Source: an uncultured Pedosphaera sp.
GTDB lineage: Bacteria > Verrucomicrobiota > Verrucomicrobiia > Limisphaerales > Pedosphaeraceae
DNA length: 64,000 nucleotides
Assembly (NCBI GenBank): GCA_903918755.1
Contig: CAIXFN010000118.1
Coordinates: forward strand, 1 to 64,000
Direction of reading: 5' to 3'
A program made the position numbers and the translations under genes. The notes below the pieces were generated by a model. It had not been told where the DNA came from and searched no databases. It was given only the letters and a program-made list of their open reading frames with translations. Shown here one piece after another: positions 1 to 64,000 of the stretch (positions within the stretch are counted from its first letter, which is position 1; each line of letters begins with the position of its first letter).

Positions 1-22
1 CCGGGGAGGCGGACAGTTGACA

Positions 23-44
23 CGCCGCGTAGGCTTACGCGGCG
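23..44. other. Perfect 9-bp inverted repeat (hairpin)
   Basis: The stem CGCCGCGTA (23-31) pairs with TACGCGGCG (36-44) around a 4-base loop. No T-tract follows on either strand, so this is not a convincing intrinsic terminator. It may end a gene lying left of the window. The rest of 1-172 shows no gene. Confidence 0.4.
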
Positions 45-172
45 AAGAAGAATTAACCAAAAACAAAGCGCCAATGGGTAACAGTCCTTTTGGCACAACG
101 AATCACCCTCTCGGGTAACAGACACTTCTGGCAGACGGCGCCGGAAACGACCAACGATCAAAGCTAAAACGC

Positions 173-1483
173 ATGAATAACCGTGAGCACCTGATCGTTA
201 CCCCAGTCACCTCCCTCCCCCGCGCGCCGCGCCGCCGCCTCCGCTGGTTGCTGGCCTCGGCCTTGACCCTGGCCCTCGCAGGCGGTTTTGGCGGAGAATC
301 CATCCGTCGTTATTTGACGCTGCTGGCGCTGTTGCGCGCGCCCAGCACCACCGCCGAGCAAGTCCGGGAACTGACGGTTGGCGCGATGGATCCCCTGTCC
401 GAGTTGCGCCGCTTTTGGGCGACCGGCCGTATCACTCACCGGTTGGCCGTGATGGAAGTCGCCGCCGGTCGAGCCAGGGAATCGGCGGAATTCGCCCAAG
501 GCGCCGAATTCCTCTTCCGGGAGGGCGCCCGCGATGCGGACTCGGATGTCAGAGAACGCGCCCTCGGAGCCCTGGATACCCTCGCCAACGGCCCCTCTCC
601 CCACTTGCCAGAGCTCGCCCGGTTGCAATTGGCGGACCTTGATCCGCAGCGCCGGTTGCTGGGTCTGCAATGGGTGCGGCGCACGGGCGGCGCGGAACTT
701 GTGCCTTTGATCATTCCCTTGGTTCAGGACGCGGATGCCACGGTGGCGGCGTCCGCGGATGCTTTGCTGCGGACCTGGACGGGAAATGATGTAGGCGTTC
801 GCATCTACTCCGCCTTGGGCGAAGGGGCCGATCCCACCAGTTCCAAATTGGATCCCGTGAAAGAAAAAGCCCTGCGGGACGGATTGTCCAAATGGCGGGA
901 ATGGTGGTCCCTTCACGCCACCAACTATGGGCCACTCACAAATCCCCCCCTCTCCGCTCCGCTCACGACAGCTCACTTCGCCGCCGGAGACTTCACTCTA
1001 CCAGACCTCGAAAATCATGCAGTCAGCCTGCACGATTTCCGTGGACGCGTGGTTTTGATCAATTTTTGGGCCACTTGGTGCAACGCCTGCCTCACGGAGA
1101 TCCCCGACTTGATCGCTCTACAAAAACGGTTTGGCAATCGCCTCGTGGTTCTGGCCATCTGCCTGGACGGGCGTCCTGATGAGCATGACCACGAACACGA
1201 ACACGAAGGTGGTCAGTCGGCCCCCTCGGAACGCAAGGACGCACGGGAGATTCAGGAAAAGGTGCGCCGACTGGTTCACGCCAAAGGGATCAATTATCCC
1301 ATCCTGCTGAATCCCGCCGGGGAGATTGGCGCCCGTTTCAACGGTGGGGAATTGCCCACCAATGTCATCCTTGATGCCGCGGGCCGGACCCAGCGCCGTT
1401 TCATCGGCACCCGCTCGGCCGCGGCCCTGGACGCCATGTGCCGGGAGGCTGGCGCATCCGAAACCGGGTCAGCCTGGCCTTGA
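173..1483 (+). CDS. HEAT-repeat/TlpA-type thioredoxin fusion, membrane anchored
   Basis: This 436-residue protein has a basic N-terminus (PRAPRRRLRW) followed by one hydrophobic segment at about residues 22-40, so it is probably anchored with the rest outside the cytoplasm. Residues 80-240 hold helical HEAT-like repeats (DSDVRERALGALDTL, then DADATVAASADALL). Residues 270-430 form a TlpA/ResA-like thioredoxin fold with the redox motif WCNAC in FWATWCNACLTEIPDL and the later cis-proline segment GELPTN. TlpA-type proteins reduce or oxidise extracytoplasmic thiols; the partner here is unknown. An odd His/Glu/Asp-rich loop (DEHDHEHEHEGG, about residues 334-347) interrupts the fold and could bind metal. 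The ATG at 173 is the only start that keeps the anchor. The gene converges on the neighbour at 1514 and seems to stand alone. Confidence 0.85.
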   Translation: MNNREHLIVTPVTSLPRAPRRRLRWLLASALTLALAGGFGGESIRRYLTLLALLRAPSTTAEQVRELTVGAMDPLSELRRFWATGRITHRLAVMEVAAGRARESAEFAQGAEFLFREGARDADSDVRERALGALDTLANGPSPHLPELARLQLADLDPQRRLLGLQWVRRTGGAELVPLIIPLVQDADATVAASADALLRTWTGNDVGVRIYSALGEGADPTSSKLDPVKEKALRDGLSKWREWWSLHATNYGPLTNPPLSAPLTTAHFAAGDFTLPDLENHAVSLHDFRGRVVLINFWATWCNACLTEIPDLIALQKRFGNRLVVLAICLDGRPDEHDHEHEHEGGQSAPSERKDAREIQEKVRRLVHAKGINYPILLNPAGEIGARFNGGELPTNVILDAAGRTQRRFIGTRSAAALDAMCREAGASETGSAWP

Positions 1484-1513
1484 ATTGCTCAGGCGGCCCG
1501 GTCCGGCGGCGTC

Positions 1514-2686
1514 TCACTTGTTATTGGGATTAATCGAACTCATCCAGAAATAATTGGTATTCCCGGTTGGAATCGAAAATTCCAGCGAGTGAAGCAAATT
1601 CACCGAAGGGTAGAGCAGTGCGGTGCCATTCAGCATGTAATTCCACCACGGAGCCGCGGTGGTGTCATAAACCTCGAGGTGGCTCGAATCGATGACATGC
1701 AACAACGTCGGGGGAGTGGTATTTAGCGCCACGTAACTCTGCGGCAGCGCCGGATCAATTTGCGTATGCGGCTGAACGTTTCCAGCCGAATCGATTTTGT
1801 ATAGGTAATGCTGGGGGGTGGTGCTGCCCACGGATCGGGTGCTGATGAGCCAGCCATCGTCAAGCGGCGCCGTCCCGGTGATGGACTCGTTAAAATCGAG
1901 CTCATTTTGGAAAGTGCAACCTTCGGCGGTGCAGACTGTGAAGTAATGGGAGGCGGTGCCGGGCCAACTGATCGTCGAGAGCACAAAAATGGAATTGCCA
2001 TTCGCGCTAAGAACGTGATGCTCCACGTAGCCGCCCGGCACAGTAGCGGGCAAGGGGATCTCGGTTCGTGAACCGGTATCAATATCAGCGATGCGGATGC
2101 AATAATCAGTGCGGGCGCTGGTATCCAGCAGCCAGGTGCCGCCAAACGCGCACCAAAGACCCTCCGGTGAGGTCACGGAAACGGCATCCAATTCATTCAT
2201 GTTGGTATCGTAGGCCGATGCCCCATCGCCGTTGATGATATAGAGGATATCCTTCTGGATCACCACTTTGTTGGCGTCCAGATTTGGCTGATCCCACTGG
2301 CCGGTTGCGACATTGGTCCCGGCATCCCGATCCATGAAAATCCATCGTTGCGCGCTGCACCAAAGGATCCGCGAAGCGCTGGCCAGCACGATGCGGGTAT
2401 TCTCATCCCCCGCCAGGTTCACGCTGCTATTCCAGAGTTGTGCGCCCTCCCGGGTGCGCCGCTCCAGCAGCACTGTTCCGCTGGCGGGCTGATCCCAGAC
2501 CGCCACATAACCACCCGAATTTTCGGGAAAGAAGGAGTTGAAAGCGCTGGGAATATCCGGAGTCGTCACGGGGCGCGGTGTGCCCGTGGGTCCATAACAA
2601 ACCCAATCTTCGAAGGAATCCGCCCGAGCGGAGAAAACCCAGGCCGTGAGCGCCACGGCCAGGAGGAGGTATGCCTGTTTTTTCAT
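1514..2686 (-). CDS. Secreted protein of unknown function at the end of the secretion cluster
   Basis: I do not recognise this 390-residue protein. I chose the ATG at 2686 because it gives a classic signal peptide (MKKQAYLLLAVALTAWVFSARA); an in-frame extension to 2737 would bury it. The mature part has many short beta-strand-like segments with repeated Trp and Asp residues (ILWCSAQRWIFMDRDAG, NGDGASAYDTNMNELDA), which suggests a beta-propeller-like fold. The gene lies 52 bp downstream of gspD on the same strand, so it may be the last gene of the secretion operon, acting as an accessory or a secreted substrate. No catalytic motif is visible. Confidence 0.7.
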   Translation of the reverse strand: MKKQAYLLLAVALTAWVFSARADSFEDWVCYGPTGTPRPVTTPDIPSAFNSFFPENSGGYVAVWDQPASGTVLLERRTREGAQLWNSSVNLAGDENTRIVLASASRILWCSAQRWIFMDRDAGTNVATGQWDQPNLDANKVVIQKDILYIINGDGASAYDTNMNELDAVSVTSPEGLWCAFGGTWLLDTSARTDYCIRIADIDTGSRTEIPLPATVPGGYVEHHVLSANGNSIFVLSTISWPGTASHYFTVCTAEGCTFQNELDFNESITGTAPLDDGWLISTRSVGSTTPQHYLYKIDSAGNVQPHTQIDPALPQSYVALNTTPPTLLHVIDSSHLEVYDTTAAPWWNYMLNGTALLYPSVNLLHSLEFSIPTGNTNYFWMSSINPNNK

Positions 2687-2738
2687 AGTTTTAATTATCG
2701 CGGCGGTCCGGGCTGCAACGGCGCCTGGTTCGTTCACC

Positions 2739-4586
2739 CTATTTTTTGGGAAACTTTACTTCCGGTTCGTTAAATTCGGGTTCCAGCCGAGGGACATCGG
2801 AATCGTTGATAATATGCGGCGTCACAAAAATAACAAGTTCCGCTCGGCGCTTATAGTCGAAAGTGCCGGTGAATAGCTTGCCCAGCCAGGGGATGTCACC
2901 GAGCAGGGGAATTTTGCGCTCGTTTTTGTCGTGCTCCGTCTGGATCAAACCGCCCATGACAATGGTGGTGCCATCCCGCACGCGCACGAGGGTGGTGGCT
3001 TGTTTCGTTTCCATGTCGGGGGCCGTGGTCTTGCCCGTGGCATCCGTGCCCGAAGTTTCCACGCCAGTCTGCCGACTGAGCACCGGAGAAATATCCAGGG
3101 AGATCCAGCCATCGCTCGAAATTTGCGGAGTCAGGGAGAGGATGGTGCCAAACGTGACCATCTGCACCGTCGCCTGCTGAATGGGAGTCGTTTGCGACGT
3201 CGTTTGCAAATAGGTCGTGGTGGAGGAGAAAAACGCCTTCTCCTCCCCCACCTTGATCAAGGCCGTTTGATTGTTAAGGGTCCGGATGCGCGGCTTGGTG
3301 ATGACTTGCACCTTGCCCTGGAGCTGCAACGCGTCCACGAACGCGCTGCTGTTGAAATTCGTGAACAGCATGGTGAGCGCGGAAGGCGAGGCGCTGGCTG
3401 GGCCAATGGCCTGGGGCAGAGTCGAAGCGCCAAAGGTCATCTGGCCGCTGTAGGCCTGCACCACGTGATTCCAATCCACGCCAAACTGGAACTGGTCGCT
3501 CAGGGTGACATCGTAAATCTTCGCATCGATCTCGACCTGCCGGTGCACACTCTCCCCGGTGCTGGTGAGGTAACCAGCCACCCGTTTTAGGGCCGAGGGT
3601 CGGTCGGTAACCTGAATCAGCCCGGCGGTTTTGTTCATGGTAATTTTTCCCTGCCCCGTCAGCATCGTCGCGAGTTCGGTCGACAAATCTGTCCAGAAAT
3701 CGACCGGGTTTTCCGCATTCAAATTGACCGAGGAACCGCCCCCTCCCGTGGTAGTGCTACCGCCGCCCGAGCCACCGCCACCGCTAGCTCCTCCCCCACC
3801 GCCGCCCCCACCGCCGCCCCCACCGCCGCCGCCGCCGCCGCTGGCGCCCGAATTGAGATTGGCCGAACTGTGGACGGAATTTTTTCGGGAAAGGCGCAGA
3901 TAATCCACCGGAAAGAGCTTGGTCTCCGTATTCCGCACCCGGATCAAATTGTTTTTCTCATACCACACACAGTCGGCCGCTTCGAGCAACGCCTGCATCA
4001 TCTCCTCCAAAGGCAACTCGCGGACATCCATGGTCACCTGGCCGGCGATATCGTTGTCCGGCACAATGTTCAACCGATTGGCCCGGGCAAAAAGCGCGAG
4101 GGCGGTCTTCAGGTCCAGGCTCTCCGCCCGAAAGTCGTATAGTTGCTTCCCCTTCGCATGGGCGTCGAGTCCCTTGCCGGGGGCTGCTTCAGGCTCCGTC
4201 ACCACGACCACGTCCCCGGGTTTGGCTGATGGCCCCCCCGCAGGCTCAGTCGCCACCGGAGATCCCTTCCCCTCCGCTGGATCCGGCTCACGGGAAAGTT
4301 TGGAATTCTGGATGGCCGGAGCCAGTCTGGTCTCGCCGGACACAGTATTCGTGGCTAAAGGGGAATTGGTTTGAGCCAATTCCCCCTGCCCCCCGGCCAG
4401 TGCACTTTCGGCCGCAACCGATGAACCACTACCGGCCGCGAGCAGACTCAGACTGGTAACGCCCGTGAGCAGCGCCACGGCACTCCGGGAAATCCATCGG
4501 GGCAGCGCGCCGCCTTCGTGGACCTCTGCCAGCACGCGCTCCCGGCTCCAACGGAAAATCAACTTTTGCTTTGGGCGATTGCTCAT
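2739..4586 (-). CDS. gspD: Type II secretion/type IV pilus secretin (GspD/PilQ family)
   Basis: The 615-residue product is the outer-membrane secretin channel. A long basic N-terminus leads to a hydrophobic export segment at about residues 33-55. Residues 150-222 form an N0/STN-like domain (FRAESLDLKTALALFARANRL). A second N-domain follows, containing the stretch ITMNKTAGLIQVTDRPSAL. The C-terminal half has secretin hallmarks: KVGEEKAFFSSTTTY, VRVRDGTTIVMGGLIQTE, KIPLLGDIPWLGKLFTG and AELVIFVTPHII. An unusual linker with a run of 17 glycines (about residues 249-266) separates the N-domains from the core. The start overlaps the stop of the PilP-like gene (ATGA), implying translational coupling. 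Hybrid GspD/PilQ character fits the Pil-like genes just upstream. Confidence 0.93.
   Translation of the reverse strand: MSNRPKQKLIFRWSRERVLAEVHEGGALPRWISRSAVALLTGVTSLSLLAAGSGSSVAAESALAGGQGELAQTNSPLATNTVSGETRLAPAIQNSKLSREPDPAEGKGSPVATEPAGGPSAKPGDVVVVTEPEAAPGKGLDAHAKGKQLYDFRAESLDLKTALALFARANRLNIVPDNDIAGQVTMDVRELPLEEMMQALLEAADCVWYEKNNLIRVRNTETKLFPVDYLRLSRKNSVHSSANLNSGASGGGGGGGGGGGGGGGGGASGGGGSGGGSTTTGGGGSSVNLNAENPVDFWTDLSTELATMLTGQGKITMNKTAGLIQVTDRPSALKRVAGYLTSTGESVHRQVEIDAKIYDVTLSDQFQFGVDWNHVVQAYSGQMTFGASTLPQAIGPASASPSALTMLFTNFNSSAFVDALQLQGKVQVITKPRIRTLNNQTALIKVGEEKAFFSSTTTYLQTTSQTTPIQQATVQMVTFGTILSLTPQISSDGWISLDISPVLSRQTGVETSGTDATGKTTAPDMETKQATTLVRVRDGTTIVMGGLIQTEHDKNERKIPLLGDIPWLGKLFTGTFDYKRRAELVIFVTPHIINDSDVPRLEPEFNEPEVKFPKK
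3790..3840. repeat. GC-rich trinucleotide/12-bp repeat encoding a poly-Gly linker in gspD
   Basis: On the plus strand the unit CCCCCACCGCCG occurs three times in tandem, followed by CCG triplets. On the coding strand this gives 17 consecutive glycine codons, with further Gly/Ser codons on both sides. All units are multiples of three, so slippage would change linker length without breaking the frame. Confidence 0.85.
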
Positions 4587-5179
4587 AATTTGGACTTGCT
4601 TCCGGTTACTGGGGGGGCTCCGAACAATCCCTTCCCCTTCCGGACCGGCGCCGGATTCGCCGCGGGGCGGCCCCCCCGATCAAAGACCAACTGCTCGATC
4701 TTTTCGGGGCCCTTTAGCCAGACCCGGTCCCCGTCAATGCGATCAATTTGAAATCCTTCCACCGTATCCCCCTCCACATAGACCCGTCCATTGATAACCA
4801 CCGCCCGGCTACCCGATTGCCGCCAAATAGCCCGCAACTTGAGCAGGCTGACCGGCGAATAGGTCGGGGACGTTGCCACCGCCACCTGGGTAATCTGAAA
4901 GGGATCGCGGGGGGTGGCTTCGGCAATCCGCATAAAGTTGGATTCCGCCGCGCCCGGGTCAATCGGCAATTCGGGCCAAAAACGGTTCGTCTGGGCCGCG
5001 GGCACGGGCACAACGGCACGGTTGGTGGGGGCGCTCCCATTCGCCACCAAAACCACGGCGCCGCCCTTCCTGGCCTTCGGCTTGGGCTTGCCCATCCACC
5101 CCAGGCGCCACCCCAATCCCATCACGAGAACGGCCAGGACGATTCCACCCAGGATCCAGGATTTCGGGGTCATTTTCAC
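4583..5179 (-). CDS. PilP/GspC-like inner-membrane linker protein
   Basis: This 198-residue protein has one N-terminal membrane segment (WILGGIVLAVLVMGLGWRLG, about residues 8-27), a Pro/Ala-rich linker and a C-terminal domain. The run DPFQ, LKLRAIWRQSGSRAVVINGR, VEGDTVEGFQIDRI, RVWLKGP matches the pattern of the homology region of GspC and PilP, which link the inner-membrane assembly complex to the secretin N-domains. It overlaps both neighbours by 4 bp (ATGA on each side), placing it in a tightly coupled pilO-pilP-secretin order. The assignment rests on position plus this motif, so PilP versus GspC is left open. Confidence 0.75.
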   Translation of the reverse strand: MKMTPKSWILGGIVLAVLVMGLGWRLGWMGKPKPKARKGGAVVLVANGSAPTNRAVVPVPAAQTNRFWPELPIDPGAAESNFMRIAEATPRDPFQITQVAVATSPTYSPVSLLKLRAIWRQSGSRAVVINGRVYVEGDTVEGFQIDRIDGDRVWLKGPEKIEQLVFDRGGRPAANPAPVRKGKGLFGAPPVTGSKSKL

Positions 5180-5835
5180 GGCGTTTCCCCCTCCTCACCG
5201 GTCCAAACATCTAATTCAAAGACGGCCCGGCTGATCGAATTCGAACCGGCCTCGATGGAAAAACCAACCAGATCCACCCGGCGTTCCTCGCCCGTGATCA
5301 GTTGCCCTAACTGCAGAATCCGTTGGAATGGCGAGGCAATGGCCTCCACTTCTGCCGCCGGGCGGACCGCCATCACCACCCGGTGGGGGAACGGATTGGC
5401 GGAGTTGTTCGTGCCCGTCGGGGGGATGGGGGTGGCAGCGGGATTGGCCTTGTCAATTTCCAGTTCAACTTCCAGCGCCAGCGGAGCGACTTGTTCCTGC
5501 ACCTGACCCAACCACGTCTCCAACGCCCCGCGACCTTGAAAAACGCGGCTTTTCGCATCCGCGAATTTTTTACGAATGTCCCCCGTGACCGGGGCGGTCC
5601 ACCGGTTTTCCATCACCCCGACAGCCATACTCAACCGGTCCACGGTGGAGGTCAGTTCCCGGGTCTGCCGCTGCAAGGGCAATAATCGCCACTGCAAGAT
5701 CCAACCAAGGAGGGCGAGCGAACCCAGGTTCAAAAGGACCAGCATGACCCGCGCAATGAGCTGACGGTAGTTGATTCCCTTGGGCTGGACCAGCGTCCCG
5801 GAGGCATGTCCCGCCTGGCTTTCAGGATTGCTCAT
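5176..5835 (-). CDS. PilO/GspM-like assembly protein
   Basis: I set the start at 5835 (MSNPESQ) because its ATG overlaps the upstream stop as ATGA; the longer frame would run back into the upstream gene. The 219-residue product has a short cytoplasmic N-terminus, one transmembrane helix (VMLVLLNLGSLALLGWIL, about residues 30-47), a coiled-coil stretch (LLPLQRQTRELTSTVDRL) and a C-terminal periplasmic region of mixed alpha/beta character. Size, topology and position between the PilM/N-like and PilP-like genes fit PilO or GspM, the bitopic partner of PilN/GspL. Sequence similarity alone is weak, as is usual for this family. Confidence 0.7.
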   Translation of the reverse strand: MSNPESQAGHASGTLVQPKGINYRQLIARVMLVLLNLGSLALLGWILQWRLLPLQRQTRELTSTVDRLSMAVGVMENRWTAPVTGDIRKKFADAKSRVFQGRGALETWLGQVQEQVAPLALEVELEIDKANPAATPIPPTGTNNSANPFPHRVVMAVRPAAEVEAIASPFQRILQLGQLITGEERRVDLVGFSIEAGSNSISRAVFELDVWTGEEGETP

Positions 5836-7322
5836 CGCATGCTTCCTTCCAAATTGAAAGTGCTCACCGGCAGCTCCTTCGCCCGCGCCGGGTTGGCCGA
5901 CCGGGTGGACCAACCGGAAAAGAGAGGGGCCTTGGTGGCGGCCGGCGAATTGGTGACGCTGACATCATTTAACCGGAGATGAAACGGCGCACCCGCCAAC
6001 TTCGCCTTCAATTGCGCGACCGCCCCCTGAAAGGCCGCCGGCGTGACTGGATGGACCCCCGCCTGCGCCACCCCTCCCAATGCAACCTTCCAAAGCTCAG
6101 CCTCCCGCCGCACGAGCAAATTCGTCACCACCAAATCGGGGGGCGTAAACTCCCCCAGGGAGGCCAAAAACCAATTGGGAACGGGAGCAATGCGGTTGTC
6201 CGCCACCAAATGCGCCATCCCCTTCTTCCGCAATAACTCCTCCTCCAGCCGCTGCAACTCGAGATGGCGGGACTGGAGTTTGCCCTGTTGCGCCTGCAGA
6301 CTGGCCAGGTTGGCGCGCTCCACCCGGATCTGGTACTGGCACCATATAGCAGCCCCCAGGGAAGCGCCCACCGTGAGGATCGTGGCCGCAGTCGTGAATT
6401 TCAACAGGGCCCGCCGCTGCGGGGCCTTTTGCAGTTCCAGACTGATGAAATTCGGCAGCTGCCCCAACGGTTGGCGCAATGCCTCCGTGGCCCAATACAG
6501 GGGGGAATACTCCACCAGACTCAGTTTAACCGGCACCTGCACATGCCGCTGCAGCTCGGTAATATGCTCTTTCGCGTTGGGCCCAAAAAGCCAGAGCCCC
6601 TTGTTCACCGCCACCCCGTACTGTTGGTTCACAAAGAGAATGGTCCGACTGAGATCCACGGCCAGCCGGGCCGCGTCAGTCGACCAACTCCCGTTCAGGG
6701 TGCGCGCCAGCAGCAATTGCCCGTCATTCCGCCCGATGATAACGGTCGTGGAGCGGCCCATATTGGCCGCCAGCACCGCAATGCCCTCCTTTTCCACGCC
6801 GAACTCCGGCAATTGGCTTTGCAACACCGCCGTGGCGGGCAGCACGGAGGTCAGGAACAAGTCGTTCTTCTGGGCCGCCTGCACCAATTGGTCCAACAAA
6901 ATGCGCGGAAACAGATGCAGAACCAAACGTTGCGAACCCGGGGCAGAAAACGCCGGCTGGAAGGCAAAGGCCGCCTCCGCCTCAAACAATTTCTGCTGGC
7001 TCGCCTGGGTTTGGACGAATTTGGTCAGCGCCGGTCCCCGCAGGGGCGGCGTTTCCAGCAATTGCTGACTCAACCGCGGGTGCATCAATACCAGGGAAAC
7101 GGTGGTGCCCCGGTAACCCGTTTGCTTCACCCCTTCCCGGATCAATTCCTCAAAATGCTGGGTTCCCTCAATCTCACCCGGGTGCTCCCAACTGCCCTCC
7201 ACCACCCCGCGCTGCACCGCAATGCACTTGAACTGGTTGTTCAGCCAGCTCACGCTCAACGTCGAGATATTCGTCGGAACCGAGACCGTTCGAGTTTTCT
7301 GGGCGTGAGCGAGTTGCAGCAT
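5832..7322 (-). CDS. PilM-PilN-like (GspL-type) fusion protein
   Basis: The 496-residue protein appears to join an actin-like PilM domain (about residues 15-285) to a PilN-like part: one transmembrane helix (AATILTVGASLGAAIWC, about residues 312-328), a coiled coil (LASLQAQQGKLQSRHLELQR) and a periplasmic ferredoxin-like region. This arrangement is that of GspL, in which a cytoplasmic actin-like domain docks the GspE ATPase to the inner-membrane complex. The region VLAANMGRSTTVIIGRND resembles a phosphate-binding turn of the actin fold. The stop overlaps the PilO-like start by 4 bp. PilM and PilN are usually separate proteins in type IV pilus systems. Confidence 0.75.
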   Translation of the reverse strand: MLQLAHAQKTRTVSVPTNISTLSVSWLNNQFKCIAVQRGVVEGSWEHPGEIEGTQHFEELIREGVKQTGYRGTTVSLVLMHPRLSQQLLETPPLRGPALTKFVQTQASQQKLFEAEAAFAFQPAFSAPGSQRLVLHLFPRILLDQLVQAAQKNDLFLTSVLPATAVLQSQLPEFGVEKEGIAVLAANMGRSTTVIIGRNDGQLLLARTLNGSWSTDAARLAVDLSRTILFVNQQYGVAVNKGLWLFGPNAKEHITELQRHVQVPVKLSLVEYSPLYWATEALRQPLGQLPNFISLELQKAPQRRALLKFTTAATILTVGASLGAAIWCQYQIRVERANLASLQAQQGKLQSRHLELQRLEEELLRKKGMAHLVADNRIAPVPNWFLASLGEFTPPDLVVTNLLVRREAELWKVALGGVAQAGVHPVTPAAFQGAVAQLKAKLAGAPFHLRLNDVSVTNSPAATKAPLFSGWSTRSANPARAKELPVSTFNLEGSMR

Positions 7323-7347
7323 ATATGAATGTCACTTCCTTCCGGAA

Positions 7348-8505
7348 CTATTTGTAGTAGGTCAAGTCGGACATGACCGAGATGAAGGAATTCGTCACCA
7401 CGGCCTTCTTGGCGGCGGCAAAGCTTCCGCCGTTCGCCGCGCCGGCATAGTAAACATAATTACTCATGAAATTGTAAAAATCCCAGGTGAGGCTGGATTG
7501 GGTGACGCCAAAGGCATTGGCCCGCGGCGGCCCGGACATGAAAATATCGTAGGCCGATTGCATCACATCGCCGGAACCATTGGTGTTCCCCGTGCTGGCG
7601 GTTACGTAGAGCCCGCCCCGCCAGTATCCCTTGTCAAAAACATAACTCGGAACCTGGAAAAAATAGCTGGCATTATTCGTAAGCCGATTCACTCCCGCAT
7701 ACGGTTGCAATACCTGCAGTGATTGCAAGCCTCCGCCGTTGGTGTGCAATCCCAGGACTGCTCCCTGCAAAAAATAGGCGCTATACGGCACCTTGGGAAG
7801 GGCCGCGTGGGAATTGGTCCCGTCAATTGAGTATTCGCCATTCGTGACCGAACTGCTGTTCAAGATCACCTGCACGAACAAAGGTCCCAGATTAATTCGC
7901 TGCACCATGATGTCATCCCACGACCCGTCAACCCACCCAATCGGACTCACGCCATCAGCGGCGTTCCAAAGGTTGCTGAAGGCGACCGCATTGGTGGTGC
8001 AGCCCACCAAAACCGAGGCAGGAATGGAGGTGCGCATGCTGGTCACCAGCACGACCCGGTTCACCGGCGGGTTCGTTGGGCCGCCAGGAACTTCCGTGAA
8101 AGGGAGACTCAGGTTTGTTCCCGTGCTGGGGTTGGGAACGGTTGGGTCAACCAAAAAATACCGGCCGCCACCCAGGGCGTTCGTTTGGACCTGCCCGGGC
8201 AACCAACCCAATTGATTGGCGACATCGGTCATGATCGTGTTGGTCCCCGGGATGCGGTGATTGAGCAGGATGTAGGAATTCAAGGCATCGGAGATCGTCT
8301 GCAGGGACGACCGCTCTTGCGCGCGGCTGACAGTATCCATCTGCTTCATCAAGGACGGCTGCACGGCCAGCGCCAGGATCAAGATGATCGCCAGCACCCC
8401 GATCATCTCCACCAGTGAAAACCCCTGCTGGCGTCGCGCTGCCGCTACGAAAGGATCCCGGCCGATCCTTCCGGATTTATCCGTGAACTGGAATTGGGAT
8501 TTCAT
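7348..8505 (-). CDS. Prepilin-type protein (minor pseudopilin-like)
   Basis: The ATG at 8505 gives a 27-residue basic leader ending in RRQQG, then FSLVEMIGVLAIILILALAV, a standard class III signal with Gly at -1 and Glu at +5. The frame upstream of 8505 has no pilin-like features and overlaps the previous gene. The mature protein (385 residues in total) is much larger than GspG/H/I/J, with a long variable C-terminal region rich in Asn, Thr and Gly. Such large prepilins often sit at the pseudopilus tip (GspK-like) or carry cargo; no specific fold is recognised. It lies 25 bp before the PilM/N-like gene and so is in the same operon. Confidence 0.8.
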   Translation of the reverse strand: MKSQFQFTDKSGRIGRDPFVAAARRQQGFSLVEMIGVLAIILILALAVQPSLMKQMDTVSRAQERSSLQTISDALNSYILLNHRIPGTNTIMTDVANQLGWLPGQVQTNALGGGRYFLVDPTVPNPSTGTNLSLPFTEVPGGPTNPPVNRVVLVTSMRTSIPASVLVGCTTNAVAFSNLWNAADGVSPIGWVDGSWDDIMVQRINLGPLFVQVILNSSSVTNGEYSIDGTNSHAALPKVPYSAYFLQGAVLGLHTNGGGLQSLQVLQPYAGVNRLTNNASYFFQVPSYVFDKGYWRGGLYVTASTGNTNGSGDVMQSAYDIFMSGPPRANAFGVTQSSLTWDFYNFMSNYVYYAGAANGGSFAAAKKAVVTNSFISVMSDLTYYK

Positions 8506-8545
8506 ATCCAAAGTCTCCGCTTTCCGGGCCTGACGGTGCCCTGGA

Positions 8546-9574
8546 TCACTGCGGGGGCACCTTTCCCAAATAGATGAACACGTCCCCTTGCTGCAGCGTT
8601 TGGTTCCCCACATTATACATGTCATACTTAACCCGGCCCAGAACATCCCAATAGGCCCACATGCTCTGGCGGAAACCATCGATCGAAACACTCAACCGGT
8701 ACGCGTCGCCAACTTTCACGCCTTCCAGCACCAATTCCGCCACAATCGTGGGATTGCTGGGATCCTGGGAAGCAAAAGTGCTCGTCTGGCTATAAGGATC
8801 AAAACCGGGGTACTGAGGATTAACACCGTTCGGGATTACCCCCGGGACCGCGGGCGGCGGGGTCGTCCCCGTGGGCAGATTGTAGCAGGCAAAAAAAGGC
8901 ATTGGCCGCAAGGCGGCAACCATGGCCCCGCGGGTCGCGGTGGGCTGGTTCCAGACCCAGGCGCCGCCCCAGTCGGGGGCCGGGATGGCCGAGTACATGC
9001 TGGTAAGATCATAAAGCCCGTTGTTCCCGTTAAAATTCCCGATGTGGCCGATGTTCATCGCCGTCGTCAAGGCCGTCCCGGAACTGCTGGCGGTTATCTT
9101 GGTCAGGCGAATATAGGCGGCGGTACCGAGTCGCGTCGTCATGGTGCGATCCAAATACCTTTCCGGCAAAAGAACCTTGGTGTCCCAATACTCGTAGGCG
9201 CCGTTGGTCCAGGTGAGGATGGAGCCGTTCGGCCCCGCAAAGGTGCCCTTGTTTTGAAAGTATTTTTGGGTGGCAGCGGTGTAGTTCGCGATAGTCTTCA
9301 AATCCGCCGCCAAGCGGGCATCGTCCACGATATTATAAATCGGCGTTATCAGCATGGCGCAAAGGACCGCAACGACGACGCCGATGCCGAACATCTCGAG
9401 CATGCTGAATCCGGAAACCTTCGGGTTCCTGGCCCGCGGGGACAGCTTTGACCGGGGCGGGATGGTCAGCGGATCACTCGAGGGGAGGCTCCCGGTCAAG
9501 CCAGCCCGGATTCCGGCTGAAGGCGGATGATTCCGGGGACCGGCGGTGGATGAGGAAGGTCGGTAAGGAGTCAT
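8546..9574 (-). CDS. Prepilin-type protein with an unusually long leader
   Basis: The class III signal KVSG, then FSMLEMFGIGVVVAVLCAML, is clear, with Gly at -1 and Glu at +5. From the ATG at 9574 the leader would be 55 residues, far longer than usual and rich in Pro/Ser/Arg. A TTG near 9499 would give a leader of about 30 residues, so the start is uncertain. The mature part contains ARLAADLKTIANYTAATQKYF, typical of the pilin alpha-1 helix and following region. A conserved-looking C-terminus (DGFRQSMWAYWDVLGRVKYD) follows. It is one of five prepilins in this operon and probably a minor pseudopilin. Confidence 0.78.
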   Translation of the reverse strand: MTPYRPSSSTAGPRNHPPSAGIRAGLTGSLPSSDPLTIPPRSKLSPRARNPKVSGFSMLEMFGIGVVVAVLCAMLITPIYNIVDDARLAADLKTIANYTAATQKYFQNKGTFAGPNGSILTWTNGAYEYWDTKVLLPERYLDRTMTTRLGTAAYIRLTKITASSSGTALTTAMNIGHIGNFNGNNGLYDLTSMYSAIPAPDWGGAWVWNQPTATRGAMVAALRPMPFFACYNLPTGTTPPPAVPGVIPNGVNPQYPGFDPYSQTSTFASQDPSNPTIVAELVLEGVKVGDAYRLSVSIDGFRQSMWAYWDVLGRVKYDMYNVGNQTLQQGDVFIYLGKVPPQ

Positions 9575-9602
9575 AAAAAGTGTGGTTGGTTTGGCCGAGG
9601 GC

Positions 9603-10679
9603 TTATTTGATCAGATCCCAGGCCACATTTGTCAAAGTGCTGGCGGCCGCGGCGCTCAATGATTGAGCGGGGGCCGGATTCGTCGCGCTAAAATTGTCCA
9701 AGGACCATTGGCCAAAATAGTAGAGGTAAAGAGACATCGCATCCGCGACTGACTGTTGCTTTGGATAACGTTGCAGCTTCCCCGGGGGATTCGGGGCGGC
9801 AAGGAAGCTGTAGGCCATCTGGCCAAACCATGCCGGGTTCCCAAATTGCAGCGTGCCGCCCCAATTGCCATACTCAAAAGTGAAACCGACGCTGCCGTTG
9901 ACGTAGGTCCGGGAAAGGAGGGAATTGACATTGTTGGAGGCATAAAAATTGAGCACCGAGGTGTTGATCAACCACATTTGTTGCCGGGTCGCGGGCGCCA
10001 GCGTGGCCACGGCGTTGGTTTCAACGGAATAGTAGGCCGAATTTGTGGGATCATTATTTTCCAACACCACACAACTGAAGAGACTGCTGAGATTCAGCCG
10101 CTGGATCTTGAGATCGGCGCCGGAATTGGTCAATGCTCCGGTCCAACCCGGCGGCACCGCGTAGGCGGCGGTGTTCCACAGGTTGGAAAAAGTGGCGGCA
10201 TCAGTCGCGATCGTCGGCAAGCTTCCGGCCAGGCTGGAAACCACCAGCAAGCGGGCGCTGGTCATGACGGGTTGGACCGAACCGGTATTGCCCTGCGTAT
10301 AAGGCGGCACACTGGAGGTCGTCGTCCCCACATTGAAAGCCGGGTCATAGAGGAACGCCCGCTGCCACCCGCTGGAATTGTTGGTGATCAGGTCCGGTGA
10401 CACGTTCATCGTGTTAAATACCGGAACATACCAATTCGACGCGGCCGGCAGGGACTTGCTCTTCAGTGCCGCCGTCTGGAAAGCCGTGACGATATTCGCC
10501 AGCGAAGTAACCTCCGCGCTCCGTTTGGCGTTCTTGACGGATTCCAGCACATTCTCCGCTGCCAGGGCGCTCATGATGATGATAATCGTGAGCACCCCCA
10601 GAATCTCGATCAGCGTGAAGGCCCGCCGCTCAACCCGCGGCCGCACCGCCCACTTTGATGGCTTGATGCTTGTATTCAT
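9603..10679 (-). CDS. Prepilin-type protein with Ala at the -1 cleavage position
   Basis: Start at 10679 (MNTSIKPSKW). The leader ends VERRA and the hydrophobic helix begins FTLIEILGVLTIIIIMSALA. Glu +5 is present, but the residue before the cleavage point is Ala, where prepilin peptidases normally need Gly. The 358-residue product is large, like the neighbouring prepilins, and starts its globular part with AKRSAEVTSLANIVTAFQT. It lies only 13 bp downstream of gspF. The Ala may slow or alter processing; some type IV pilins tolerate Ala at -1. The role within the pseudopilus is unknown. Confidence 0.78.
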   Translation of the reverse strand: MNTSIKPSKWAVRPRVERRAFTLIEILGVLTIIIIMSALAAENVLESVKNAKRSAEVTSLANIVTAFQTAALKSKSLPAASNWYVPVFNTMNVSPDLITNNSSGWQRAFLYDPAFNVGTTTSSVPPYTQGNTGSVQPVMTSARLLVVSSLAGSLPTIATDAATFSNLWNTAAYAVPPGWTGALTNSGADLKIQRLNLSSLFSCVVLENNDPTNSAYYSVETNAVATLAPATRQQMWLINTSVLNFYASNNVNSLLSRTYVNGSVGFTFEYGNWGGTLQFGNPAWFGQMAYSFLAAPNPPGKLQRYPKQQSVADAMSLYLYYFGQWSLDNFSATNPAPAQSLSAAAASTLTNVAWDLIK

Positions 10680-10692
10680 TTCGTGCTTGCTT

Positions 10693-11916
10693 TCATTTGA
10701 TCGAGCCCAGCAATGACAAAATGGGGAGGAAGATCGCCAGGGCGACAAATCCCACCAACCCCACCAGGAAAAGGATGAGCATGGGTTCGGCGATGGCAAA
10801 AATCTTCTTGATCTTGCGGGGAACGATGGTGCTGTAGTACGTGGCCACATTGTTCAGCGCATCGTCCAGCTTGCCCGTATTCTCACCCATGGAGACCATG
10901 CGGATCAGCAACCCGGGAAACACCGGATGCCGCCGGAGGGATTCGCTCAAGGAATCACCCGCCTCGACCCGCGCGACAACATCCTCCAGCACGCTCCCCA
11001 CCCAGACACTGCCCACCAGCCCCTGGCAAAGCTTCAGGGCATTCACGATGACCACGCCCGAACGGTACAGAATGGCCAGGTTGCGGGCAAAGCGCGACAT
11101 GGCCAGCATGCTGTTTAAACTGCCGAACAACGGTAGTCTAAATTTAACCTTATCACAAAAAATCGCGAATTTTTTGGAACGTTTGCAGCCATAGGCCACC
11201 GCCGCCGGAACCACGGTCACTCCGATCAACCAGATCCACCAGGTGGCCTTAACGGCGTCACTGACCCCAAAAATGATCCGGGTTGGCAGCGGCAACTCCA
11301 CTTTGATGGAGGTCAAGAGCATGACAAAGCGCGGGATGACAAACGTAAAAAGCACCATGACCAGGCTCATCACCACCAGCAGGACCACCGCCGGATAGAT
11401 GGTCGCCTGTCGGACGTCGGCCATGATCTGCTCCTGCCACTCCATGTAGCGTTGCAGTTCCAGGAAAGTTTCCGGGAGGGTGCCGCTGGATTCACCCGCA
11501 CGCACCAGGCTGATGAATTGTGGCTCAAAGATCTTGGAGCCCCGCTCCATCGCCTCCCACAGCAGAACCCCGGCCTCGACATGCTTTTTGAGTTCCAACA
11601 AGGAAGCTTTGAACCCCAGGTGTTCGCAATCATCCGCGGCCACCTGGATGGCGGTCACCATGGGAATTCCCACCCGCAATTGGAAGGTCATCAAGGTGCA
11701 GAAATTAATAATTTCCTGGCGCGGTGGCCGGCCCTCAAAAAAGCGCCGCCGCTTCCGCGATTTAGCCTTGCTCTCCCCCCGGTCATGCTTCGCGCTCACC
11801 AGCCAGAGGCCCAGCCCACGCAGCTTCTCCTCCAATTCCACCTCATCGGCGGCCACCATCTTTCCCGAGACATTGCGACCGCTGCGGTCAATCCCGACAT
11901 ATCCGTAACTGGGCAT
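10693..11916 (-). CDS. gspF: Inner-membrane platform protein GspF/PilC family
   Basis: The 407-residue protein has the family's usual length and layout: two T2SSF domains and three hydrophobic helices (about residues 165-195, 215-240 and 375-400). Characteristic stretches include VGIPMVTAIQVAADD, EPQFISLVRAGESSGTLPETF, RFARNLAILYRSGVVIVNAL and RMVSMGENTGKLDDALNNVA. GspF forms the platform around which the GspE ATPase drives pseudopilin addition. The N-terminus (YGYVGIDRSGRNVSGKMVA) is the normal family start, so ATG 11916 is sound. It lies 20 bp downstream of gspE. Confidence 0.95.
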   Translation of the reverse strand: MPSYGYVGIDRSGRNVSGKMVAADEVELEEKLRGLGLWLVSAKHDRGESKAKSRKRRRFFEGRPPRQEIINFCTLMTFQLRVGIPMVTAIQVAADDCEHLGFKASLLELKKHVEAGVLLWEAMERGSKIFEPQFISLVRAGESSGTLPETFLELQRYMEWQEQIMADVRQATIYPAVVLLVVMSLVMVLFTFVIPRFVMLLTSIKVELPLPTRIIFGVSDAVKATWWIWLIGVTVVPAAVAYGCKRSKKFAIFCDKVKFRLPLFGSLNSMLAMSRFARNLAILYRSGVVIVNALKLCQGLVGSVWVGSVLEDVVARVEAGDSLSESLRRHPVFPGLLIRMVSMGENTGKLDDALNNVATYYSTIVPRKIKKIFAIAEPMLILFLVGLVGFVALAIFLPILSLLGSIK

Positions 11917-11936
11917 AGAAAAACTTTTCCGGGGGC

Positions 11937-13652
11937 TTATTCGTTGCGGGTGACCCGCAGGACTTCTTCCACCGTGGTGGCGCCGAGCAGAGCCCTTCTC
12001 ACGCCGTCCTCAAACATTGTCGTCATTCCCGCCTCCTGGGCCAGGCGGGAGAATTCCGGGGCGCCGCACCGGTGGACAATCGGATCATGAAACCGCTGAT
12101 CCAGCATCATCAATTCAAAAACCGCCAGGCGCCCCTTGAAGCCCGAGCCTTTGCAAACCCCGCAGCCCTTGCCGCGGAACAATTCCAGTGGGACTCCCTC
12201 TGGAAGGGGAAGCTTCAAGTTGGCGAATACCTTTTCGGGATGCTCGATTGGCTCGCGGCATTGGGGGCAGACGCGCCGCACCAAGCGCTGCGCCAGCACC
12301 CCGATCAAACTCGCCGGCAGCAGATACGGTTCGACCCCCATGTCCACCAACCGCGGAATCGCCCCCGGCGCATCGTTCGTATGCAGGGTGGTGAAAACGA
12401 GGTGCCCGGTCAGGGCCGCCCGCACCATTAACTGCGCCGTCTCCGTGTCCCGGGTTTCCCCCACCAGGATGATGTCCGGATCCTGCCGCAGCAGCGTCCG
12501 CAGGCCGCTGCCGAAGGTCAGCCCGATATCCTCCCGGATTTGGGTCTGCCGGATTTCCGTCATCGTGTATTCCACCGGATCTTCCAGCGTGAAAACGCTC
12601 CATTCCGAACTGGCCACCTCCCGCAGGATGGCGTAGAGCGTGGTGCTCTTGCCACTCCCGGTGGGACCGGTGACGATCACCACCCCATGCGGCCGGTCCA
12701 CGGCCGCCCGGAGGTTTTTCTCATCCCGGGGTCCCAAACCGAGCGAACTGATGGTGACCACCGTGGCAGAAGGCGCCAGGATGCGAATAACGATATTTTC
12801 CCCGTGGGTGGTGGGCAGGCTCGAGACCCGCAAATTGATTTCCCGACGGCCCACGAACACCGTGGCCCGGCCATCCTGTGGCAGGCGGTTTTCCGCCACA
12901 TCCATCCCGGCCAGGATTTTCACCCGCGACGTCACCGCGGATTGCAACGCTTTGGGAATCAACACATCCGGCTGGAGCATCCCATCAATCCGGAGCCGCG
13001 TCCGCATCAGCTTGTCTTCCGGGGCGAAATGGATGTCACTGGCGCCCAGGTTAACCGCCCGGGCGACGATCTGGCTGACCAGGCGGATCACCGGCGCGTC
13101 CTCGTCCTCCGGGCTGACCGCCAGCACATCCGGACGCCCGCCCAGATTCGCCTCCTCGGCCTCCTCTTCGATGAACTCATCGATGGATTCATCAATGGAA
13201 CCCCCGTCCGGCTGCCATTGATCGAGCAGGTTTAAGATATCCTGTTCGGTGGCAGTGACCACATCGATGTGCAGTCCGGTAACCTGGCCCAGCGTGTCAA
13301 TCGCGAGCACATTGAGGGGATCGGCCATCGCCACGGTTAGCGATCCGTTGCTTCGTTCCACCGGCAGCAAACGGAACTTACGGCAGAGTTCCATCGTCAC
13401 CAACCCCACCAACGATTTGTCAATAACCATCCGCGGAAGATCCACCAGCCGCGCCTGCGCCTCCCGGGCGACAAAGTTCGAGAGGTTTTCCACCGTGACA
13501 AACCCCAATTCCACCAACAACCGGCCGAGGCTGGCCCCGCCGCGCTTTTGTTCGCGGCGGGCCAATTCCAACTGGCTTTGCGTAATGAGACCTCCGGCCA
13601 CCAATCGCTCGCCCAGATCCATCGCCGCCGATCTATTTCCTACGAATGCCAT
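11937..13652 (-). CDS. gspE: Secretion/pilus assembly ATPase GspE/PilB family
   Basis: This 571-residue cytoplasmic ATPase powers pilin polymerisation. Residues 10-150 form a GspE N-terminal (MshEN-like) domain. The motor has the Asp box ASDIHFAPED (204-213), Walker A GPTGSGKST (329-337), Walker B DPDIILVGETRD (391-402) and the His box GHLVFTTLHTND (416-427). A zinc site with CPQC (462-465) and CGVC (497-500) separates GspE/PilB from PilT retraction motors. An acidic insert (DESIDEFIEEEAEEAN, about 154-169) links the domains. Met11 (13622) is an alternative start. No PilT-like retraction ATPase is present in the window, which favours a secretion pseudopilus over a twitching pilus. Confidence 0.96.
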   Translation of the reverse strand: MAFVGNRSAAMDLGERLVAGGLITQSQLELARREQKRGGASLGRLLVELGFVTVENLSNFVAREAQARLVDLPRMVIDKSLVGLVTMELCRKFRLLPVERSNGSLTVAMADPLNVLAIDTLGQVTGLHIDVVTATEQDILNLLDQWQPDGGSIDESIDEFIEEEAEEANLGGRPDVLAVSPEDEDAPVIRLVSQIVARAVNLGASDIHFAPEDKLMRTRLRIDGMLQPDVLIPKALQSAVTSRVKILAGMDVAENRLPQDGRATVFVGRREINLRVSSLPTTHGENIVIRILAPSATVVTISSLGLGPRDEKNLRAAVDRPHGVVIVTGPTGSGKSTTLYAILREVASSEWSVFTLEDPVEYTMTEIRQTQIREDIGLTFGSGLRTLLRQDPDIILVGETRDTETAQLMVRAALTGHLVFTTLHTNDAPGAIPRLVDMGVEPYLLPASLIGVLAQRLVRRVCPQCREPIEHPEKVFANLKLPLPEGVPLELFRGKGCGVCKGSGFKGRLAVFELMMLDQRFHDPIVHRCGAPEFSRLAQEAGMTTMFEDGVRRALLGATTVEEVLRVTRNE

Positions 13653-13756
13653 CGCGCTATTTTGGGTTGATTATTCTGCGCTTGCAATCCGCACACTTCC
13701 CGTCCGCCCTCGGGAAGTATGCGGATCTGAACCGCCGGCCCGGCCCCATTTCCGAT

Positions 13757-14329
13757 CTAGCGGTGCGCCAGATAGACGTAAAGCAAGCCGCTGCCCGAGC
13801 TGAACGAGTAGACCACACGTCCGCGAAGATCCGAGGTGGCGTTGTTGGAAGCCGAGAGCGCCGCCCCGTCAATCAAAACGCTCAATGCCTGCGCGTCCGC
13901 AATGGGCACGTTGGTAATCACGCACTCCACCACGGACCCGGCCGTGGCGGTGTTGGTATTGATGCCGTCGAATTTGTAACCATAGCCCCCGGCGCCGGGT
14001 CCGGCGGCGATCTGAACATCCGAACCACTGCCGATGCGGCAATCGAAGGGGCGCTCCAGATACTCAAGGGTGACCAGGAGTTGGTCAAAGTTGAGCTGGT
14101 TGGTGAAACTCCCGTACTTGCTGTAGAAATTCACCACGGCTGCCTTCGTGGCGTCCAGGCTGCCCTGGGTGGAGTTGAGTCGCGCATCGTTGATGGACGA
14201 CATGATTTTGGGCGTCAGCATGGCCGCCATGATGGCGATCACTGCCAGCACCCCCACCATTTCCACCATCGAGAAGCCCTTGGAGCGGCGATTCTGTTGG
14301 CGCGGATTGGATTGGACGATAATTTTCAT
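13757..14329 (-). CDS. Pseudopilin, paralogue of the adjacent upstream pilin
   Basis: The 190-residue protein has a 17-residue basic leader before the class III signal: SKG, then FSMVEMVGVLAVIAIMAAML. Its mature region (PKIMSSINDARLNSTQGSLD, then YSKYGSF) and C-terminus (LRGRVVYSFSSGSGLLYVYLAHR region) align along their length with the pilin at 14472-15065, so the two arose by tandem duplication. The size suits a GspG/H-like subunit. It is followed by a gap of about 100 bp to gspE, the only large gap in the operon apart from that following the first pilin. Confidence 0.88.
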   Translation of the reverse strand: MKIIVQSNPRQQNRRSKGFSMVEMVGVLAVIAIMAAMLTPKIMSSINDARLNSTQGSLDATKAAVVNFYSKYGSFTNQLNFDQLLVTLEYLERPFDCRIGSGSDVQIAAGPGAGGYGYKFDGINTNTATAGSVVECVITNVPIADAQALSVLIDGAALSASNNATSDLRGRVVYSFSSGSGLLYVYLAHR

Positions 14330-14375
14330 TGCCTGATTTCTTTCTTAGCCGAGTTTTCCGAAATTTGATTCCGCA

Positions 14376-14396
14376 CCCGCCAGCGGTGCTGGCGGG
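14376..14396 (-). terminator. Perfect 9-bp hairpin between the two pilin genes
   Basis: CCCGCCAGC (14376-14384) pairs exactly with GCTGGCGGG (14388-14396) around a 3-base loop. It lies 75 bp past the stop of the first pilin and before the second. Only a weak, interrupted T-rich stretch follows on the minus strand, so it may act as a partial terminator or a 3' stabiliser that raises first-gene expression over the rest of the operon. Confidence 0.45.
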
Positions 14397-14471
14397 GCGG
14401 GAGAGCTTTGCGGCATTTTTTTCCTCCAGAACATGTGCCTGCGAATGGAATAATGCCAGCCTGATTAATTC

Positions 14472-15065
14472 TTACTTGTGGGCGATATAAACGTACACAT
14501 CGGTGGTGGTAGCGCCACTCGCAGGGGCCTTGTACTCCACACGCCCTTTGAGGTCGTCGACAGTGGCATCTGACTTGGAAAGAGCATTAGCAGCAGTAGC
14601 TTCACCGTCGATGCGTTTGCTCAATTCTATGGCATCGGCAATCGACACGCCAGTAAGGACGCACTCCACCACCGCAGCATTAAGGGTAGTGTTGGCCGCA
14701 CCGTCCAAATTATAGCCAACAGTAGTATCGGGGCCGCCACTTTTAACGACATGCATTTTGCAAGAATCAGCCACTTTGCACTGAAACACACTATCCAATA
14801 AATTACTCGCCATCAGAACCTTGTCGAAGTCTTCCGCGATCGTGAACTTGTTTGTCTGAGCGTAGTAACTCATCGTCGCAGTCTTGCAAGTGTTCAACGT
14901 GGACACCGTGCTGCTGAGCTTGGAATCATTGATGGCCTGGAAGATTTTGGGGACCAGGAGGGCCGCCAAAATTGCGATCACCGCCAACACTCCGACCATT
15001 TCGATCAGGGTGAATCCGCGGGCGCTGCGTTTCGTGCTATTGTTGATATTAGTATTCAGTTTCAT
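14472..15065 (-). CDS. Probable major pseudopilin (first gene of the secretion operon)
   Basis: Start at 15065 (MKLNTNINNS): it is preceded by a GAAAGG-type ribosome site, which is rare in this window, and gives a 17-residue leader ending ARG before [20 protein letters not shown]. The 197-residue product fits a GspG-like major subunit. Its globular region has ADAIELSKRIDGEA and ends VYVYIAHK, matching its paralogue at 13757. It carries several cysteines (FQCKVADSCK, ECVL) that could form a disulfide. First position, good ribosome site, a candidate sigma-54 promoter upstream and a hairpin downstream all suggest the highest expression of the cluster. Confidence 0.87.
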   Translation of the reverse strand: MKLNTNINNSTKRSARGFTLIEMVGVLAVIAILAALLVPKIFQAINDSKLSSTVSTLNTCKTATMSYYAQTNKFTIAEDFDKVLMASNLLDSVFQCKVADSCKMHVVKSGGPDTTVGYNLDGAANTTLNAAVVECVLTGVSIADAIELSKRIDGEATAANALSKSDATVDDLKGRVEYKAPASGATTTDVYVYIAHK

Positions 15066-15120
15066 TGGTACCTTTCGAACCGTTCGTTTTTGCCCCGAAT
15101 TACCCACTCCGGAAGTTCAG

Positions 15121-15144
15121 CTTGGTTGGAAGTTTTCAACCAAG
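15121..15144. other. Inverted repeat in the pilin operon leader
   Basis: CTTGGTTG (15121-15128) pairs with CAACCAAG (15137-15144) around an 8-base loop. It lies within the presumed untranslated leader of the first pilin gene, about 55 bp before its ATG, and could form an mRNA hairpin or a protein site. Confidence 0.4.
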
Positions 15145-15173
15145 ACCGGAGAAGGCCGAGACAGATTACCCTA

Positions 15174-15190
15174 CCGCACGAATCGTGCCA
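15174..15190 (-). promoter_or_regulatory. Candidate sigma-54 (-24/-12) promoter for the pilin/secretion operon
   Basis: The minus strand reads TGGCACGATTCGTGCGG. It matches the -24 element TGGCACG exactly, and the -12 element keeps the essential GC at correct spacing (GG-N10-GC), though the flanking bases deviate from TTGCA. It is about 110 bp upstream of the first pilin ATG. Sigma-54 control of pilin genes is known in other bacteria. It overlaps a 9-bp inverted repeat (15179-15187 with 15205-15213) that could be an operator. No sigma-54 activator is encoded in the window. Confidence 0.45.
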
Positions 15191-15276
15191 CTTATTCGCA
15201 GCGACACGATTCGCAGGCCAACCCAAGTTGGTGTCAAGAGCCTAGCAGACTCTGTAAAAGAGGAAAGCTTTTTTGT

Positions 15277-15305
15277 AACTATTACAATTTTGCAACTATT
15301 ACAAT
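15277..15305. repeat. 12-bp direct repeat with 17-bp period
   Basis: AACTATTACAAT occurs exactly at 15277-15288 and 15294-15305, separated by 5 bp. It lies about 90 bp upstream of the candidate sigma-54 promoter, where an activator-binding site would be expected. Confidence 0.6.
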
Positions 15306-15420
15306 ATCAAGCACATCGGCATTGGAGGCACAGAGAAGGTCAGATAAAATGCTCGCCGGGGCTTGAATCTGCTCACGTTGCAAACTGGGCGCAAATTCCA
15401 GCCTTTGCACAATACTGGAC

Positions 15421-15591
15421 ATTGCACATGCAATGCGCACCATTCGTTTGAAATTATTGCATTGCAAACGCAACGAGATTGTCGAACACAGAACTATGGA
15501 CCGGTTTCGCTCTTTTTTCAGAGCGGCAAAATGGATTTTGGGCAGCCTGGTTTTGGCATGGGAATCGCCCAATAGGTTGTCGGCCAACGAC
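15421..15591. repeat. Diverged duplicated unit, copy A, with ATTGC/GCAAT inverted motifs
   Basis: Copy A starts with ATTGCACATGCAAT (an ATTGCA/TGCAAT inverted repeat). About 80 bp later it has a block beginning CGGTTTCGCTC that aligns without gaps over about 90 bp with copy B, with roughly two thirds identical bases by eye. Additional TTGCA/TGCAA half-sites lie just upstream (15378, 15405) and inside (15457-15466). Confidence 0.55.
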
Positions 15592-15767
15592 TTCAGGATG
15601 TGTAATTTCTCTTTCTTGGTTCGATGTTTACGCCTACCCCCCCGCAAACTAGGGCATATTAGGGGCGGGAAGCCGGCAGGAAAACCCTAGCCGTGGAGGC
15701 GGGCTGCGGTATAGATCGGAAGAGGGGCACAAGTTTCGCCAGCTACAGAGCGGCGGGCGGTAAACAA

Positions 15768-15941
15768 ATTGCATGCGCAATGCATTCCATTGCGGTGCGA
15801 AATTATGCACAGTGCAAATGCAATGTTTTAACAAACTGAAGGCTCTGCATCGGTTTCTCTTTCGTTTCCCATCAGCAAAATATACTTTCAGCAGCTTGGT
15901 GTTAGCTTTGAGATTACTCAATTGGTCGCGGGCACATGATT
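15768..15941. repeat. Diverged duplicated unit, copy B, with ATTGC/GCAAT inverted motifs
   Basis: Copy B begins with ATTGCATGCGCAAT, an exact ATTGC/GCAAT inverted repeat, followed by GCACAGTGC and TGCAAATGCAAT. The block beginning CGGTTTCTCTT at 15851 aligns with copy A at 15502, an offset of 349 bp. The same spacing between motif cluster and conserved block in both copies shows that the whole unit was duplicated. Confidence 0.55.
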
Positions 15942-16165
15942 ACATGGGACGCGTCTCTGCACTGCCCCTATATCGTTTACGGTTGATGACACGATATTCT
16001 TTATGGCGGGTGAAGCTTGGCCGAGGTTAACCTTCGCAGCCTTGCAATCTCTACCAGGGAGGACCCCGACCGATTCTGGCCACCGCTTCATTGCGCCCCA
16101 AAACGGAATCCCGCGGGCCCAGCCCAGCCGAGCAGTCCATTTCTTCTCCGGGCAAATATTGAATC

Positions 16166-16193
16166 TTGGTTTTCGGCACGCCTTATGTACAAT
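16166..16193 (+). promoter_or_regulatory. Possible sigma-70-type promoter for the two-component genes
   Basis: TTGGTT (16166-16171) and TACAAT (16188-16193) are separated by 16 bp. The -10 is a good match, the -35 is weak. It would give a leader of about 160 nt before the kinase gene. Confidence 0.3.
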
Positions 16194-16360
16194 AGTCCAA
16201 GTATGACAGTATTCGGACCGCCTCCTCTGCGGCCAGACGCAAACCGGCGCTGGCCCAGCGATCACTGGCCAGGTGGCCAGCGCCCCCGCTCCCGCCTGCC
16301 AGTCATTCTTCCGGGAACTACCGGATGGGGCGCCGAAAATAATTCAGACCGTACCTCCGC

Positions 16361-18088
16361 ATGATCGAATCCCTGCGCATATTACTACTGGAGGACGAAC
16401 CTGACCATGCCGTCCTCATTAAGATGCTCCTGGAGCGGGATAAGCTGGCCGTCACGCTCCGCCACGTGATGACCGAGCCGGATTTTCTGGCCGCCCTCAC
16501 CGCTTTTGCGCCGGAGATTGTGCTGTTGGATTTCCGCCTGCCAGGTTATGACGGCTTGTCGGCCCTGGCCGCCATGAAGGAACGGAGCATCGCCGTGCCG
16601 GTGATCATGATCTCCGGCCAGATGGGCGAGGAATTTGCGGTGCGCGCCCTTAAGGCCGGGGCGGCGGATTACCTCCTCAAACCGAATCTGCAGCGCCTGC
16701 CAGCGGCGGTCCGGCGGGCGGTCAAGGAACACCAGCAGCAACAGGCTTTTCTGCTGGCCCAGGTGGAACTGCGCCGGGCGCATGATGAATTGGAAGCGCG
16801 CGTCAAGGCGCGGACCGAGGAGTTGGAGCTCGCCAATTCCAGTCTGCATCAGGAAATTGCGGATCACCGCCGCACGGAGCAAGACTTACGCGATAGTCGC
16901 ACCTTGATCAACGCGGTATTCGCCTCGCTCTTCGGCAACGTCGGGGTTCTGGACCAGCGGGGGGAAATCATCGCGGTCAATGAGGCCTGGCAGCGGCTGG
17001 GTCAGGACCACAGCTGCCAACTGCACCGGGTGGGCATTGGCGTCAATTACCTCGAGGTCTGCCGCGCCGCCCAGAATGGCGGGGAGGAATCGGCGGCGGC
17101 CATTCTCAATGGGGTGGTAGGGGTTCTGGCGGGCACGCGTCCCGAGTTCATCGCCGAGTATTCTTGCGAAAATGCCAGTCAATCCCTGCGCTTCCGCATC
17201 TTCGTGACCCCGTTGAAACGGCCGGAGGGAGGAGCCATCATGACCCATATCGATATCACTCCCCACCATCTGGCGGAAACCCAGGTGCAACGCCTCAGTC
17301 AGGAATTGGCGCATTTTGGCCGGGTCAGCATGGCCGGGGAATTGGCGGGCGCCCTGGCCCACGAACTGCGCCAGCCCCTCACCGCCATCTTGAGCAACTC
17401 GGAAGCGGGCCTGGATTCGATTGCGAACCCCGGCGCCCTGGATGTCGGAGAATTGGGGGAAATCCTGAAGGACATTGCCGCGAGCGCGCAACATGCCGGG
17501 GAGGTGATCGGTCGCCTGCGGTCCCTGCTGAGCAAGGGCAAGTCGGAATTGCAGTCCCTGGCCCTCAACGACGTCGTAGCGGAAATCCTGCCCGTTTGCC
17601 GTCAGCAGGCCACCCTGAACTCCACGGCTTTGGTCACGGAATTGGCGCCGGATCTGCCCTCCGTGCGCGGGGACCGTATCCAGTTGGAGCAGATCCTGGT
17701 GAACCTGATCGGCAACGCCATTGAAGCTTTGAAAGCCGCGCCCCGCGGGGAACGCCGCCTGGTGGTGCGCACGCACCGCCCGGCTCCCAAGCTCGTGGAG
17801 ATTTCCGTGTGCGATAATGGACCCGGGATCCCGGAACCACTGCTGGAACGCATCTTTGATTCTTTCTTCTCCACCAAATCCCAGGGCATGGGCATGGGGC
17901 TTTCGATCTGCCGCTCCATCGCCCAATCGCATGGCGGCCGGATCTGGGCAGAAAACAACCCGGACCGGGGCGCGATCGTGCGTCTGCAACTGCCCGAGTG
18001 GGCAAACTCCGGTCCGCCCCCCGCCCTGCCGGGATCCGCCGCCACTTTGCGCACCGCCCCACCACCAACCCTTTCTGTCCGAAAGTGA
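16361..18088 (+). CDS. Receiver-PAS histidine kinase, FixL-like transmitter
   Basis: This 575-residue protein is soluble (no membrane segment). Residues 5-120 form a receiver domain with acidic pair E11/D12, phospho-acceptor D57 (VLLDFRLPGYDG) and K107 (YLLKPN). A coiled coil (about 120-180) leads to a PAS-like domain (about 180-300). The HisKA domain has H334 in LAHELRQPLTAIL, the FixL-type H-box. The ATPase domain shows the N-box LVNLIGNAIEAL, G1 DNGPGIP and G2 GMGMGLSICRSI. An N-terminal receiver means the kinase is itself a phosphorelay target. The next gene, 9 bp on, is its likely partner. With pilin genes upstream, a role in regulating the secretion cluster is possible but unproven. Confidence 0.93.
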   Translation: MIESLRILLLEDEPDHAVLIKMLLERDKLAVTLRHVMTEPDFLAALTAFAPEIVLLDFRLPGYDGLSALAAMKERSIAVPVIMISGQMGEEFAVRALKAGAADYLLKPNLQRLPAAVRRAVKEHQQQQAFLLAQVELRRAHDELEARVKARTEELELANSSLHQEIADHRRTEQDLRDSRTLINAVFASLFGNVGVLDQRGEIIAVNEAWQRLGQDHSCQLHRVGIGVNYLEVCRAAQNGGEESAAAILNGVVGVLAGTRPEFIAEYSCENASQSLRFRIFVTPLKRPEGGAIMTHIDITPHHLAETQVQRLSQELAHFGRVSMAGELAGALAHELRQPLTAILSNSEAGLDSIANPGALDVGELGEILKDIAASAQHAGEVIGRLRSLLSKGKSELQSLALNDVVAEILPVCRQQATLNSTALVTELAPDLPSVRGDRIQLEQILVNLIGNAIEALKAAPRGERRLVVRTHRPAPKLVEISVCDNGPGIPEPLLERIFDSFFSTKSQGMGMGLSICRSIAQSHGGRIWAENNPDRGAIVRLQLPEWANSGPPPALPGSAATLRTAPPPTLSVRK

Positions 18089-18097
18089 GAAATTTCC

Positions 18098-18781
18098 ATG
18101 ATCTTTCCCCCCTATATCGCCATCGTTGATGACGACGAAACCGTCGGCAAAGCCCTTAAACGCGTCCTTCGGCAATTGAATTTCGAGGTGCGGGTTTTTT
18201 CCTCCGGCCAGCTTTTTTTGGGCGCCGTTTCCGAGTCTCTCCCGGTGGTCGCCATCTTTGATGTGCAAATGCCCGAAATCAGCGGATTGGACCTGCAGGA
18301 AAGGTTGCTGGCCGAGGAGCGAAACATCCCCATCCTCTTCATCACCGCCTCCGATGATGTGGAGTTACGGCGGCAGGCCCTGGCCAATGGGGCGGTTGGT
18401 TTTATTGGCAAGCCATTCAAGCGACAGGAAATCCTGGAACTGGTCCAGAAGGCGTGTAACGTTGAACAACCAAAACCCCAAGGCTTGAAACTCCGTTTGC
18501 AGTCTCCGGTGTTGGACTGGAACCTCACCGCTCCGGTTCTGAGCGGAGCGGATTTGGATATGTTCGATCTGAAACCGTGCCCGTTCTGCCGGGCGCATCC
18601 CCGCCTGGATAAGATCTCATTCGTGGATGCGCGCGGCCGGACCTGTTTCCAGGCGCGGGTGGCCTGCCCCAATTGTACTGCGGAGGTAAGCGCGGAGACA
18701 AAAGCGGTATTTTCCACCTCCATGAGCGCCGTCAATGATGCCATGAAACGCTGGAATCGCCGTCAGGCCCTGCCCAGTTAG
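18098..18781 (+). CDS. FixJ-type receiver fused to a Lar-like zinc ribbon
   Basis: Residues 5-120 are a receiver domain: acidic patch DDDE (11-14), phospho-acceptor D55 in VAIFDVQMPEISG, T83 in LFITASDD and K105 in FIGKPF. After a linker of about 35 residues, where FixJ-family proteins carry a LuxR helix-turn-helix, residues 156-222 form a two-CxxC zinc ribbon (CPFC at 161-164, CPNC at 190-193) ending in NDAMKRWNRR. The order LKPCPFC, then CPNC, then a terminal WNRR is the signature of the phage restriction-alleviation protein Lar family. No DNA-binding helix-turn-helix is seen. The gene is cotranscribed with the kinase. Output by zinc-ribbon DNA, RNA or protein binding is an inference. Confidence 0.88.
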   Translation: MIFPPYIAIVDDDETVGKALKRVLRQLNFEVRVFSSGQLFLGAVSESLPVVAIFDVQMPEISGLDLQERLLAEERNIPILFITASDDVELRRQALANGAVGFIGKPFKRQEILELVQKACNVEQPKPQGLKLRLQSPVLDWNLTAPVLSGADLDMFDLKPCPFCRAHPRLDKISFVDARGRTCFQARVACPNCTAEVSAETKAVFSTSMSAVNDAMKRWNRRQALPS

Positions 18782-18999
18782 CCCAACTTCCGCAACTGGA
18801 AGGGCGAAAACAAGCAGACGTCTACGAAACGGCGTCGGCGATCAAATGGTGTGAACCGAGCGGCTATTCAGAGCCCATCCCTGGCCGGAAGAACAATGAG
18901 CCCAATCCAGCCGCACGAATATATTCCCCCCACCGAATCGCCTCCAGGTGCCCGAAACCCCGTTCCTTCCGGTCATCTCGGGAACGGGCACCAATCGCT

Positions 19000-19890
19000 T
19001 TACCACTTCAACACGGGCGGAAAAAACTCCTTGATCAGATCATCGTAAAACGGTCGCAATTGCTGAAGATTGGGTCGTTGAGCGCTTTTCGTGTATAAAT
19101 CATACGGGTTGAAGGCCTGCACCCATTTGAGCATTTCCCGGTCCTCCGCATTCAGCAGTTGAGCGTATTCACCTTCGCGATGCCAGGGATAAAACGAGTG
19201 GTAGCGAATCATATATAAGGCCTCCTTGGGCAGGTAGTCCTTCGTGACATGATAGAGATACTCGTCGTGCCCCCAGGACAGGCAAACCTTGTCCAGTCCG
19301 CAATTCTCTTCATAAATCCCCAACCGGCTGGCAAAACGGGGATTCTGGCTGTCGGGATTGTCCGCAAAGAATTTCGGAAACACAATCTTGTCCGAATACG
19401 CCACTCCCACGGGGAACGTATCCCCTACGACGGCCCATTGCGGCTCGCCGAACAGGCACAAAATCTTGCCCAAGTCATGGATAAATCCCGTCAAAATGAA
19501 CCAGCGGGGATGCCCATCCTTGCGAATTTGTTCGGCGGTTTGCAGCAAATGCTCCATTTGGGAGAGGTCCGTATCCGGGTCGCTGTCATCCACCAGGGTG
19601 TTCAAGTACTCCAACGCGTCCCAAATCCCCATCTGCCGGCGGTTAAGGCCCAGGAATTCCCGGCGCTTCTCCTGGACAAAATCAAAACTCTGATGCCGGT
19701 GATTGAGCCGGTAGAATTCCCGCACCGAGGGGCGGGCGGTATTCTCATAATCCCGGAATTGCTCCTGCTTCTTTTCGGGATTCGGCCCGACGAGCGTCGG
19801 GTCCGGATACCGTTCCTTCAGAAAATCCTCCCACTCCTCAAGATTACCCAAGGGGGCATTGGCTGGTGCGGCGCCGTTCAATGTTGCCAT
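19000..19890 (-). CDS. miox: Myo-inositol oxygenase (EC 1.13.99.1)
   Basis: The 296-residue product matches the MIOX family across its whole length. It converts myo-inositol to D-glucuronate with a di-iron centre and O2. Visible family motifs include [43 protein letters not shown] (HD-fold iron ligands), [29 protein letters not shown] and [10 protein letters not shown]. Animal enzymes are about 285 residues. The start at 19890 (MATLNGAAP) is chosen because family similarity begins shortly after it; the longer frame runs into the terminator and next gene. MIOX is common in eukaryotes and patchy in bacteria. No other inositol or glucuronate genes are adjacent. The 218 bp after the two-component genes hold no feature. 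Confidence 0.95.
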
Positions 19891-20003
19891 AAGCTTTGTT
19901 CGTACTGGTTCAAAACATGAAATCTGGTCAAAAACATGCCGTTCAAGGCCCTCTCTCGCAAGGGAAAAAGAGTGCCGCCCGTCCCGGCAACTCCCAGCCA
20001 GAA

Positions 20004-20036
20004 CAAAAAGGCCGGGTCGCTGGCGCGACCCGGCCT
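20004..20036 (-). terminator. Intrinsic terminator of the secreted protein gene at 20058
   Basis: On the minus strand AGGCCGGGTCGC pairs with GCGACCCGGCCT around a 4-base loop, followed by TTTTTGTTC. It is a strong rho-independent terminator 20 bp past the stop codon. It separates the secreted protein gene from MIOX. Confidence 0.85.
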
Positions 20037-20057
20037 GATCGGTCGATTCAGAATTAC

Positions 20058-21305
20058 TTACGGAAAAGACAGGACGCAGCCGCCCGCGCCGCCGGTGTAA
20101 CCGTTGCTCCACAGCGACTGCACCGGGAACGTGCCAGTGGACAGGGTGACATTCGCCGAAGCGCCCTGACCGGAAGAGATCCAGGCGCATTTGTCGCCGT
20201 TTTCCGCGCCGGTCGAGTCGGTCCAACCGCCGCTGGGAAACTGGTCGGTGATGGTTTCGCCCAATTCGTGTCCGGCCACCATCGTGATGCCCGCTTTCGC
20301 ACCCAAACCGTTGAAGCCGGCGCCGCAACTGGCTCCCGCATCGGTCAAATAAGGCAGGTTGCTGTAAGCGATGTTACCATAGGAGGACGAGGTGTAGCTG
20401 TGCCAGGCGCAATACTGCGTGCCGAAGCCGGAGGCGCTGTTCCCGTGCGACGTGGCAATGATGTACTGCACACTGGCGTTCGCCTTGGCGCTGGTATTCC
20501 CGAAATGGGCCGCCGCCTTCACCGCCTCCGCCGCCAGTTGCGCTTGCGTCGGATGCGCGGGGGCACTGGCTGAATTGTCCGACCAGATCCCGGCCAGCAT
20601 GCCCGCCTGGTTTCCCGCCGCTGTTCCGCCGCTGCTGATGTAGGTTCCAACTGGAACGCCTTGGTGGTACTGGGTGACACTGTTCAGCCACGCGCTGCCG
20701 CCGACCCCTTTGTAAAAATTCGTCAAGATCCCGACCTCACCCGAAGGGTCGTTGTTCTTCCATTGCGAGCCCCATAGGACCAAATAGATCTTGGGCGCGG
20801 TCTCCACGCCAATGCCACCGACTCCCCCCTTGTAAGAGAGGTCATTGGCGTAGGAGACGGCGGGGAGCGCACGCGCGTTTAGGGCGGCCTCAACCGTGGG
20901 ATGAATGACGGCATTTTCGAGCTTTTCCGGCCGGATAGCGTTCAGAAAGAGGTGGAGCCGGGTGACCGTTTCTCTGACTGTCAAACCGGGCATTTCTCCC
21001 TCGTTTAAAAGGACAAACTCGTAAAGGTTCGCGTTGGCCAAACCGCGGTCGTTTTGGTTCAAGGTGGCCAGCGCGGCGCTCAGGACGTGCGCCGGCGAAG
21101 CCTGAAAGAAAGGAACGCTGGCGACCTGGTCGTCCGTGGCGGAGGACCCCAAACTATTGAGACTGAGACCAGCCAGCGTCGTGGCAATCTCCGCGGCCTG
21201 ATCATCGTTGAGACTGACTGCACGCGGAAGGCCCGCGACCGCGGCGGTGGTTCCCCACGCCGCCAAGGCGATAAGGCTAAGGTAGCTTAAGTTTTTGGTT
21301 TTCAT
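20058..21305 (-). CDS. Secreted protein, EXORDIUM/metallopeptidase-like
   Basis: The ATG at 21305 gives a 415-residue preprotein with signal peptide ([18 protein letters not shown], then TAAVAGLP). The middle has [15 protein letters not shown]. The C-terminal part has [20 protein letters not shown] and [16 protein letters not shown]. The pattern (YLVLWGSQW, then a HELxE segment, Asp-rich turn, late Cys residues) recalls bacterial proteins related to the plant EXORDIUM/Phi-1 family, some annotated as peptidases. The HELGE segment could bind zinc, but a full HExxH is absent, so catalysis is unproven. The gene has its own promoter and terminator and is monocistronic. It probably acts outside the cell. 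Confidence 0.65.
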
Positions 21306-21336
21306 GATTTTTCTGGCTGATTGAATCGGCACCGAC

Positions 21337-21360
21337 CCACGCCGGCATGAACTGGCGTGG
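21337..21360. other. Leader hairpin upstream of the secreted protein gene
   Basis: CCACGCC (21337-21343) pairs with GGCGTGG (21354-21360) with a 10-base loop. It lies between the predicted promoter and the ATG at 21305, and may be an mRNA structure affecting stability or translation. Confidence 0.4.
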
Positions 21361-21395
21361 TTGATCTTACTAAGCGTGCACTGCGCAACACGTTA

Positions 21396-21424
21396 ATTGT
21401 AGCAACCCCAACTCCTGATTGCAA
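21396..21424 (-). promoter_or_regulatory. Sigma-70-type promoter for the gene at 20058-21305
   Basis: On the minus strand TTGCAA (-35) and TACAAT (-10) are separated by exactly 17 bp. This is the best consensus-like housekeeping promoter seen by eye in the window and predicts a leader of about 85 nt. Confidence 0.5.
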
Positions 21425-21468
21425 GGGCACCAATCGACTAAAGTGATTTGGTTCTCGATTCCGATGAC

Positions 21469-22590
21469 TCAGAGACAGGTGTCACGGCTGGTGATCTCCA
21501 GATTTTTGAACGCGTCCACCAAATGAATATCCGGCACGCGCCGGCTTTCCCAAAAATAGGTAGGGCTGCGGTCCACGGCTCCAAACCGGTGGAACGCATA
21601 CTGGTATTCTTTCAGGAGTAGGGCGTCGCGTTCGTTCGTGATAACCGTGGCGACCTCCTCAATCTCCTTCCCGGACAAGCCCGCCTCCGCGGCAAGCTTG
21701 CGCCACGGCTCATTGCCCTGGGTGACGCGAAGGCGGAGATAAGGCGCCAGCCGCGATGGGAAACGGTCGCGAATCACCATTTGCACGAGATTTTCGGCGA
21801 CCTCTGGTTCCCCATGGAGTGAAGTAAATACCTCTTTTCCATCCCGGCTTTGCCGAGAAAAAATATAATGAATCTCAACCTTGGGACCATCCGGCCCATT
21901 GGTTTTGGCCAGCAAATCGTAAAGCGCCATCTCCGCCCCCTGGGCGAAGGGACACAGGCTCATGACGAACAACTCGAGCGTGTTGTCCAATTTCTCGATG
22001 AAATGCGTCACCTGAAATTGCCCGGGCGCCCTCAGATAACCGTCCGCGATGACTTTTCTGCCCGGCCAACTCCGCAGTTCCTGCAAATGTTCCCCGGTGA
22101 TTTTGTAGCTGCCTTGCGACGTTTCGAGCAGGCAGTCAGCCCCGCGCCCGACGATGGGACCGGAAAGGTTGACCGAGTCAAAGACGGGGTTCTTTTGCGC
22201 ATGCTCCAGTTTTTCCGTTAGCGATTTGATGGACCGCAAAGCCAGCTTCTGGCTTTCATCCAGCTGGCTGGGATCGATGGTCTGCACCAGTTTGATCGTC
22301 CGTTCCCCAGTGAAAATGCCCATCATTTCCAACAGCCGCAGATTGCTCGTGGTGATGGTCCACATGACCTCGTTGTTCGTCTTTGCCAGCTTAAGTTGGA
22401 ACTCGGCACTGCCGCCGTATTTCTGCAAACCATCCAACTCGGACAAATTCAAGAGCATAAACTCCTCCTGGTTGAGAGTCACGACGTAGCGGGGTGGCTC
22501 CGGTCGCGGCGGTGGGACAGGCTGGTCGGACTCGCTTGCTTTCGAAGCCAGCGTAAATCCCATCAAGGCCAAGGCAAGAAGCCGAATCAT
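21469..22590 (-). CDS. Secreted protein with a C-terminal thioredoxin-like domain
   Basis: The 373-residue protein starts with a signal peptide (MIRLLALALMGFTLASKA) and a Pro-rich linker. Residues 35-195 are unrecognised. Residues 205-360 look like a thioredoxin-fold domain: a beta strand then MSLCPFAQGAEMALYD, followed by VEIHYIFSRQ and an inserted helical region with SLHGEPEVAENLVQMVIRD. Only one cysteine is present at the position of the usual CxxC, so dithiol oxidoreductase chemistry is unlikely. This resembles domains found in some Bacteroidetes/Verrucomicrobia proteins. It is divergent from the next plus-strand pair. Confidence 0.6.
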   Translation of the reverse strand: MIRLLALALMGFTLASKASESDQPVPPPRPEPPRYVVTLNQEEFMLLNLSELDGLQKYGGSAEFQLKLAKTNNEVMWTITTSNLRLLEMMGIFTGERTIKLVQTIDPSQLDESQKLALRSIKSLTEKLEHAQKNPVFDSVNLSGPIVGRGADCLLETSQGSYKITGEHLQELRSWPGRKVIADGYLRAPGQFQVTHFIEKLDNTLELFVMSLCPFAQGAEMALYDLLAKTNGPDGPKVEIHYIFSRQSRDGKEVFTSLHGEPEVAENLVQMVIRDRFPSRLAPYLRLRVTQGNEPWRKLAAEAGLSGKEIEEVATVITNERDALLLKEYQYAFHRFGAVDRSPTYFWESRRVPDIHLVDAFKNLEITSRDTCL

Positions 22591-22756
22591 GAAATCTTGA
22601 TGGCATCATCATCCCCCAAAATCAAGTCATTTCAAACGCGGCTTGCCTTGGTTTCTGGGCCCTTCGAGGAAAAGACCCTTCTGGACACGGCACGCCCAAT
22701 TATTTACGTTGGCCCACAAGTCTGGCATTCGCCATGCTGGAAAAATTAGCATTGAT

Positions 22757-23314
22757 ATGAAATCACTCCGACTCTTCATCCTGATCGCCGGGCTTGGTCA
22801 TATTTTTTTACCGTCCCGCGCCGAAGTCGTCATTCCCCTGCCCATTGAAAGCCTCGCCACCAATGCACAGTTGATTGTGCGGGGAACCGTATTAAGCACA
22901 ACTGTGCTCCGCGACCCCGAGGGCCGGATTTACACCCGGGTGGATTTGGCAATCGCTGAAATCTGGAAAGGCTTGCTGGCCACGAACCGGTTCACCATCG
23001 TGCATGGTGGCGGGGTGTTGGGGGAAGAAAGGTCGGAGGTATCCGGCCAGGCCAGCTACGAAGTTGGGGAGGAGGTAGTTACTTTCTTACAGTTCAATTC
23101 TCGTGGTGAAGGCGTGAGCATCGGACTGGCCCAAGGGAAATTCCAAGTCTGGCAGGATCCCGTTACGGGAGAATCCCTTGCCCAAAACCGCTTTCATGGT
23201 CGCCAGTCCCTCCCCACGGGACTGATCGCCGGGCCTGCTTCCCCGGCGCATCCCATCGTCCCACGTCTGACCGTGCAGGAACTCCGGCAGCGGGTTGACG
23301 GAGGTGCCCGATGA
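22757..23314 (+). CDS. Secreted protein of unknown function coupled to a matrixin
   Basis: The ATG at 22757 gives a 185-residue preprotein with signal peptide (MKSLRLFILIAGLGHIFLPS, then RAEVVIPL). The mature part is beta-rich (AQLIVRGTVLSTTVL, YTRVDLAIAEIWKG) and reaches a variable, Pro-rich C-terminus. No catalytic residues are recognised. It overlaps the matrixin gene by 4 bp (ATGA), a strong sign of joint function, for example as an inhibitor, chaperone or co-secreted partner of the protease. That role is an inference from position alone. Confidence 0.72.
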   Translation: MKSLRLFILIAGLGHIFLPSRAEVVIPLPIESLATNAQLIVRGTVLSTTVLRDPEGRIYTRVDLAIAEIWKGLLATNRFTIVHGGGVLGEERSEVSGQASYEVGEEVVTFLQFNSRGEGVSIGLAQGKFQVWQDPVTGESLAQNRFHGRQSLPTGLIAGPASPAHPIVPRLTVQELRQRVDGGAR

Positions 23315-25080
23315 ATTTTTCACACCGAACTTTCCTGACGATTCTCGCACTGGCGCTGCTGCTGGACGCCCGTACCGAGGCCTTCGATCTGAATTACAAT
23401 ACAAGTGGCAACCCGGCCCACTGGAGCTTCGCCACCCCCGATACCGGCATTAACACCAATGTTTTCGACCGTAATACCCATGCCATCCGCTTCTATGTGG
23501 CGAGCGACGCCTACTCCACCACCAACACCGCCGCGGAAATCAACGCGGTTCGCAATTGTTTCGGTCAGTGGCAGTCGGTACCCAATACCATCATCAAATT
23601 CGAGGATGCCGGGCTCGCGCGCGCGAATTACGATGTCAATACCGCCGATAATTCCAATGTGGTTTATTGGGCCAAATCGTCCACTATCGTCAATGGCGGC
23701 CATGACAACATCAGCGGCGCGCTCGGCATCACCTTCGCCACCTATTCGGTACCGAGCAATGTCATCCAACAGTTCGACATCGTCTTGAATGGCGTCGAGA
23801 AGGGCTGGTTTACCGACTTCAATGATGCTGGCAATCCTTTGTTTTTTGTGGAGGGCACGCTCACTCATGAAATTGGGCATTCGTTGGGTGCGGCCCACGC
23901 CGCCATGGGCGGGGCCACCATGCTCTATGCCGGGACCTACGGCATCGGGGCCCAGGCAGCCCTGACCGTGGATGAGGTGGCCTTTGCCCGTACGGTGTAC
24001 CCAGCCGCCAACATTCTTAGCAATCTGGCCGGCCTGAAAGGTACGGTCACAAAAAACGGGGCGGCGGTGTTGGGGGCGGTTATCTGCCTCGAAGGCACCA
24101 ATGGAATTCTCGCGGCCAGCACGGTCTCCCTGACTAACGGCAGCTACCGGATCACCGGCGTGCCACCCGGCAGTTATAACGTCAGAGTCACCCCGCTGGA
24201 TCCATCCACGGCCTCGGCCTGGTTGATCCGCGGGTCGGATGTTCAGAATCCCCAACTCAACAACGCTGACACCGCTTTTCTGCCGACGACCAATTCGCCC
24301 GTGAGTCTCACTGCCGGAACAACCAATACGCTGAACCTTGCGGTATCGAACGGGACCCCGGCCTTCCGCATAGCCTTGGTGCGACAGCCTTCCAGCAATC
24401 CCGGCGCGTATTCCATCGGCAGCCTCCCCTGCACCCTCACCGCCGGCCAGAGCAATTATACCATCGGCGTCTTTTCCGACTCCCTGCCCACCAGCGGTGC
24501 CAGCGTGCTCGTGACCGGCGACGGGCTTACCCTGGGCTCCCCCACCTATCAGCCGGGTACCGTTTATGCCGGGTTGAACGGCATCTCGGTGTCCATCAGC
24601 GTGGCCAGCAATGCCACCCCCGGTCTCCGGAGCTTCCTCGTGCAAAGCGGTACGAATCGCGCCTATGCCAACGGTTTTGTAAAGCTCCTGCCTGCCATTC
24701 CAGATTATAATTTTGACAGCCTCGATGACCGCTTCCAACGCCGCTATTTCTTTCCCTTCACCCAAACCAATGCCGCGCCAACCGCTGACCCGGATAAGGA
24801 TGGCTTTAACAATCTCGCCGAGTATATCGCCGGTACCATACCCACCAACGCCGCTTCCGCGCTCAAACTCCAAAGCATTTCCAAGGCAGCCAATGGGACC
24901 ACGGTCACCTGGCAAAGCATCAGCGGCAAACGCTACCAATTGCAGGGCCGCACGGCGTTGCCTGCTTCCACCTGGCAAAACGTCGGTTCCGTAGTGACCG
25001 CAGCGGGAGATACGGCACAATGGTTGGATGCATCCGCCACCAATGGCCAAAGATTTTACCGGGTGCAGGTGCTGCCTTGA
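23311..25080 (+). CDS. Secreted matrixin-type zinc metalloprotease with Ig-like and C-terminal modules
   Basis: The 589-residue protein has a signal peptide (about 1-25) and a metzincin catalytic domain. The zinc motif HEIGHSLGAAH (about residues 186-196) carries the catalytic Glu and three His, with ATMLYAG as the likely Met-turn. A carboxypeptidase-regulatory-like domain follows (about 235-290, GVPPGSYNVRVTPLDP). Residues 470-505 hold a calcium-type acidic motif (DPDKDGFNNLAEY). The end (YQLQGRTALPAST, then FYRVQVLP) matches the C-terminus of the 2018-residue protein at 52150. Substrate is unknown. Its last 25 bp overlap the convergent hisA frame. Confidence 0.88.
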   Translation: MNFSHRTFLTILALALLLDARTEAFDLNYNTSGNPAHWSFATPDTGINTNVFDRNTHAIRFYVASDAYSTTNTAAEINAVRNCFGQWQSVPNTIIKFEDAGLARANYDVNTADNSNVVYWAKSSTIVNGGHDNISGALGITFATYSVPSNVIQQFDIVLNGVEKGWFTDFNDAGNPLFFVEGTLTHEIGHSLGAAHAAMGGATMLYAGTYGIGAQAALTVDEVAFARTVYPAANILSNLAGLKGTVTKNGAAVLGAVICLEGTNGILAASTVSLTNGSYRITGVPPGSYNVRVTPLDPSTASAWLIRGSDVQNPQLNNADTAFLPTTNSPVSLTAGTTNTLNLAVSNGTPAFRIALVRQPSSNPGAYSIGSLPCTLTAGQSNYTIGVFSDSLPTSGASVLVTGDGLTLGSPTYQPGTVYAGLNGISVSISVASNATPGLRSFLVQSGTNRAYANGFVKLLPAIPDYNFDSLDDRFQRRYFFPFTQTNAAPTADPDKDGFNNLAEYIAGTIPTNAASALKLQSISKAANGTTVTWQSISGKRYQLQGRTALPASTWQNVGSVVTAAGDTAQWLDASATNGQRFYRVQVLP

Positions 25081-25847
25081 CGAGTGGCACGGTCCCGGTG
25101 GTTGAACGCCACAGCGTCGGCATACCGCACGCCGGTGCCACCAAAGATGTCCAAAGCGGATCCGATCGTCAGGTCAATACGCCCCCGTCCCAACCGGCTG
25201 ACTTCCTCCAAATCCCGGATTGAACTGGCACCTCCCGCGTAGGTCGTGGGTAGCGGCGACCAATCGGCCAGTTGGGCCACCAATTCCGTATCGATTCCCC
25301 GGCACAAGCCTTCCACATCCACTGCGTGAATCAGGAATTCGGAACAAAAGGCCGCCAGGCGGGAGAGGACCTCCCGACCGATAACCAACTCGGTGAACTT
25401 TTGCCACCGGTCAGTCACCACCAAGTAATCCGCACCGCGCTTCCGGCAACTCAGGTCCAGCACGAGGCGCTCCCGCCCGATGGCTTGGGTCAAGGCGGTT
25501 AACCGCTCCTCATCCACCCGCCCTTCGCGGAATACCCACGACGTAACAATGACCTGGGAAGCACCGGCATCCAGGTACGACCGGGCATTTTCCAAATTGA
25601 TTCCCCCACCCAATTGCAAACCTCCCGGATAAGCTTGCAAAGCCGCGCGGGCGGCCGCCTCGTTGCCCGGGCCCAGCATGATCACATGACCGCCCGGCAA
25701 TTCATCCCGCCGGTAAAGGCCCGCGTAATACTCACTGCTCTTTTCGGAAACAAAATTCGTCCGCAACCCGGCCGCAGACTGCCCCAGCGTGCCGCCGACG
25801 ATTTGCTTCACTTTGCCTTCATGCAGATCAATGCAGGGACGAAACAT
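25056..25847 (-). CDS. hisA: Phosphoribosylformimino-AICAR ribotide isomerase, eukaryote-type HisA
   Basis: The 263-residue TIM-barrel protein catalyses the Amadori isomerisation in histidine biosynthesis. Its motifs match the eukaryotic HIS6 branch over the normal bacterial HisA: CIDLHEGKVKQIVGG, NFVSEKSSEYYAGLY, HVIMLGPGNEAAAR, LQLGGGINLENA, VIVTSWVFREG, LVLDLSCRK, EFLIHAVDVEGLCRGID, TYAGGASS and DLTIGSALDIFGG. No other histidine genes are near. The 3' end overlaps the convergent matrixin gene by 25 bp. Bacterial members of this branch exist but are uncommon; origin by transfer or retention is not resolved here. Confidence 0.92.
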   Translation of the reverse strand: MFRPCIDLHEGKVKQIVGGTLGQSAAGLRTNFVSEKSSEYYAGLYRRDELPGGHVIMLGPGNEAAARAALQAYPGGLQLGGGINLENARSYLDAGASQVIVTSWVFREGRVDEERLTALTQAIGRERLVLDLSCRKRGADYLVVTDRWQKFTELVIGREVLSRLAAFCSEFLIHAVDVEGLCRGIDTELVAQLADWSPLPTTYAGGASSIRDLEEVSRLGRGRIDLTIGSALDIFGGTGVRYADAVAFNHRDRATRQGSTCTR

Positions 25848-25910
25848 GCCAAAAACTTACCGCCAGTAGTCCCCGGCGTCGAGGTCGTTATCCCACGCGT
25901 CGGATTCGGA

Positions 25911-25950
25911 CAAAAAAAAGCCACCTGCCCTCATTCAAAAGGCAGGTGGC
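25911..25950 (-). terminator. Intrinsic terminator of the TlpA-like gene
   Basis: On the minus strand GCCACCTGCC pairs with GGCAGGTGGC around an 11-base loop and is followed by an eight-T run. It lies 17 bp past the stop of the gene at 25968, and separates it from hisA. Confidence 0.9.
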
Positions 25951-25967
25951 AATTGAGGGACGATCAA

Positions 25968-27050
25968 TTACTGAGCTTTCGGCAATTTGTCCGCCTTGTA
26001 GCTCTCCATCGTCTTGGTGTAGGACTCCTTGGCCTCGCCTTCCGCGAGGGACAGGGCTTTGGTGGATAGTTCAATGGCTTCCTTTTTTTTGCCCAACATG
26101 AACTCGGCCCGCGCCAGGGTATCCAGGATGCCCGCGTCCTTGCCTGCGCTAGCCTTCTCCGCGCGCTGCGCAATGGTTTCTGCAACTTTGAGGTCACGCT
26201 CTTCGAGCGAAGGGTCCACCAGAATGCGCCAGGCGAATTCGTTCTGAATCATGGCGTTGTCCAAGTGGCTGTCACTGACTTGCAGCGCGTATTTGTAAGC
26301 TCCGGCAAAGTCCTTCTTGGCGACAAAAACGCCAAAACGGGCGCCGAGGACGGAGCCTTTGGCTTCGGCCGGGAGCACTTTCTCAATCTTATCCAAAGCG
26401 GCGTTGGCCGCCTCCCAATCCTTCCCCTTCATCGCTTTACCATATTCCATGCTCAGTGATTGGAGTTCAGACTGGGCCGCATTTTTCTTCGCCGCCGACT
26501 CGGCGGCCTTCTTCACGTCAAACGTTCCCGCCAGGACCTCATCAATCGTCGCGTCCGTTAATTCCATCGGATGACCAATCCAGGCGATGTGACCGGTCTT
26601 GTCGATCAGGAAGGCACTGGGAATCCCGTTCATCCCGGCCGCTTCCATCCATCCGATCGCCATCGCGCCTTTGCCCCCGTCCGCCTTGTCGTCCAACGCG
26701 ACCCGGTAGGTCATTTTGTCAGCCATTTTCTTCACGAACGGGGCAACCAGATCATCATCCTTCTCCCAACAATCCTGCCCGATGACCGTCAATCCTTTGT
26801 CCTTGTACTTCTGCGCGATCTCATTGAGATGAGGAATCGATACTTTGCAGGGCCCGCACCAGGTGGCCCAAAATTCGACAATGTAGGCGGTACCTTTGTC
26901 AAAACCTTTGACGGGTTCGCCCTGGACCCATTTCCCGGTCTCCAGTTTGGGGGCGACGTCACCGATTTTGACCGTGGTTTCTGAGACCGCAACTACGGCG
27001 GCGCAGAGCGTTAATCCGAATATAGCAGAGAGGAACTTGAATTTTTTCAT
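25968..27050 (-). CDS. TlpA-like thioredoxin with C-terminal TPR-like region
   Basis: The 360-residue protein has a signal peptide ([20 protein letters not shown]) and an AhpC/TlpA-type thioredoxin domain with the redox motif WCGPC in [16 protein letters not shown] (about residues 56-71) and the cis-Pro loop GMNGIPSAF. After about residue 185 an Ala/Lys-rich helical segment and TPR-like repeats follow ([36 protein letters not shown]). It should act as a periplasmic thiol oxidoreductase, possibly scaffolded by the repeats. A strong terminator follows, so it is probably monocistronic. Confidence 0.88.
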
Positions 27051-27109
27051 AATGGTCCAAATTATCTAAAGGCACCAATACCCCTCTTTCGCCCGCCGGG
27101 CAAGTGATT

Positions 27110-28018
27110 TTACCGTTCCGGCCGGCCCAGCCAGCGCACCGCATTCACCAATACCTGCAAGGGTTCGGCCTGCTGGTAAACGGGAAAAGTCTCATGGCCG
27201 GGGCGGAAGTAAAACACCATCCCGCTACCCACGCGCCAAACACATCCGCTGCGGAAATGTTCCCCCTTGTCCCATTTCTCCTCGAAAACCACCGCATCCG
27301 GCGCGGGCACATGAAACGGTTCGTCATACATCTCGGTCTGGTGCACCTCCCATTTGCCCGGCAATCCAGCGGCGATCGGATGTTCCGGCATCAACGTGGT
27401 GACGTGCGACGGTGCGCCATCACCCCGCCACGCGGGAAAAACGCATTGGGGCAGGGTCAATTGCCAAATATTGTTGGTATGGCGCAGCGAAGGCGTCAGT
27501 GCCGCATCGGCTTTGACGCCCTTTCCCAACGGATTCTCGTTCAAATACTCCCAGCGGGCATCCTTCCGTTCGCCAATCGGCACCTGAAGCAGGGCATCGG
27601 CTTTCGCCCGATCCTGCATCAGCCGGACGAACGGTTTCGCCCAATGGGCGGAATGCAGCGGAATCAAAGCCAACCGCCCCTCCCGAACCCGCCGGGCAAC
27701 CCGTTCGGCATGCTCATCGGTGACCTCCGCATGCCGGATGTGGCCCCACCAGATCACGACATCGGTGGCGTCGAGCGTGGCCTCATCCACGCCCTGCTCG
27801 GGCGAGTCCAATCTGGCCGTCTTCACCGTCAACCCGGGCTGCCGGCGCAGGTGCGCGGCAATGGTCTCGCCCAAAAACAGGTCCCCGTAGGCTTGCTTCT
27901 GGGCAGGCTGCTGTTCATCCCACACCAGCACACGAATGGGTTTTGGCTCCGCCGCACAGAGGGTGATCGACGTCCCCGCCATCCAGGCAAGGCAGCAAAT
28001 AGTGAGAAACTTTTTCAT
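27110..28018 (-). CDS. ThuA-domain protein, exported
   Basis: The 302-residue protein carries a signal peptide (MKKFLTICCLAWMAGTSITL, then CAAE) and a full ThuA fold, related to class I glutamine amidotransferases. Motifs include IRVLVWDEQQPAQKQ, DVVIWWGHIRHAEVTDEHAE, GRLALIPLHSAHWAKPFV, HPIAAGLPGKWEV and VFYFRPGHETFPVY. ThuA proteins are linked to sugar utilisation in many Verrucomicrobia and Planctomycetes, but their reaction remains poorly defined. The gene is 60 bp from the TlpA-like gene on the same strand, with no clear terminator between them. Confidence 0.87.
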   Translation of the reverse strand: MKKFLTICCLAWMAGTSITLCAAEPKPIRVLVWDEQQPAQKQAYGDLFLGETIAAHLRRQPGLTVKTARLDSPEQGVDEATLDATDVVIWWGHIRHAEVTDEHAERVARRVREGRLALIPLHSAHWAKPFVRLMQDRAKADALLQVPIGERKDARWEYLNENPLGKGVKADAALTPSLRHTNNIWQLTLPQCVFPAWRGDGAPSHVTTLMPEHPIAAGLPGKWEVHQTEMYDEPFHVPAPDAVVFEEKWDKGEHFRSGCVWRVGSGMVFYFRPGHETFPVYQQAEPLQVLVNAVRWLGRPER

Positions 28019-28154
28019 GCGTGTGTTGTCCGACTAGGTATGGCATCATGCCACCCTGAAAACAAGTCCCGAAACTTGCCCATCCCGGCTCGCCGTGATG
28101 GATTCCACTTGCCCCGCAGTGGGGTGAAGCCCAAACTGTTTTGAACGCCACCCC

Positions 28155-29375
28155 ATGGACCGCACCTACGACATAATTCGCGGCACCCTCATCCTGATTG
28201 TCTGCGTGTTCGGGTTGGGCTGGTTTGCCTGGTGGCGTTTCCGGGAAAGCACGAATCGCGGCGCCATGGTCGTCCGCTGGCTGGTCACCGGGGGCCTGCT
28301 GTTTTATTTGTTCGCGTACACCGGGCCAAAAATCGTGGCGAACATGGCCTCCGGCTCCACGGACGCAGTTTTCGGTTTTCTGACCGTGGTCGTCGGTGGA
28401 TTGATTCTGGCGATTATTTGGGTGCCCGAAATCGTGGGCTCCATCGGGCAAAAATTTGGCAGTCTTTTCGACGGAGGTTCCACCCCGGTGGAACCCAAGC
28501 CCTTCTACTCCATTGCCCTCGCGCTGAAGAATCAGGGAAATTATGCCCGCTCACTGGCCGAAGTGCGCACGCAACTGGAGCGTTTTCCCATGGATATGGA
28601 AGGCCAGATGATGATGGCCACCCTGCAGGCGGAGAACCTCGACGACTTGCCGGGAGCCCAGTTAACCATCACGCATTTCTGCGACCAACCGGGCCACGCC
28701 CCGGCAAACGTGGCTTACGCCCTGAATTTGCTCGCCGACTGGCACTTGAAAATCACCCGTGATCGCGAATCCGCCCAGGCCGCCCTGCAGGACATCATCC
28801 ACCGGCTTCCCGACACGGAAATGGCCCTGCAGGCCGCCCAACGCATCGGCCGGCTGGCCGACACCGAAAGTCTCCTGGCCGGGGCGGATCGGCGCCAGAT
28901 CGTCTTGAAAAAGGGGATCGAAAACCTCGGCCTGCGCATGGACTCATCCCGCTTCCAAAAACCGGAGTCCACACCCCAGCAATTGGCCGCTGAATACGTC
29001 CGGCACTTGGCGGACCATCCGTTGGATACCCTCGTGCGCGAACAATTGGCGGTACTTTACGCCCAACATTACCATCGCCTGGATTTGGCGGTGGACCAAC
29101 TGGACCAACTCATCCAGATGCCCAACCAACCCGTCAAGCAGGTGGTCCACTGGCTGAATCTTCTCGCGGACTTACAAATTCAGGAGCGCGCGCCCATCGA
29201 AAACGCGCAAGCCACCTTGCAACGGATCATTGACCAATATCCCGACGCCGCCACCACCTTCAATACCCGCCGCCGATTGGATACGCTCAAACTGGAATAT
29301 CGGGCCAACGAAAAAAGCGCCGATGTCCAACTCGGCACCTACGAGCAGAACATCGGCTTAAAACGGCATACCTGA
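28155..29375 (+). CDS. Membrane-anchored TPR protein
   Basis: The 406-residue protein has three hydrophobic segments in its first 100 residues (about 9-27, 40-57 and 75-95) and a soluble helical region of TPR-like repeats from about residue 115 (IALALKNQGNYARSLAEVRTQ, LQAENLDDLPGAQLTITHF, DHPLDTLVREQLAVLYAQHY). This suggests a scaffold attached to the inner membrane with the repeats in the cytoplasm. The final segment (about 370-406) has no recognised fold. It is divergent from the ThuA gene. No enzymatic motif is visible; the partner is unknown. Confidence 0.78.
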   Translation: MDRTYDIIRGTLILIVCVFGLGWFAWWRFRESTNRGAMVVRWLVTGGLLFYLFAYTGPKIVANMASGSTDAVFGFLTVVVGGLILAIIWVPEIVGSIGQKFGSLFDGGSTPVEPKPFYSIALALKNQGNYARSLAEVRTQLERFPMDMEGQMMMATLQAENLDDLPGAQLTITHFCDQPGHAPANVAYALNLLADWHLKITRDRESAQAALQDIIHRLPDTEMALQAAQRIGRLADTESLLAGADRRQIVLKKGIENLGLRMDSSRFQKPESTPQQLAAEYVRHLADHPLDTLVREQLAVLYAQHYHRLDLAVDQLDQLIQMPNQPVKQVVHWLNLLADLQIQERAPIENAQATLQRIIDQYPDAATTFNTRRRLDTLKLEYRANEKSADVQLGTYEQNIGLKRHT

Positions 29376-29442
29376 AGCGCCGTCGCACGGGTGGCTACGG
29401 GACCGGGAACCATTGCTCTCCCGGGGAAACTGCGCCGCGCGC

Positions 29443-29838
29443 TTAGCGAACGTTGACCAACTTTAACGCCACTTCTTTTTCCAATTCGTGAGCGAGGCCA
29501 ATGTCCGCACCGCCGGCTTTGGTGCGCACTTGCACGGTAATCTGCGTCAGCGGCTTCACGGGGTCCAATTCATCAACCTTGATGAACACCGACCGTTGAT
29601 TCACCTGGCCAACCAGCGAATGGTTGATCGTGTTGTTGGCGGTCGTCTTGCCTTGCGCGTCCAAAACAGCCCGGGCGGCATCAAACACCTGGGGCAGGGT
29701 GCGTTCGTAACGGCCGGAGACATTGTCGTGCAGCAGCGGGACACCGGCGCGTGAACCGCCTTCCACCGTGCCAACGCATCCCGTCAGCACGCAGGAAATC
29801 CCCACGATGGCACCAAGAGCAAAAAGTTTAATTTTCAT
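29443..29838 (-). CDS. DUF3568-like lipoprotein
   Basis: The 131-residue precursor has a lipoprotein signal with lipobox LTGC (cysteine at about 21). The mature part (RYERTLPQVFDAARAVLDAQ, VFIKVDELDPVKPLTQITVQ, GGADIGLAHELEKEV) fits the DUF3568 family of small periplasmic lipoproteins. Function is unknown. The gene is convergent with the TPR gene and divergent from the glycosyltransferase gene. Confidence 0.8.
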   Translation of the reverse strand: MKIKLFALGAIVGISCVLTGCVGTVEGGSRAGVPLLHDNVSGRYERTLPQVFDAARAVLDAQGKTTANNTINHSLVGQVNQRSVFIKVDELDPVKPLTQITVQVRTKAGGADIGLAHELEKEVALKLVNVR

Positions 29839-29990
29839 TGTCCGCTATGCAACCAGAATCCACCGCCCCGTCAAGCAAGAAGCAGGCAAATCCGCCAAAT
29901 CGCCATGGCCCGAGGCCCCATGGAAACACCCGCCCGCCCCCGCCCCAAGCCCCGAAAGAACTTGCCCGTTTCCCGGGGAAAGACTAGTAA

Positions 29991-31178
29991 ATGTCGGTGG
30001 TTTATCTTTTGGCATTTTTGGCCGTTCTGAGTTTCGCCCTTGCATTGTGGCAATGGTTTGGGGCTTGGGGGTTTCCCTTACACCAACCCACCCCGGATCA
30101 GCCGGCATTCATCCTCAACGTCACCCTCCTGAAGCCGCTGAAGGGCTGGGAACCTGCCACCGCCACCTGCCTGCGCAGCTGGCTGGATCAGGAGTCCCCC
30201 GGCGCCGTCCAAATCCTGTTCGGCGTAGCCTCCCCCGCTGATCCCGCGGTTGCGGGCGTCCGGCAATTGCTGCGGGATTATCCCTTGGCCGATGCCGAAT
30301 TGATCATCTGCCCTGAGTCCCTCGGCGCGAATGCCAAAGTTTCGACGCTCATTCAATTGCGCCGCCGCGCCCGCCACGAGATCGTCCTGGTCAGCGATGC
30401 CGACGTCCTGGCCCCCCCCAAGTTTCTCGTGCATGCGCTGGCCCCCCTCCAGGATCCCAATGTGGGTCTGGTCAATGCTTTCTACTGCCTGGCCAATCCT
30501 TCCACCCTGGCCATGCACTGGGAGGCGGTGGCCATCAACGGGGACTTTTGGAGCCAGGTCCTGCAGGGACGCTCCCTGGCCCCCCTGGACTTCGCCCTCG
30601 GTGCCGTCATGGTCACCCGCCAGCACCAGTTGGAAAAGATCGGCGGGTTTGAGCGCTTTGTGGACCATCTGGCGGATGACTTCCAACTGGGCAACCGGAT
30701 CGCCCGTGCCGGCTGGCAAATCGCCCTCATCCCCCTGGTGGTGGAATGCTGGTCGCCCCCCATGAGCTGGCGCGAAGTCTGGAACCACCAACTGCGCTGG
30801 GCGCGCACGATCCGGGTTTCCAAACCGCTCCCGTACGCCCTGAGCGTGGTCAGCAATGCCACCCTTTGGCCCCTGCTCTGGCTCTGGGCACAACCACAAG
30901 CCGCTGTACTCGGTGCCGTCGGCGGTCTGCTCTTGGCCCGCACGGTCATGGCCCATTCCCTCCAAAACCGCCTGCGCCCCGGCACCGCCCGCCGCCGCCT
31001 CAGTTGGCTCGTGCCGGTCAAGGATTTGTTCCAGATCGCCCTTTGGCTGCTCGCCTTCATCGGCAACCACATTACTTGGCGCGGGCGGCGCTTCCGACTC
31101 GCCCGCGATGGCCGCCTGATCGCCACCGGTGAACAATCTGCTCCGCTGTGGCGTCCAATTACTGAACGGACTAGTTGA
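29991..31178 (+). CDS. HpnI/ceramide-glucosyltransferase-type membrane glycosyltransferase (GT21)
   Basis: The 395-residue protein has an N-terminal membrane helix, a GT-A catalytic domain and C-terminal hydrophobic helices. Family motifs are LLKPLKGWEP, ILFGVASPADPAV, GANAKVSTLIQL, VSDADVLAPPKF (DxD-like metal site), ADDFQLGNRIARAGW (catalytic Asp region) and HQLRWARTIR ((Q/R)xxRW). HpnI adds N-acetylglucosamine to hopanoids and ceramide glucosyltransferases add glucose to ceramide. No hopanoid or sphingolipid genes are next to it, so the acceptor is open. Start ATG 29991 precedes the expected hydrophobic helix. Confidence 0.85.
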   Translation: MSVVYLLAFLAVLSFALALWQWFGAWGFPLHQPTPDQPAFILNVTLLKPLKGWEPATATCLRSWLDQESPGAVQILFGVASPADPAVAGVRQLLRDYPLADAELIICPESLGANAKVSTLIQLRRRARHEIVLVSDADVLAPPKFLVHALAPLQDPNVGLVNAFYCLANPSTLAMHWEAVAINGDFWSQVLQGRSLAPLDFALGAVMVTRQHQLEKIGGFERFVDHLADDFQLGNRIARAGWQIALIPLVVECWSPPMSWREVWNHQLRWARTIRVSKPLPYALSVVSNATLWPLLWLWAQPQAAVLGAVGGLLLARTVMAHSLQNRLRPGTARRRLSWLVPVKDLFQIALWLLAFIGNHITWRGRRFRLARDGRLIATGEQSAPLWRPITERTS

Positions 31179-31221
31179 ACAATCGAAATTGCCGGACGGT
31201 ATTACCGGCCGGGTTTTGTTT

Positions 31222-31710
31222 ATGAAAAAATTTTTGACCGTAGCCTCTTTTGGCCTTTTAGGTTTTTCCCTGACCGCAAATGCGCAGCTCTTCGGCCTCT
31301 CGATCGGACGTCACGGCGTCTCGGTAGGCGTGGGTCTGCCCGTCCCCATTTACTGCGCCCCTCCGGTGGTCTATTCCCCGCCCCCGGTAGTCTATGCCCC
31401 GCCGGTTACTTATGCCGCCCCGGTGGTGACTGTTGCCCCGACCGTGCCCCCGGCTCCCATGGCCTACGCTTCCCCTGCGGCGGTGACGTATGCCGCTCCA
31501 CCGGTGGTTTATGCCGCACCGGCCCCGGTCTATTACGCTCCCGCCTACTCGGGCTATTATAGCGCCCCGGCGTATGGGTATAGCTATTGCGGCCCCTCCG
31601 TCGTTATTGGCCCCATCGGCTTTCGTGCGGGATATTGGGGCGGTTACCGCGGCGGGTATGGTGGAGGCCGCCATGGCGGCTACAGCGGCGGCGGTCACGG
31701 CCATCACTAA
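31222..31710 (+). CDS. Secreted low-complexity Tyr/Pro/Ala-rich protein
   Basis: The start at 31222 gives a signal peptide (MKKFLTVASFGLLGFSLTANA) and 162 residues. The mature protein is built of repeats of the type PPVVYAPPV/YAAP, then a Gly/Tyr/His tail (GGYRGGYGGG, ending GHGHH). Such composition suits a structural or cell-envelope protein with possible metal binding by the His tail. I recognise no family. It overlaps no gene but starts 43 bp after the glycosyltransferase stop. Confidence 0.7.
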   Translation: MKKFLTVASFGLLGFSLTANAQLFGLSIGRHGVSVGVGLPVPIYCAPPVVYSPPPVVYAPPVTYAAPVVTVAPTVPPAPMAYASPAAVTYAAPPVVYAAPAPVYYAPAYSGYYSAPAYGYSYCGPSVVIGPIGFRAGYWGGYRGGYGGGRHGGYSGGGHGHH

Positions 31711-31875
31711 ATTCCCGGCGGCCGACGAGCGGAATACTGACCGGGGAAGACACCCGATTGGCGGTCGGAGCTGTGGGAAGGGGCAGCATCCCACAGCGTC
31801 AGTGATTGGCTTGATTGCTGAAGCCGCACTTGCGCTGGTTCTCGGACCCGGTATCATCGACCAAGAACTGGTCGC

Positions 31876-32370
31876 ATGAAATTGGAACCACCGGACACGC
31901 ATCATCTTTCCGCAACCGAAGGCTGGCTGGGCCTGGGTTGCCCGGAGGAAGCCCGCGTGGAATGCGCTCTCATTCGACCCGCTTTCCAGTCTCACCCCAA
32001 GGTACTGCGGGCTCGCTACGAGATTCACAGCGCGGTGAAGGAATGGGAATTGTGCTGTCAGCTCGCCCGTGAACTGATTGCCCGACAACCCCGGCACGTG
32101 TCCGGCTGGATTCAGCGCTCCTACTCCCTTCACGAATTGAAGCGCACGCAGGAAGCCTATCATCTGCTGCTGGAAGCGGTCTCCCGCTTTCCCCGGTGCT
32201 CCACCATCCCCTACAATCTCGCCTGCTATAGCAGCCAGTTGGGCGATCAGCCCGCTGCCCTCCGCTGGCTTTCCCAAGCCCTCGAACTCGGTGACCACAA
32301 GGACATCAAGGCCATGGCGCTGACGGATCCTGATTTGGCGCCTTGCCGGAACGCCATCGAGGAACTCTGA
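31876..32370 (+). CDS. TPR-repeat protein
   Basis: The 164-residue, apparently cytoplasmic protein has no signal peptide. It is made of tetratricopeptide-like helical pairs: WLGLGCPEEARVECALI, SGWIQRSYSLHELKRTQEAY and TIPYNLACYSSQLGDQPAAL. TPR proteins bind other proteins; the partner is unknown. The 165 bp before it and the 124 bp after it show no RNA gene or clear terminator. Confidence 0.8.
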   Translation: MKLEPPDTHHLSATEGWLGLGCPEEARVECALIRPAFQSHPKVLRARYEIHSAVKEWELCCQLARELIARQPRHVSGWIQRSYSLHELKRTQEAYHLLLEAVSRFPRCSTIPYNLACYSSQLGDQPAALRWLSQALELGDHKDIKAMALTDPDLAPCRNAIEEL

Positions 32371-32494
32371 CGCCCTCGTCCCGCCCGCTAGGCGCTGTAA
32401 ATGTCGTGCCGGCGTTAGTTTCGACTTGCGGTAACCGAGCTTATCCCGGATATTAACAGACAACAGCCGTAAACCGCAGACGCCCCAAAAGCCT

Positions 32495-34600
32495 ATGTAT
32501 TTCGGTGTCGACTATTATCCTGAACAATGGGTCTTTCCCTATGCCGGAACTGTTGAAAAGCCCGAATCCGGTTGGGAAAGCGACGTGGAACTGATGGTCA
32601 AGGCAGGCATGAATGTCGTCCGGATGGGCGAATTCACCTGGGGTTTGTGCGAACCAGAGGAAGGGAAATTTGACTTTGCCTGGCTGCGCCGGGTGATGGA
32701 CCTCATGCATCAGGCTGGCATCCGAGTCGTGCTCGGCACGCCTACTGCCGCCCCGCCGATCTGGCTGGCGAGAAAATTTCCGGAGATTTTGCCGGTGGAT
32801 GAGCGAGGCCAAACTTTGCGCGAAGGCACGCGTCGGGCGGTCTGCCTGAATAGCAATGTTTTCTGGGACTACTCGCGCCGGATCATCCAAGCCATGGCTG
32901 CCGCGCTGGGGGATCATCCGTCGCTGATCGCCTGGCAGATTGACAATGGGCTGGGGGCCCACCAAACGGAGGCCTCCTTCAATGAACAAACGCGCCGCGA
33001 TTGGCATGCCTGGTTGCAGGCGAAATACGAGACCCCCGAGCGCCTCAATGAAATGATGGGTCTCCGCCATTGGTCTCAGCTCATCACGCGTTTCGAAGAT
33101 GTTCCCCTGCCCCGGCGTGCTCCCACCCTCCACAATCCCGCCTTGGTACTGGATTGGATGCGTTTCACCAGCGACACCATCATCGCCTACGCCAAAATGC
33201 AGGTGGACCTCCTGCACGAAATGACGCCGCACTGCCCAGTCACCGCCAACCTGCGTGCCCTGACTCGCCGCTTTGACCACTACGACCTCGCCGGCGTCCT
33301 CGATTTCGTGGGCGTGGACAGCAACGCCACCATCAAGACCCGCTCTTCGGAATTGGCGTGCGAATTGGACATGATGCGCTCGTTAAAAAAAACCGGCGTC
33401 CGCACTCCGGATGGGGAACCGGGTTTCTGGGTCTTGGAACAAAAAGCCGGGCAGGTCAACTGGCAGGATGTTAATTCTTTGGTCCGCCCGCAGGTCGTCC
33501 GCCTTTTCACCTACCAGTTGATTTCCCGGGGCGCCACGGGCGTCCTGTATTTCCGCTGGCGGCAGCCGCGCATTGGCTCCGAAAAGTTCTACGGTGCCGT
33601 GCTCCCGCACAATGGTCGCAGTGACAGCCGCACCTACAAGGAGATCAGCCATCTCGGGGACGAGATCAAGTTGCTTGCCCCGGTCTTGAAGGGCAGCCAG
33701 GTCATAGCGGAGACCTGCATCCTCTACAGTCACGAAAATGACTGGGCCATGCAACAGCCCATGCAGCCCAACAAGTTTTTCAATCAACGCGAGCACATCC
33801 AGCTCTTTTACAACGGCCTGCACCACCGTAACGTGGCCGTGGACTTCGCCCGCCCCACCGAAGACCTCTCAAAATATAAATTGGTCTTCGCACCCTCCCT
33901 GCATTTGATGGCCGGCGGGGAAGCCGATCTGCTTAAATTATACGTCCAAAATGGCGGCACCCTCGTAACCACATTTAATACGGGGTTGGTCGATGAGCAT
34001 CATATGGCCCCCGACACCGGCTATCCGCACGATCTCACCGATCTCTTCGGCATGGAGGTGCTCGAATTCGATCCGCTCCCCCCGGGTGAGGAAAACCATC
34101 TCACCTTCAAAGGTGCCTTTCCCACCAGCCACCTACACCCGGCGCGGATGTGGTGCGACATCATCGAGCCGAAGGGCTGCCAGATTCTGGCCACCTATGC
34201 CAAGGACTTTTACGCCGGCCGCCCCGCCATCACCATGAACAATTTCGGGCTGGGGCGAGCCATTTACATTGGCACGATGAGCCACCAGCATTTCTACGAT
34301 GATCTGGTGATCTGGCTGCGCCAACTAAGCGGCGTGCAGCCGTTGCTGAAAGTTCCGGACACCGTCGAAGTCAGCATGCGGCAAAAAGGGGATCTCCGCC
34401 TCTATTTCCTGCTGAACCATCAGAACTCTCCCGTGCGCATCCAATTCTACAAACCCATGCACGATTTCCTGACGGGCAGCCCGCTGGCAGGAAATTACGA
34501 TCTGCCGCCGCACGGCGTCCTCGTTCTCGACGAACATCATGTGGAACATCACGCCCCGCAGCCCACTCATCCCCCGCAACACATAGTCCGAGCACATTGA
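32495..34600 (+). CDS. GH42 beta-galactosidase-like protein lacking the acid/base Glu
   Basis: The 701-residue protein follows the GH42 plan: a TIM barrel (about 1-390, starting YFGVDYYPEQW), a flavodoxin-like trimerisation domain and a C-terminal beta domain. The nucleophile is present at E315 in FWVLEQKAGQVNW. The acid/base motif, normally WQIDNE(Y/L)G, reads WQIDNGLG, with Gly at 152 (codon GGG at 32948-32950). A single base change from GAG would explain it. The rest of the fold is intact, with no frameshift. Retaining hydrolysis should therefore be lost or greatly reduced unless another residue substitutes. Confidence 0.93.
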   Translation: MYFGVDYYPEQWVFPYAGTVEKPESGWESDVELMVKAGMNVVRMGEFTWGLCEPEEGKFDFAWLRRVMDLMHQAGIRVVLGTPTAAPPIWLARKFPEILPVDERGQTLREGTRRAVCLNSNVFWDYSRRIIQAMAAALGDHPSLIAWQIDNGLGAHQTEASFNEQTRRDWHAWLQAKYETPERLNEMMGLRHWSQLITRFEDVPLPRRAPTLHNPALVLDWMRFTSDTIIAYAKMQVDLLHEMTPHCPVTANLRALTRRFDHYDLAGVLDFVGVDSNATIKTRSSELACELDMMRSLKKTGVRTPDGEPGFWVLEQKAGQVNWQDVNSLVRPQVVRLFTYQLISRGATGVLYFRWRQPRIGSEKFYGAVLPHNGRSDSRTYKEISHLGDEIKLLAPVLKGSQVIAETCILYSHENDWAMQQPMQPNKFFNQREHIQLFYNGLHHRNVAVDFARPTEDLSKYKLVFAPSLHLMAGGEADLLKLYVQNGGTLVTTFNTGLVDEHHMAPDTGYPHDLTDLFGMEVLEFDPLPPGEENHLTFKGAFPTSHLHPARMWCDIIEPKGCQILATYAKDFYAGRPAITMNNFGLGRAIYIGTMSHQHFYDDLVIWLRQLSGVQPLLKVPDTVEVSMRQKGDLRLYFLLNHQNSPVRIQFYKPMHDFLTGSPLAGNYDLPPHGVLVLDEHHVEHHAPQPTHPPQHIVRAH

Positions 34601-34610
34601 GCCATCCCTT

Positions 34611-34985
34611 ATGATCAGAGGAGTCCATACAATGTTCTATTCCTCGGAACCAGAAGCCCTCCGGGCTTTCTTCCGGGACAAACTCCAACTCCCGGGCTTT
34701 GATGTCGGCGAGGGTTGGTTGATTTTTGACCTCCCGGAAGCGGACCTCGGGTGCCATCCCGCCGACCCGCCCGGGGAAGGTCAACCGTCGGGAGCGCATA
34801 ACATTTCGTTCTACTGCGATGACCTGGTAAGAACCGTTGCGGAATTGAAATCACGCGGCGTTGAATTCGTGGGCGAAATCGTCGATCATGGGTATGGCTT
34901 GGTGACCTTTTTCAAGGTGCCGGGAGATTTTGCGGTCCAACTTTACCAACCCCGCTATACTAAAAAGCCAGCCCCGGCTGCCTGA
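34611..34985 (+). CDS. VOC/glyoxalase-like protein
   Basis: The 124-residue protein is a vicinal-oxygen-chelate fold of two beta-alpha-beta-beta-beta modules: IRGVHTMFYSSEPEALRAFF, then AHNISFYCDDLVRTVAELK. A Glu/His set compatible with metal binding is present (H6, H68, C-terminal VPGDFAVQLYQPRY). Substrate is unknown; the family covers dioxygenases, glyoxalases and resistance proteins. It starts 10 bp after the GH42 stop and is likely cotranscribed with it. Confidence 0.82.
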   Translation: MIRGVHTMFYSSEPEALRAFFRDKLQLPGFDVGEGWLIFDLPEADLGCHPADPPGEGQPSGAHNISFYCDDLVRTVAELKSRGVEFVGEIVDHGYGLVTFFKVPGDFAVQLYQPRYTKKPAPAA

Positions 34986-35016
34986 AGCGCGTCCGTTCGT
35001 GGCCGCCCTTCCGGCT

Positions 35017-36081
35017 TCAAGGATTGGCCAATTCCCGAAGCTTCAGATTGCGAAACGCAATCGCCGCTTTGGCATGACGCAAGGCGATTCTCCCTTTCGC
35101 TTCGCGCCCAAACCGCGGCATGTTCTTGTACCTGCCTTGCTTGAGGAGTTCCTGCAAAACAGGACCGCCAATCTCATACTCCAGGACGGAAATGCCGTTT
35201 ACCCAATGCTCCACGTGGTTGCCCTGCACCAGGATGCGTCCCTGATTCCATTCCCCCGCCGCATGGACCTCACCCCCGGCTGGAGCGAGCAAACCGGCCA
35301 GCGCCCCGGCAGTTTCACTCGGCGCGCTTTCCGCCAGCCGCCCAGAATCCCGTAAAGCCATCTCCCAGCCCGTTTCTCCGGCGGTAATCAAGTCCTCGCT
35401 CACGCGGTAAAGCACCCCTCCGCTTCCGCCGGCCGCGACCTGCCACTCAAACTGAAAATCAAAATTATCGTAATCCTGCGCCGTCACGAGATCCACCGGC
35501 TCGCCCTCGGCCACGGTTTGCAGCATCCCCTTTTCAATCCGCCAACTGGCCGTCGGAAAGCCGGCTTTCCCATATCCCCGCCAACCTGCGGTCGAATGGC
35601 CGTCGAACAACAGTTTTACCCCGGCGGCCGCTTCCTCTGCCTTCAACTGTCCAGTCAAGTTACCCGTCCGATTCCGCAGCCAGAGCACTGCCCCGCCCCC
35701 CAGCAAGATTAGACCGGCTGCCGCGCCCAGCAGCCAACCCACTCGCCCGTGTCGCAACCTGTGTGTTTCCCCGCGCACGGGCACCGCTTCCAACTCCGGT
35801 TCGACCGGTGCTGCGAAAGTCGGCTCGACCGGGACTAATTCTTCCCGGACTGCATCCTTCCCGGGATAAACTCCGCCGTCCACGACTTGCGTTTGCAGGA
35901 ATTCATACGCGCGCGTGATCTCCGCAAGCCGTTCCCTGGCCTTGGCTAGCAACCGTGCATCATGGGCAAAACGATTGGGATCCCAGACGTCCTGAAGTTC
36001 CTCGTAAGCGGCGCGCAACTCTTCCGCCGAACCGCCGTGGTCCATTCCCAATCTTCGCAGGCACTGTGTGAGTTCGTCCAT
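35017..36081 (-). CDS. J-domain-like/DUF1080 membrane fusion protein
   Basis: The start at 36081 (MDELTQ) is chosen for its GGGAG ribosome site. Residues 1-65 resemble a J domain (GSAEELRAAYEELQDVWDPN, then ERLAEITRAYEFLQ), but the HPD tripeptide reads WDPN, so DnaK stimulation is doubtful. A membrane helix lies at about 127-145 (VGWLLGAAAGLILLGGGAVL). The C-terminal half is a DUF1080 (3-keto-disaccharide hydrolase) domain: LFDGHSTAGWRGYGK, WRIEKGMLQ, FDFQFEWQVAAGGSGGVLYR, GRIALRHAKAAIAFRNLKL. DUF1080 proteins bind or hydrolyse sugars outside the cell; this architecture would place it there. Confidence 0.83.
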   Translation of the reverse strand: MDELTQCLRRLGMDHGGSAEELRAAYEELQDVWDPNRFAHDARLLAKARERLAEITRAYEFLQTQVVDGGVYPGKDAVREELVPVEPTFAAPVEPELEAVPVRGETHRLRHGRVGWLLGAAAGLILLGGGAVLWLRNRTGNLTGQLKAEEAAAGVKLLFDGHSTAGWRGYGKAGFPTASWRIEKGMLQTVAEGEPVDLVTAQDYDNFDFQFEWQVAAGGSGGVLYRVSEDLITAGETGWEMALRDSGRLAESAPSETAGALAGLLAPAGGEVHAAGEWNQGRILVQGNHVEHWVNGISVLEYEIGGPVLQELLKQGRYKNMPRFGREAKGRIALRHAKAAIAFRNLKLRELANP

Positions 36082-36261
36082 TATTCTCCCGCCACCTTCG
36101 CGCCCTCCGGCCCGGAATTCAACTCGTTTCGCCCGCTGCCTTGCCAACCATCGGCAAGGGGGTTTGGTCTGATTGCGGCCGGGCGGGAGTGCCGGTTTTA
36201 GGCGCGAATTAGTTTCCCGGGAATGGGTCGTGAAGGTGGCCTGGCCGACGTAGATCTGGAA

Positions 36262-37698
36262 CTAGGAATTCGCCAGTGTCCCGTACGTGATGGGCTCAAG
36301 CACCCGACCTTCCGGTCCCGTAGTGATCTTCCGACTGCGCTCGTCGAACAAGCAGGCGACGTTGAGACGCTGGGACATTTCGGCCAGGGAGATGACGGTC
36401 TGCACGCGCAAGGCGAGATCAATGTTCCCAATGGGCGGCTTGCCGGAACGAATGCACTCGAACCAGTTCTTCTCCATCCCCAGAAGATTCTGGCCGCTGG
36501 GCACGAGGTGCGGTTAGCTCTCCGGATCAATGTCCTGGTAAAATTCTTTCTGCGGTTTCAATTCCACACTGTCAATCCCCATCTCGAGAACCGCCTTGTG
36601 CCCGCTAATCACCGAGGGCAGTCCATTCCAATTGATCGTGCTCGTCGTCATCAGGAGGTGCAGGTCGCTGGCAAACTCCGCAATCAATTCAATTTGTTCG
36701 GGCACATCCCGCTCCGGGGCGGCCGGCCGGGCCTGCTGGTCGGTGCGCACCGGATTGCTGCCGAGCGCGACCACGCGGGTTGGAAACTCTGCTCTGCCGG
36801 TGGCCAACATCAGCGGATGCAACCGCAGCGCCACCTGCTGCCCCAGCGTGCCCGCGGAAAACCGGTAGTACTTGTGCCAGCGGAAATAGGCCTCGGGATC
36901 ATAGGGGGTCCGGGCGTGGACCCGGCCTTGCCAGCGCTCCCAGTCCAAGTCGCCGGAGGTCCGGCCCCAATCCGGAATGTCGTAGTTCCACTGGCCCCTC
37001 GGCATATTGCGGGGATAGGAATCCTGCGCCGAAATCACCGCGCCCAACCTCCCCGCCTGGATGAGTTCCGCCGCTTTGTGCCAAGTGCCATCGGCACAGA
37101 TAGGCGCTCCGATTTGGAAGACCGTCCGGTTTCGCCGGACCGCGTCGGCCAGGACGAATGCTTCCGGGAGGTAGCGCGTCATGGGAGTCTCCACATAAAT
37201 ATGCTTGCCGGCGTCAGCGGCGTCGATTGCGCAGTCCGCATGCCAATGATCCGGCGTGGCAATGGTGACCGCATCGATGTCCTTGTTTTCCAGCAACTTG
37301 CGATGGTCGAGATAACCCCGGCAGTCGCCGCCGATCATTTTCCTCGCGTACGCCACGCGATAGTCGGACAGATCACACACCGCTGTCAGGACAATGTTGT
37401 TTTTGGCGGCATTCTCATTCTGGCAAACAAGATGGTGGCCACCATCATAGCAATCGCCGCCGCCACCAATACCCCCCACCCCGATGAACCCGACCGCGAT
37501 ACGGTCATTCGCACCAATGACCCGCCCGGGCGAAGGCGCCTGGTTTTGGCCATAAACCGGGGTCTTGAAAGCGTTCTTGGCCGCGAACGCTGCGCCCACT
37601 GGGGGGCCCTGCTGGGCAAGGACCCGAACAGAGTCAAGCCGCTCGGCTGAGCAGCCTTGGTGCTGGTGCTTGGGCCCAATCGTATGCGGACAATTCAA
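36262..37698 (-). pseudogene. Gfo/Idh/MocA oxidoreductase with in-frame stop and eroded active site
   Basis: A Rossmann fold (IAVGFIGVGGIG) and a MocA-type C-terminal half are clear. An in-frame TAA at 36514-36516 (after EFYQDIDPES) cuts the gene; the same frame continues with MEKNWFECIRSGKPP and TVISLAEMSQRLNVACLFDE, the normal family C-terminus, to 36262. The catalytic EKP motif reads ETP (YVETPMTRYLPEAF). The family stretch normally read as GDLVPHRLHPLMLAT is GQQVALRLHPLMLAT, losing Asp and His. The Tat-type signal region lacks its RR motif. The TTG start at 37698 overlaps the beta-helix stop. Several independent lesions suggest real decay, not one sequencing error. Confidence 0.75.
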
Positions 37699-39777
37699 TC
37701 GCGCGGGATGGTCTTCCGGAATTCATCCCGGTACAATCCGATCTTTTCAAATGGGATGGTTTTAAACCCGAGTTGGCTGGCGGGCGAATCGGCTTTCAAC
37801 CGATAATCCCCCTGGCTGGCTGCCACAAAGCCCGGATCATTCGTGACCACGTTGCCTTCAAACACCACGGTTTTGTCCGACAACCCGTCGCTTAACTCCC
37901 GCCATTTCCCGCCCACGCTAATGTTTCGCAAAATTCGGTTGCCTTTCGCCATCATGGGCTCGTCGTTCAGAATATTGGTCAACGCCGGGTAATGAACACT
38001 GTAGGGCGGCTGGTCATAACCCATCCGCTGCAACCCCGCCATCAGGGTGTCATCCTTACCGTTGAACCAAAAATTTGCCCACCCCTGGCCGCGCGAATCC
38101 ACGTGAATCGCCGGGGAACCCTCAATGAAGATGTTGTTCTCAATGGTGTTATCCCGTCCGCCCCCGATCATTGCCGAGCGACCGGCCCGCACAAAGAGGT
38201 TGCCGAAGACCGTCGTCCCGGAAAAGCAATCATCCAGATAAACCGCCATCACTTCGGTAAATCCGCCCTGGCCGGCAAGCGCGCCCGCCCGCAAATCGTG
38301 AAAGTGATTGTAGCGGATCACATTCCCCCGTTGGGTAAAATCCCGCCCCATATAGAAGGCGCCGGCATCGCCCGTCTCCAGGCAAACCCGAAAGATCTCG
38401 TTATATTCAACCAGGTGATCATTCCCGCCCCCCGAAATGGCCGAGTGCGGCAAATCATGAATCCGGTTGTTCGCCACCCGATTACCCACCCCATTCAAAG
38501 AAACTGCGGGGTTGTAGGTGCGCAAAAGCCTCCCCGTTTGGTGGATGTGATTGTTGATCGCGTAGAGATTGCCCGGCCTGAGGGTCCGCCGATCCCCACC
38601 ATCCAGCGCGATACCTCCGGATCCGGTCCCGGTGATCTCGCACCCCACGACCCCGGAATTGGTTGCCCCGGCGGAAATCGTGACGGCATATTGACCCATA
38701 TTCCGAATAGTGCATCCCGCCACACGGCAATCCGTCCCCCCCCTCGATCGCGAGCCCATTTCCGCGACCCGCCTCCAACGTCAGCCCCTGAATCGTGATG
38801 AACGAAGCGTTCTTAAGCGCAACCAAAGGTTCCGTCAGGACCGAGCCAAAAGCCGCTGGAGAAAGCCGGTTTGCCGGCTGGGCCGGTGGCCACCAGTAAA
38901 TTTTGCCAGCCTTTGGCTCCACATAGTATTCTCCCGGTTGATCCAACTCCTCCAAAACATTCAAAAAGAAGAATCGCTTCCCGATGGAATAACCATAAAC
39001 CCCGTGCGGCGGGGCGGTCTGCACGACCCGTTGAGCTAAATCCAGACTCACCACTTTTTCAAAGGATTCCGCCCAATCGTAGGTCCAATAACCATACACC
39101 CAAAGGTCATCGTTGGTTTGCCAATGCGCCGGATTTTCCCCCGCGTAACCGAATTTACCGCCCTGCTGTCCGGCCGGAACCCCGGTGATGTTCAACCACC
39201 CATTATTGGGCCAGCGCGCCAGCGTCATGGGGCGATCATCCGAAAAAAGCTCCAGCGGCGGCGGACTACCGCCGGCCCCAAAACCTCGTCGCGTCAGCCG
39301 ACCTGGCTCGGCAATTCCCAAGGAACGCAGGTCCGCCTGTAAAACGTGCCCGCGGGCTGACTGGGCCAACCGGTTCACCACCACCGGATCGCTTACCGGT
39401 TCCCACTGGGAGATCGCCTGCCCCCCAATTAACCTCGCCGGCTCCTCCCGGTATGCGGCATAGGAAACCGGCGCCGCCACCGTGCCGCCGTCAGTCGCGT
39501 CCAGTGCAAACGACCGCTTCAAAAAATAATCTCCTCCCCGCAACCAAACCACGACCCCATTTGTCCGAGCGGGATCGCCTCGCTGTTCCCGCAGGAGATC
39601 CCGGGCTCGCTCGAGACTCGCCAGCGGACCATCCGTCGCGGCGGTGTTGGCGGCAGGCAGTCGCCCCGTCCAATGGTCATTTCCCAGTGGTGAAACATAC
39701 AATTCGGTGAGTCCCAGCGCCTTGAATCCGGTAAAAAAGCAGAGCAGGAAGCAGCCCATTTTCCCAGTGATTTTCAT
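37695..39777 (-). pseudogene. Secreted right-handed beta-helix protein, frameshifted
   Basis: From ATG 39777 a signal peptide (ITGKMGCFLLCFFTGFKALG) precedes LYVSPLGNDHWTGRLPA, a common start of verrucomicrobial beta-helix/polysaccharide-lyase-like proteins. The frame reads through to LEAGRGNGLAIEGG and then shifts at a run of 8 G on the coding strand (38736-38743); removing one G continues as TDCRVAGCTIRNMGQYAVTI and on to the parallel beta-helix region (NRVANNRIHDLPHSAISGGG, NTIENNIFIEGSP) ending at 37695. Together about 694 residues. Cause is either indel decay, phase-variable slippage, or a homopolymer error. The stop overlaps the next pseudogene start. Confidence 0.78.
38736..38743. repeat. 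8-bp homopolymer tract at the frameshift
   Basis: Eight consecutive C on the plus strand (G on the coding strand) sit exactly where the reading frame changes. Seven would restore one continuous frame. Such tracts are classic slippage sites. Confidence 0.85.
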
Positions 39778-39973
39778 ATCCCTACCCTGCCTGCTTTCCC
39801 CGGCGGCGTCGAGCACCGTTCACTCAAAGCCATGCGGCGCGCCGAAGCCGGCTCCACCTACCCAATCATGCCGCCAACAATTTACCTTCGTCCGTCGTCG
39901 TTATTCCCGACTCCCAGCTCCCCCCCAGAAAGTTTGCTTGCAAGACCGGCACTGAAGTAGGGTGGTGAGAGCC

Positions 39974-40807
39974 ATGAATTGCCCAGCCAATACGAAGTCG
40001 GAAACGCAACACCTTGTCACCCGCCCAGATCGCGGCTTTACCCTGATCGAACTGCTAGTGGTCATTGCGATTATCGCGATCCTGGCCTCCTTGCTGCTGC
40101 CGGTTCTCGCCCGCGCGAAAATGAAGGCGCAGCAGATCACCTGCCTGAACAACCTGAAACAGATCGGCTTGTTCATGCAGTTCTATACCGATGACAATCG
40201 CGACTTCCTGCCGGGGCATCGCCTGCAGCATCCTGAACTGGGGGCGGACAACGACTGGTGGGGCAATTACCTGTTGCCCTACGGCCGGATGAATACCAAC
40301 CTTTTCCATTGCCCGGTGCTGGTAGGTGTCCGCAACCAGTACGAGCCCGGGTTTAAGTGGAGTTGGTCCCCGGGGGCAGGGAATCCCGGGGACCGCGTCG
40401 GCTATGGTGCCAACACCTATTTTGACATGTCCTCACCGCCGTATGACACCGGATTCGCCCCCTTTACAGCCGGCGGGTTCAATTACGTGAATCCGGGCGC
40501 CATCCGCCGGGCCCAAATCCTGGCCCCCTCGGAAAACCTGCTCTTCGCCGATTCCGAGGGGTATTTCAGCATGAGTCTCTGGTGGCCCAACGCTGTCATG
40601 GATGGTTCCAACACGGAATTTGAAGGAGTGGCCACCCGCCATGGAAGTAAAGTCCGCGGCAAGAACGACAACGAAGGCCGGGGAGTGATTGTCTTCGCGG
40701 ACTCCCATTCGGAAGCCCGCAAAGACGCCCGTATCAACGTGCCAGTCATGAACAGCGTCCTGAATTCCAGGTTCTGGGATCCCTTCCAACGCGCTGGCAA
40801 GCAGTGA
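39974..40807 (+). CDS. Prepilin-type N-terminal domain protein (DUF1559-like)
   Basis: The 277-residue protein from ATG 39974 has the class III signal PDRG then [20 protein letters not shown], followed by [24 protein letters not shown]. This is the highly expanded Verrucomicrobia/Planctomycetes prepilin family. A degenerate H-X9-DG-type end is present ([14 protein letters not shown]). It is outside the secretion operon and divergent from the pseudogene pair. Members are usually processed by prepilin peptidase; their role is mostly unknown. A GTG at 39962 is an alternative start. Confidence 0.85.
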
Positions 40808-40946
40808 GGTCCCAACCTCACACGCTTTTCCCAAGGATCGCAGGCTCGCAGCACCGCCAGCCCGCAAGCGGGTCAAGCGGCGGCAGGTTGGAAAGGAGGC
40901 CTGCGAAAGGGTTGCCGCGCCGCCCCGGTCGGGTTACTTTGGCGGC

Positions 40947-41963
40947 ATGATTGATCTGGCGGAAGTCCAAACCTTCGGGGTGGACCATTTTACGACACGC
41001 AAACCCGTGCCTCCGGCGCGGCTGGACACCCTTTCCCGGGAGATCCTCGCTCTAAAGCAGAAACTAAATGCGGTCATTCTGGCCCACAATTACCAGGTCG
41101 CCGAGATTCAGGATCTCGCGGATTTTGTCGGCGATTCCCTCGGCTTGTCCCAGCAGGCTGCCAAAACCAGCGCGGATGTCATCGTTTTCTGCGGTGTGCA
41201 TTTCATGGCCGAAACCGCCAAGATCCTCAACCCCGGCAAAATTGTGATCCTCCCGGACCGGGACGCCGGCTGTTCCCTGGAGGAGAGTTGCCCCGCGGCC
41301 AAACTCGCCCAATTGCAGGCGACGAACCCGAATTTTTATACCGTCACCTATATCAACTGCAGCGCCGAGGTAAAGGCCTTGAGCGATGTCATTTGTACCA
41401 GCGGCAACGCGGTCAAAATCGTCCAGGCCGCCCCGCCGGAGCGCGATCTACTCTTCGTCCCGGACGAGAATCTCGGCGCCTGGGTAATGGAACAAACGGG
41501 CCGGCCAATGACGCTCTGGCGCGGTAATTGTTATGCCCATGTGGAGTTCACCCACGCCAGCATTGTCCGGATTCGCCAGGAATTCCCCGATGCCCCGATC
41601 GTCGCCCATCCGGAGTGCACAAAGGCAGTCCGCCTGCTCGCGGATGAAATCTGTTCAACGGAGAAGATGGTGGCTTTTTGCAAGAGCTCGCCGGCCCGCC
41701 ATTTCATCATCGCGACCGAGGCGGGCATGCTGCACCGCCTCCAGCGTGAGTGTCCCGACAAGCGGTTCATCCCCGCACCCACGGATCACTGCAAGTGCAA
41801 CGAATGCCGGTTCATGAAAATGAACACGCTGGAAAAACTCCACGATTGCATGGCCAATCTGGCTCCCCGAGTGGAACTAAGCTCCGAGATCATCGCCCGC
41901 GCCCGCGCTCCGATTCAGCGGATGCTGGAAATCTCCGCCCGTCCAGTGGAGAACGCGGGCTAG
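40947..41963 (+). CDS. nadA: Quinolinate synthase NadA
   Basis: The 338-residue protein matches NadA, which condenses iminoaspartate with dihydroxyacetone phosphate to quinolinate for NAD synthesis and carries a [4Fe-4S] cluster. Motifs are ILAHNYQVAEIQDLADFVGD, VFCGVHFMAETAKILNP, RDAGCSLEESCP, FVPDENLGAWV, VAHPECTKAVRLLAD and HCKCNECRFMKMNTLEKL. Cysteines suitable as cluster ligands are seen in GCSLEESC, HPEC and the CKCNEC region. No nadB or nadC is nearby. The start gives the normal family N-terminus. Confidence 0.97.
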   Translation: MIDLAEVQTFGVDHFTTRKPVPPARLDTLSREILALKQKLNAVILAHNYQVAEIQDLADFVGDSLGLSQQAAKTSADVIVFCGVHFMAETAKILNPGKIVILPDRDAGCSLEESCPAAKLAQLQATNPNFYTVTYINCSAEVKALSDVICTSGNAVKIVQAAPPERDLLFVPDENLGAWVMEQTGRPMTLWRGNCYAHVEFTHASIVRIRQEFPDAPIVAHPECTKAVRLLADEICSTEKMVAFCKSSPARHFIIATEAGMLHRLQRECPDKRFIPAPTDHCKCNECRFMKMNTLEKLHDCMANLAPRVELSSEIIARARAPIQRMLEISARPVENAG

Positions 41964-41991
41964 AACCGAGCCGCCCATCGGGGCTTAAGCG

Positions 41992-42849
41992 TTAGGGAAA
42001 CAAAGCGGTCAGATCGGCCGTGCTCGCCAACTGCCGCCCACCGGTATAAGGGTATTCCCACTTGCCCGCCGTCCACTTTCGCAACCGATAAACGGTGGCA
42101 AAGGTAAAATCCGGCGCCGCCCCGCCCTGCCCGCCCACCAATTCACTTCCGCGACGAACGTTGTCCTGCATCCAGGCAGGCAGCGACAGGTGATAGGGAT
42201 TGCGTCGCACTTCCACGACATGATCCGTCAACGCCGTGATCATGGCACCAAGGTCCGCAGGACTGATCTCCACCAGCAGGTTCGGATCTGCCATCGCTCC
42301 CCAAAACTCCGTCTCCACGGTATAACTGGTGAAATCTGCAGGCATCGTTTTCAAAGTGTCGGCGAGCAACCAATGCACTCCGATGTGCGTGCTGTTCCAA
42401 TCCACCGCGTGGGGAAAGAGGATCACCCGGGGGCGTTCCCGCTCCAGGATCCCGGCAATCACCCGCACAGACTCCGCCCAGTGGACGGGATCGGACTGGC
42501 GGACTCCAGGTTCAACCCCGGTGAGTCCGCGCGGGGCCGTGGTGATCAGATCGAACCCGATGCACTCGCAGCAGGCCTGTAATTCCGCCAGGCGTCCCAA
42601 TTGCCGCTCCGGCTTGCGCCCCAGCGTCACCGCCACATTGGCCACCCGCCAGTGCGCCTCCCGGAGCAACCGCAACGCCAGACCGCCGATGATGACCTCG
42701 TCATCCGGGTGCGGTGAAAAAATAAGCACTTTCGGCGCCTCGGGCGCAAAGTCAGGCCGCGGAAACTTGGGAAATCCGCCCAGGGGATAACCACGGCCTT
42801 CGCGCTGCAAGCGCGCGTATTCGGCCGCCATTTGAATATAGGGGTTCAT
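41992..42849 (-). CDS. PIG-L/LmbE-type deacetylase
   Basis: The 285-residue protein has the zinc-deacetylase signature HPDDE in ILIFSPHPDDEVIIGGLALR-like context (about residues 52-56), a second histidine motif in SVRVIAGIL and FPHAVDWNSTHIGVHW, consistent with the LmbE/PIG-L fold. The family removes acetyl groups from N-acetylglucosamine-type substrates. Its start overlaps the upstream ROK gene by 4 bp (ATGA). The pair suggests amino-sugar processing, with the kinase acting on the same sugar. Substrate is an inference. Confidence 0.85.
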   Translation of the reverse strand: MNPYIQMAAEYARLQREGRGYPLGGFPKFPRPDFAPEAPKVLIFSPHPDDEVIIGGLALRLLREAHWRVANVAVTLGRKPERQLGRLAELQACCECIGFDLITTAPRGLTGVEPGVRQSDPVHWAESVRVIAGILERERPRVILFPHAVDWNSTHIGVHWLLADTLKTMPADFTSYTVETEFWGAMADPNLLVEISPADLGAMITALTDHVVEVRRNPYHLSLPAWMQDNVRRGSELVGGQGGAAPDFTFATVYRLRKWTAGKWEYPYTGGRQLASTADLTALFP

Positions 42850-44252
42850 GTCCTTAATTTCGGCAGGCTGGCCGCGGCGATTGCCTGGCCGTGTCGTTTG
42901 TCTTTTTCGTCCGGAATGTGAAACGCGATCTGCTCGGCCAATTCGGGAAACTCCCTCCGCAACACCTCGCGGGCACCAGCGATGATGACATCCCCGCCCG
43001 GTCCGGAAGTCACGCGTCCGAGGATCAGCAAGTGGCTGAAGTCATAGAATTCCGCGTAGTGGGCCAGGGCATAGCCGAGGCAGGTCCCGATCGTGGCGTA
43101 AATCTTTTCCGCCCGAAAATCCCCGGCCAGCATCAAGCGCTGCACTTCCTTTAATTTTTCCGGCAATGGCAGACCCGGATCCAAGGCCAACCCCGCTACG
43201 GCCAGCAAGCGGCCGACGGCCTGTTGCGAGAAAAATTGCACCCCGCAACCCAGGTCGCCCGACCACTCGTCGACTGGGGCCGCGGGGCGGTAATCGACCG
43301 GCATGAACGCCACTTCGTTCAACCAGGAGGTGATGTTGCCTTCCCGGTTCACATATCCGCCGGCCATGCTTGTGCCCAGCGCTATTCCCAGGACGCCATT
43401 CGCCCCCAGGGACATAGAACCCGCCAATGCCGTCACTTCCCCATCATTCACCACTTCCAGCGGAATCCCACCCCACGCGCGTTGCACTTCGAGAAAGATC
43501 TCCCGGACCCGACTCTGAAAAAGATCCGGGGGCACCGCGCGAAAGAGTGACGCCACTTTAACCCGGTTATTCACGTAAACTCCCGCCGCACTGCCCCCGA
43601 TGGCGTCGATTCGCGGCAAGTGTTCCGCCGCCCGCCGGAGGGAATCCATGATGCCATCAAAATGATATTGCGGATCCGTCTGTTTCACCGGGTCCCAGAC
43701 AATTTCCTCGCTGAAAACCGCCAGGCCATCGATTACGGCCGCCACTTTGCGATCACTCCCGCCGAGATCGAATCCGATCCGGCAACCGTCGAGATTCCGC
43801 CCCAAAGGCATGCTGTTGGCCCGGGCAGGCGGCAGTTTATTCGCGGGCACGATCTCGATGGGATGATCGTAAATCCGACGCCCGATGATTTCGGAATCAA
43901 ATTTGCCCTGCGCCTGCTCCTGGTAATGACGTTGCAAACCGGCGGCGATTTCCGCCGGACCTTGCACATGGATGCGGAACCCGCCCCACAACCAGAGCAA
44001 GGCTTTCACGAGCCGTTCGACATGGAAAAGATTGCCTGCGGCCTGGTGATGGCCGGTCGGCATGACTTCTGTTTGAAAATGGAATACGGATCCATCCGCC
44101 TGCTCCAAAGCCAGGGCCACCGGCACACCTACGCCGCTTTGCCGGACCATTTCCCGCCAGGCCCGGTTGGCCAGAACCGCCGGCCGAAACCCAGGATCCA
44201 ATACCGGCGTTATCCGCGGAGCGACCAAACGCATACCCTGATTGTCATTCAT
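42846..44252 (-). CDS. ROK-family sugar kinase-like protein with N-terminal extension
   Basis: The 468-residue protein contains a ROK-type ASKHA fold from about residue 157: IGFDLGGSDRKVAAVIDGLA, IGGSAAGVYVNNRVK, EVVNDGEVTALAGSM, GVLGIALGTSMAGGYVN. The usual zinc motif CxCGxxGC of many ROK proteins is absent. About 155 residues precede it with no recognised domain. ROK kinases phosphorylate hexoses or amino sugars at C6; some ROK proteins are repressors, but no helix-turn-helix is visible here. The overlapping PIG-L deacetylase gene supports an amino-sugar pathway. The ATG at 44252 has an AGGA ribosome site. Confidence 0.78.
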   Translation of the reverse strand: MNDNQGMRLVAPRITPVLDPGFRPAVLANRAWREMVRQSGVGVPVALALEQADGSVFHFQTEVMPTGHHQAAGNLFHVERLVKALLWLWGGFRIHVQGPAEIAAGLQRHYQEQAQGKFDSEIIGRRIYDHPIEIVPANKLPPARANSMPLGRNLDGCRIGFDLGGSDRKVAAVIDGLAVFSEEIVWDPVKQTDPQYHFDGIMDSLRRAAEHLPRIDAIGGSAAGVYVNNRVKVASLFRAVPPDLFQSRVREIFLEVQRAWGGIPLEVVNDGEVTALAGSMSLGANGVLGIALGTSMAGGYVNREGNITSWLNEVAFMPVDYRPAAPVDEWSGDLGCGVQFFSQQAVGRLLAVAGLALDPGLPLPEKLKEVQRLMLAGDFRAEKIYATIGTCLGYALAHYAEFYDFSHLLILGRVTSGPGGDVIIAGAREVLRREFPELAEQIAFHIPDEKDKRHGQAIAAASLPKLRT

Positions 44253-44339
44253 TCCTAATGCAACTTTATGCGCCGCATTGACTAGGGTTCAACCCAAAAA
44301 GCTTCGGACAGAAAGGGGGCACGGACCGAATGCGTCGGA

Positions 44340-45332
44340 TCACTGAAATTCGCCAAACTTCACCTTTTCCGGGGCCTGGGGCGCATCCAGAATCTGAATG
44401 GTGGTCGCCGGTCCGAGGTCCGGGTTTTCCCAAGATCGCAGTACCCAGACAATTTCCTTGGCGGGGGTGAATTCGATCGCCTGAACCGGCGGGTTGGTCC
44501 GGTTCACCTGGCCGCTCCATTCGTTGAACCAACTGTTTACAAGAGTGTTCCCATTGGGCAGGCGCCAGGCCAGTTGCAGGCTGGAGAGTTTGTATTCCGG
44601 CGAATCCGCGGGGGTGATCGTGGCCACGGTTTCCCCTTGATGATTCACCTCGCGTACGGACCGGCGATCCACAATCAGCACATTCCCATTGGCTAACGGG
44701 TTGGCACCCCACGGGCCGTCCGTCGCAAACGACCACACTTCCTTGCCGTTGGCATCATATTCGCAAATTTTCTTCATATCCATGTGCGCCACCAGCAGGG
44801 TGCCCCAGGGCGTGATCCGCGCGTGCCGAAAATGCCCATGCACGCTCTTGGGATTACCGACCGGGATCGAAAACTCCTTCCGAGTCTCGCCGGTGGGGAG
44901 GTTCACCACCTTCACCATCGCCGGATCCCCATTCTGAACATAGAGGACATGGTCGTATCCGATCGGCATCGCGGTATGAATCTCCGTGCCCGCGGGCGCA
45001 GCCACTTTCCACAGCACCTTCTTTTCCGGTGAAATCAGCTCCACGGCGTACTGGTGGGCCAGCAGCAAATTGCCATTCCCAAGCAGCACCGCATCGCTGA
45101 TCTCTCCCCGCCCGGAGGGATCTTCGTACGACCACACCACATGGCCTTTCCGGATGATAAAGGCCCGGCGGTTTTTGCCTTCCCCCGCATAAAGGAAATC
45201 GTGCTGAGCCAACCCCTTGCCCGGGAGGCCGGGTCCGGTCGGAGCCGGTTTATCCGCGGCGCATAACCCCTGGTTCATGGCGGTGGACACGAAGAGCGCC
45301 GTCCCGAAAGCGGCGGTGAGCAGGTGTTTCAT
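44340..45332 (-). CDS. Secreted beta-propeller protein (PQQ-like repeats)
   Basis: The 330-residue precursor has a signal peptide (MKHLLTAAFGTALFVSTAM) and repeats of beta-propeller type: GHVVWSYEDPSGRGEI, NGNLLLAHQYAVELI, KVLWKVAAPAGTEIHTAMPI, NGKEVWSFATDGPWGANPL, NGNVLIVDRR and KEIVWVLRSW. Trp-containing blades resemble PQQ-dehydrogenase-like repeats, but no catalytic cofactor residues are evident. It is divergent from the phosphonoacetate hydrolase gene; a PHO-box-like element lies 21 bp upstream of its start, so it may be coregulated. Confidence 0.75.
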   Translation of the reverse strand: MKHLLTAAFGTALFVSTAMNQGLCAADKPAPTGPGLPGKGLAQHDFLYAGEGKNRRAFIIRKGHVVWSYEDPSGRGEISDAVLLGNGNLLLAHQYAVELISPEKKVLWKVAAPAGTEIHTAMPIGYDHVLYVQNGDPAMVKVVNLPTGETRKEFSIPVGNPKSVHGHFRHARITPWGTLLVAHMDMKKICEYDANGKEVWSFATDGPWGANPLANGNVLIVDRRSVREVNHQGETVATITPADSPEYKLSSLQLAWRLPNGNTLVNSWFNEWSGQVNRTNPPVQAIEFTPAKEIVWVLRSWENPDLGPATTIQILDAPQAPEKVKFGEFQ

Positions 45333-45352
45333 AAGCGCATCCTAAGCAAATG

Positions 45353-45371
45353 TTCACTCACTTGTCACGCA
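45353..45371 (+). promoter_or_regulatory. PHO-box-like element, copy 1
   Basis: TTCACTCACTTGTCACGCA contains two TCAC half-sites 11 bp apart, the spacing of PhoB/PhoP-type direct repeats. It shares 15 of 19 bases with copy 2 at 47899. It is in the divergent gap between the beta-propeller gene and phnA. Confidence 0.5.
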
Positions 45372-45531
45372 ATCGACTCGCTTTTTAACCCCGGTTGCCA
45401 AACAATTGGGCTGCAATGCTATCGATCCCAAAACGCCGTCGTCCCGCGGTTTCCGGCTGGTGCCGGCCCGGAGTGTACCGCGGCGGGCGCCGGAACTTGC
45501 CCGACCAACCGCCTGGGGAGCATCCCGAATC

Positions 45532-46776
45532 ATGACATCATTCACCGTTAATCATCGCACCTACAATCCACCCGCCCGCCCCATCGTGGCCATCTGTTTG
45601 GATGGCTCCGCCGATGAATATTTTGACGCCGCCCTTGCCCGCGGGCGCATGCCCCATCTGCAGCGGATCAGCGTGTCGGGATATCGCGGGTTTGCCCGGG
45701 GCCAGATGCCGAGTTTTACCAACGTCAATAATGCCTCCATCGTCACCGGGGTTCCCCCGGCCATCCACGGTATCGGGGGCAACTACTATTATGAACCGAC
45801 CCTCGACCGGGAGGTCATGACCAATGCCGCTTCCTTTCTCCGCGTTCCCACGATCTTCCCCGCCGCCCAGACCGCCGGTCGCAAGGTCGCCGTTGTCACC
45901 GCCAAGGACAAATTGCGCGACATGTTCGGCAGCGGGCTCATCCACCTGGGCGGAATCGCGTTTTCCTCGGAAAAGTCCAACCAAGTCACCAAAGCGGTGC
46001 ATGGCATCGAAAATGTCGAGGCCCTGGTCGGCCCCACGCCCGCCATCTACAGTGGCGAGGCCTCACTCTACGTATTGCGAGCGGGCGTCAAATTCATCGA
46101 GCACGGAATCGCGGATTTCCTTTACTTGAGCACCACGGACTTCATGCAGCATAAATTTGCGCCCGAGGATGCCGAAGCGCTCGATTTCTACGCCGGCATC
46201 GACAACCTGCTCGGCCAACTCCTGACCCTCGGGGCCATCGTCGGCATCACCGCCGACCACGGCATGAATGCCAAACAGAATGCGGATGGCACGCCCAATG
46301 TCTTTTATTTGGAGTCCGTTTTGAACGAAAAATTCGGTCCCGGCTTCCGCGTCATTCTCCCGATCACCGATCCCTACGTTGTGCACCACGGCGCGCTGGG
46401 TTCCTTTGCCCAAGTCCATTTGCCTCCCGGCCAATCCGCGCTCCTTGCGCCGGTAATGAATTTTATTCGTGATCTGCGCGGGGTAACCGAGGCGTTGGAC
46501 CAAACCACCGCCGCGCGTTTGATGGAGTTGCCCCCTGACCGGATGGGCGACATCGTGGTCTGCTCCGGCCGGAATGTGGTCATCGGCCGCACGCCGGAAT
46601 ACCACGATCTGAAACTCTTGCACGAAGGTCTGCGTTCGCACGGCGGCCGTTACGAGGAAATGGTTCCCTTTGTCTTGAGTGAAGCCCTGAAACCGGAATA
46701 CGCCGCGCGGGCCAAAGGCGACCCGCGCAATTTTGATATTTTCGACTTCACCTGTAACGGAACCGTCGCCTCCTGA
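45532..46776 (+). CDS. phnA: Phosphonoacetate hydrolase (EC 3.11.1.2)
   Basis: The 414-residue enzyme is of the alkaline phosphatase superfamily; it cleaves phosphonoacetate to acetate and phosphate using two zinc ions. Start at 45532 (MTSFTVNHRTYNPPARP). Metal and nucleophile motifs are all present: CLDGSADEYFD (first Asp), MPSFTNVNNASIVTG (Thr nucleophile), DFMQHKFAPEDAE (Asp and His), ITADHGMNAK (Asp-His) and LRSHGGRYEEMVPF (His). The next gene is a phosphonate-associated alcohol dehydrogenase. Together they suggest use of phosphonates as a phosphorus or carbon source. A PHO-box-like site lies 160 bp upstream. Confidence 0.94.
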   Translation: MTSFTVNHRTYNPPARPIVAICLDGSADEYFDAALARGRMPHLQRISVSGYRGFARGQMPSFTNVNNASIVTGVPPAIHGIGGNYYYEPTLDREVMTNAASFLRVPTIFPAAQTAGRKVAVVTAKDKLRDMFGSGLIHLGGIAFSSEKSNQVTKAVHGIENVEALVGPTPAIYSGEASLYVLRAGVKFIEHGIADFLYLSTTDFMQHKFAPEDAEALDFYAGIDNLLGQLLTLGAIVGITADHGMNAKQNADGTPNVFYLESVLNEKFGPGFRVILPITDPYVVHHGALGSFAQVHLPPGQSALLAPVMNFIRDLRGVTEALDQTTAARLMELPPDRMGDIVVCSGRNVVIGRTPEYHDLKLLHEGLRSHGGRYEEMVPFVLSEALKPEYAARAKGDPRNFDIFDFTCNGTVAS

Positions 46777-46819
46777 CCGGCCCGACGAACTGCCTCCGAT
46801 AGAACTCTTCACCGGCTCC

Positions 46820-47857
46820 ATGACCATTGCCTCTTACGCCATCTTCCGCGGCCCGGGCCAACCGCTGGAGATGGCCACCCAACCCCTGCCCGCTTGCGGC
46901 CCGGGGGAAGCCCTGGTCGCCCTCTCCCTGGCCACCATTTGCGGTTCTGATTTGCATACATTAGACGGTCGGCGCAACGAACCGACGCCCTGCGTGTTGG
47001 GCCACGAAGGCACTGGCCGGGTGATCGCACTCGGCACCGGGCGGAATCCCACGCTGCTCGGCGCCCGAGTGACCTGGACCCTCGCTGACAATTGCGGCGA
47101 ATGCCAGCCTTGCCGGGAATGGGATTTACCCCAAAAATGTGACCACCTGTTCAAATATGGACACGCCTCCCTCACCAGCGGCAGCGGCCTGAATGGTTGT
47201 TATGCCAGCCACCTGACCCTGCGGGCCGGCACCACTATCGTGCCCCTCCCCGACTCGTTGCCGGACACGGTCGCGGCGCCCGCCAACTGTGCCCTCGCGA
47301 CGATGGTCGCCGCCACGGAATGGCTGCCCACGCCCTGCCGCCTGGCCGTGATTCAGGGCGCCGGACTTCTGGGCCTGTACGGTTGCGCCCTGCTCCGCGA
47401 CCACGGGGTCGAACGCGTCATTGTCGTGGATACCAATCCCGACCGCCTCGCCCTGGTGACCGCCTTTGGGGGCGAACCCGCGGTGGCCTCAGCGGCCAGC
47501 CTGGTTCCACCGGGACGGGCGGATGCGGTCTTTGAAGTGGCGGGAACTTCGGCGGTTGTTCCCGAGGGGATTCGCCTGCTGCGCCTGGGTGGATATTATG
47601 CCTTCATCGGCATGGTCCACCCAGCCACACAGCTGGAATTAACCGGGGAGACTTTTGTTCGTCGTTGCCTGACGGTCCGGGGTTTTCACAATTACGCCCC
47701 CCGCCACCTGATTCGGGGCGTCGAGTTTTTGGAACGCCAACGATCGGCCCACCCTTGGACCCAACTCGTCTCTCCCGCCTACCCGCTGGCGCAAATTACG
47801 GATGCTTTCACGGCGGCCCGCACCCAGCGGTGGGCCCGGGTTTCGGTGCGACCATAA
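46820..47857 (+). CDS. Zinc-type alcohol dehydrogenase, phosphonate-catabolism-associated type
   Basis: The 345-residue protein (start ATG 46820) is a medium-chain dehydrogenase with the catalytic-zinc region ATICGSDLHTLDGRR, GHEGTGRVIALGTG, structural cysteines in CGECQPCREWDLPQKCDH, and a Rossmann motif GAGLLGLYG followed by VDTNPDRL. The ATICGSDLHT pattern and gene context match the proposed phosphonate-catabolism alcohol dehydrogenase family (TIGR03366 type). It probably oxidises a hydroxyphosphonate or a related alcohol to feed the hydrolase. It lies 43 bp after phnA, so cotranscription is likely. Confidence 0.85.
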   Translation: MTIASYAIFRGPGQPLEMATQPLPACGPGEALVALSLATICGSDLHTLDGRRNEPTPCVLGHEGTGRVIALGTGRNPTLLGARVTWTLADNCGECQPCREWDLPQKCDHLFKYGHASLTSGSGLNGCYASHLTLRAGTTIVPLPDSLPDTVAAPANCALATMVAATEWLPTPCRLAVIQGAGLLGLYGCALLRDHGVERVIVVDTNPDRLALVTAFGGEPAVASAASLVPPGRADAVFEVAGTSAVVPEGIRLLRLGGYYAFIGMVHPATQLELTGETFVRRCLTVRGFHNYAPRHLIRGVEFLERQRSAHPWTQLVSPAYPLAQITDAFTAARTQRWARVSVRP

Positions 47858-47898
47858 ATCCTTGACCACCGCCAACTTCCTCTTTCGGCATTCCCAAA

Positions 47899-47917
47899 GT
47901 CACTCAAATGTAACGCA
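47899..47917 (+). promoter_or_regulatory. PHO-box-like element, copy 2
   Basis: GTCACTCAAATGTAACGCA has GTCAC and GTAAC half-sites 11 bp apart and matches copy 1 at 15 of 19 positions. It is 58 bp upstream of the MFS gene ATG, in the gap after the dehydrogenase. Confidence 0.5.
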
Positions 47918-47975
47918 GGTCCGGTAGCCAGTTTGGCAGCATGGCTTGAATGACAGTGTACCACAGTCAGCCGCC

Positions 47976-49265
47976 ATGAACCCCGCCCGTCGCTCTCCGC
48001 TATTTTTCTCCGCGTGGTGCCTGATCGCGGCCTTCGGCGCTTATGCCTGCATGTACGCCTTCCGCAAGCCGTTTACCTCCGGGGTTTATGCCACTGGCAT
48101 TTATAGTCCGGGTTTCAAAACCTGGCTCGTCCTGGCACAGGTGCTCGGCTACACCCTTTCCAAATTCCTCGGCATCCGAATCATTGCCGAGATGCCCGCG
48201 CAGCGCCGGGCGTTCACCATCCTGGCCTTGGTGGCCGTAGCCCAGGGGGGCCTCTTCCTTTTTGGCGCCCTGCCACCGCCCTATTGTGTTGGCGGCCTGT
48301 TCCTTAATGGGCTGGCCTTGGGCATGGTTTACGGTCTGGTGCTGGGTTTCCTGGAGGGTCGCCAGATGACTGAGGCTTTCGTGGCGGGCCTTTGCGCCAG
48401 TTTCATTCTAGCGGATGGGTTCACCAAGTCCGTGGGCGCCTACCTGCTTCAGGCGGGCGTCAGCGAGCGTTGGATGCCGGCCATCGCCGGCTTGCTCTTC
48501 CTCCTCCCTTTGACCGGCTTTGTCTGGATGTTACAACAGATCCCCGCCCCCTCCTCCGCCGACATCGCGGACCGGGCCGAAAGGGTACCCATGGATCGCG
48601 CCCAACGCCGGTCGATGTTTCTACGGCACGCCCCTGGCTTGTTGGCCATCATGCTAGCCTTTCTTCTCGTCACGGTGCTGCGCAGCATGCGAGCGGATTT
48701 TGCCCCGGAAATCTGGGCCAGTCTGGGCGCTCCGCCTCCACCCGGCGTTTTTACCCGCTCGGAAATCCTCGTCGCCCTGGGCGTGCTCACCGCCAACGCC
48801 TTCCTGGTTCTTTTCCACGACAATCGGCGCGCCTTCTTCATGGGGCTAATCCTGGCCTTTGGCGGTTTGGGCCTGATCCTCCTCGCACTCATGGCCCGGG
48901 TACGCGGCAGTCTCAGCCCTTTTCCCTTTATGGTTCTGTTGGGCCTCGGCCTTTATCTGCCGTACGTGGTCGTGCATACCACCATTTTCGAACGCCTGAT
49001 CGCGATGACCAGGGACCGCGGCAACATGGGATACCTCATGTACCTGGCGGACGCCTTTGGGTACCTGGGATATGTCGCCATCCTGGTGGCCAAGAATTTC
49101 TGGCATTGGAACGGCAACGTACTCGGGCTGTTTATCGCCACCAGTTGGATCGTGGCCCTGATTTCCCTGGCCGCCGTGGCGGCTGCCATTATCTTTTTCG
49201 CCCGCCGCTCCGCCACTCTGATCTCCCCCACACCCGCGCTCCATCCGCGCGGTGCCACTCCCTGA
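47976..49265 (+). CDS. MFS transporter, DUF5690 type
   Basis: The 429-residue protein has about 12 hydrophobic helices and begins with AFGAYACMYAFRKPFTSGVY, characteristic of DUF5690 carriers and reminiscent of the organophosphate:phosphate antiporter (GlpT/UhpT) entry helix with its Arg-Lys pair. Later helices hold FATSWIVALISLAAVAAAI-like runs. ATG 47976 is chosen over a TTG at 47946. It lies 5 bp before the YncE/phosphoesterase gene, so it may import a phosphonate, phosphate ester or product. A PHO-box-like site precedes it. Confidence 0.85.
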   Translation: MNPARRSPLFFSAWCLIAAFGAYACMYAFRKPFTSGVYATGIYSPGFKTWLVLAQVLGYTLSKFLGIRIIAEMPAQRRAFTILALVAVAQGGLFLFGALPPPYCVGGLFLNGLALGMVYGLVLGFLEGRQMTEAFVAGLCASFILADGFTKSVGAYLLQAGVSERWMPAIAGLLFLLPLTGFVWMLQQIPAPSSADIADRAERVPMDRAQRRSMFLRHAPGLLAIMLAFLLVTVLRSMRADFAPEIWASLGAPPPPGVFTRSEILVALGVLTANAFLVLFHDNRRAFFMGLILAFGGLGLILLALMARVRGSLSPFPFMVLLGLGLYLPYVVVHTTIFERLIAMTRDRGNMGYLMYLADAFGYLGYVAILVAKNFWHWNGNVLGLFIATSWIVALISLAAVAAAIIFFARRSATLISPTPALHPRGATP

Positions 49266-49270
49266 AGCTT

Positions 49271-51862
49271 ATGAGAACGAACCTGCAACTCACCTTGCTC
49301 TGCTCCCTGACCAGCGCTTTGGCCTGGCTTGCCCCACTGGCTTCCACCCCGGCCGCCACCAATCCCGCCGCCCTGTGGCCCGGCCATCAGGCGGATGGCT
49401 CCATGCTGCTCCCCAATCAATGGTCGCTCCGCCCAGCCGGAAAATCCGTCGAACTCGGCGATTTCCCCGTGAATCTGGCCGTACATCCGAATGCCCGTTA
49501 CTCCGCGGTGCTGCATGCCGGCTATGGCCAGCATGAGGTCGTCATCGTGGATCTCACCACCAGTGAGGTCGCCTCACGAACTAAACTGGCCGAGACCTTT
49601 TACGGGCTCATTTTCTCCCGGGACGGCCACCGGCTTTTTTGTAGCGGATCCAGTGGTGAAAATATCTTCGCTTTCGATTTTGCCGAAGGCAAACTAACGA
49701 ATCCAACTCGCACCAGGTTGCGCGCCGTCCAGGAGAGGGGCGTGCCCACCGGACTGGCCGTCGATGAATCCGGCCGCATGCTCTTCGCCGCCAATCTCTG
49801 GAATAGCCGGATTTCCCGGGTGGACTTGGAATCGCTTGCGGTTCGCGACTTGAGCCTGCTCCCCAATCGCCCCGCCATAACCAACGTCGCGATTCCCGAG
49901 TCGAAGGATTTCGACACTGCCGCGGCGACCAAACGCGCCGAAGCCGCAGAATTTCTGGCCGATCCGGACTGCGTTTACCCCTACGCCTGTGTCCTGGACT
50001 CCCGGCGCAACCGGCTCTATGTCAGTCTTTGGGGGGCCGCCGGGGTCGCGGTGCTGGATATTAAGACAGAAAAAGTAATCGCCCGGTGGGCTACCGGGGA
50101 TCATCCCTGCGAAATGGTTTTAAGTCGCGACGGAAAATTCCTGTTCGTGGCCAATGCCAATGACAACACCGTCACCGTGCTCGACACTGGCACCGGCCGG
50201 ACGATCGAAACCCTCTCCGCCACGCTTTATCCGGATGCCCCCCGCGGTTCCACGCCGAACAGTCTGGCCCTTTCCCCGGACGGAAAAATCCTTTTTATCG
50301 CCAACGCCAACATTAATGCCGTAGCCGTCTTTAATATCGAAAAACCGGGCGCCAGCCACAGCCTCGGGTTCATCCCCACGGGTTGGTATCCCACGTGCGT
50401 CCGAGTAACCCCGGATGGCAAACACCTGCTCGTAACGAATGGCAAAGGCAACGTCGCCATGGCCAACCCCGGCGGCCCCCAACCCGTCCGCGGCCAGACC
50501 AAGAAAGGCGCCAAGAGCGAATATATTGGCGGATTATTCACCGGCACGCTCAGCCTCATTGACCTCCCCACCGGCTCCCGGTTGGTCCCGCAGCTCGCGA
50601 CCTGGACCGCCGAGGTGCTGCAATGCAGCCCGCTGCGCCCCGGATCCGTGGTGGGTGCACTCCGCCCGGACGGCAATCCCATCCCGCCCCGCCCCGGCGA
50701 ACCCAGCCCGATCACCCATTGCATATACATCATTAAAGAAAACCGCACCTACGACCAGGTTTTCGGCGATCTCCCCCAAGGCAACGGCGACCCCCGGCTA
50801 TGCCTCTTTCCCGAATCCGTTACTCCCAACCTGCACAAATTGGTCAAGGAATTCGTCCTGCTCGACAATTTTTACGTTGATGCCGAGGTGAGTGCTGATG
50901 GCCACGAATGGACCATGGCGGCTTACGCCACTGATTTCGTGGAGAAGTCCTGGCCGCTTAATTACGGCCACAAGTCCTCCAAGTTCCCCTATCCCAGCGA
51001 AGGGGTTTTTCCCATTGCTTATCCCGCCAGTGGTTATTTGTGGGATCGGGCGGCAGCGACCGGCGTCAGCTATCGCAGTTACGGCGAGTTTGTCCAGAAT
51101 CCCAAGGCCACCAATCAGCCCGTCACCACCAAAGTAAAAGCCTTGCAGGGCCATTTCGATCCCTGGTTCCGAAGTTTTGACTTGGATTATTCGGATCTGC
51201 AGCGGGCCGACCGCTTCATCGCGGAAATGCAACGCTTCGAGCGCGAAGGCGACATGCCCCGGCTCCAGATCGTTCGCCTGCCCAATGACCATACCCATGG
51301 TGTCAGCAAAGGGAAAATCACGCCGTCCGCCTATGTGGCGGAAAACGATGCCGCTTTGGGCAATCTCGTGGCGGCGGTCAGCCGCTCAAAATTTTGGCCG
51401 CACATGGCCATTTTCGTCATTGAGGACGACGCCCAAAACGGCCCCGACCACGTCGATGCCCACCGCACCGAGGCGCTGGTCATCAGCCCTTACACGAAGC
51501 ATGGCACGGTGGACTCCACGCTTTACTCCACGTCCAGCATGCTGCGCACCATGGAATTGATTCTCGGCCTCCAGCCCATGACGCAATTTGATGCCGCCGC
51601 CGCCCCCATGTTCAACTCGTTTCAAAACGAACCCAAACTGGATCCCTACACCGCCCTCCCGCCCAATCTCGACTTGCACGCCACCAACGAGCTCGCCGGG
51701 TGGGGTTCGCAACTGAAACTCAATTACGCCCGGGAGGACGCAGTGGATGATAAACTTTTCAGCGAGATTATCTGGCGCGCGGTGAAGGCGGATGGACGTC
51801 CTATGCCCGCCCCGGTGCATGCCGGTTTTGTCCGATCCCGCCCCGCCCGGGATGATGATTAA
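49271..51862 (+). CDS. YncE-like beta-propeller fused to a phosphoesterase domain
   Basis: The 863-residue protein (start 49271, signal peptide TLLCSLTSALAWLAPLA) has an N-terminal YVTN-type propeller to about residue 450 (DGKFLFVANANDNTVTVLD, RGSTPNSLALSPDGKILFIA) and a C-terminal phospholipase-C/acid-phosphatase-type phosphoesterase domain (IYIIKENRTYDQVFGD, DAEVSADGHEWTMAAY, IFVIEDDAQNGPDHVDAHR). This pairing is a known bifunctional annotation. It could release phosphate outside the cell. The frame continues upstream to 48392, but that part is in the MFS gene in another frame and is not coding. Confidence 0.88.
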   Translation: MRTNLQLTLLCSLTSALAWLAPLASTPAATNPAALWPGHQADGSMLLPNQWSLRPAGKSVELGDFPVNLAVHPNARYSAVLHAGYGQHEVVIVDLTTSEVASRTKLAETFYGLIFSRDGHRLFCSGSSGENIFAFDFAEGKLTNPTRTRLRAVQERGVPTGLAVDESGRMLFAANLWNSRISRVDLESLAVRDLSLLPNRPAITNVAIPESKDFDTAAATKRAEAAEFLADPDCVYPYACVLDSRRNRLYVSLWGAAGVAVLDIKTEKVIARWATGDHPCEMVLSRDGKFLFVANANDNTVTVLDTGTGRTIETLSATLYPDAPRGSTPNSLALSPDGKILFIANANINAVAVFNIEKPGASHSLGFIPTGWYPTCVRVTPDGKHLLVTNGKGNVAMANPGGPQPVRGQTKKGAKSEYIGGLFTGTLSLIDLPTGSRLVPQLATWTAEVLQCSPLRPGSVVGALRPDGNPIPPRPGEPSPITHCIYIIKENRTYDQVFGDLPQGNGDPRLCLFPESVTPNLHKLVKEFVLLDNFYVDAEVSADGHEWTMAAYATDFVEKSWPLNYGHKSSKFPYPSEGVFPIAYPASGYLWDRAAATGVSYRSYGEFVQNPKATNQPVTTKVKALQGHFDPWFRSFDLDYSDLQRADRFIAEMQRFEREGDMPRLQIVRLPNDHTHGVSKGKITPSAYVAENDAALGNLVAAVSRSKFWPHMAIFVIEDDAQNGPDHVDAHRTEALVISPYTKHGTVDSTLYSTSSMLRTMELILGLQPMTQFDAAAAPMFNSFQNEPKLDPYTALPPNLDLHATNELAGWGSQLKLNYAREDAVDDKLFSEIIWRAVKADGRPMPAPVHAGFVRSRPARDDD

Positions 51863-52149
51863 TAGGGGCGATTGGCTGGCTACTCCGGGCGGAAATCCGC
51901 ACGGAAGCCACCGTTCTCCTTAAACCATCACAATCCGGACAAAGCCGCCCACCTCGTAACAAAGCCGTCATTGGCTTGTTGCCAAACCGTCGGTTGTTCG
52001 CGCGATTTTCGCCGCTATAAAGGGGGGCGTAAATGCAAATGGCTGTACCCGCCCTGAATTCTGCAGGCCATTTGGCCTGAATCCTCGTCGGGAACAGCTT
52101 TGACCACCTCCTGCACAACCTCTGTCGAATATTGAAAGCTCTACCAAGC
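51863..52149. other. Intergenic region before the giant gene
   Basis: These 287 bp contain no gene, riboswitch or terminator that I can support. A few short inverted motifs (GCCATTTGGC type) occur near 52066. Confidence 0.5.
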
Positions 52150-55100
52150 ATGAAACAAATCCTCCACTGCGCCACGGGGCAACGGCCCGGACGTGGCACC
52201 CGTCCGTTCCGGCAATTCTTCCAGGGCTCCCGACTGGCCGCCCTGCTGGCGCTCGCCAGCCTGGCCATCCAGGCAGCCGATGCCGGCACCATCTCCCATA
52301 ATGTGTCCGCCGCAAGTTTGACGGTGGTGCAGAATGATTTGGGGAACACCACCAATTCCGTCACGGTCACCGCCCCCCTGAGCATTAACGATCTCCGGGT
52401 CCGCCCCGGCTCGGTCAAAGGCATTTACAATATCCAGATCGGCGACCTGCCGAATGACGACCAAACGAACGGCTTGGTGATGACCACCACTACCTCCAAT
52501 GGTCGGGACAACGGCACTGGCATTCTCTACCAGATGGCCGCCTTCGCCACCAATGGTGGCGCCTATTCCGTGGTCAGTTATGATTGCACTGCCAACCGCG
52601 CTCGCAATAACGACAACGCCGCCGTGGCATATTTTCCATATACGAACTGGGTCTGCGGCTGGGGACGGAATAAAACGGGCGCCAATGGCGGTGTGACCGA
52701 TCTGTTCACCGGTTCCAAGGGCGTTGCGCTCGGCACCCAGTTCAAAACTTTGGGCGGCGGCCAATTTTCCCTCGATTTGCGCTCGCTCGGTTACAACTCC
52801 ACTTCCGATGGCGTGCTTCTGGTCAATCACGGGAAGGACGAGGGCAATTTCGCCCTCTCCATCGCCAACCCCGATGGCACGTGGTCGCTCTACGTCAAGG
52901 ATAACCACGGAGACGCCGCCAGCTATGAGCAGGACCCGATCGCTTTCGTTTTTGTTCCGCGGACCAATACCTCCGTCATCTCGGGTAAATTTCTCGCGGA
53001 CGGCACCATCACCCTTTTCAGCGGCGCCTCTCCTCAGTTCGCCATAACCAACCTGGATATCGGCACCTACCGACTTACCGTTCCGGGTTACAGCCCCACC
53101 AATAGCGTCCTCATCACTTCACCCGAGGGCGGCCAAAGTTTGAACCAGGACAATATCGTTAACTACACGGCAGATGGCGATGGCTGGCTGATCTTCTCCC
53201 GCGATATCAACTCCACCGATCTGCCCATCCTGGAATCCCCCACCGGCCAACCGGTGGCTTCCTTTGTTTTGATCCCTGGCCGCACCCCCGGTTTCACGCT
53301 CTCGCGCACGAACGGCCTGGCGACCACCGAAAGCGGTGGAACGGATACGTTTACGGTCACGCTGGATTACCCGCCCGCTGCGGATGTCACCATCAACCTT
53401 TCCTCCACCAAACCCACGGAAGGTCTTCCTTCCTCGGCCTCTCTGACGTTTTCGGCCACGAACTGGAATGTCCCACAAACCGTCACCGTCACTGGCGTCG
53501 ATGATACCGCAGTGGATGGCCCCATTGCCTATGCCATCGTGCTCGCTCCCGCCATCAGTGCCGATCCCGCCTACAGCGGTCTGGATCCGGCCGACGTCGG
53601 CGCGGTGAATGCCGACAATGACCAGGCCGGCATCACCATCACCCCGACCTCTGGTCTGATCACCACCGAAGCTGGAGGCACCGCCACCTTTGACGTCCGC
53701 CTGAATTCCCAACCGGTGGCCAATGTTTCCATCAGCTTCGCTTCCAGCAATCCGGCTGAGGGCAGTGTTTCCCCCGCAAGCCTAACCTTCAACCCCTCCA
53801 ACTGGGGCACTTACCAAACCGTCACCGTCACCGGCGTCGATGATTTCGTCCAGGATGGCAACATCGCCTACCAGATTACCACCGCCCCCGCCACGAGCGC
53901 CGATGTGCACTACCAAGGCCTGCAAGGCGCGAGTGTGTCCGTTACGAATCTCGACAACGATACCGCCGGAGTCACCCTTTCCACCAGCGGACCGCTTTCG
54001 GTGATTGAAGGTCGCTCCACCAACTACTCGGTTGCGCTCAGCTCCAGCCCGGTGGCTCCAGTAACCCTGCACTTCACCACCAGCAACCCCCTGAAGGGCC
54101 TCGTCTCACCCGCCACGATCATTTTCAATGGCACCAATTGGAATATCCCGCAGGTCATCACCCTCAGTGCCGTCGATAATGCCATCAGCGACGGTGACTT
54201 CAATTACACCATCTCCACCACTGTCACGTCCCCCGATTCGCTTTATTCCGGCAAGACCGTCCCCACCGTCGCCGCCACCACGGTGGATAACGAACCCGTG
54301 GTGATCTATCCCGTTTCCGCCGCCAATGTAAACGTGGTGCAGAACGACCCCGGCAATAACACCAACTCGGTGACCGTCACGGCCACCCTAAGCATTAACG
54401 ACATGCGGGTCCGCCCGGGATCAATCCGCGGTATTTACGACCTGCAAATCGGGGTTTACGCCTCGGATGACGTCACCAACGGCCTGATCATGAGCAATAT
54501 CACCGAGTTCGGCCGGGACAATGGTGATGGCACATTCACCTACGACATGAGCGCCATTGCCGGCATCGTCACCGGCACCGATCCTGGCTACCAGGTGGTC
54601 ACCTACGACACCACTGCAAATCGCGCCCGGGAGAATGGCAGCTTTGCCGTGGCGTACTTCACTTACGCAAATTGGATCTGCGGTTGGGGGCGCAACTCCA
54701 CCGCCATCAACGGCGGCCCCACCGACCTTTTCACCAGTTCCGCCGGCGTCACCCTGGGCTCGCAATTCACCAGCGCCGGCGGCGGCGTGTTCGCCCTCGA
54801 CTTGCGCTCCCTCGGCATCAACTCCACCAATGACGGCGTGCTGATTGTAAACCATGGCAAGGACGAAGGCAATTTCGCCCTCTCCCATGCCAACGATGAC
54901 GGCACCTGGTCCCTGTGGGTGAAGGACAATCACGGCGACGGAGCTTCCTATGAACAGGACCCGATCGCTTTCGTCTTCATCCCTCGCACCAACACCACCG
55001 TTATCTCCGGCAAATTCATGGCCGATGCCTCCATCCCCATTTTCAGCGGAGCCAATCCCCAATTCGCCGTCACCAATATTGACGTGGGTATCTATCGCCT

Positions 55101-58100
55101 CACCATCCCGGGCTACAATCCCACCAACGGGGTGTTGATCACTTCCCCCGAAGGCGGCCAGAGCTTGAATCAGGACAATATTGTCATCTATGCGCCGGAT
55201 AACGATGGCTGGCTCATCTACTCCATGGACATCAATGCGAGCGCTCTGCCCTCGCTCCAAACCCCCACCGGTCAGGCGGTCGCCTCCTTCGTCTTCATCC
55301 CCGGCCCGGTGCCCGGCTTCACCGTCTCGCCCACCAACGGCCTGAGCACCACCGAAAGCGGTGGTTCGGACAGCTTCTCGGTGGTCCTTAATTTCCAACC
55401 CACGGCGGATGTCACCATCAACCTTTCCTCTTCCAACCCGGGCGAAGGGCTGCCCTCGGCCTCTTCCCTGACGTTTACCACGGATAACTGGAACATTCCT
55501 CAAAAGGTGACCGTCACCGGGGTGGATGATAGTGTCGTGGACGGCCCGATTGCTTACACCATCGTGCTCGCCCCGGCCGTCAGCGCAGATCCCGCCTACA
55601 GTGGCCTCGATCCCGCCGACGTGAACGCCATCAACGCCGATAATGATCAGGCAGGCGTTTCCATCACTCCCACGACCGGTTTGGTCACGACCGAAGCGGG
55701 CGGTTCGGCCACCTTCAGCATCCGCTTGAATTCCCAACCCAGCGCTGATGTGATCATCGGTCTCTCGTCCAGCAATCCGGGCGAAGGTCTTCCCTCCCCG
55801 GTGGCGGTCACCTTCACACCGGCCAATTGGGGCACCTACCAGGTTGTCTCGGTTACCGGGGTTGATGATTTTGTGGACGACGGCACCGTCGCTTACCAAA
55901 TCATCACCGCCCCCGCAGTGAGCGCCGACCCTCATTACAACGGTTTGAAAGCCGCGGATGTCTCGGCCGCGAACCTGAATAATGACACCAAGGGCATCAC
56001 CCTATCGGTTTCCGGGCCGATCGCCGTTGTCGAAGGCCAAAGCACGAATTTTACGGTCGTGTTGAACTCAAGCCCGGTGGCTCCGGTGACGGTGACCTTT
56101 ACTTCGAGTAATCCCGCCAAGGGAACGCTATCCCCGTCCGCGGTGGTGTTCACCGCCGCCAACTGGAATGTGCCCCAAACGGTGACGCTCATTGCGCCGG
56201 ACAACTTCGTGAATGACGGCGACATTAGCTATTCGCTCACGGGCGCGGCGACCTCTTCCGACACCCTCTATGCCGGGTTGTTCATCCCGGTCCTCGCCGC
56301 GACCACCATCGATAACGAACCCGGCATCAGCCTGCCTTCGCCGGATTGCGTTTACGCCTTCGGTACGCCGGCGGTTTACCTCGACCACTCCGCCTTGCTG
56401 TTCGAGAGTGTCAATGCCAACTACGCCGGCGGATCCCTCACCTTTAGCTTCAGCCGCAATGGCTCCGTTCTGGATACCCTCGCGTTCCGCCCGATCGGCA
56501 ACGCTCCCGGCCAGATCGGGGTTTCGTCCACGAACATCCTCTACGGTGGCATCGTGATCGGCACCTTCACCGGCGGCACCAGCAACGCCCCGCTGGTGGT
56601 CTCGCTCAACTCCTCCGCCACCCCGGAGGCCACCCAAGCCTTGCTCGGCGCCGCCACATTCCGCACTGCTGCCACCAACTCCGTCCTTCCGGATGTCACG
56701 GTCAGTGTAGCCTTGAACAACGGTCTCGGCGGTGTCAGCCTCGCCATCAAGAACGTCCGCCTCGGCTTGTTGCGAGATATGCAATTCCAGCAGGGCGCGG
56801 ACTTTGGCTACGGCCCTTACGACGGCGAGAACGACATTTCCCTGGCTCAGGTCAACCAATTCTTCCCGCAGCCCAGTGGCACCGCGGCGGATGGGTTGCT
56901 GATTGATTGGCCGGATGCCGGTGTGGCCAATGCCAGCCAGGTCCTGATGCGGTTCGACAACCTCATCGGCACCAACTTCAACCAGATTCCCCCGGGCGCC
57001 ACCATCGTCTCCGCCGAGTTGTTGCTCACCATGATCAACCCCGGCCAGGGAGGTACCTTCAACCGCATGCTCATCCCCTGGGACGCCACGAACGCGACGT
57101 GGAGCAGCGTCGGTGGCGGGATCCTGACCGATGATCAGGCGGCAACTTCAACCTACGATTCCCAATTGGGCACCCAGATCGGCACAGGCACGACAGGCAC
57201 AGGCACCATCTCCGTCGGCGTCACCCCGGATGTCCAAGTCTGGGCAAACGGGACGACCAACTACGGCTGGTTGATGACCGGATGGCCGTTCAACACGGAC
57301 GGCACCGGCTTCTATCCGAGCGAGGCACCGCTTGTCGAACAGCGTCCCCGCCTCCATGTCCTCTGGCTCCCGCCGGGCAGCTCCGCGGTCAGCTTCCGCC
57401 AGGGCGTTAATGGCTACACCAATGCCTTCGATACCAAGATCCAACCCAGTTCTCCAAACTCGGACGCCTCCAAAGCGACCACGGTGTTTGTGGATTATCT
57501 CAGCGCCACCAACGGCGATTTTGAACAGGTCCTGATCCGCTTTGATGGCATCTTCGGCACCAACGCCGACCAGATCCCGTTCGGCGCCCGGATTGATGCG
57601 GCGGCACTGGATCTGGCCAGCATGACGGCCAATGCCATGGGCCACGGCGGCCAGTTCCTCACCATCCTGCAGCCTTGGACGGATACGACAGCCACCTGGA
57701 ATTCCTGGAACGGCGGGATCCAACCGGATGGCGTCAAGGCATCCACGGTCGCCCATACCCGCGCCGGATCATCCGATCTCAGCGCCTTGGTGCAGGCTAG
57801 CTTCAACGTCTTCGACGTCACCACCGACGTGCGGAACTGGGCCAATGGCTCACTGACCAACTATGGTTGGGCCATCCTGCCGTGGTTGGGCGGTTCGGAC
57901 GGCTGGGGTTTCAACACGGCGGAGGCGGCCGTCGAGCGGGAACGGCCCCAATTGCGCGTTTACTATTCACTGGTCGCCACGACCGCCAGTCCGGCCACCA
58001 TTCTGCCGCCGGTCGTCTCGCCCACGCAGGTTGTCCTGCAATTCCTCGGCACAGCCGGCAGCACTTACACCATCCAACGCCAGGCCACGTTGAACAGCAT

Positions 58101-58206
58101 TTGGACCACGATTGGCACCACCACCGTAGCTGGTGACGGCACGGCCAGCTTCACCGATGCCGCGCCGTTGGCGGGCTCGGCCTTCTATCGCATCGAAAAT
58201 CCGTAA
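52150..58206 (+). CDS. Giant secreted Calx-beta/DNRLRE protein with internal duplication
   Basis: The 2018-residue protein starts at ATG 52150; a TTG at 52132 is possible. A basic N-terminus and hydrophobic stretch (SRLAALLALASLAIQAADA) form a signal. Residues 50-385 are an unrecognised beta-rich domain, then three Calx-beta-like domains of about 110 residues (each with VTVTGVDD and a following DG...Y). The same set repeats as 720-1060 and 1060-1395. Residues 1395-1535 hold an Ig/cadherin-like linker. Two DNRLRE (CBM96-like) domains lie at 1540-1735 and 1745-1940, with VLMRFDNLIGTN and VLIRFDGIFGTN as related starts. The final 70 residues match the C-terminus of the matrixin at 23311. It is probably a surface or extracellular adhesin or carbohydrate-binding protein; no catalytic site is seen. 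Confidence 0.88.
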   Translation: MKQILHCATGQRPGRGTRPFRQFFQGSRLAALLALASLAIQAADAGTISHNVSAASLTVVQNDLGNTTNSVTVTAPLSINDLRVRPGSVKGIYNIQIGDLPNDDQTNGLVMTTTTSNGRDNGTGILYQMAAFATNGGAYSVVSYDCTANRARNNDNAAVAYFPYTNWVCGWGRNKTGANGGVTDLFTGSKGVALGTQFKTLGGGQFSLDLRSLGYNSTSDGVLLVNHGKDEGNFALSIANPDGTWSLYVKDNHGDAASYEQDPIAFVFVPRTNTSVISGKFLADGTITLFSGASPQFAITNLDIGTYRLTVPGYSPTNSVLITSPEGGQSLNQDNIVNYTADGDGWLIFSRDINSTDLPILESPTGQPVASFVLIPGRTPGFTLSRTNGLATTESGGTDTFTVTLDYPPAADVTINLSSTKPTEGLPSSASLTFSATNWNVPQTVTVTGVDDTAVDGPIAYAIVLAPAISADPAYSGLDPADVGAVNADNDQAGITITPTSGLITTEAGGTATFDVRLNSQPVANVSISFASSNPAEGSVSPASLTFNPSNWGTYQTVTVTGVDDFVQDGNIAYQITTAPATSADVHYQGLQGASVSVTNLDNDTAGVTLSTSGPLSVIEGRSTNYSVALSSSPVAPVTLHFTTSNPLKGLVSPATIIFNGTNWNIPQVITLSAVDNAISDGDFNYTISTTVTSPDSLYSGKTVPTVAATTVDNEPVVIYPVSAANVNVVQNDPGNNTNSVTVTATLSINDMRVRPGSIRGIYDLQIGVYASDDVTNGLIMSNITEFGRDNGDGTFTYDMSAIAGIVTGTDPGYQVVTYDTTANRARENGSFAVAYFTYANWICGWGRNSTAINGGPTDLFTSSAGVTLGSQFTSAGGGVFALDLRSLGINSTNDGVLIVNHGKDEGNFALSHANDDGTWSLWVKDNHGDGASYEQDPIAFVFIPRTNTTVISGKFMADASIPIFSGANPQFAVTNIDVGIYRLTIPGYNPTNGVLITSPEGGQSLNQDNIVIYAPDNDGWLIYSMDINASALPSLQTPTGQAVASFVFIPGPVPGFTVSPTNGLSTTESGGSDSFSVVLNFQPTADVTINLSSSNPGEGLPSASSLTFTTDNWNIPQKVTVTGVDDSVVDGPIAYTIVLAPAVSADPAYSGLDPADVNAINADNDQAGVSITPTTGLVTTEAGGSATFSIRLNSQPSADVIIGLSSSNPGEGLPSPVAVTFTPANWGTYQVVSVTGVDDFVDDGTVAYQIITAPAVSADPHYNGLKAADVSAANLNNDTKGITLSVSGPIAVVEGQSTNFTVVLNSSPVAPVTVTFTSSNPAKGTLSPSAVVFTAANWNVPQTVTLIAPDNFVNDGDISYSLTGAATSSDTLYAGLFIPVLAATTIDNEPGISLPSPDCVYAFGTPAVYLDHSALLFESVNANYAGGSLTFSFSRNGSVLDTLAFRPIGNAPGQIGVSSTNILYGGIVIGTFTGGTSNAPLVVSLNSSATPEATQALLGAATFRTAATNSVLPDVTVSVALNNGLGGVSLAIKNVRLGLLRDMQFQQGADFGYGPYDGENDISLAQVNQFFPQPSGTAADGLLIDWPDAGVANASQVLMRFDNLIGTNFNQIPPGATIVSAELLLTMINPGQGGTFNRMLIPWDATNATWSSVGGGILTDDQAATSTYDSQLGTQIGTGTTGTGTISVGVTPDVQVWANGTTNYGWLMTGWPFNTDGTGFYPSEAPLVEQRPRLHVLWLPPGSSAVSFRQGVNGYTNAFDTKIQPSSPNSDASKATTVFVDYLSATNGDFEQVLIRFDGIFGTNADQIPFGARIDAAALDLASMTANAMGHGGQFLTILQPWTDTTATWNSWNGGIQPDGVKASTVAHTRAGSSDLSALVQASFNVFDVTTDVRNWANGSLTNYGWAILPWLGGSDGWGFNTAEAAVERERPQLRVYYSLVATTASPATILPPVVSPTQVVLQFLGTAGSTYTIQRQATLNSIWTTIGTTTVAGDGTASFTDAAPLAGSAFYRIENP
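52303..54312 (+). repeat. Internal 2-kb duplication of the giant gene, unit 1
   Basis: Unit 1 encodes the N-terminal domain and three Calx-beta domains. It begins at the codons for VSAASLTVVQND. It aligns with unit 2 at the protein and DNA levels. The offset is 2010 bp at the start and about 2025 bp near the end. Recent or conserved segmental duplication is implied. Confidence 0.88.
54313..56322 (+). repeat. Internal 2-kb duplication of the giant gene, unit 2
   Basis: Unit 2 begins VSAANVNVVQND. SPEGGQSLNQDNIV, VTVTGVDD and YSGLDPADV are identical or nearly so in both units. Roughly three quarters of residues match by eye over the central segment. Confidence 0.88.
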
Positions 58207-58296
58207 GCATTTGCCCTGCAGTCGGGTGGCCGGCGCGGTTAAATCCCGCGCCGACCAGTTCTGCTAATCCGCCACCTTGAAACTCCCCCTCTCCGT

Positions 58297-59067
58297 ATGA
58301 TAAATCCCCGGATTTCCTTCCCGCAGGCCAGCCGACAGGCTCCTGGCTTTACCCTCATTGAGCTGCTGGTGGTAATTGCCATTATCGCCATCCTCGCCGC
58401 CCTCCTGCTGCCCGCTCTCTCCCGCGCCCAATTCGAAGGAAAGAAAATCGGCTGCATCAACAACCTCAAACAATTGGGGCTCGGCAGCATGATGTATGGC
58501 AATGAGAACGAAGGCAATTTGTCTGGTGCCACCTGGAAAACCGGATTCGCCCCCACTGAATTGTCCGACCGCAGCGGCTCTGACGATGACGCCAACTGGC
58601 TCTATCCAGCATACGTGAGTAGCTTCGGTAGTTATGTGTGTCCCGCCACCCACAACAGCATCAGCGGGGTCCAGGAACTCATCCCCACTTCCACGACCAA
58701 AAAGGTGGTGGTGGATCTGGCCGATAATGCCGTGAATCCCAAAAATGCAGGAACGAGCTATGAAATCTTTGGCGTCTTCAGTGCCACGGGCGTCAAGAAG
58801 ACGGAACGCAGCCTCACCGCCTACGCCAACCAACTCTACCAACCGGGCACCCGCCCCGGCCCCTCCCGCATTCTCCTCATGGCCGATGCGGATGACACCG
58901 CTTCGGTCGGCGGCAGCAAGCACAACAACTGGCCCGACCCGGATAACAACCATGGGTCCACCGGTCTCAACATGAACTTCTGTGACGGCCATGCCGAGTG
59001 GGTGAACATGACCCGGTTCCTGCCGGTTTGGAACCTGGGAATGGACGACCACAACAAGGCGCCGTAG
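58297..59067 (+). CDS. Prepilin-type N-terminal domain protein with H-X-DG end
   Basis: The 256-residue protein has the class III signal RQAPG then [20 protein letters not shown], followed by [24 protein letters not shown]. Its end ([19 protein letters not shown]) carries the His-to-Asp-Gly signature of this expanded family, clearer than in the 39974 paralogue. It lies 90 bp after the giant gene. Processing by prepilin peptidase is likely; function is unknown. Confidence 0.9.
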
Positions 59068-59125
59068 CCCCCGCCCCGCAATAGTCTGGATTTACCGAGC
59101 GGTTCAACCTATAGTCGGCCCGCCG

Positions 59126-60874
59126 ATGAATAGCCTGCTGCGCGCCCTGCGATACTTCCGACCCGATGCGCCGCGCATCTCCGGGGTCGCGCTCCTCCTC
59201 TTCCTCAGTACGCTGGCCAGCCTCCTGAAACCCTGGCCGCTCGCGTTGATTGTGGATTCCGTCCTGGGGCAACGGCCCTTGCCCCCCTTTTTCGCTCATC
59301 ATTTCGACGGCTGGACCAAATCCCAGCTTCTCACCGCCCTCGCCGGGGCCACCTTGTTGCTCCACCTGGCGCAGGGTTTTCTCTCGGCGGCGCAAAATTA
59401 CGGAGCCATTGCGATCGGTTTGCGGGGGCTGCGGCGGGTGCGAGACGAAGTTTTTGAGCGCCTGGAACGGCTCAGTCTGCGCTCCTGCCAGGGCACACAA
59501 ACGGGCGACCTCATCCACCGGGCGAGTTGGGACACCTATTCCTTCCAGACCCTTTTTCAGCAAGGATTGATCACGTTTGGCAGCGCGCTGCTTTCCCTGG
59601 CCCTGATGGTGGTGATCATGTCGCGGCTAAACTCAACCCTCACACTGGCCGCCCTCGGCACCGTGCCCCTCGTCCTGGTTTCCATCCGCTTTTTCGGTGG
59701 GAAAATGCGCGATCGCGGCACCCAAGCCCAGCAGGCGGACAGCCGGATCACCTCCACTATCCAGCAAACCATCGCCACGCTGCCCCTGATCCAGAGTTAC
59801 ACGCGGGAAGCGCACGAGGCCGCCGCGTTCACCGCGCAAACCAGCACCGCCTGCGATCGACGTCTCGCCCAGCACGGTTGGGAACTCCTCTACTGGCTGG
59901 CGATCAGCCTCGCCTTCAGCCTTGGGACCGCGACGATCGTGTGGCTCGGCGGGCGCCAGGTGCAGGACGGCTCCCTGACGATTGGCGAGTTGCTGATCTT
60001 CCTGGCCTATCTCACCCAACTTTATGACCCGTTAAACCAACTCTCCCACGTGGGTGCCACGGTGGCCAATGCTGGTACCGGGGCCCAGCGGGTCTTTGAA
60101 TTGCTTGACCGGCCGGATGAAGTTGCCGACCGACCCGCCGCCATCGGGCTGGCACCGCCGGCGCCTGGCGGCATACCCCGCGGCGCATTGGAATTCGATC
60201 AGGTTTCCTTCGCTTACCAACCCGGCCAGCCCGTGCTCCGGGAGCTTTCCTTTGCGGTTGCGGCAGGGGAATCCATTGCCATCATCGGCCTGAGTGGGGT
60301 GGGCAAATCCACCCTGCTCAATCTCCTTCCCCGCTTCTTTGATCCCACCGCTGGCACGGTGCGTTTGGACGGTCAGGACTTGCGCGATTTGCGACTCCAC
60401 GATTTACGGCAGAACATTGCGGTGGTACCGCAGGAACCGGTTCTGTTGGCCGCCACCGTGGCGGAAAACATCGCCTTCGGCAAACCTGGTGCCACCCACG
60501 CCGAAATCGAAGCCGCCGCCTGCGCCGCCCACGCTCATGATTTCATTCTCAAACTCCCCCAAGGCTACGAAACCGCCGTCGGCGAAGGCGCCGCCCGCCT
60601 GAGCGTCGGCCAGAAGCAGCGGCTCAACCTCGCCCGTGCTTTCCTCAAGGACGCCCCCATTCTCTTGCTCGACGAGCCCACCAGCGCCCTCGACACTGAA
60701 AGCGAGGCCCTGGTCGTAGCCAGCCTCGAGCAACTCATGCGCGGTCGCACCACGTTCATTGTTGCCCATCGCCTGTCCACCATCCGTCGGGCCAGCAAAG
60801 TCCTCGTTCTGGAAGCCGGCCGCATCACCCAATTTGGCCCGCTCCCCGATTCATGGGGATCCTCGCCTCCCTGA
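59126..60874 (+). CDS. ABC exporter half-transporter (ATPase/permease)
   Basis: The 582-residue protein has a six-helix exporter membrane domain (about 1-310) fused to an ABC ATPase. ATPase motifs are Walker A GLSGVGKST, Q-loop VVPQEPVLL, signature LSVGQKQRLNLARAFL, Walker B ILLLDEPTSALD and H-loop FIVAHRLSTI. It probably works as a homodimer, or with an unlinked partner, exporting a lipid, peptide or other small substrate, which the sequence does not identify. It is convergent with the asparaginase gene, 14 bp apart. Confidence 0.94.
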   Translation: MNSLLRALRYFRPDAPRISGVALLLFLSTLASLLKPWPLALIVDSVLGQRPLPPFFAHHFDGWTKSQLLTALAGATLLLHLAQGFLSAAQNYGAIAIGLRGLRRVRDEVFERLERLSLRSCQGTQTGDLIHRASWDTYSFQTLFQQGLITFGSALLSLALMVVIMSRLNSTLTLAALGTVPLVLVSIRFFGGKMRDRGTQAQQADSRITSTIQQTIATLPLIQSYTREAHEAAAFTAQTSTACDRRLAQHGWELLYWLAISLAFSLGTATIVWLGGRQVQDGSLTIGELLIFLAYLTQLYDPLNQLSHVGATVANAGTGAQRVFELLDRPDEVADRPAAIGLAPPAPGGIPRGALEFDQVSFAYQPGQPVLRELSFAVAAGESIAIIGLSGVGKSTLLNLLPRFFDPTAGTVRLDGQDLRDLRLHDLRQNIAVVPQEPVLLAATVAENIAFGKPGATHAEIEAAACAAHAHDFILKLPQGYETAVGEGAARLSVGQKQRLNLARAFLKDAPILLLDEPTSALDTESEALVVASLEQLMRGRTTFIVAHRLSTIRRASKVLVLEAGRITQFGPLPDSWGSSPP

Positions 60875-60888
60875 AGTGGTCCGTCCAC

Positions 60889-62349
60889 TCATGACGCCTG
60901 GGCAAACAACGCGAGATAGAGGCCACCAAACCATACGCGCCGGCCGGCCGGTGCCGTCACCGTGAGAGCAAGCAGCCCCGGGCCCATTAAATTCCTGGCT
61001 TTGGTGAGATCGATCGCACAGGCCTCCTGGACGGGTTGACCTTCCCACACCATGGGAAATTCGGCCACGCAATAGGCGTCATCTTCCACAGTTGCCCCTT
61101 CCGTCGGCGGGCAATTTAGGAACACTCTCACCACCATCGCTTCGCCGGGATCCGCCCCGGCGATCCCCAATTCCGTCACCCGAATCACCGCCCTTGTCAA
61201 TTTCGTCAATTCAAAGCGCGGGTCTGGTGATTGCCGCACTTCGATCGACTCCCGGGCCGTTTCCCCGCTTCCCCCGGGACCAAAACGCACATCAAACAGG
61301 TTCTCACTTTGTTCCCCGCGCTGACTCACCTGAATTTGGTCGGCAATGCGCGCCCCCTGCTGATTGCCCAGTGTCCACATCAGCTTGGTCAGCGCCGCCT
61401 CAGGGGTCATGTCCAAACCGGAAATCACGCCGCGTTCCAGCAGTGCGGAGCTGGCCGCATACAGCCCCATTTCCACCATCCCTTCCTGGCATTGGGTCAC
61501 ATTGACCATGGTTTTGGGTTCTGGTCCGTTTAGCGCCTCCGCAATAGCCCGCAGAAATTCCGGCTCATCGGGCGCATTCCCGGCCCCAAACGTGCGCAAA
61601 ACAACGCCCCGCACATTTTCTAGACCCAGCACGCCGGCCAGTTGGCTACCCTTCAATCCGGGAAACAGCCCAATCTCCATTACCTCCTCACAGAGTTCAA
61701 AGTTCACCCGGAACGGCTGGTCCACCGGCGGCGGGGGTTGCAGTAACGCCGTGTGAATCCGGATGCGTTCCCCGATGTTGCCCAGCAGTGGATAATTGGG
61801 GGAGTCGAAGGCGGCCCAAGCCACGCTGCTGACTTTCCGCGCCCGGCAACCACGGATTACCTTGTCCGCAAACACCACCACCACTTCCGGTATGCAGGGC
61901 AAATCCATCGCTTTCCACCCGGCAATGTACACCGCATTCACAAAATTCTGCCGCGCATCCGTGCGCGGCCGGAAGATCGGCAATTGCGAACCGGTCAAGA
62001 CCACGGGCTTGGCCAGATTCTCGCACATGAAGGCCAGCGCCGAGGCGGTGAACGCCATGGTGTCCGTGCCGTGCAGGATCACAAAGCCGTCATAATCGGC
62101 ATACACTTCCTCGATCGCCCGCGCCATCGCCTTCCAATGCTGCGGCCCCACGTTCGAGGAATCCAGCGGCTCGGCGAAACTCCCAAACCCAAGTTCGATT
62201 CCACTGTCCCCAATTCCCGGCACATATTCCAGCAGCTTGTCCAAGGGTTGTGGCACCAGTGGGCTGCCCGGTTTCCCGGCCTCCAACGGGGCCATTCCGA
62301 TGGTTCCTCCCGTGTATAGGACAAAGATTCTGGTTCTCGTTCCGATCAT
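60889..62349 (-). CDS. ansA: L-asparaginase type I with a C-terminal extension
   Basis: The 486-residue protein begins RIFVLYTGGTIGMAPLEAG; the TGGTIG motif holds the first catalytic Thr. The second active-site region is FVILHGTDTMAFTASALAFM (Thr-Asp), then VLTGSQLPI and ARKVSSVAWAAFDSPN. It hydrolyses asparagine to aspartate and ammonia. Type I enzymes are about 335 residues; here about 130-150 extra C-terminal residues follow (FELTKLTRAVIRVTELGI, ARNLMGPGLLALTVTAPAG), probably a beta-rich domain of unknown role. ATG 62349 is chosen; an in-frame extension to 62379 or 62406 is possible. No signal peptide, so cytoplasmic. Confidence 0.92.
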   Translation of the reverse strand: MIGTRTRIFVLYTGGTIGMAPLEAGKPGSPLVPQPLDKLLEYVPGIGDSGIELGFGSFAEPLDSSNVGPQHWKAMARAIEEVYADYDGFVILHGTDTMAFTASALAFMCENLAKPVVLTGSQLPIFRPRTDARQNFVNAVYIAGWKAMDLPCIPEVVVVFADKVIRGCRARKVSSVAWAAFDSPNYPLLGNIGERIRIHTALLQPPPPVDQPFRVNFELCEEVMEIGLFPGLKGSQLAGVLGLENVRGVVLRTFGAGNAPDEPEFLRAIAEALNGPEPKTMVNVTQCQEGMVEMGLYAASSALLERGVISGLDMTPEAALTKLMWTLGNQQGARIADQIQVSQRGEQSENLFDVRFGPGGSGETARESIEVRQSPDPRFELTKLTRAVIRVTELGIAGADPGEAMVVRVFLNCPPTEGATVEDDAYCVAEFPMVWEGQPVQEACAIDLTKARNLMGPGLLALTVTAPAGRRVWFGGLYLALFAQAS

Positions 62350-62507
62350 AATTTTGCCGTCACCGCCGGTTCGGCGCATGTTTGACGCTTCCCTTCCCTC
62401 CGGCAAGCAGAAAGGTCACAACTTACCGTAATCAAACGGGTCGGGGTTTTCCTTGCATCGAGGCTAAATCTTGAGCAACTTCATGTACATTATTCAGCCT
62501 TTGTCAT

Positions 62508-62969
62508 ATGAAATTATCTTTGCGCGGGGAGTATGCTTTGCGGGCCCTGCTGGTGCTGGGGCTCAAATACGATGATTCGGTGGTCCGCATCCAGGTGATC
62601 TCCGAGATGCAGAACATTCCCAAGCGCTTCCTGGAACAAATCCTCAACGACTTAAAATCTGCCGGCATCGTTGAAAGTCGCCGGGGGGTCGCCGGAGGCT
62701 ACCGTTTGAGCAAACCGCCGGAACAGATCTCCCTGGCGGCGGTCATCCGTCACATTGAAGGACCGCTGGCTCCGGTACCCTGCGTCAGCGAGAAGTTTTA
62801 TTCGCGCTGCTCCTGCCCCAGCGAAGCCCTGTGCGGGATTCGCAGCGTTATGAAGGATGTTCGGGAAGCCATTGTAAAAATATTGGAAAACGTCTCCATT
62901 GCCGAACTCTGCGCCCGGGTGAAACACCTCGAATCCCGCCACACCAATCCGCTGGATTTCATCATTTGA
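62508..62969 (+). CDS. Rrf2-family transcriptional regulator with Fe-S-type cysteines
   Basis: The 153-residue protein has the Rrf2 N-terminal winged helix (MKLSLRGEYALRALLVLGL, IPKRFLEQILNDLKSAGIVE, GGYRLSKPPEQISLAAVI) and cysteines in VPCVSEKFYSRCSCPSEALC, compatible with an iron-sulfur cluster as in IscR/NsrR, or with thiol sensing as in CymR. It is divergent from the asparaginase gene (158 bp apart) and could regulate it. It is followed 8 bp later by aroK. Confidence 0.9.
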   Translation: MKLSLRGEYALRALLVLGLKYDDSVVRIQVISEMQNIPKRFLEQILNDLKSAGIVESRRGVAGGYRLSKPPEQISLAAVIRHIEGPLAPVPCVSEKFYSRCSCPSEALCGIRSVMKDVREAIVKILENVSIAELCARVKHLESRHTNPLDFII

Positions 62970-62977
62970 GGAGCACC

Positions 62978-63517
62978 ATGATCGCCGATCGCGACCTCCA
63001 CAATATCGCCCTCATCGGCTTCATGGGCACCGGCAAATCCTCCGTGGGACGCCTCATCGCCGACCATCTGCATTTTCAATTCATCGATACGGACGAGCAG
63101 ATCGAACGACGCGCCGGGAAATCCATTGCCAACATTTTTGCCCAGGAGGGCGAAACCCGGTTCCGGGAATATGAACGCGAGGAAGTCGCCTCCCTCAGCG
63201 ACGTTCGCAAGACCGTCATTTCGACCGGCGGTGGATTGGGGGCCAATCCGGCGCATCAAGCCAGCCTCAAAACCCACTCCTTGGTGATCTGCTTGTGGGC
63301 GTCACCCGAGCGGATTTGGGAACGCGTCCGCCACCAAAATCATCGCCCCTTGCTGCTGGAGGCGGATCCCCTGGCGCGAATCCGCCAACTGCTCGCCGCC
63401 CGCGAATCGGTTTACAAGGAGGCGGACATCCTCCTGAACACGGATCTCCGCCCGCTCCGGGAGGTTGCCCAACAAGTGCTGCACCATTTCCACGTGGCCA
63501 AGACCCACCGGAGTTGA
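62978..63517 (+). CDS. aroK: Shikimate kinase
   Basis: The 179-residue enzyme phosphorylates shikimate at the 3-hydroxyl in aromatic amino acid synthesis. Motifs are the P-loop LIGFMGTGKSSVGRLIAD, shikimate-binding IDTDEQIERRAGKSI, FREYEREEV and STGGGLGANP, and the lid/adenine-binding region QNHRPLLLEADP. Start at 62978 has a GAGGA ribosome site. The longer frame to 62831 overlaps the Rrf2 gene and is not needed. Its stop overlaps the queG start. Confidence 0.95.
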   Translation: MIADRDLHNIALIGFMGTGKSSVGRLIADHLHFQFIDTDEQIERRAGKSIANIFAQEGETRFREYEREEVASLSDVRKTVISTGGGLGANPAHQASLKTHSLVICLWASPERIWERVRHQNHRPLLLEADPLARIRQLLAARESVYKEADILLNTDLRPLREVAQQVLHHFHVAKTHRS

Positions 63518-64000
63518 AAGCCGCCCTCCAGCAACGCGCCCGCGAATTGGGTTTCGTCGATTGCCGCTGCACCTCGGCCGCACCTCCCGCAACTGCCGCT
63601 CACCTCACCACCTGGCTCGCAGAAGGACGCCAGGGGGAAATGGGCTACCTGGCCCGCAACGCGGCTAAACGCATGGACCCGCAACTTGTTTTACCGGGTG
63701 CTCGCTCCATCATCACGCTCGCCGCCAGCTACCATTCGCCAACGCCAGAGGTCCGCCCGGCACCCTCCGGTACCGGCGTGATCGCCCGGTACGCCCGGCA
63801 CACGGATTACCACGAAGTCTTGGGTGAACAATTACGCCAACTCAGCGCCTGGCTGGATGCCCAGGGCGGACCTGATACCCGGTCACTGTGGTATGTGGAC
63901 ACCGGCCCGCTGCTCGAGCGGGACCTGGCGCAAAGGGCGGGTTTGGGGTTTGTGGGCAAACACACGAATCTCATCAGTCGGCGTTTTGGCAACTGGATCT
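63514..64000 (+). CDS. queG: Epoxyqueuosine reductase QueG, 3' end outside window
   Basis: An open frame from a TTG at 63514 (overlapping the aroK stop as TTGA) runs to the window end. The translation has AALQQRARELGFVDCRC, HLTTWLAEGRQGEMGYLARN, MDPQLVLPGARSIITLAASY, IARYARHTDYHEVLGEQL, DTGPLLERDLAQRAGLGFVG and KHTNLI, the order of the QueG N-terminal cobalamin-type domain. QueG reduces epoxyqueuosine to queuosine in tRNA; its ferredoxin-type Fe-S motifs would lie beyond the window. The start codon is inferred from where similarity begins and from the overlap with aroK. Confidence 0.88.
   Translation, partial: MKAALQQRARELGFVDCRCTSAAPPATAAHLTTWLAEGRQGEMGYLARNAAKRMDPQLVLPGARSIITLAASYHSPTPEVRPAPSGTGVIARYARHTDYHEVLGEQLRQLSAWLDAQGGPDTRSLWYVDTGPLLERDLAQRAGLGFVGKHTNLISRRFGNWI

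Follow-up and report, generated by a model that had tools for sequence, protein, structure and literature searches.

A response regulator with a Lar-family zinc ribbon at its C terminus, paired with a histidine kinase beside a type IV filament cluster in Pedosphaeraceae

Regulators of the FixJ and NarL/FixJ type (NF006900) are recognized by a C-terminal LuxR-type helix-turn-helix domain that follows the receiver. Among proteins of the Lar family (PF14354, TIGR03655), Lar of the Rac prophage has a restriction alleviation function. Lambda Ral is described in a review (PMC12707154), in the examined portion of which the whole word "Lar" does not occur. A PF14354 domain has also been described, in the accessible part of PMC3919608, in place of the C-terminal domain of a DNA polymerase, DnaE1 of Desulfococcus oleovorans. 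As for cysteine-rich outputs of receivers, the available text of PMC5847659 presents TackOD1, a domain with 11 conserved Cys residues arranged in five CXXC motifs plus an HXXC motif, which has been compared to a double zinc ribbon and occurs in some bacteria as well as in type IV pilus loci of thaumarchaea.

The window, that is, the whole stretch of 64,000 nucleotides from an uncultured Pedosphaera sp. that was analysed (contig CAIXFN010000118.1), contains an open reading frame that runs from ATG to TAG exactly at positions 18098 to 18781 of the forward strand and encodes a response regulator of 227 residues, hereafter REC-Lar, with the full-length orthologs L060 and L061. All features of this protein lie on the same strand. 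Its receiver domain (residues 7 to 116; 18116 to 18445) matches PF00072 well above the cut-off (2e-25, 89.6 bits versus 30.2) and presents the acidic pair D11 and D12, the phosphoacceptor D55 (codon at 18260 to 18262), T83 and K105, all five of which are invariant in the three receivers. The modelled receiver aligns with known REC structures (best Z 21.1, rmsd 1.4, 120 aligned residues). In particular, the receiver is FixJ-like: its top NCBIfam match is FixJ (NF006900; 94.9 bits over residues 6 to 125, far under the FixJ cut-off of 255), and the FixJ receiver 1d5w aligns with the model at Z 19.6 (rmsd 2.5, 122 aligned), many other receivers scoring equally high. A further likeness to FixJ is that the gene follows a kinase with an HELxQP-type H-box.

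The predicted structure (mean pLDDT 73, from a three-row alignment) shows, after the receiver, a loose stretch at residues 124 to 155 (18467 to 18562, pLDDT below 50), a beta-strand ribbon and a helix at residues 208 to 222. The ribbon, whose pLDDT is 79 when modelled alone, corresponds to residues 157 to 222 (18566 to 18763) and contains CPFC (residues 161 to 164; 18578 to 18589), CPNC (C190-P191 to C193; 18665 to 18676) and the terminal WNRR (W219-N220-R221-R222; 18752 to 18763). C161-P-F-C164, C190-P191, C193 and R218-W-N-R-R222 are invariant in all three ribbons. Different from FixJ and NarL/FixJ regulators, REC-Lar shows the zinc ribbon in place of the LuxR-type helix-turn-helix: neither GerE nor any other helix-turn-helix is present among its 10 Pfam matches at E values up to 10, a range in which HMMER filters drop most weak matches. 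The earlier note, made from the sequence alone, had described a receiver with D55, T83 and K105 joined to a ribbon with CPFC, CPNC and WNRR instead of the helix-turn-helix; these observations are confirmed, and the fusion of a receiver with a zinc ribbon is real.

The same note had called the ribbon Lar-like, and its assignment depends in part on the model used. PF14354 (Lar_restr_allev) matches residues 157 to 222 at 1.1e-8, with 35.6 bits against a cut-off of 28.6, a value also exceeded by the ribbons of the two orthologs (36.3 and 39.4 bits), and no other zinc-ribbon family in Pfam reaches its own cut-off on the window protein. Furthermore, REC-Lar is matched at 1.2e-9 by phrog_599 of PHROGs, annotated as a Lar-like restriction alleviation protein. 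The stricter NCBIfam model TIGR03655 (cut-off 39.6) is not passed by any of the three, the window protein scoring 34.3 and the orthologs 37.8 and 37.4. Thus the ribbon is Lar according to Pfam and falls slightly short of Lar according to NCBI.

Like the other members of PF14354, the REC-Lar ribbon combines CPFC and a second Cys pair with a C-terminal WN.R motif, here WNRR; different from them, it is fused to a receiver, lies beside chromosomal genes and has a longer loop between the Cys pairs. When the three REC-Lar ribbons were compared by hhalign with 12 other Lar domains, the probability was 98.4 (E 6e-15) over 54 columns that reach the WNxR end, versus 90.7 (E 1e-6) over 38 columns, the WNxR end not included, for five generic CxxC ribbons. 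A profile built from the 12 Lar domains scores the three ribbons at 27.4, 19.4 and 17.6 bits, and the best of the Cys-fixed shuffles reaches 12.7 bits (899 of 900 reported), so that the likeness goes beyond chance; with a generic-ribbon profile the window protein obtains 0.1, L060 12.8 and L061 16.7, and the shuffles up to 14.9 (891 of 900 reported). Since L061 exceeds the shuffles as a generic ribbon too, the separation between Lar and generic ribbons is clear-cut only for the window protein; L061 is also the member of the trio with the top Pfam Lar score (39.4 bits), all generic ribbon families remaining under their cut-offs. As regards the fold, a Foldseek search with the ribbon alone returned nothing at an E value of 0.001 or better (best 0.035), and a sequence search of the PDB gave a best E value of 0.3. 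The best VIA-align Z of 7.1 was obtained for the double-stranded RNA-binding domain 2l2m (rmsd 2.6, 64 aligned) and for the ribosome factor RaiA in 8rd8 (rmsd 3.1, 77 aligned), a likeness which may merely reflect a common arrangement and from which we do not draw a function.

Going by the description of TackOD1 in the available part of PMC5847659, REC-Lar resembles it in being a receiver with a Cys-rich, zinc-ribbon-like output near type IV filament genes, and differs from it in having two Cys pairs and WNRR where TackOD1 has 11 Cys residues. Residues 146 to 227 of REC-Lar, read from the sequence, hold only two CxxC pairs, and the Pfam matches of the protein do not include TackOD1. With DnaE1 of D. 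oleovorans, as presented in the accessible text of PMC3919608, REC-Lar shares the use of a PF14354 domain as a substitute for the usual C-terminal domain, the host protein being a response regulator and not a polymerase. An earlier description of REC-Lar was not found in the literature searched, most subscription papers and Galperin's two output-domain surveys excepted. As regards the proposal of the earlier note that this would be a new type of output domain, the idea of a zinc-ribbon-like receiver output is not entirely new, TackOD1 being a precedent (PMC5847659).

REC-Lar occurs in 3 of 320 genomes of the order, that of the window included, with up to 9 candidates scored per genome. The full-length relatives belong to G408 (45% identity over residues 2 to 223) and G484 (48% over residues 6 to 223), which represent one genus in a different family of the same order, so that the fusion, for which the earlier note had suggested a search across Verrucomicrobia, is indeed present in relatives; in four more genomes from this search only the receiver is matched. 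A profile of the three ribbons (A3) matches 5 of 313 genomes of the order, including the three with REC-Lar. The remaining matches, in G589 and G590, were dropped as chance matches on account of three internal stop codons, one of them (L071) read by eye. Across the class, the profile finds the same 3 of 378 genomes, and the seven further genomes analysed in the window's family, of which one is of the same genus, gave no ribbon match. The occurrence in two separated lineages, with absence between them, fits horizontal transfer or repeated loss.

Outside the trio, relatives are confined to parts of the protein. Over 387 genomes of the phylum, PF14354 gives at least 17 matches above the cut-off in at least 13 genomes; a receiver was seen by eye at the start of none of the 12 PF14354-bearing frames besides that of the window, and 10 of the loci with matches under the cut-off were also read for a fusion. 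Four matches above the cut-off that have no locus were set aside, their frames of 62 to 124 residues being too short for a fusion with REC. A contig scan with the full protein yielded 17 relatives, 16 of which end by residue 131 and one of which (L038) reaches residue 169, short of the end of the ribbon. Against plasmids, tblastn returned 4108 records, 81 of which cover at least 80% of the query; among the 20 matches listed, those reaching residues 183 to 226 are 24 to 32% identical, with E values weaker than those of the best receiver-only rows, and were taken as receiver matches that continue into other regulators. The ribbon itself finds one phage record (E 9e-4) by tblastn and seven relatives, at 29 to 36%, on viral contigs. 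Among the other Lar-bearing frames, L014 (1486 to 2091) encodes 201 residues, the Lar ribbon (35.5 bits) being N-terminal and followed by a long tail of helical appearance, and exceeds the usual size of a stand-alone Lar. L016, which by eye had at first seemed ParB-like with a Lar end, was discarded as evidence because ParB was not found in Pfam at an E value of 0.01 and its Lar match of 26.9 bits is under the cut-off (30.1 in the phylum-wide PF14354 scan); it shows only weak helix-turn-helix matches.

Selection on the two domains could be compared between G408 and G484. The dN/dS ratio of the ribbon is 0.09 (NG86) or 0.15 (YN00) and that of the receiver 0.13 or 0.15, respectively; the ribbon is under purifying selection and, its ratio being as low as that of the receiver, it is in use. 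These values bear on the possibility that the ribbon is a mere structural or dimerising tail and that the receiver signals by itself, in the manner of CheY or DivK or as a phosphate sink for the kinase. Such a role would agree with the nearest receivers outside the trio, which include short and apparently single-domain frames (L063, 129 residues; L062, 141 residues), but we regard it as unlikely, since CPFC, the second Cys pair and RWNRR are kept across two families and purifying selection on the ribbon is as strong as on the receiver.

The likely cognate sensor kinase is encoded at 16361 to 18088 of the forward strand, ending 9 bases upstream of REC-Lar. It comprises an N-terminal REC domain, a PAS-like region, HisKA with an HELRQP motif and HATPase_c; REC, HisKA (35.4 versus 26.9) and HATPase_c (94.7 versus 26.4) are above their Pfam cut-offs, as is proper of a HisKA histidine kinase, and PAS_7 is under its own (15.7 versus 27 bits). 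The designation "FixL-like" that had been given to this kinase thus suits only the kinase core; of a PAS domain, which in FixL binds haem, Pfam shows only this PAS_7 match. Kinase and regulator are adjacent in all three genomes: in G408 the aligned part of the kinase upstream of REC-Lar is 51% identical, and Pfam assigns this kinase two PAS domains; the stop codon of the kinase and the start codon of the regulator overlap (ATGA) in G408 as well as in G484. The same kinase upstream of the fusion in other genomes had been named beforehand as support for a system, and G408 and G484 provide it. When only the PAS-like region is used as the query, 78 of 313 genomes are matched at an E value of 1e-8, the top outside matches being G408 and G484 (3e-60 and 1e-56), followed by G412 (2e-32). 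In the eight loci around the next matches (L133 to L140, several cut by contig ends), no REC-Lar was found; REC-LuxR-type regulators were recognized by eye beside L135, L136 and L139.

On the other side of the kinase, the reverse strand carries a type IV filament (pilus or type II secretion-like) cluster from 2739 to 15107, recognized by Pfam and by conserved gene order. It includes a secretin (2739 to 4586, above the Pfam cut-off) and PilP-like (4583 to 5179), PilO-like (5176 to 5913) and PilM-like (5832 to 7322) genes, the latter two with no Pfam match and named from gene order. These are accompanied by prepilin-like frames at 7348 to 8691 (N_methyl above the cut-off), 8546 to 9574 (no Pfam match, named from gene order) and 9603 to 10850 (N_methyl at 17.4, below the cut-off of 21.2, named from gene order). 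PilC/GspF (10693 to 11916, T2SSF), PilB/GspE (11937 to 13652, T2SSE and MshEN) and prepilins at 13757 to 14329 and 14472 to 15107 (N_methyl) complete the cluster, all with domains above their cut-offs. The MshEN domain, which binds c-di-GMP, is at the N terminus of the PilB/GspE ATPase (5e-21).

The order of the cluster is kept in seven other genomes, although not each gene was seen in every one: by tblastn it was found in G408, G438, G406, G399, G430 and G484, and in part in G437. In the window genome (G000), about 1.25 kb separates the pair of kinase and REC-Lar from the prepilin end of the cluster, and pair and cluster are on opposite strands. In G408 the pair also adjoins the cluster, past the secretin and in the orientation of the cluster genes, in the order prepilin, PilB, PilC, prepilins, PilM-, PilO- and PilP-like, secretin, hybrid kinase, REC-Lar kinase and REC-Lar. 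In G484, contig C377, which bears the cluster, ends about 145 bases after the same hybrid kinase, whereas contig C266 breaks off within the REC-Lar kinase, so that a G408-like order is likely there. The pair would thus flank the filament cluster in all three REC-Lar genomes, with G484 read across a contig end; since G408 and G484 belong to the same genus, the link amounts to two independent cases only. Of 58 genomes sampled, 7 gave a match to the PilM-like protein, including G000 and G408; as G484, tested apart, gave one too, the protein was found in all three genomes with REC-Lar. In the five other cluster-bearing genomes (G438, G406, G399, G430 and G437) REC-Lar was not found, which indicates that the cluster can do without it. 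In G399, the cluster has another kinase frame and a receiver-like match at its side, and in G408 and G484 a NarL-type pair and one more hybrid kinase are nearby, so that other regulators could serve the cluster. The NarL-type pair consists of a HisKA_3 kinase and a REC-LuxR regulator convergent with REC-Lar (L066, 2877 to 4279; L067, 5756 to 7155; Pfam for the G408 pair only).

Apart from the filament cluster, the genes read around REC-Lar comprise MIOX and frames with no telling Pfam matches. MIOX, a bacterial myo-inositol oxygenase (PF05153, 1.6e-111), makes up the last 242 of the 441 residues encoded at 19000 to 20328 of the window. Between prepilin and kinase, positions 15271 to 15304 hold two tandem 17-base copies with a near-perfect dyad (TTGTAACTATTACAA, TTGCAACTATTACAA), which we consider a candidate operator: two matches at up to 2 mismatches occurred in 0 of 100 shuffles of the window, and a looser pattern, an exact match of which is absent in the G408 and G484 loci, in 5 of 100. 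At 15175 to 15213, an inverted repeat (14-base arms, 86% complementary) overlaps a sigma-54-like box that lies, on the minus strand, ahead of the prepilin at 14472 to 15107; neither is clearly above shuffles, the box scoring 10 versus a mean of 8.2 and a largest value of 11 in 100 shuffles. Rfam gave nothing in window positions 15000 to 20500, and the PADLOC matches were limited to weak ones, to SduA and PDC-M60B, in the receiver regions.

REC-Lar is rare and conserved, and in two lineages it has a partner kinase and a filament cluster nearby. The reading that we tentatively prefer is that of a phosphorylation-switched two-component regulator with the Lar ribbon as its output, probably serving the filament cluster. 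The soluble hybrid kinase (16361 to 18088) would pass phosphate to D55 of the receiver, as the conserved residues and the pairing of the genes suggest, and phosphorylation would alter the surface of the receiver and, with it, how freely the C-terminal Lar ribbon moves or how it pairs; in the model, some 30 loosely ordered residues link this ribbon to the receiver. The output would be the ribbon, for which beta strands with two Cys pairs and a terminal helix closing with RWNRR are predicted. It may bind a partner, nucleic acid or a protein acting on nucleic acid being the most likely candidates; judging from the gene neighbourhood, this binding may adjust the adjoining filament cluster. As to the origin of the protein, a FixJ-type receiver may have swapped its helix-turn-helix for a Lar ribbon.

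A possible, if rather unlikely, variant is that nucleic acid is not involved and that the receiver controls the docking of the ribbon on a component of the filament or secretion machinery, such as PilB or PilM. The modest net charge of the three ribbons (+5, +1 and +3) speaks against the preferred reading and, like the gene neighbourhood, would suit such docking, as would the MshEN domain on PilB/GspE, which indicates that the motor has a regulatory part; nevertheless, of the eight clusters read, five are in genomes in which REC-Lar was not found.

The implication of the earlier note that the ribbon may weaken type I restriction finds no support in the present data. According to this explanation, which we consider very unlikely, the ribbon would act on a type I restriction-modification enzyme like Rac Lar or lambda Ral, switched by the receiver. 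Membership in PF14354 and the match to phrog_599 agree with it, together with the circumstantial presence of HSDR_N in G000 (two matches) and G408 (one weak match). However, all three ribbons are below the TIGR03655 cut-off, HSDR_N was not found in G484 (a genome 89% complete), leaving two of the three genomes with it, and the neighbours read around REC-Lar are filament genes with no phage, prophage or restriction-modification genes among them. Moreover, a Lar ribbon on an unrelated protein, a DNA polymerase, is already in print (PMC3919608, in the part available), so that Lar membership does not imply anti-restriction. It is highly improbable that the pair links DNA uptake to defence, with the filament as a DNA-uptake pilus and the kinase firing so that the Lar ribbon briefly shields incoming DNA from the cell's own restriction; were it so, the pair would, to our knowledge, be without precedent as an anti-restriction switch owned by the host and controlled by a signal.

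With the two-component reading, response regulators gain an output domain, the Lar ribbon. REC-Lar would also offer a handle on the partners of Lar ribbons, since its target should be phosphorylation-switchable and is probably linked to filaments. The parallel with TackOD1 in archaeal pilus loci, as described in the accessible part of PMC5847659, raises the question of whether Cys-rich receiver outputs are used for type IV filaments in both domains of life. Finally, the proteins of PF14354 are named after one phage function, and a chromosomal member under selection could reveal the general role of the fold.
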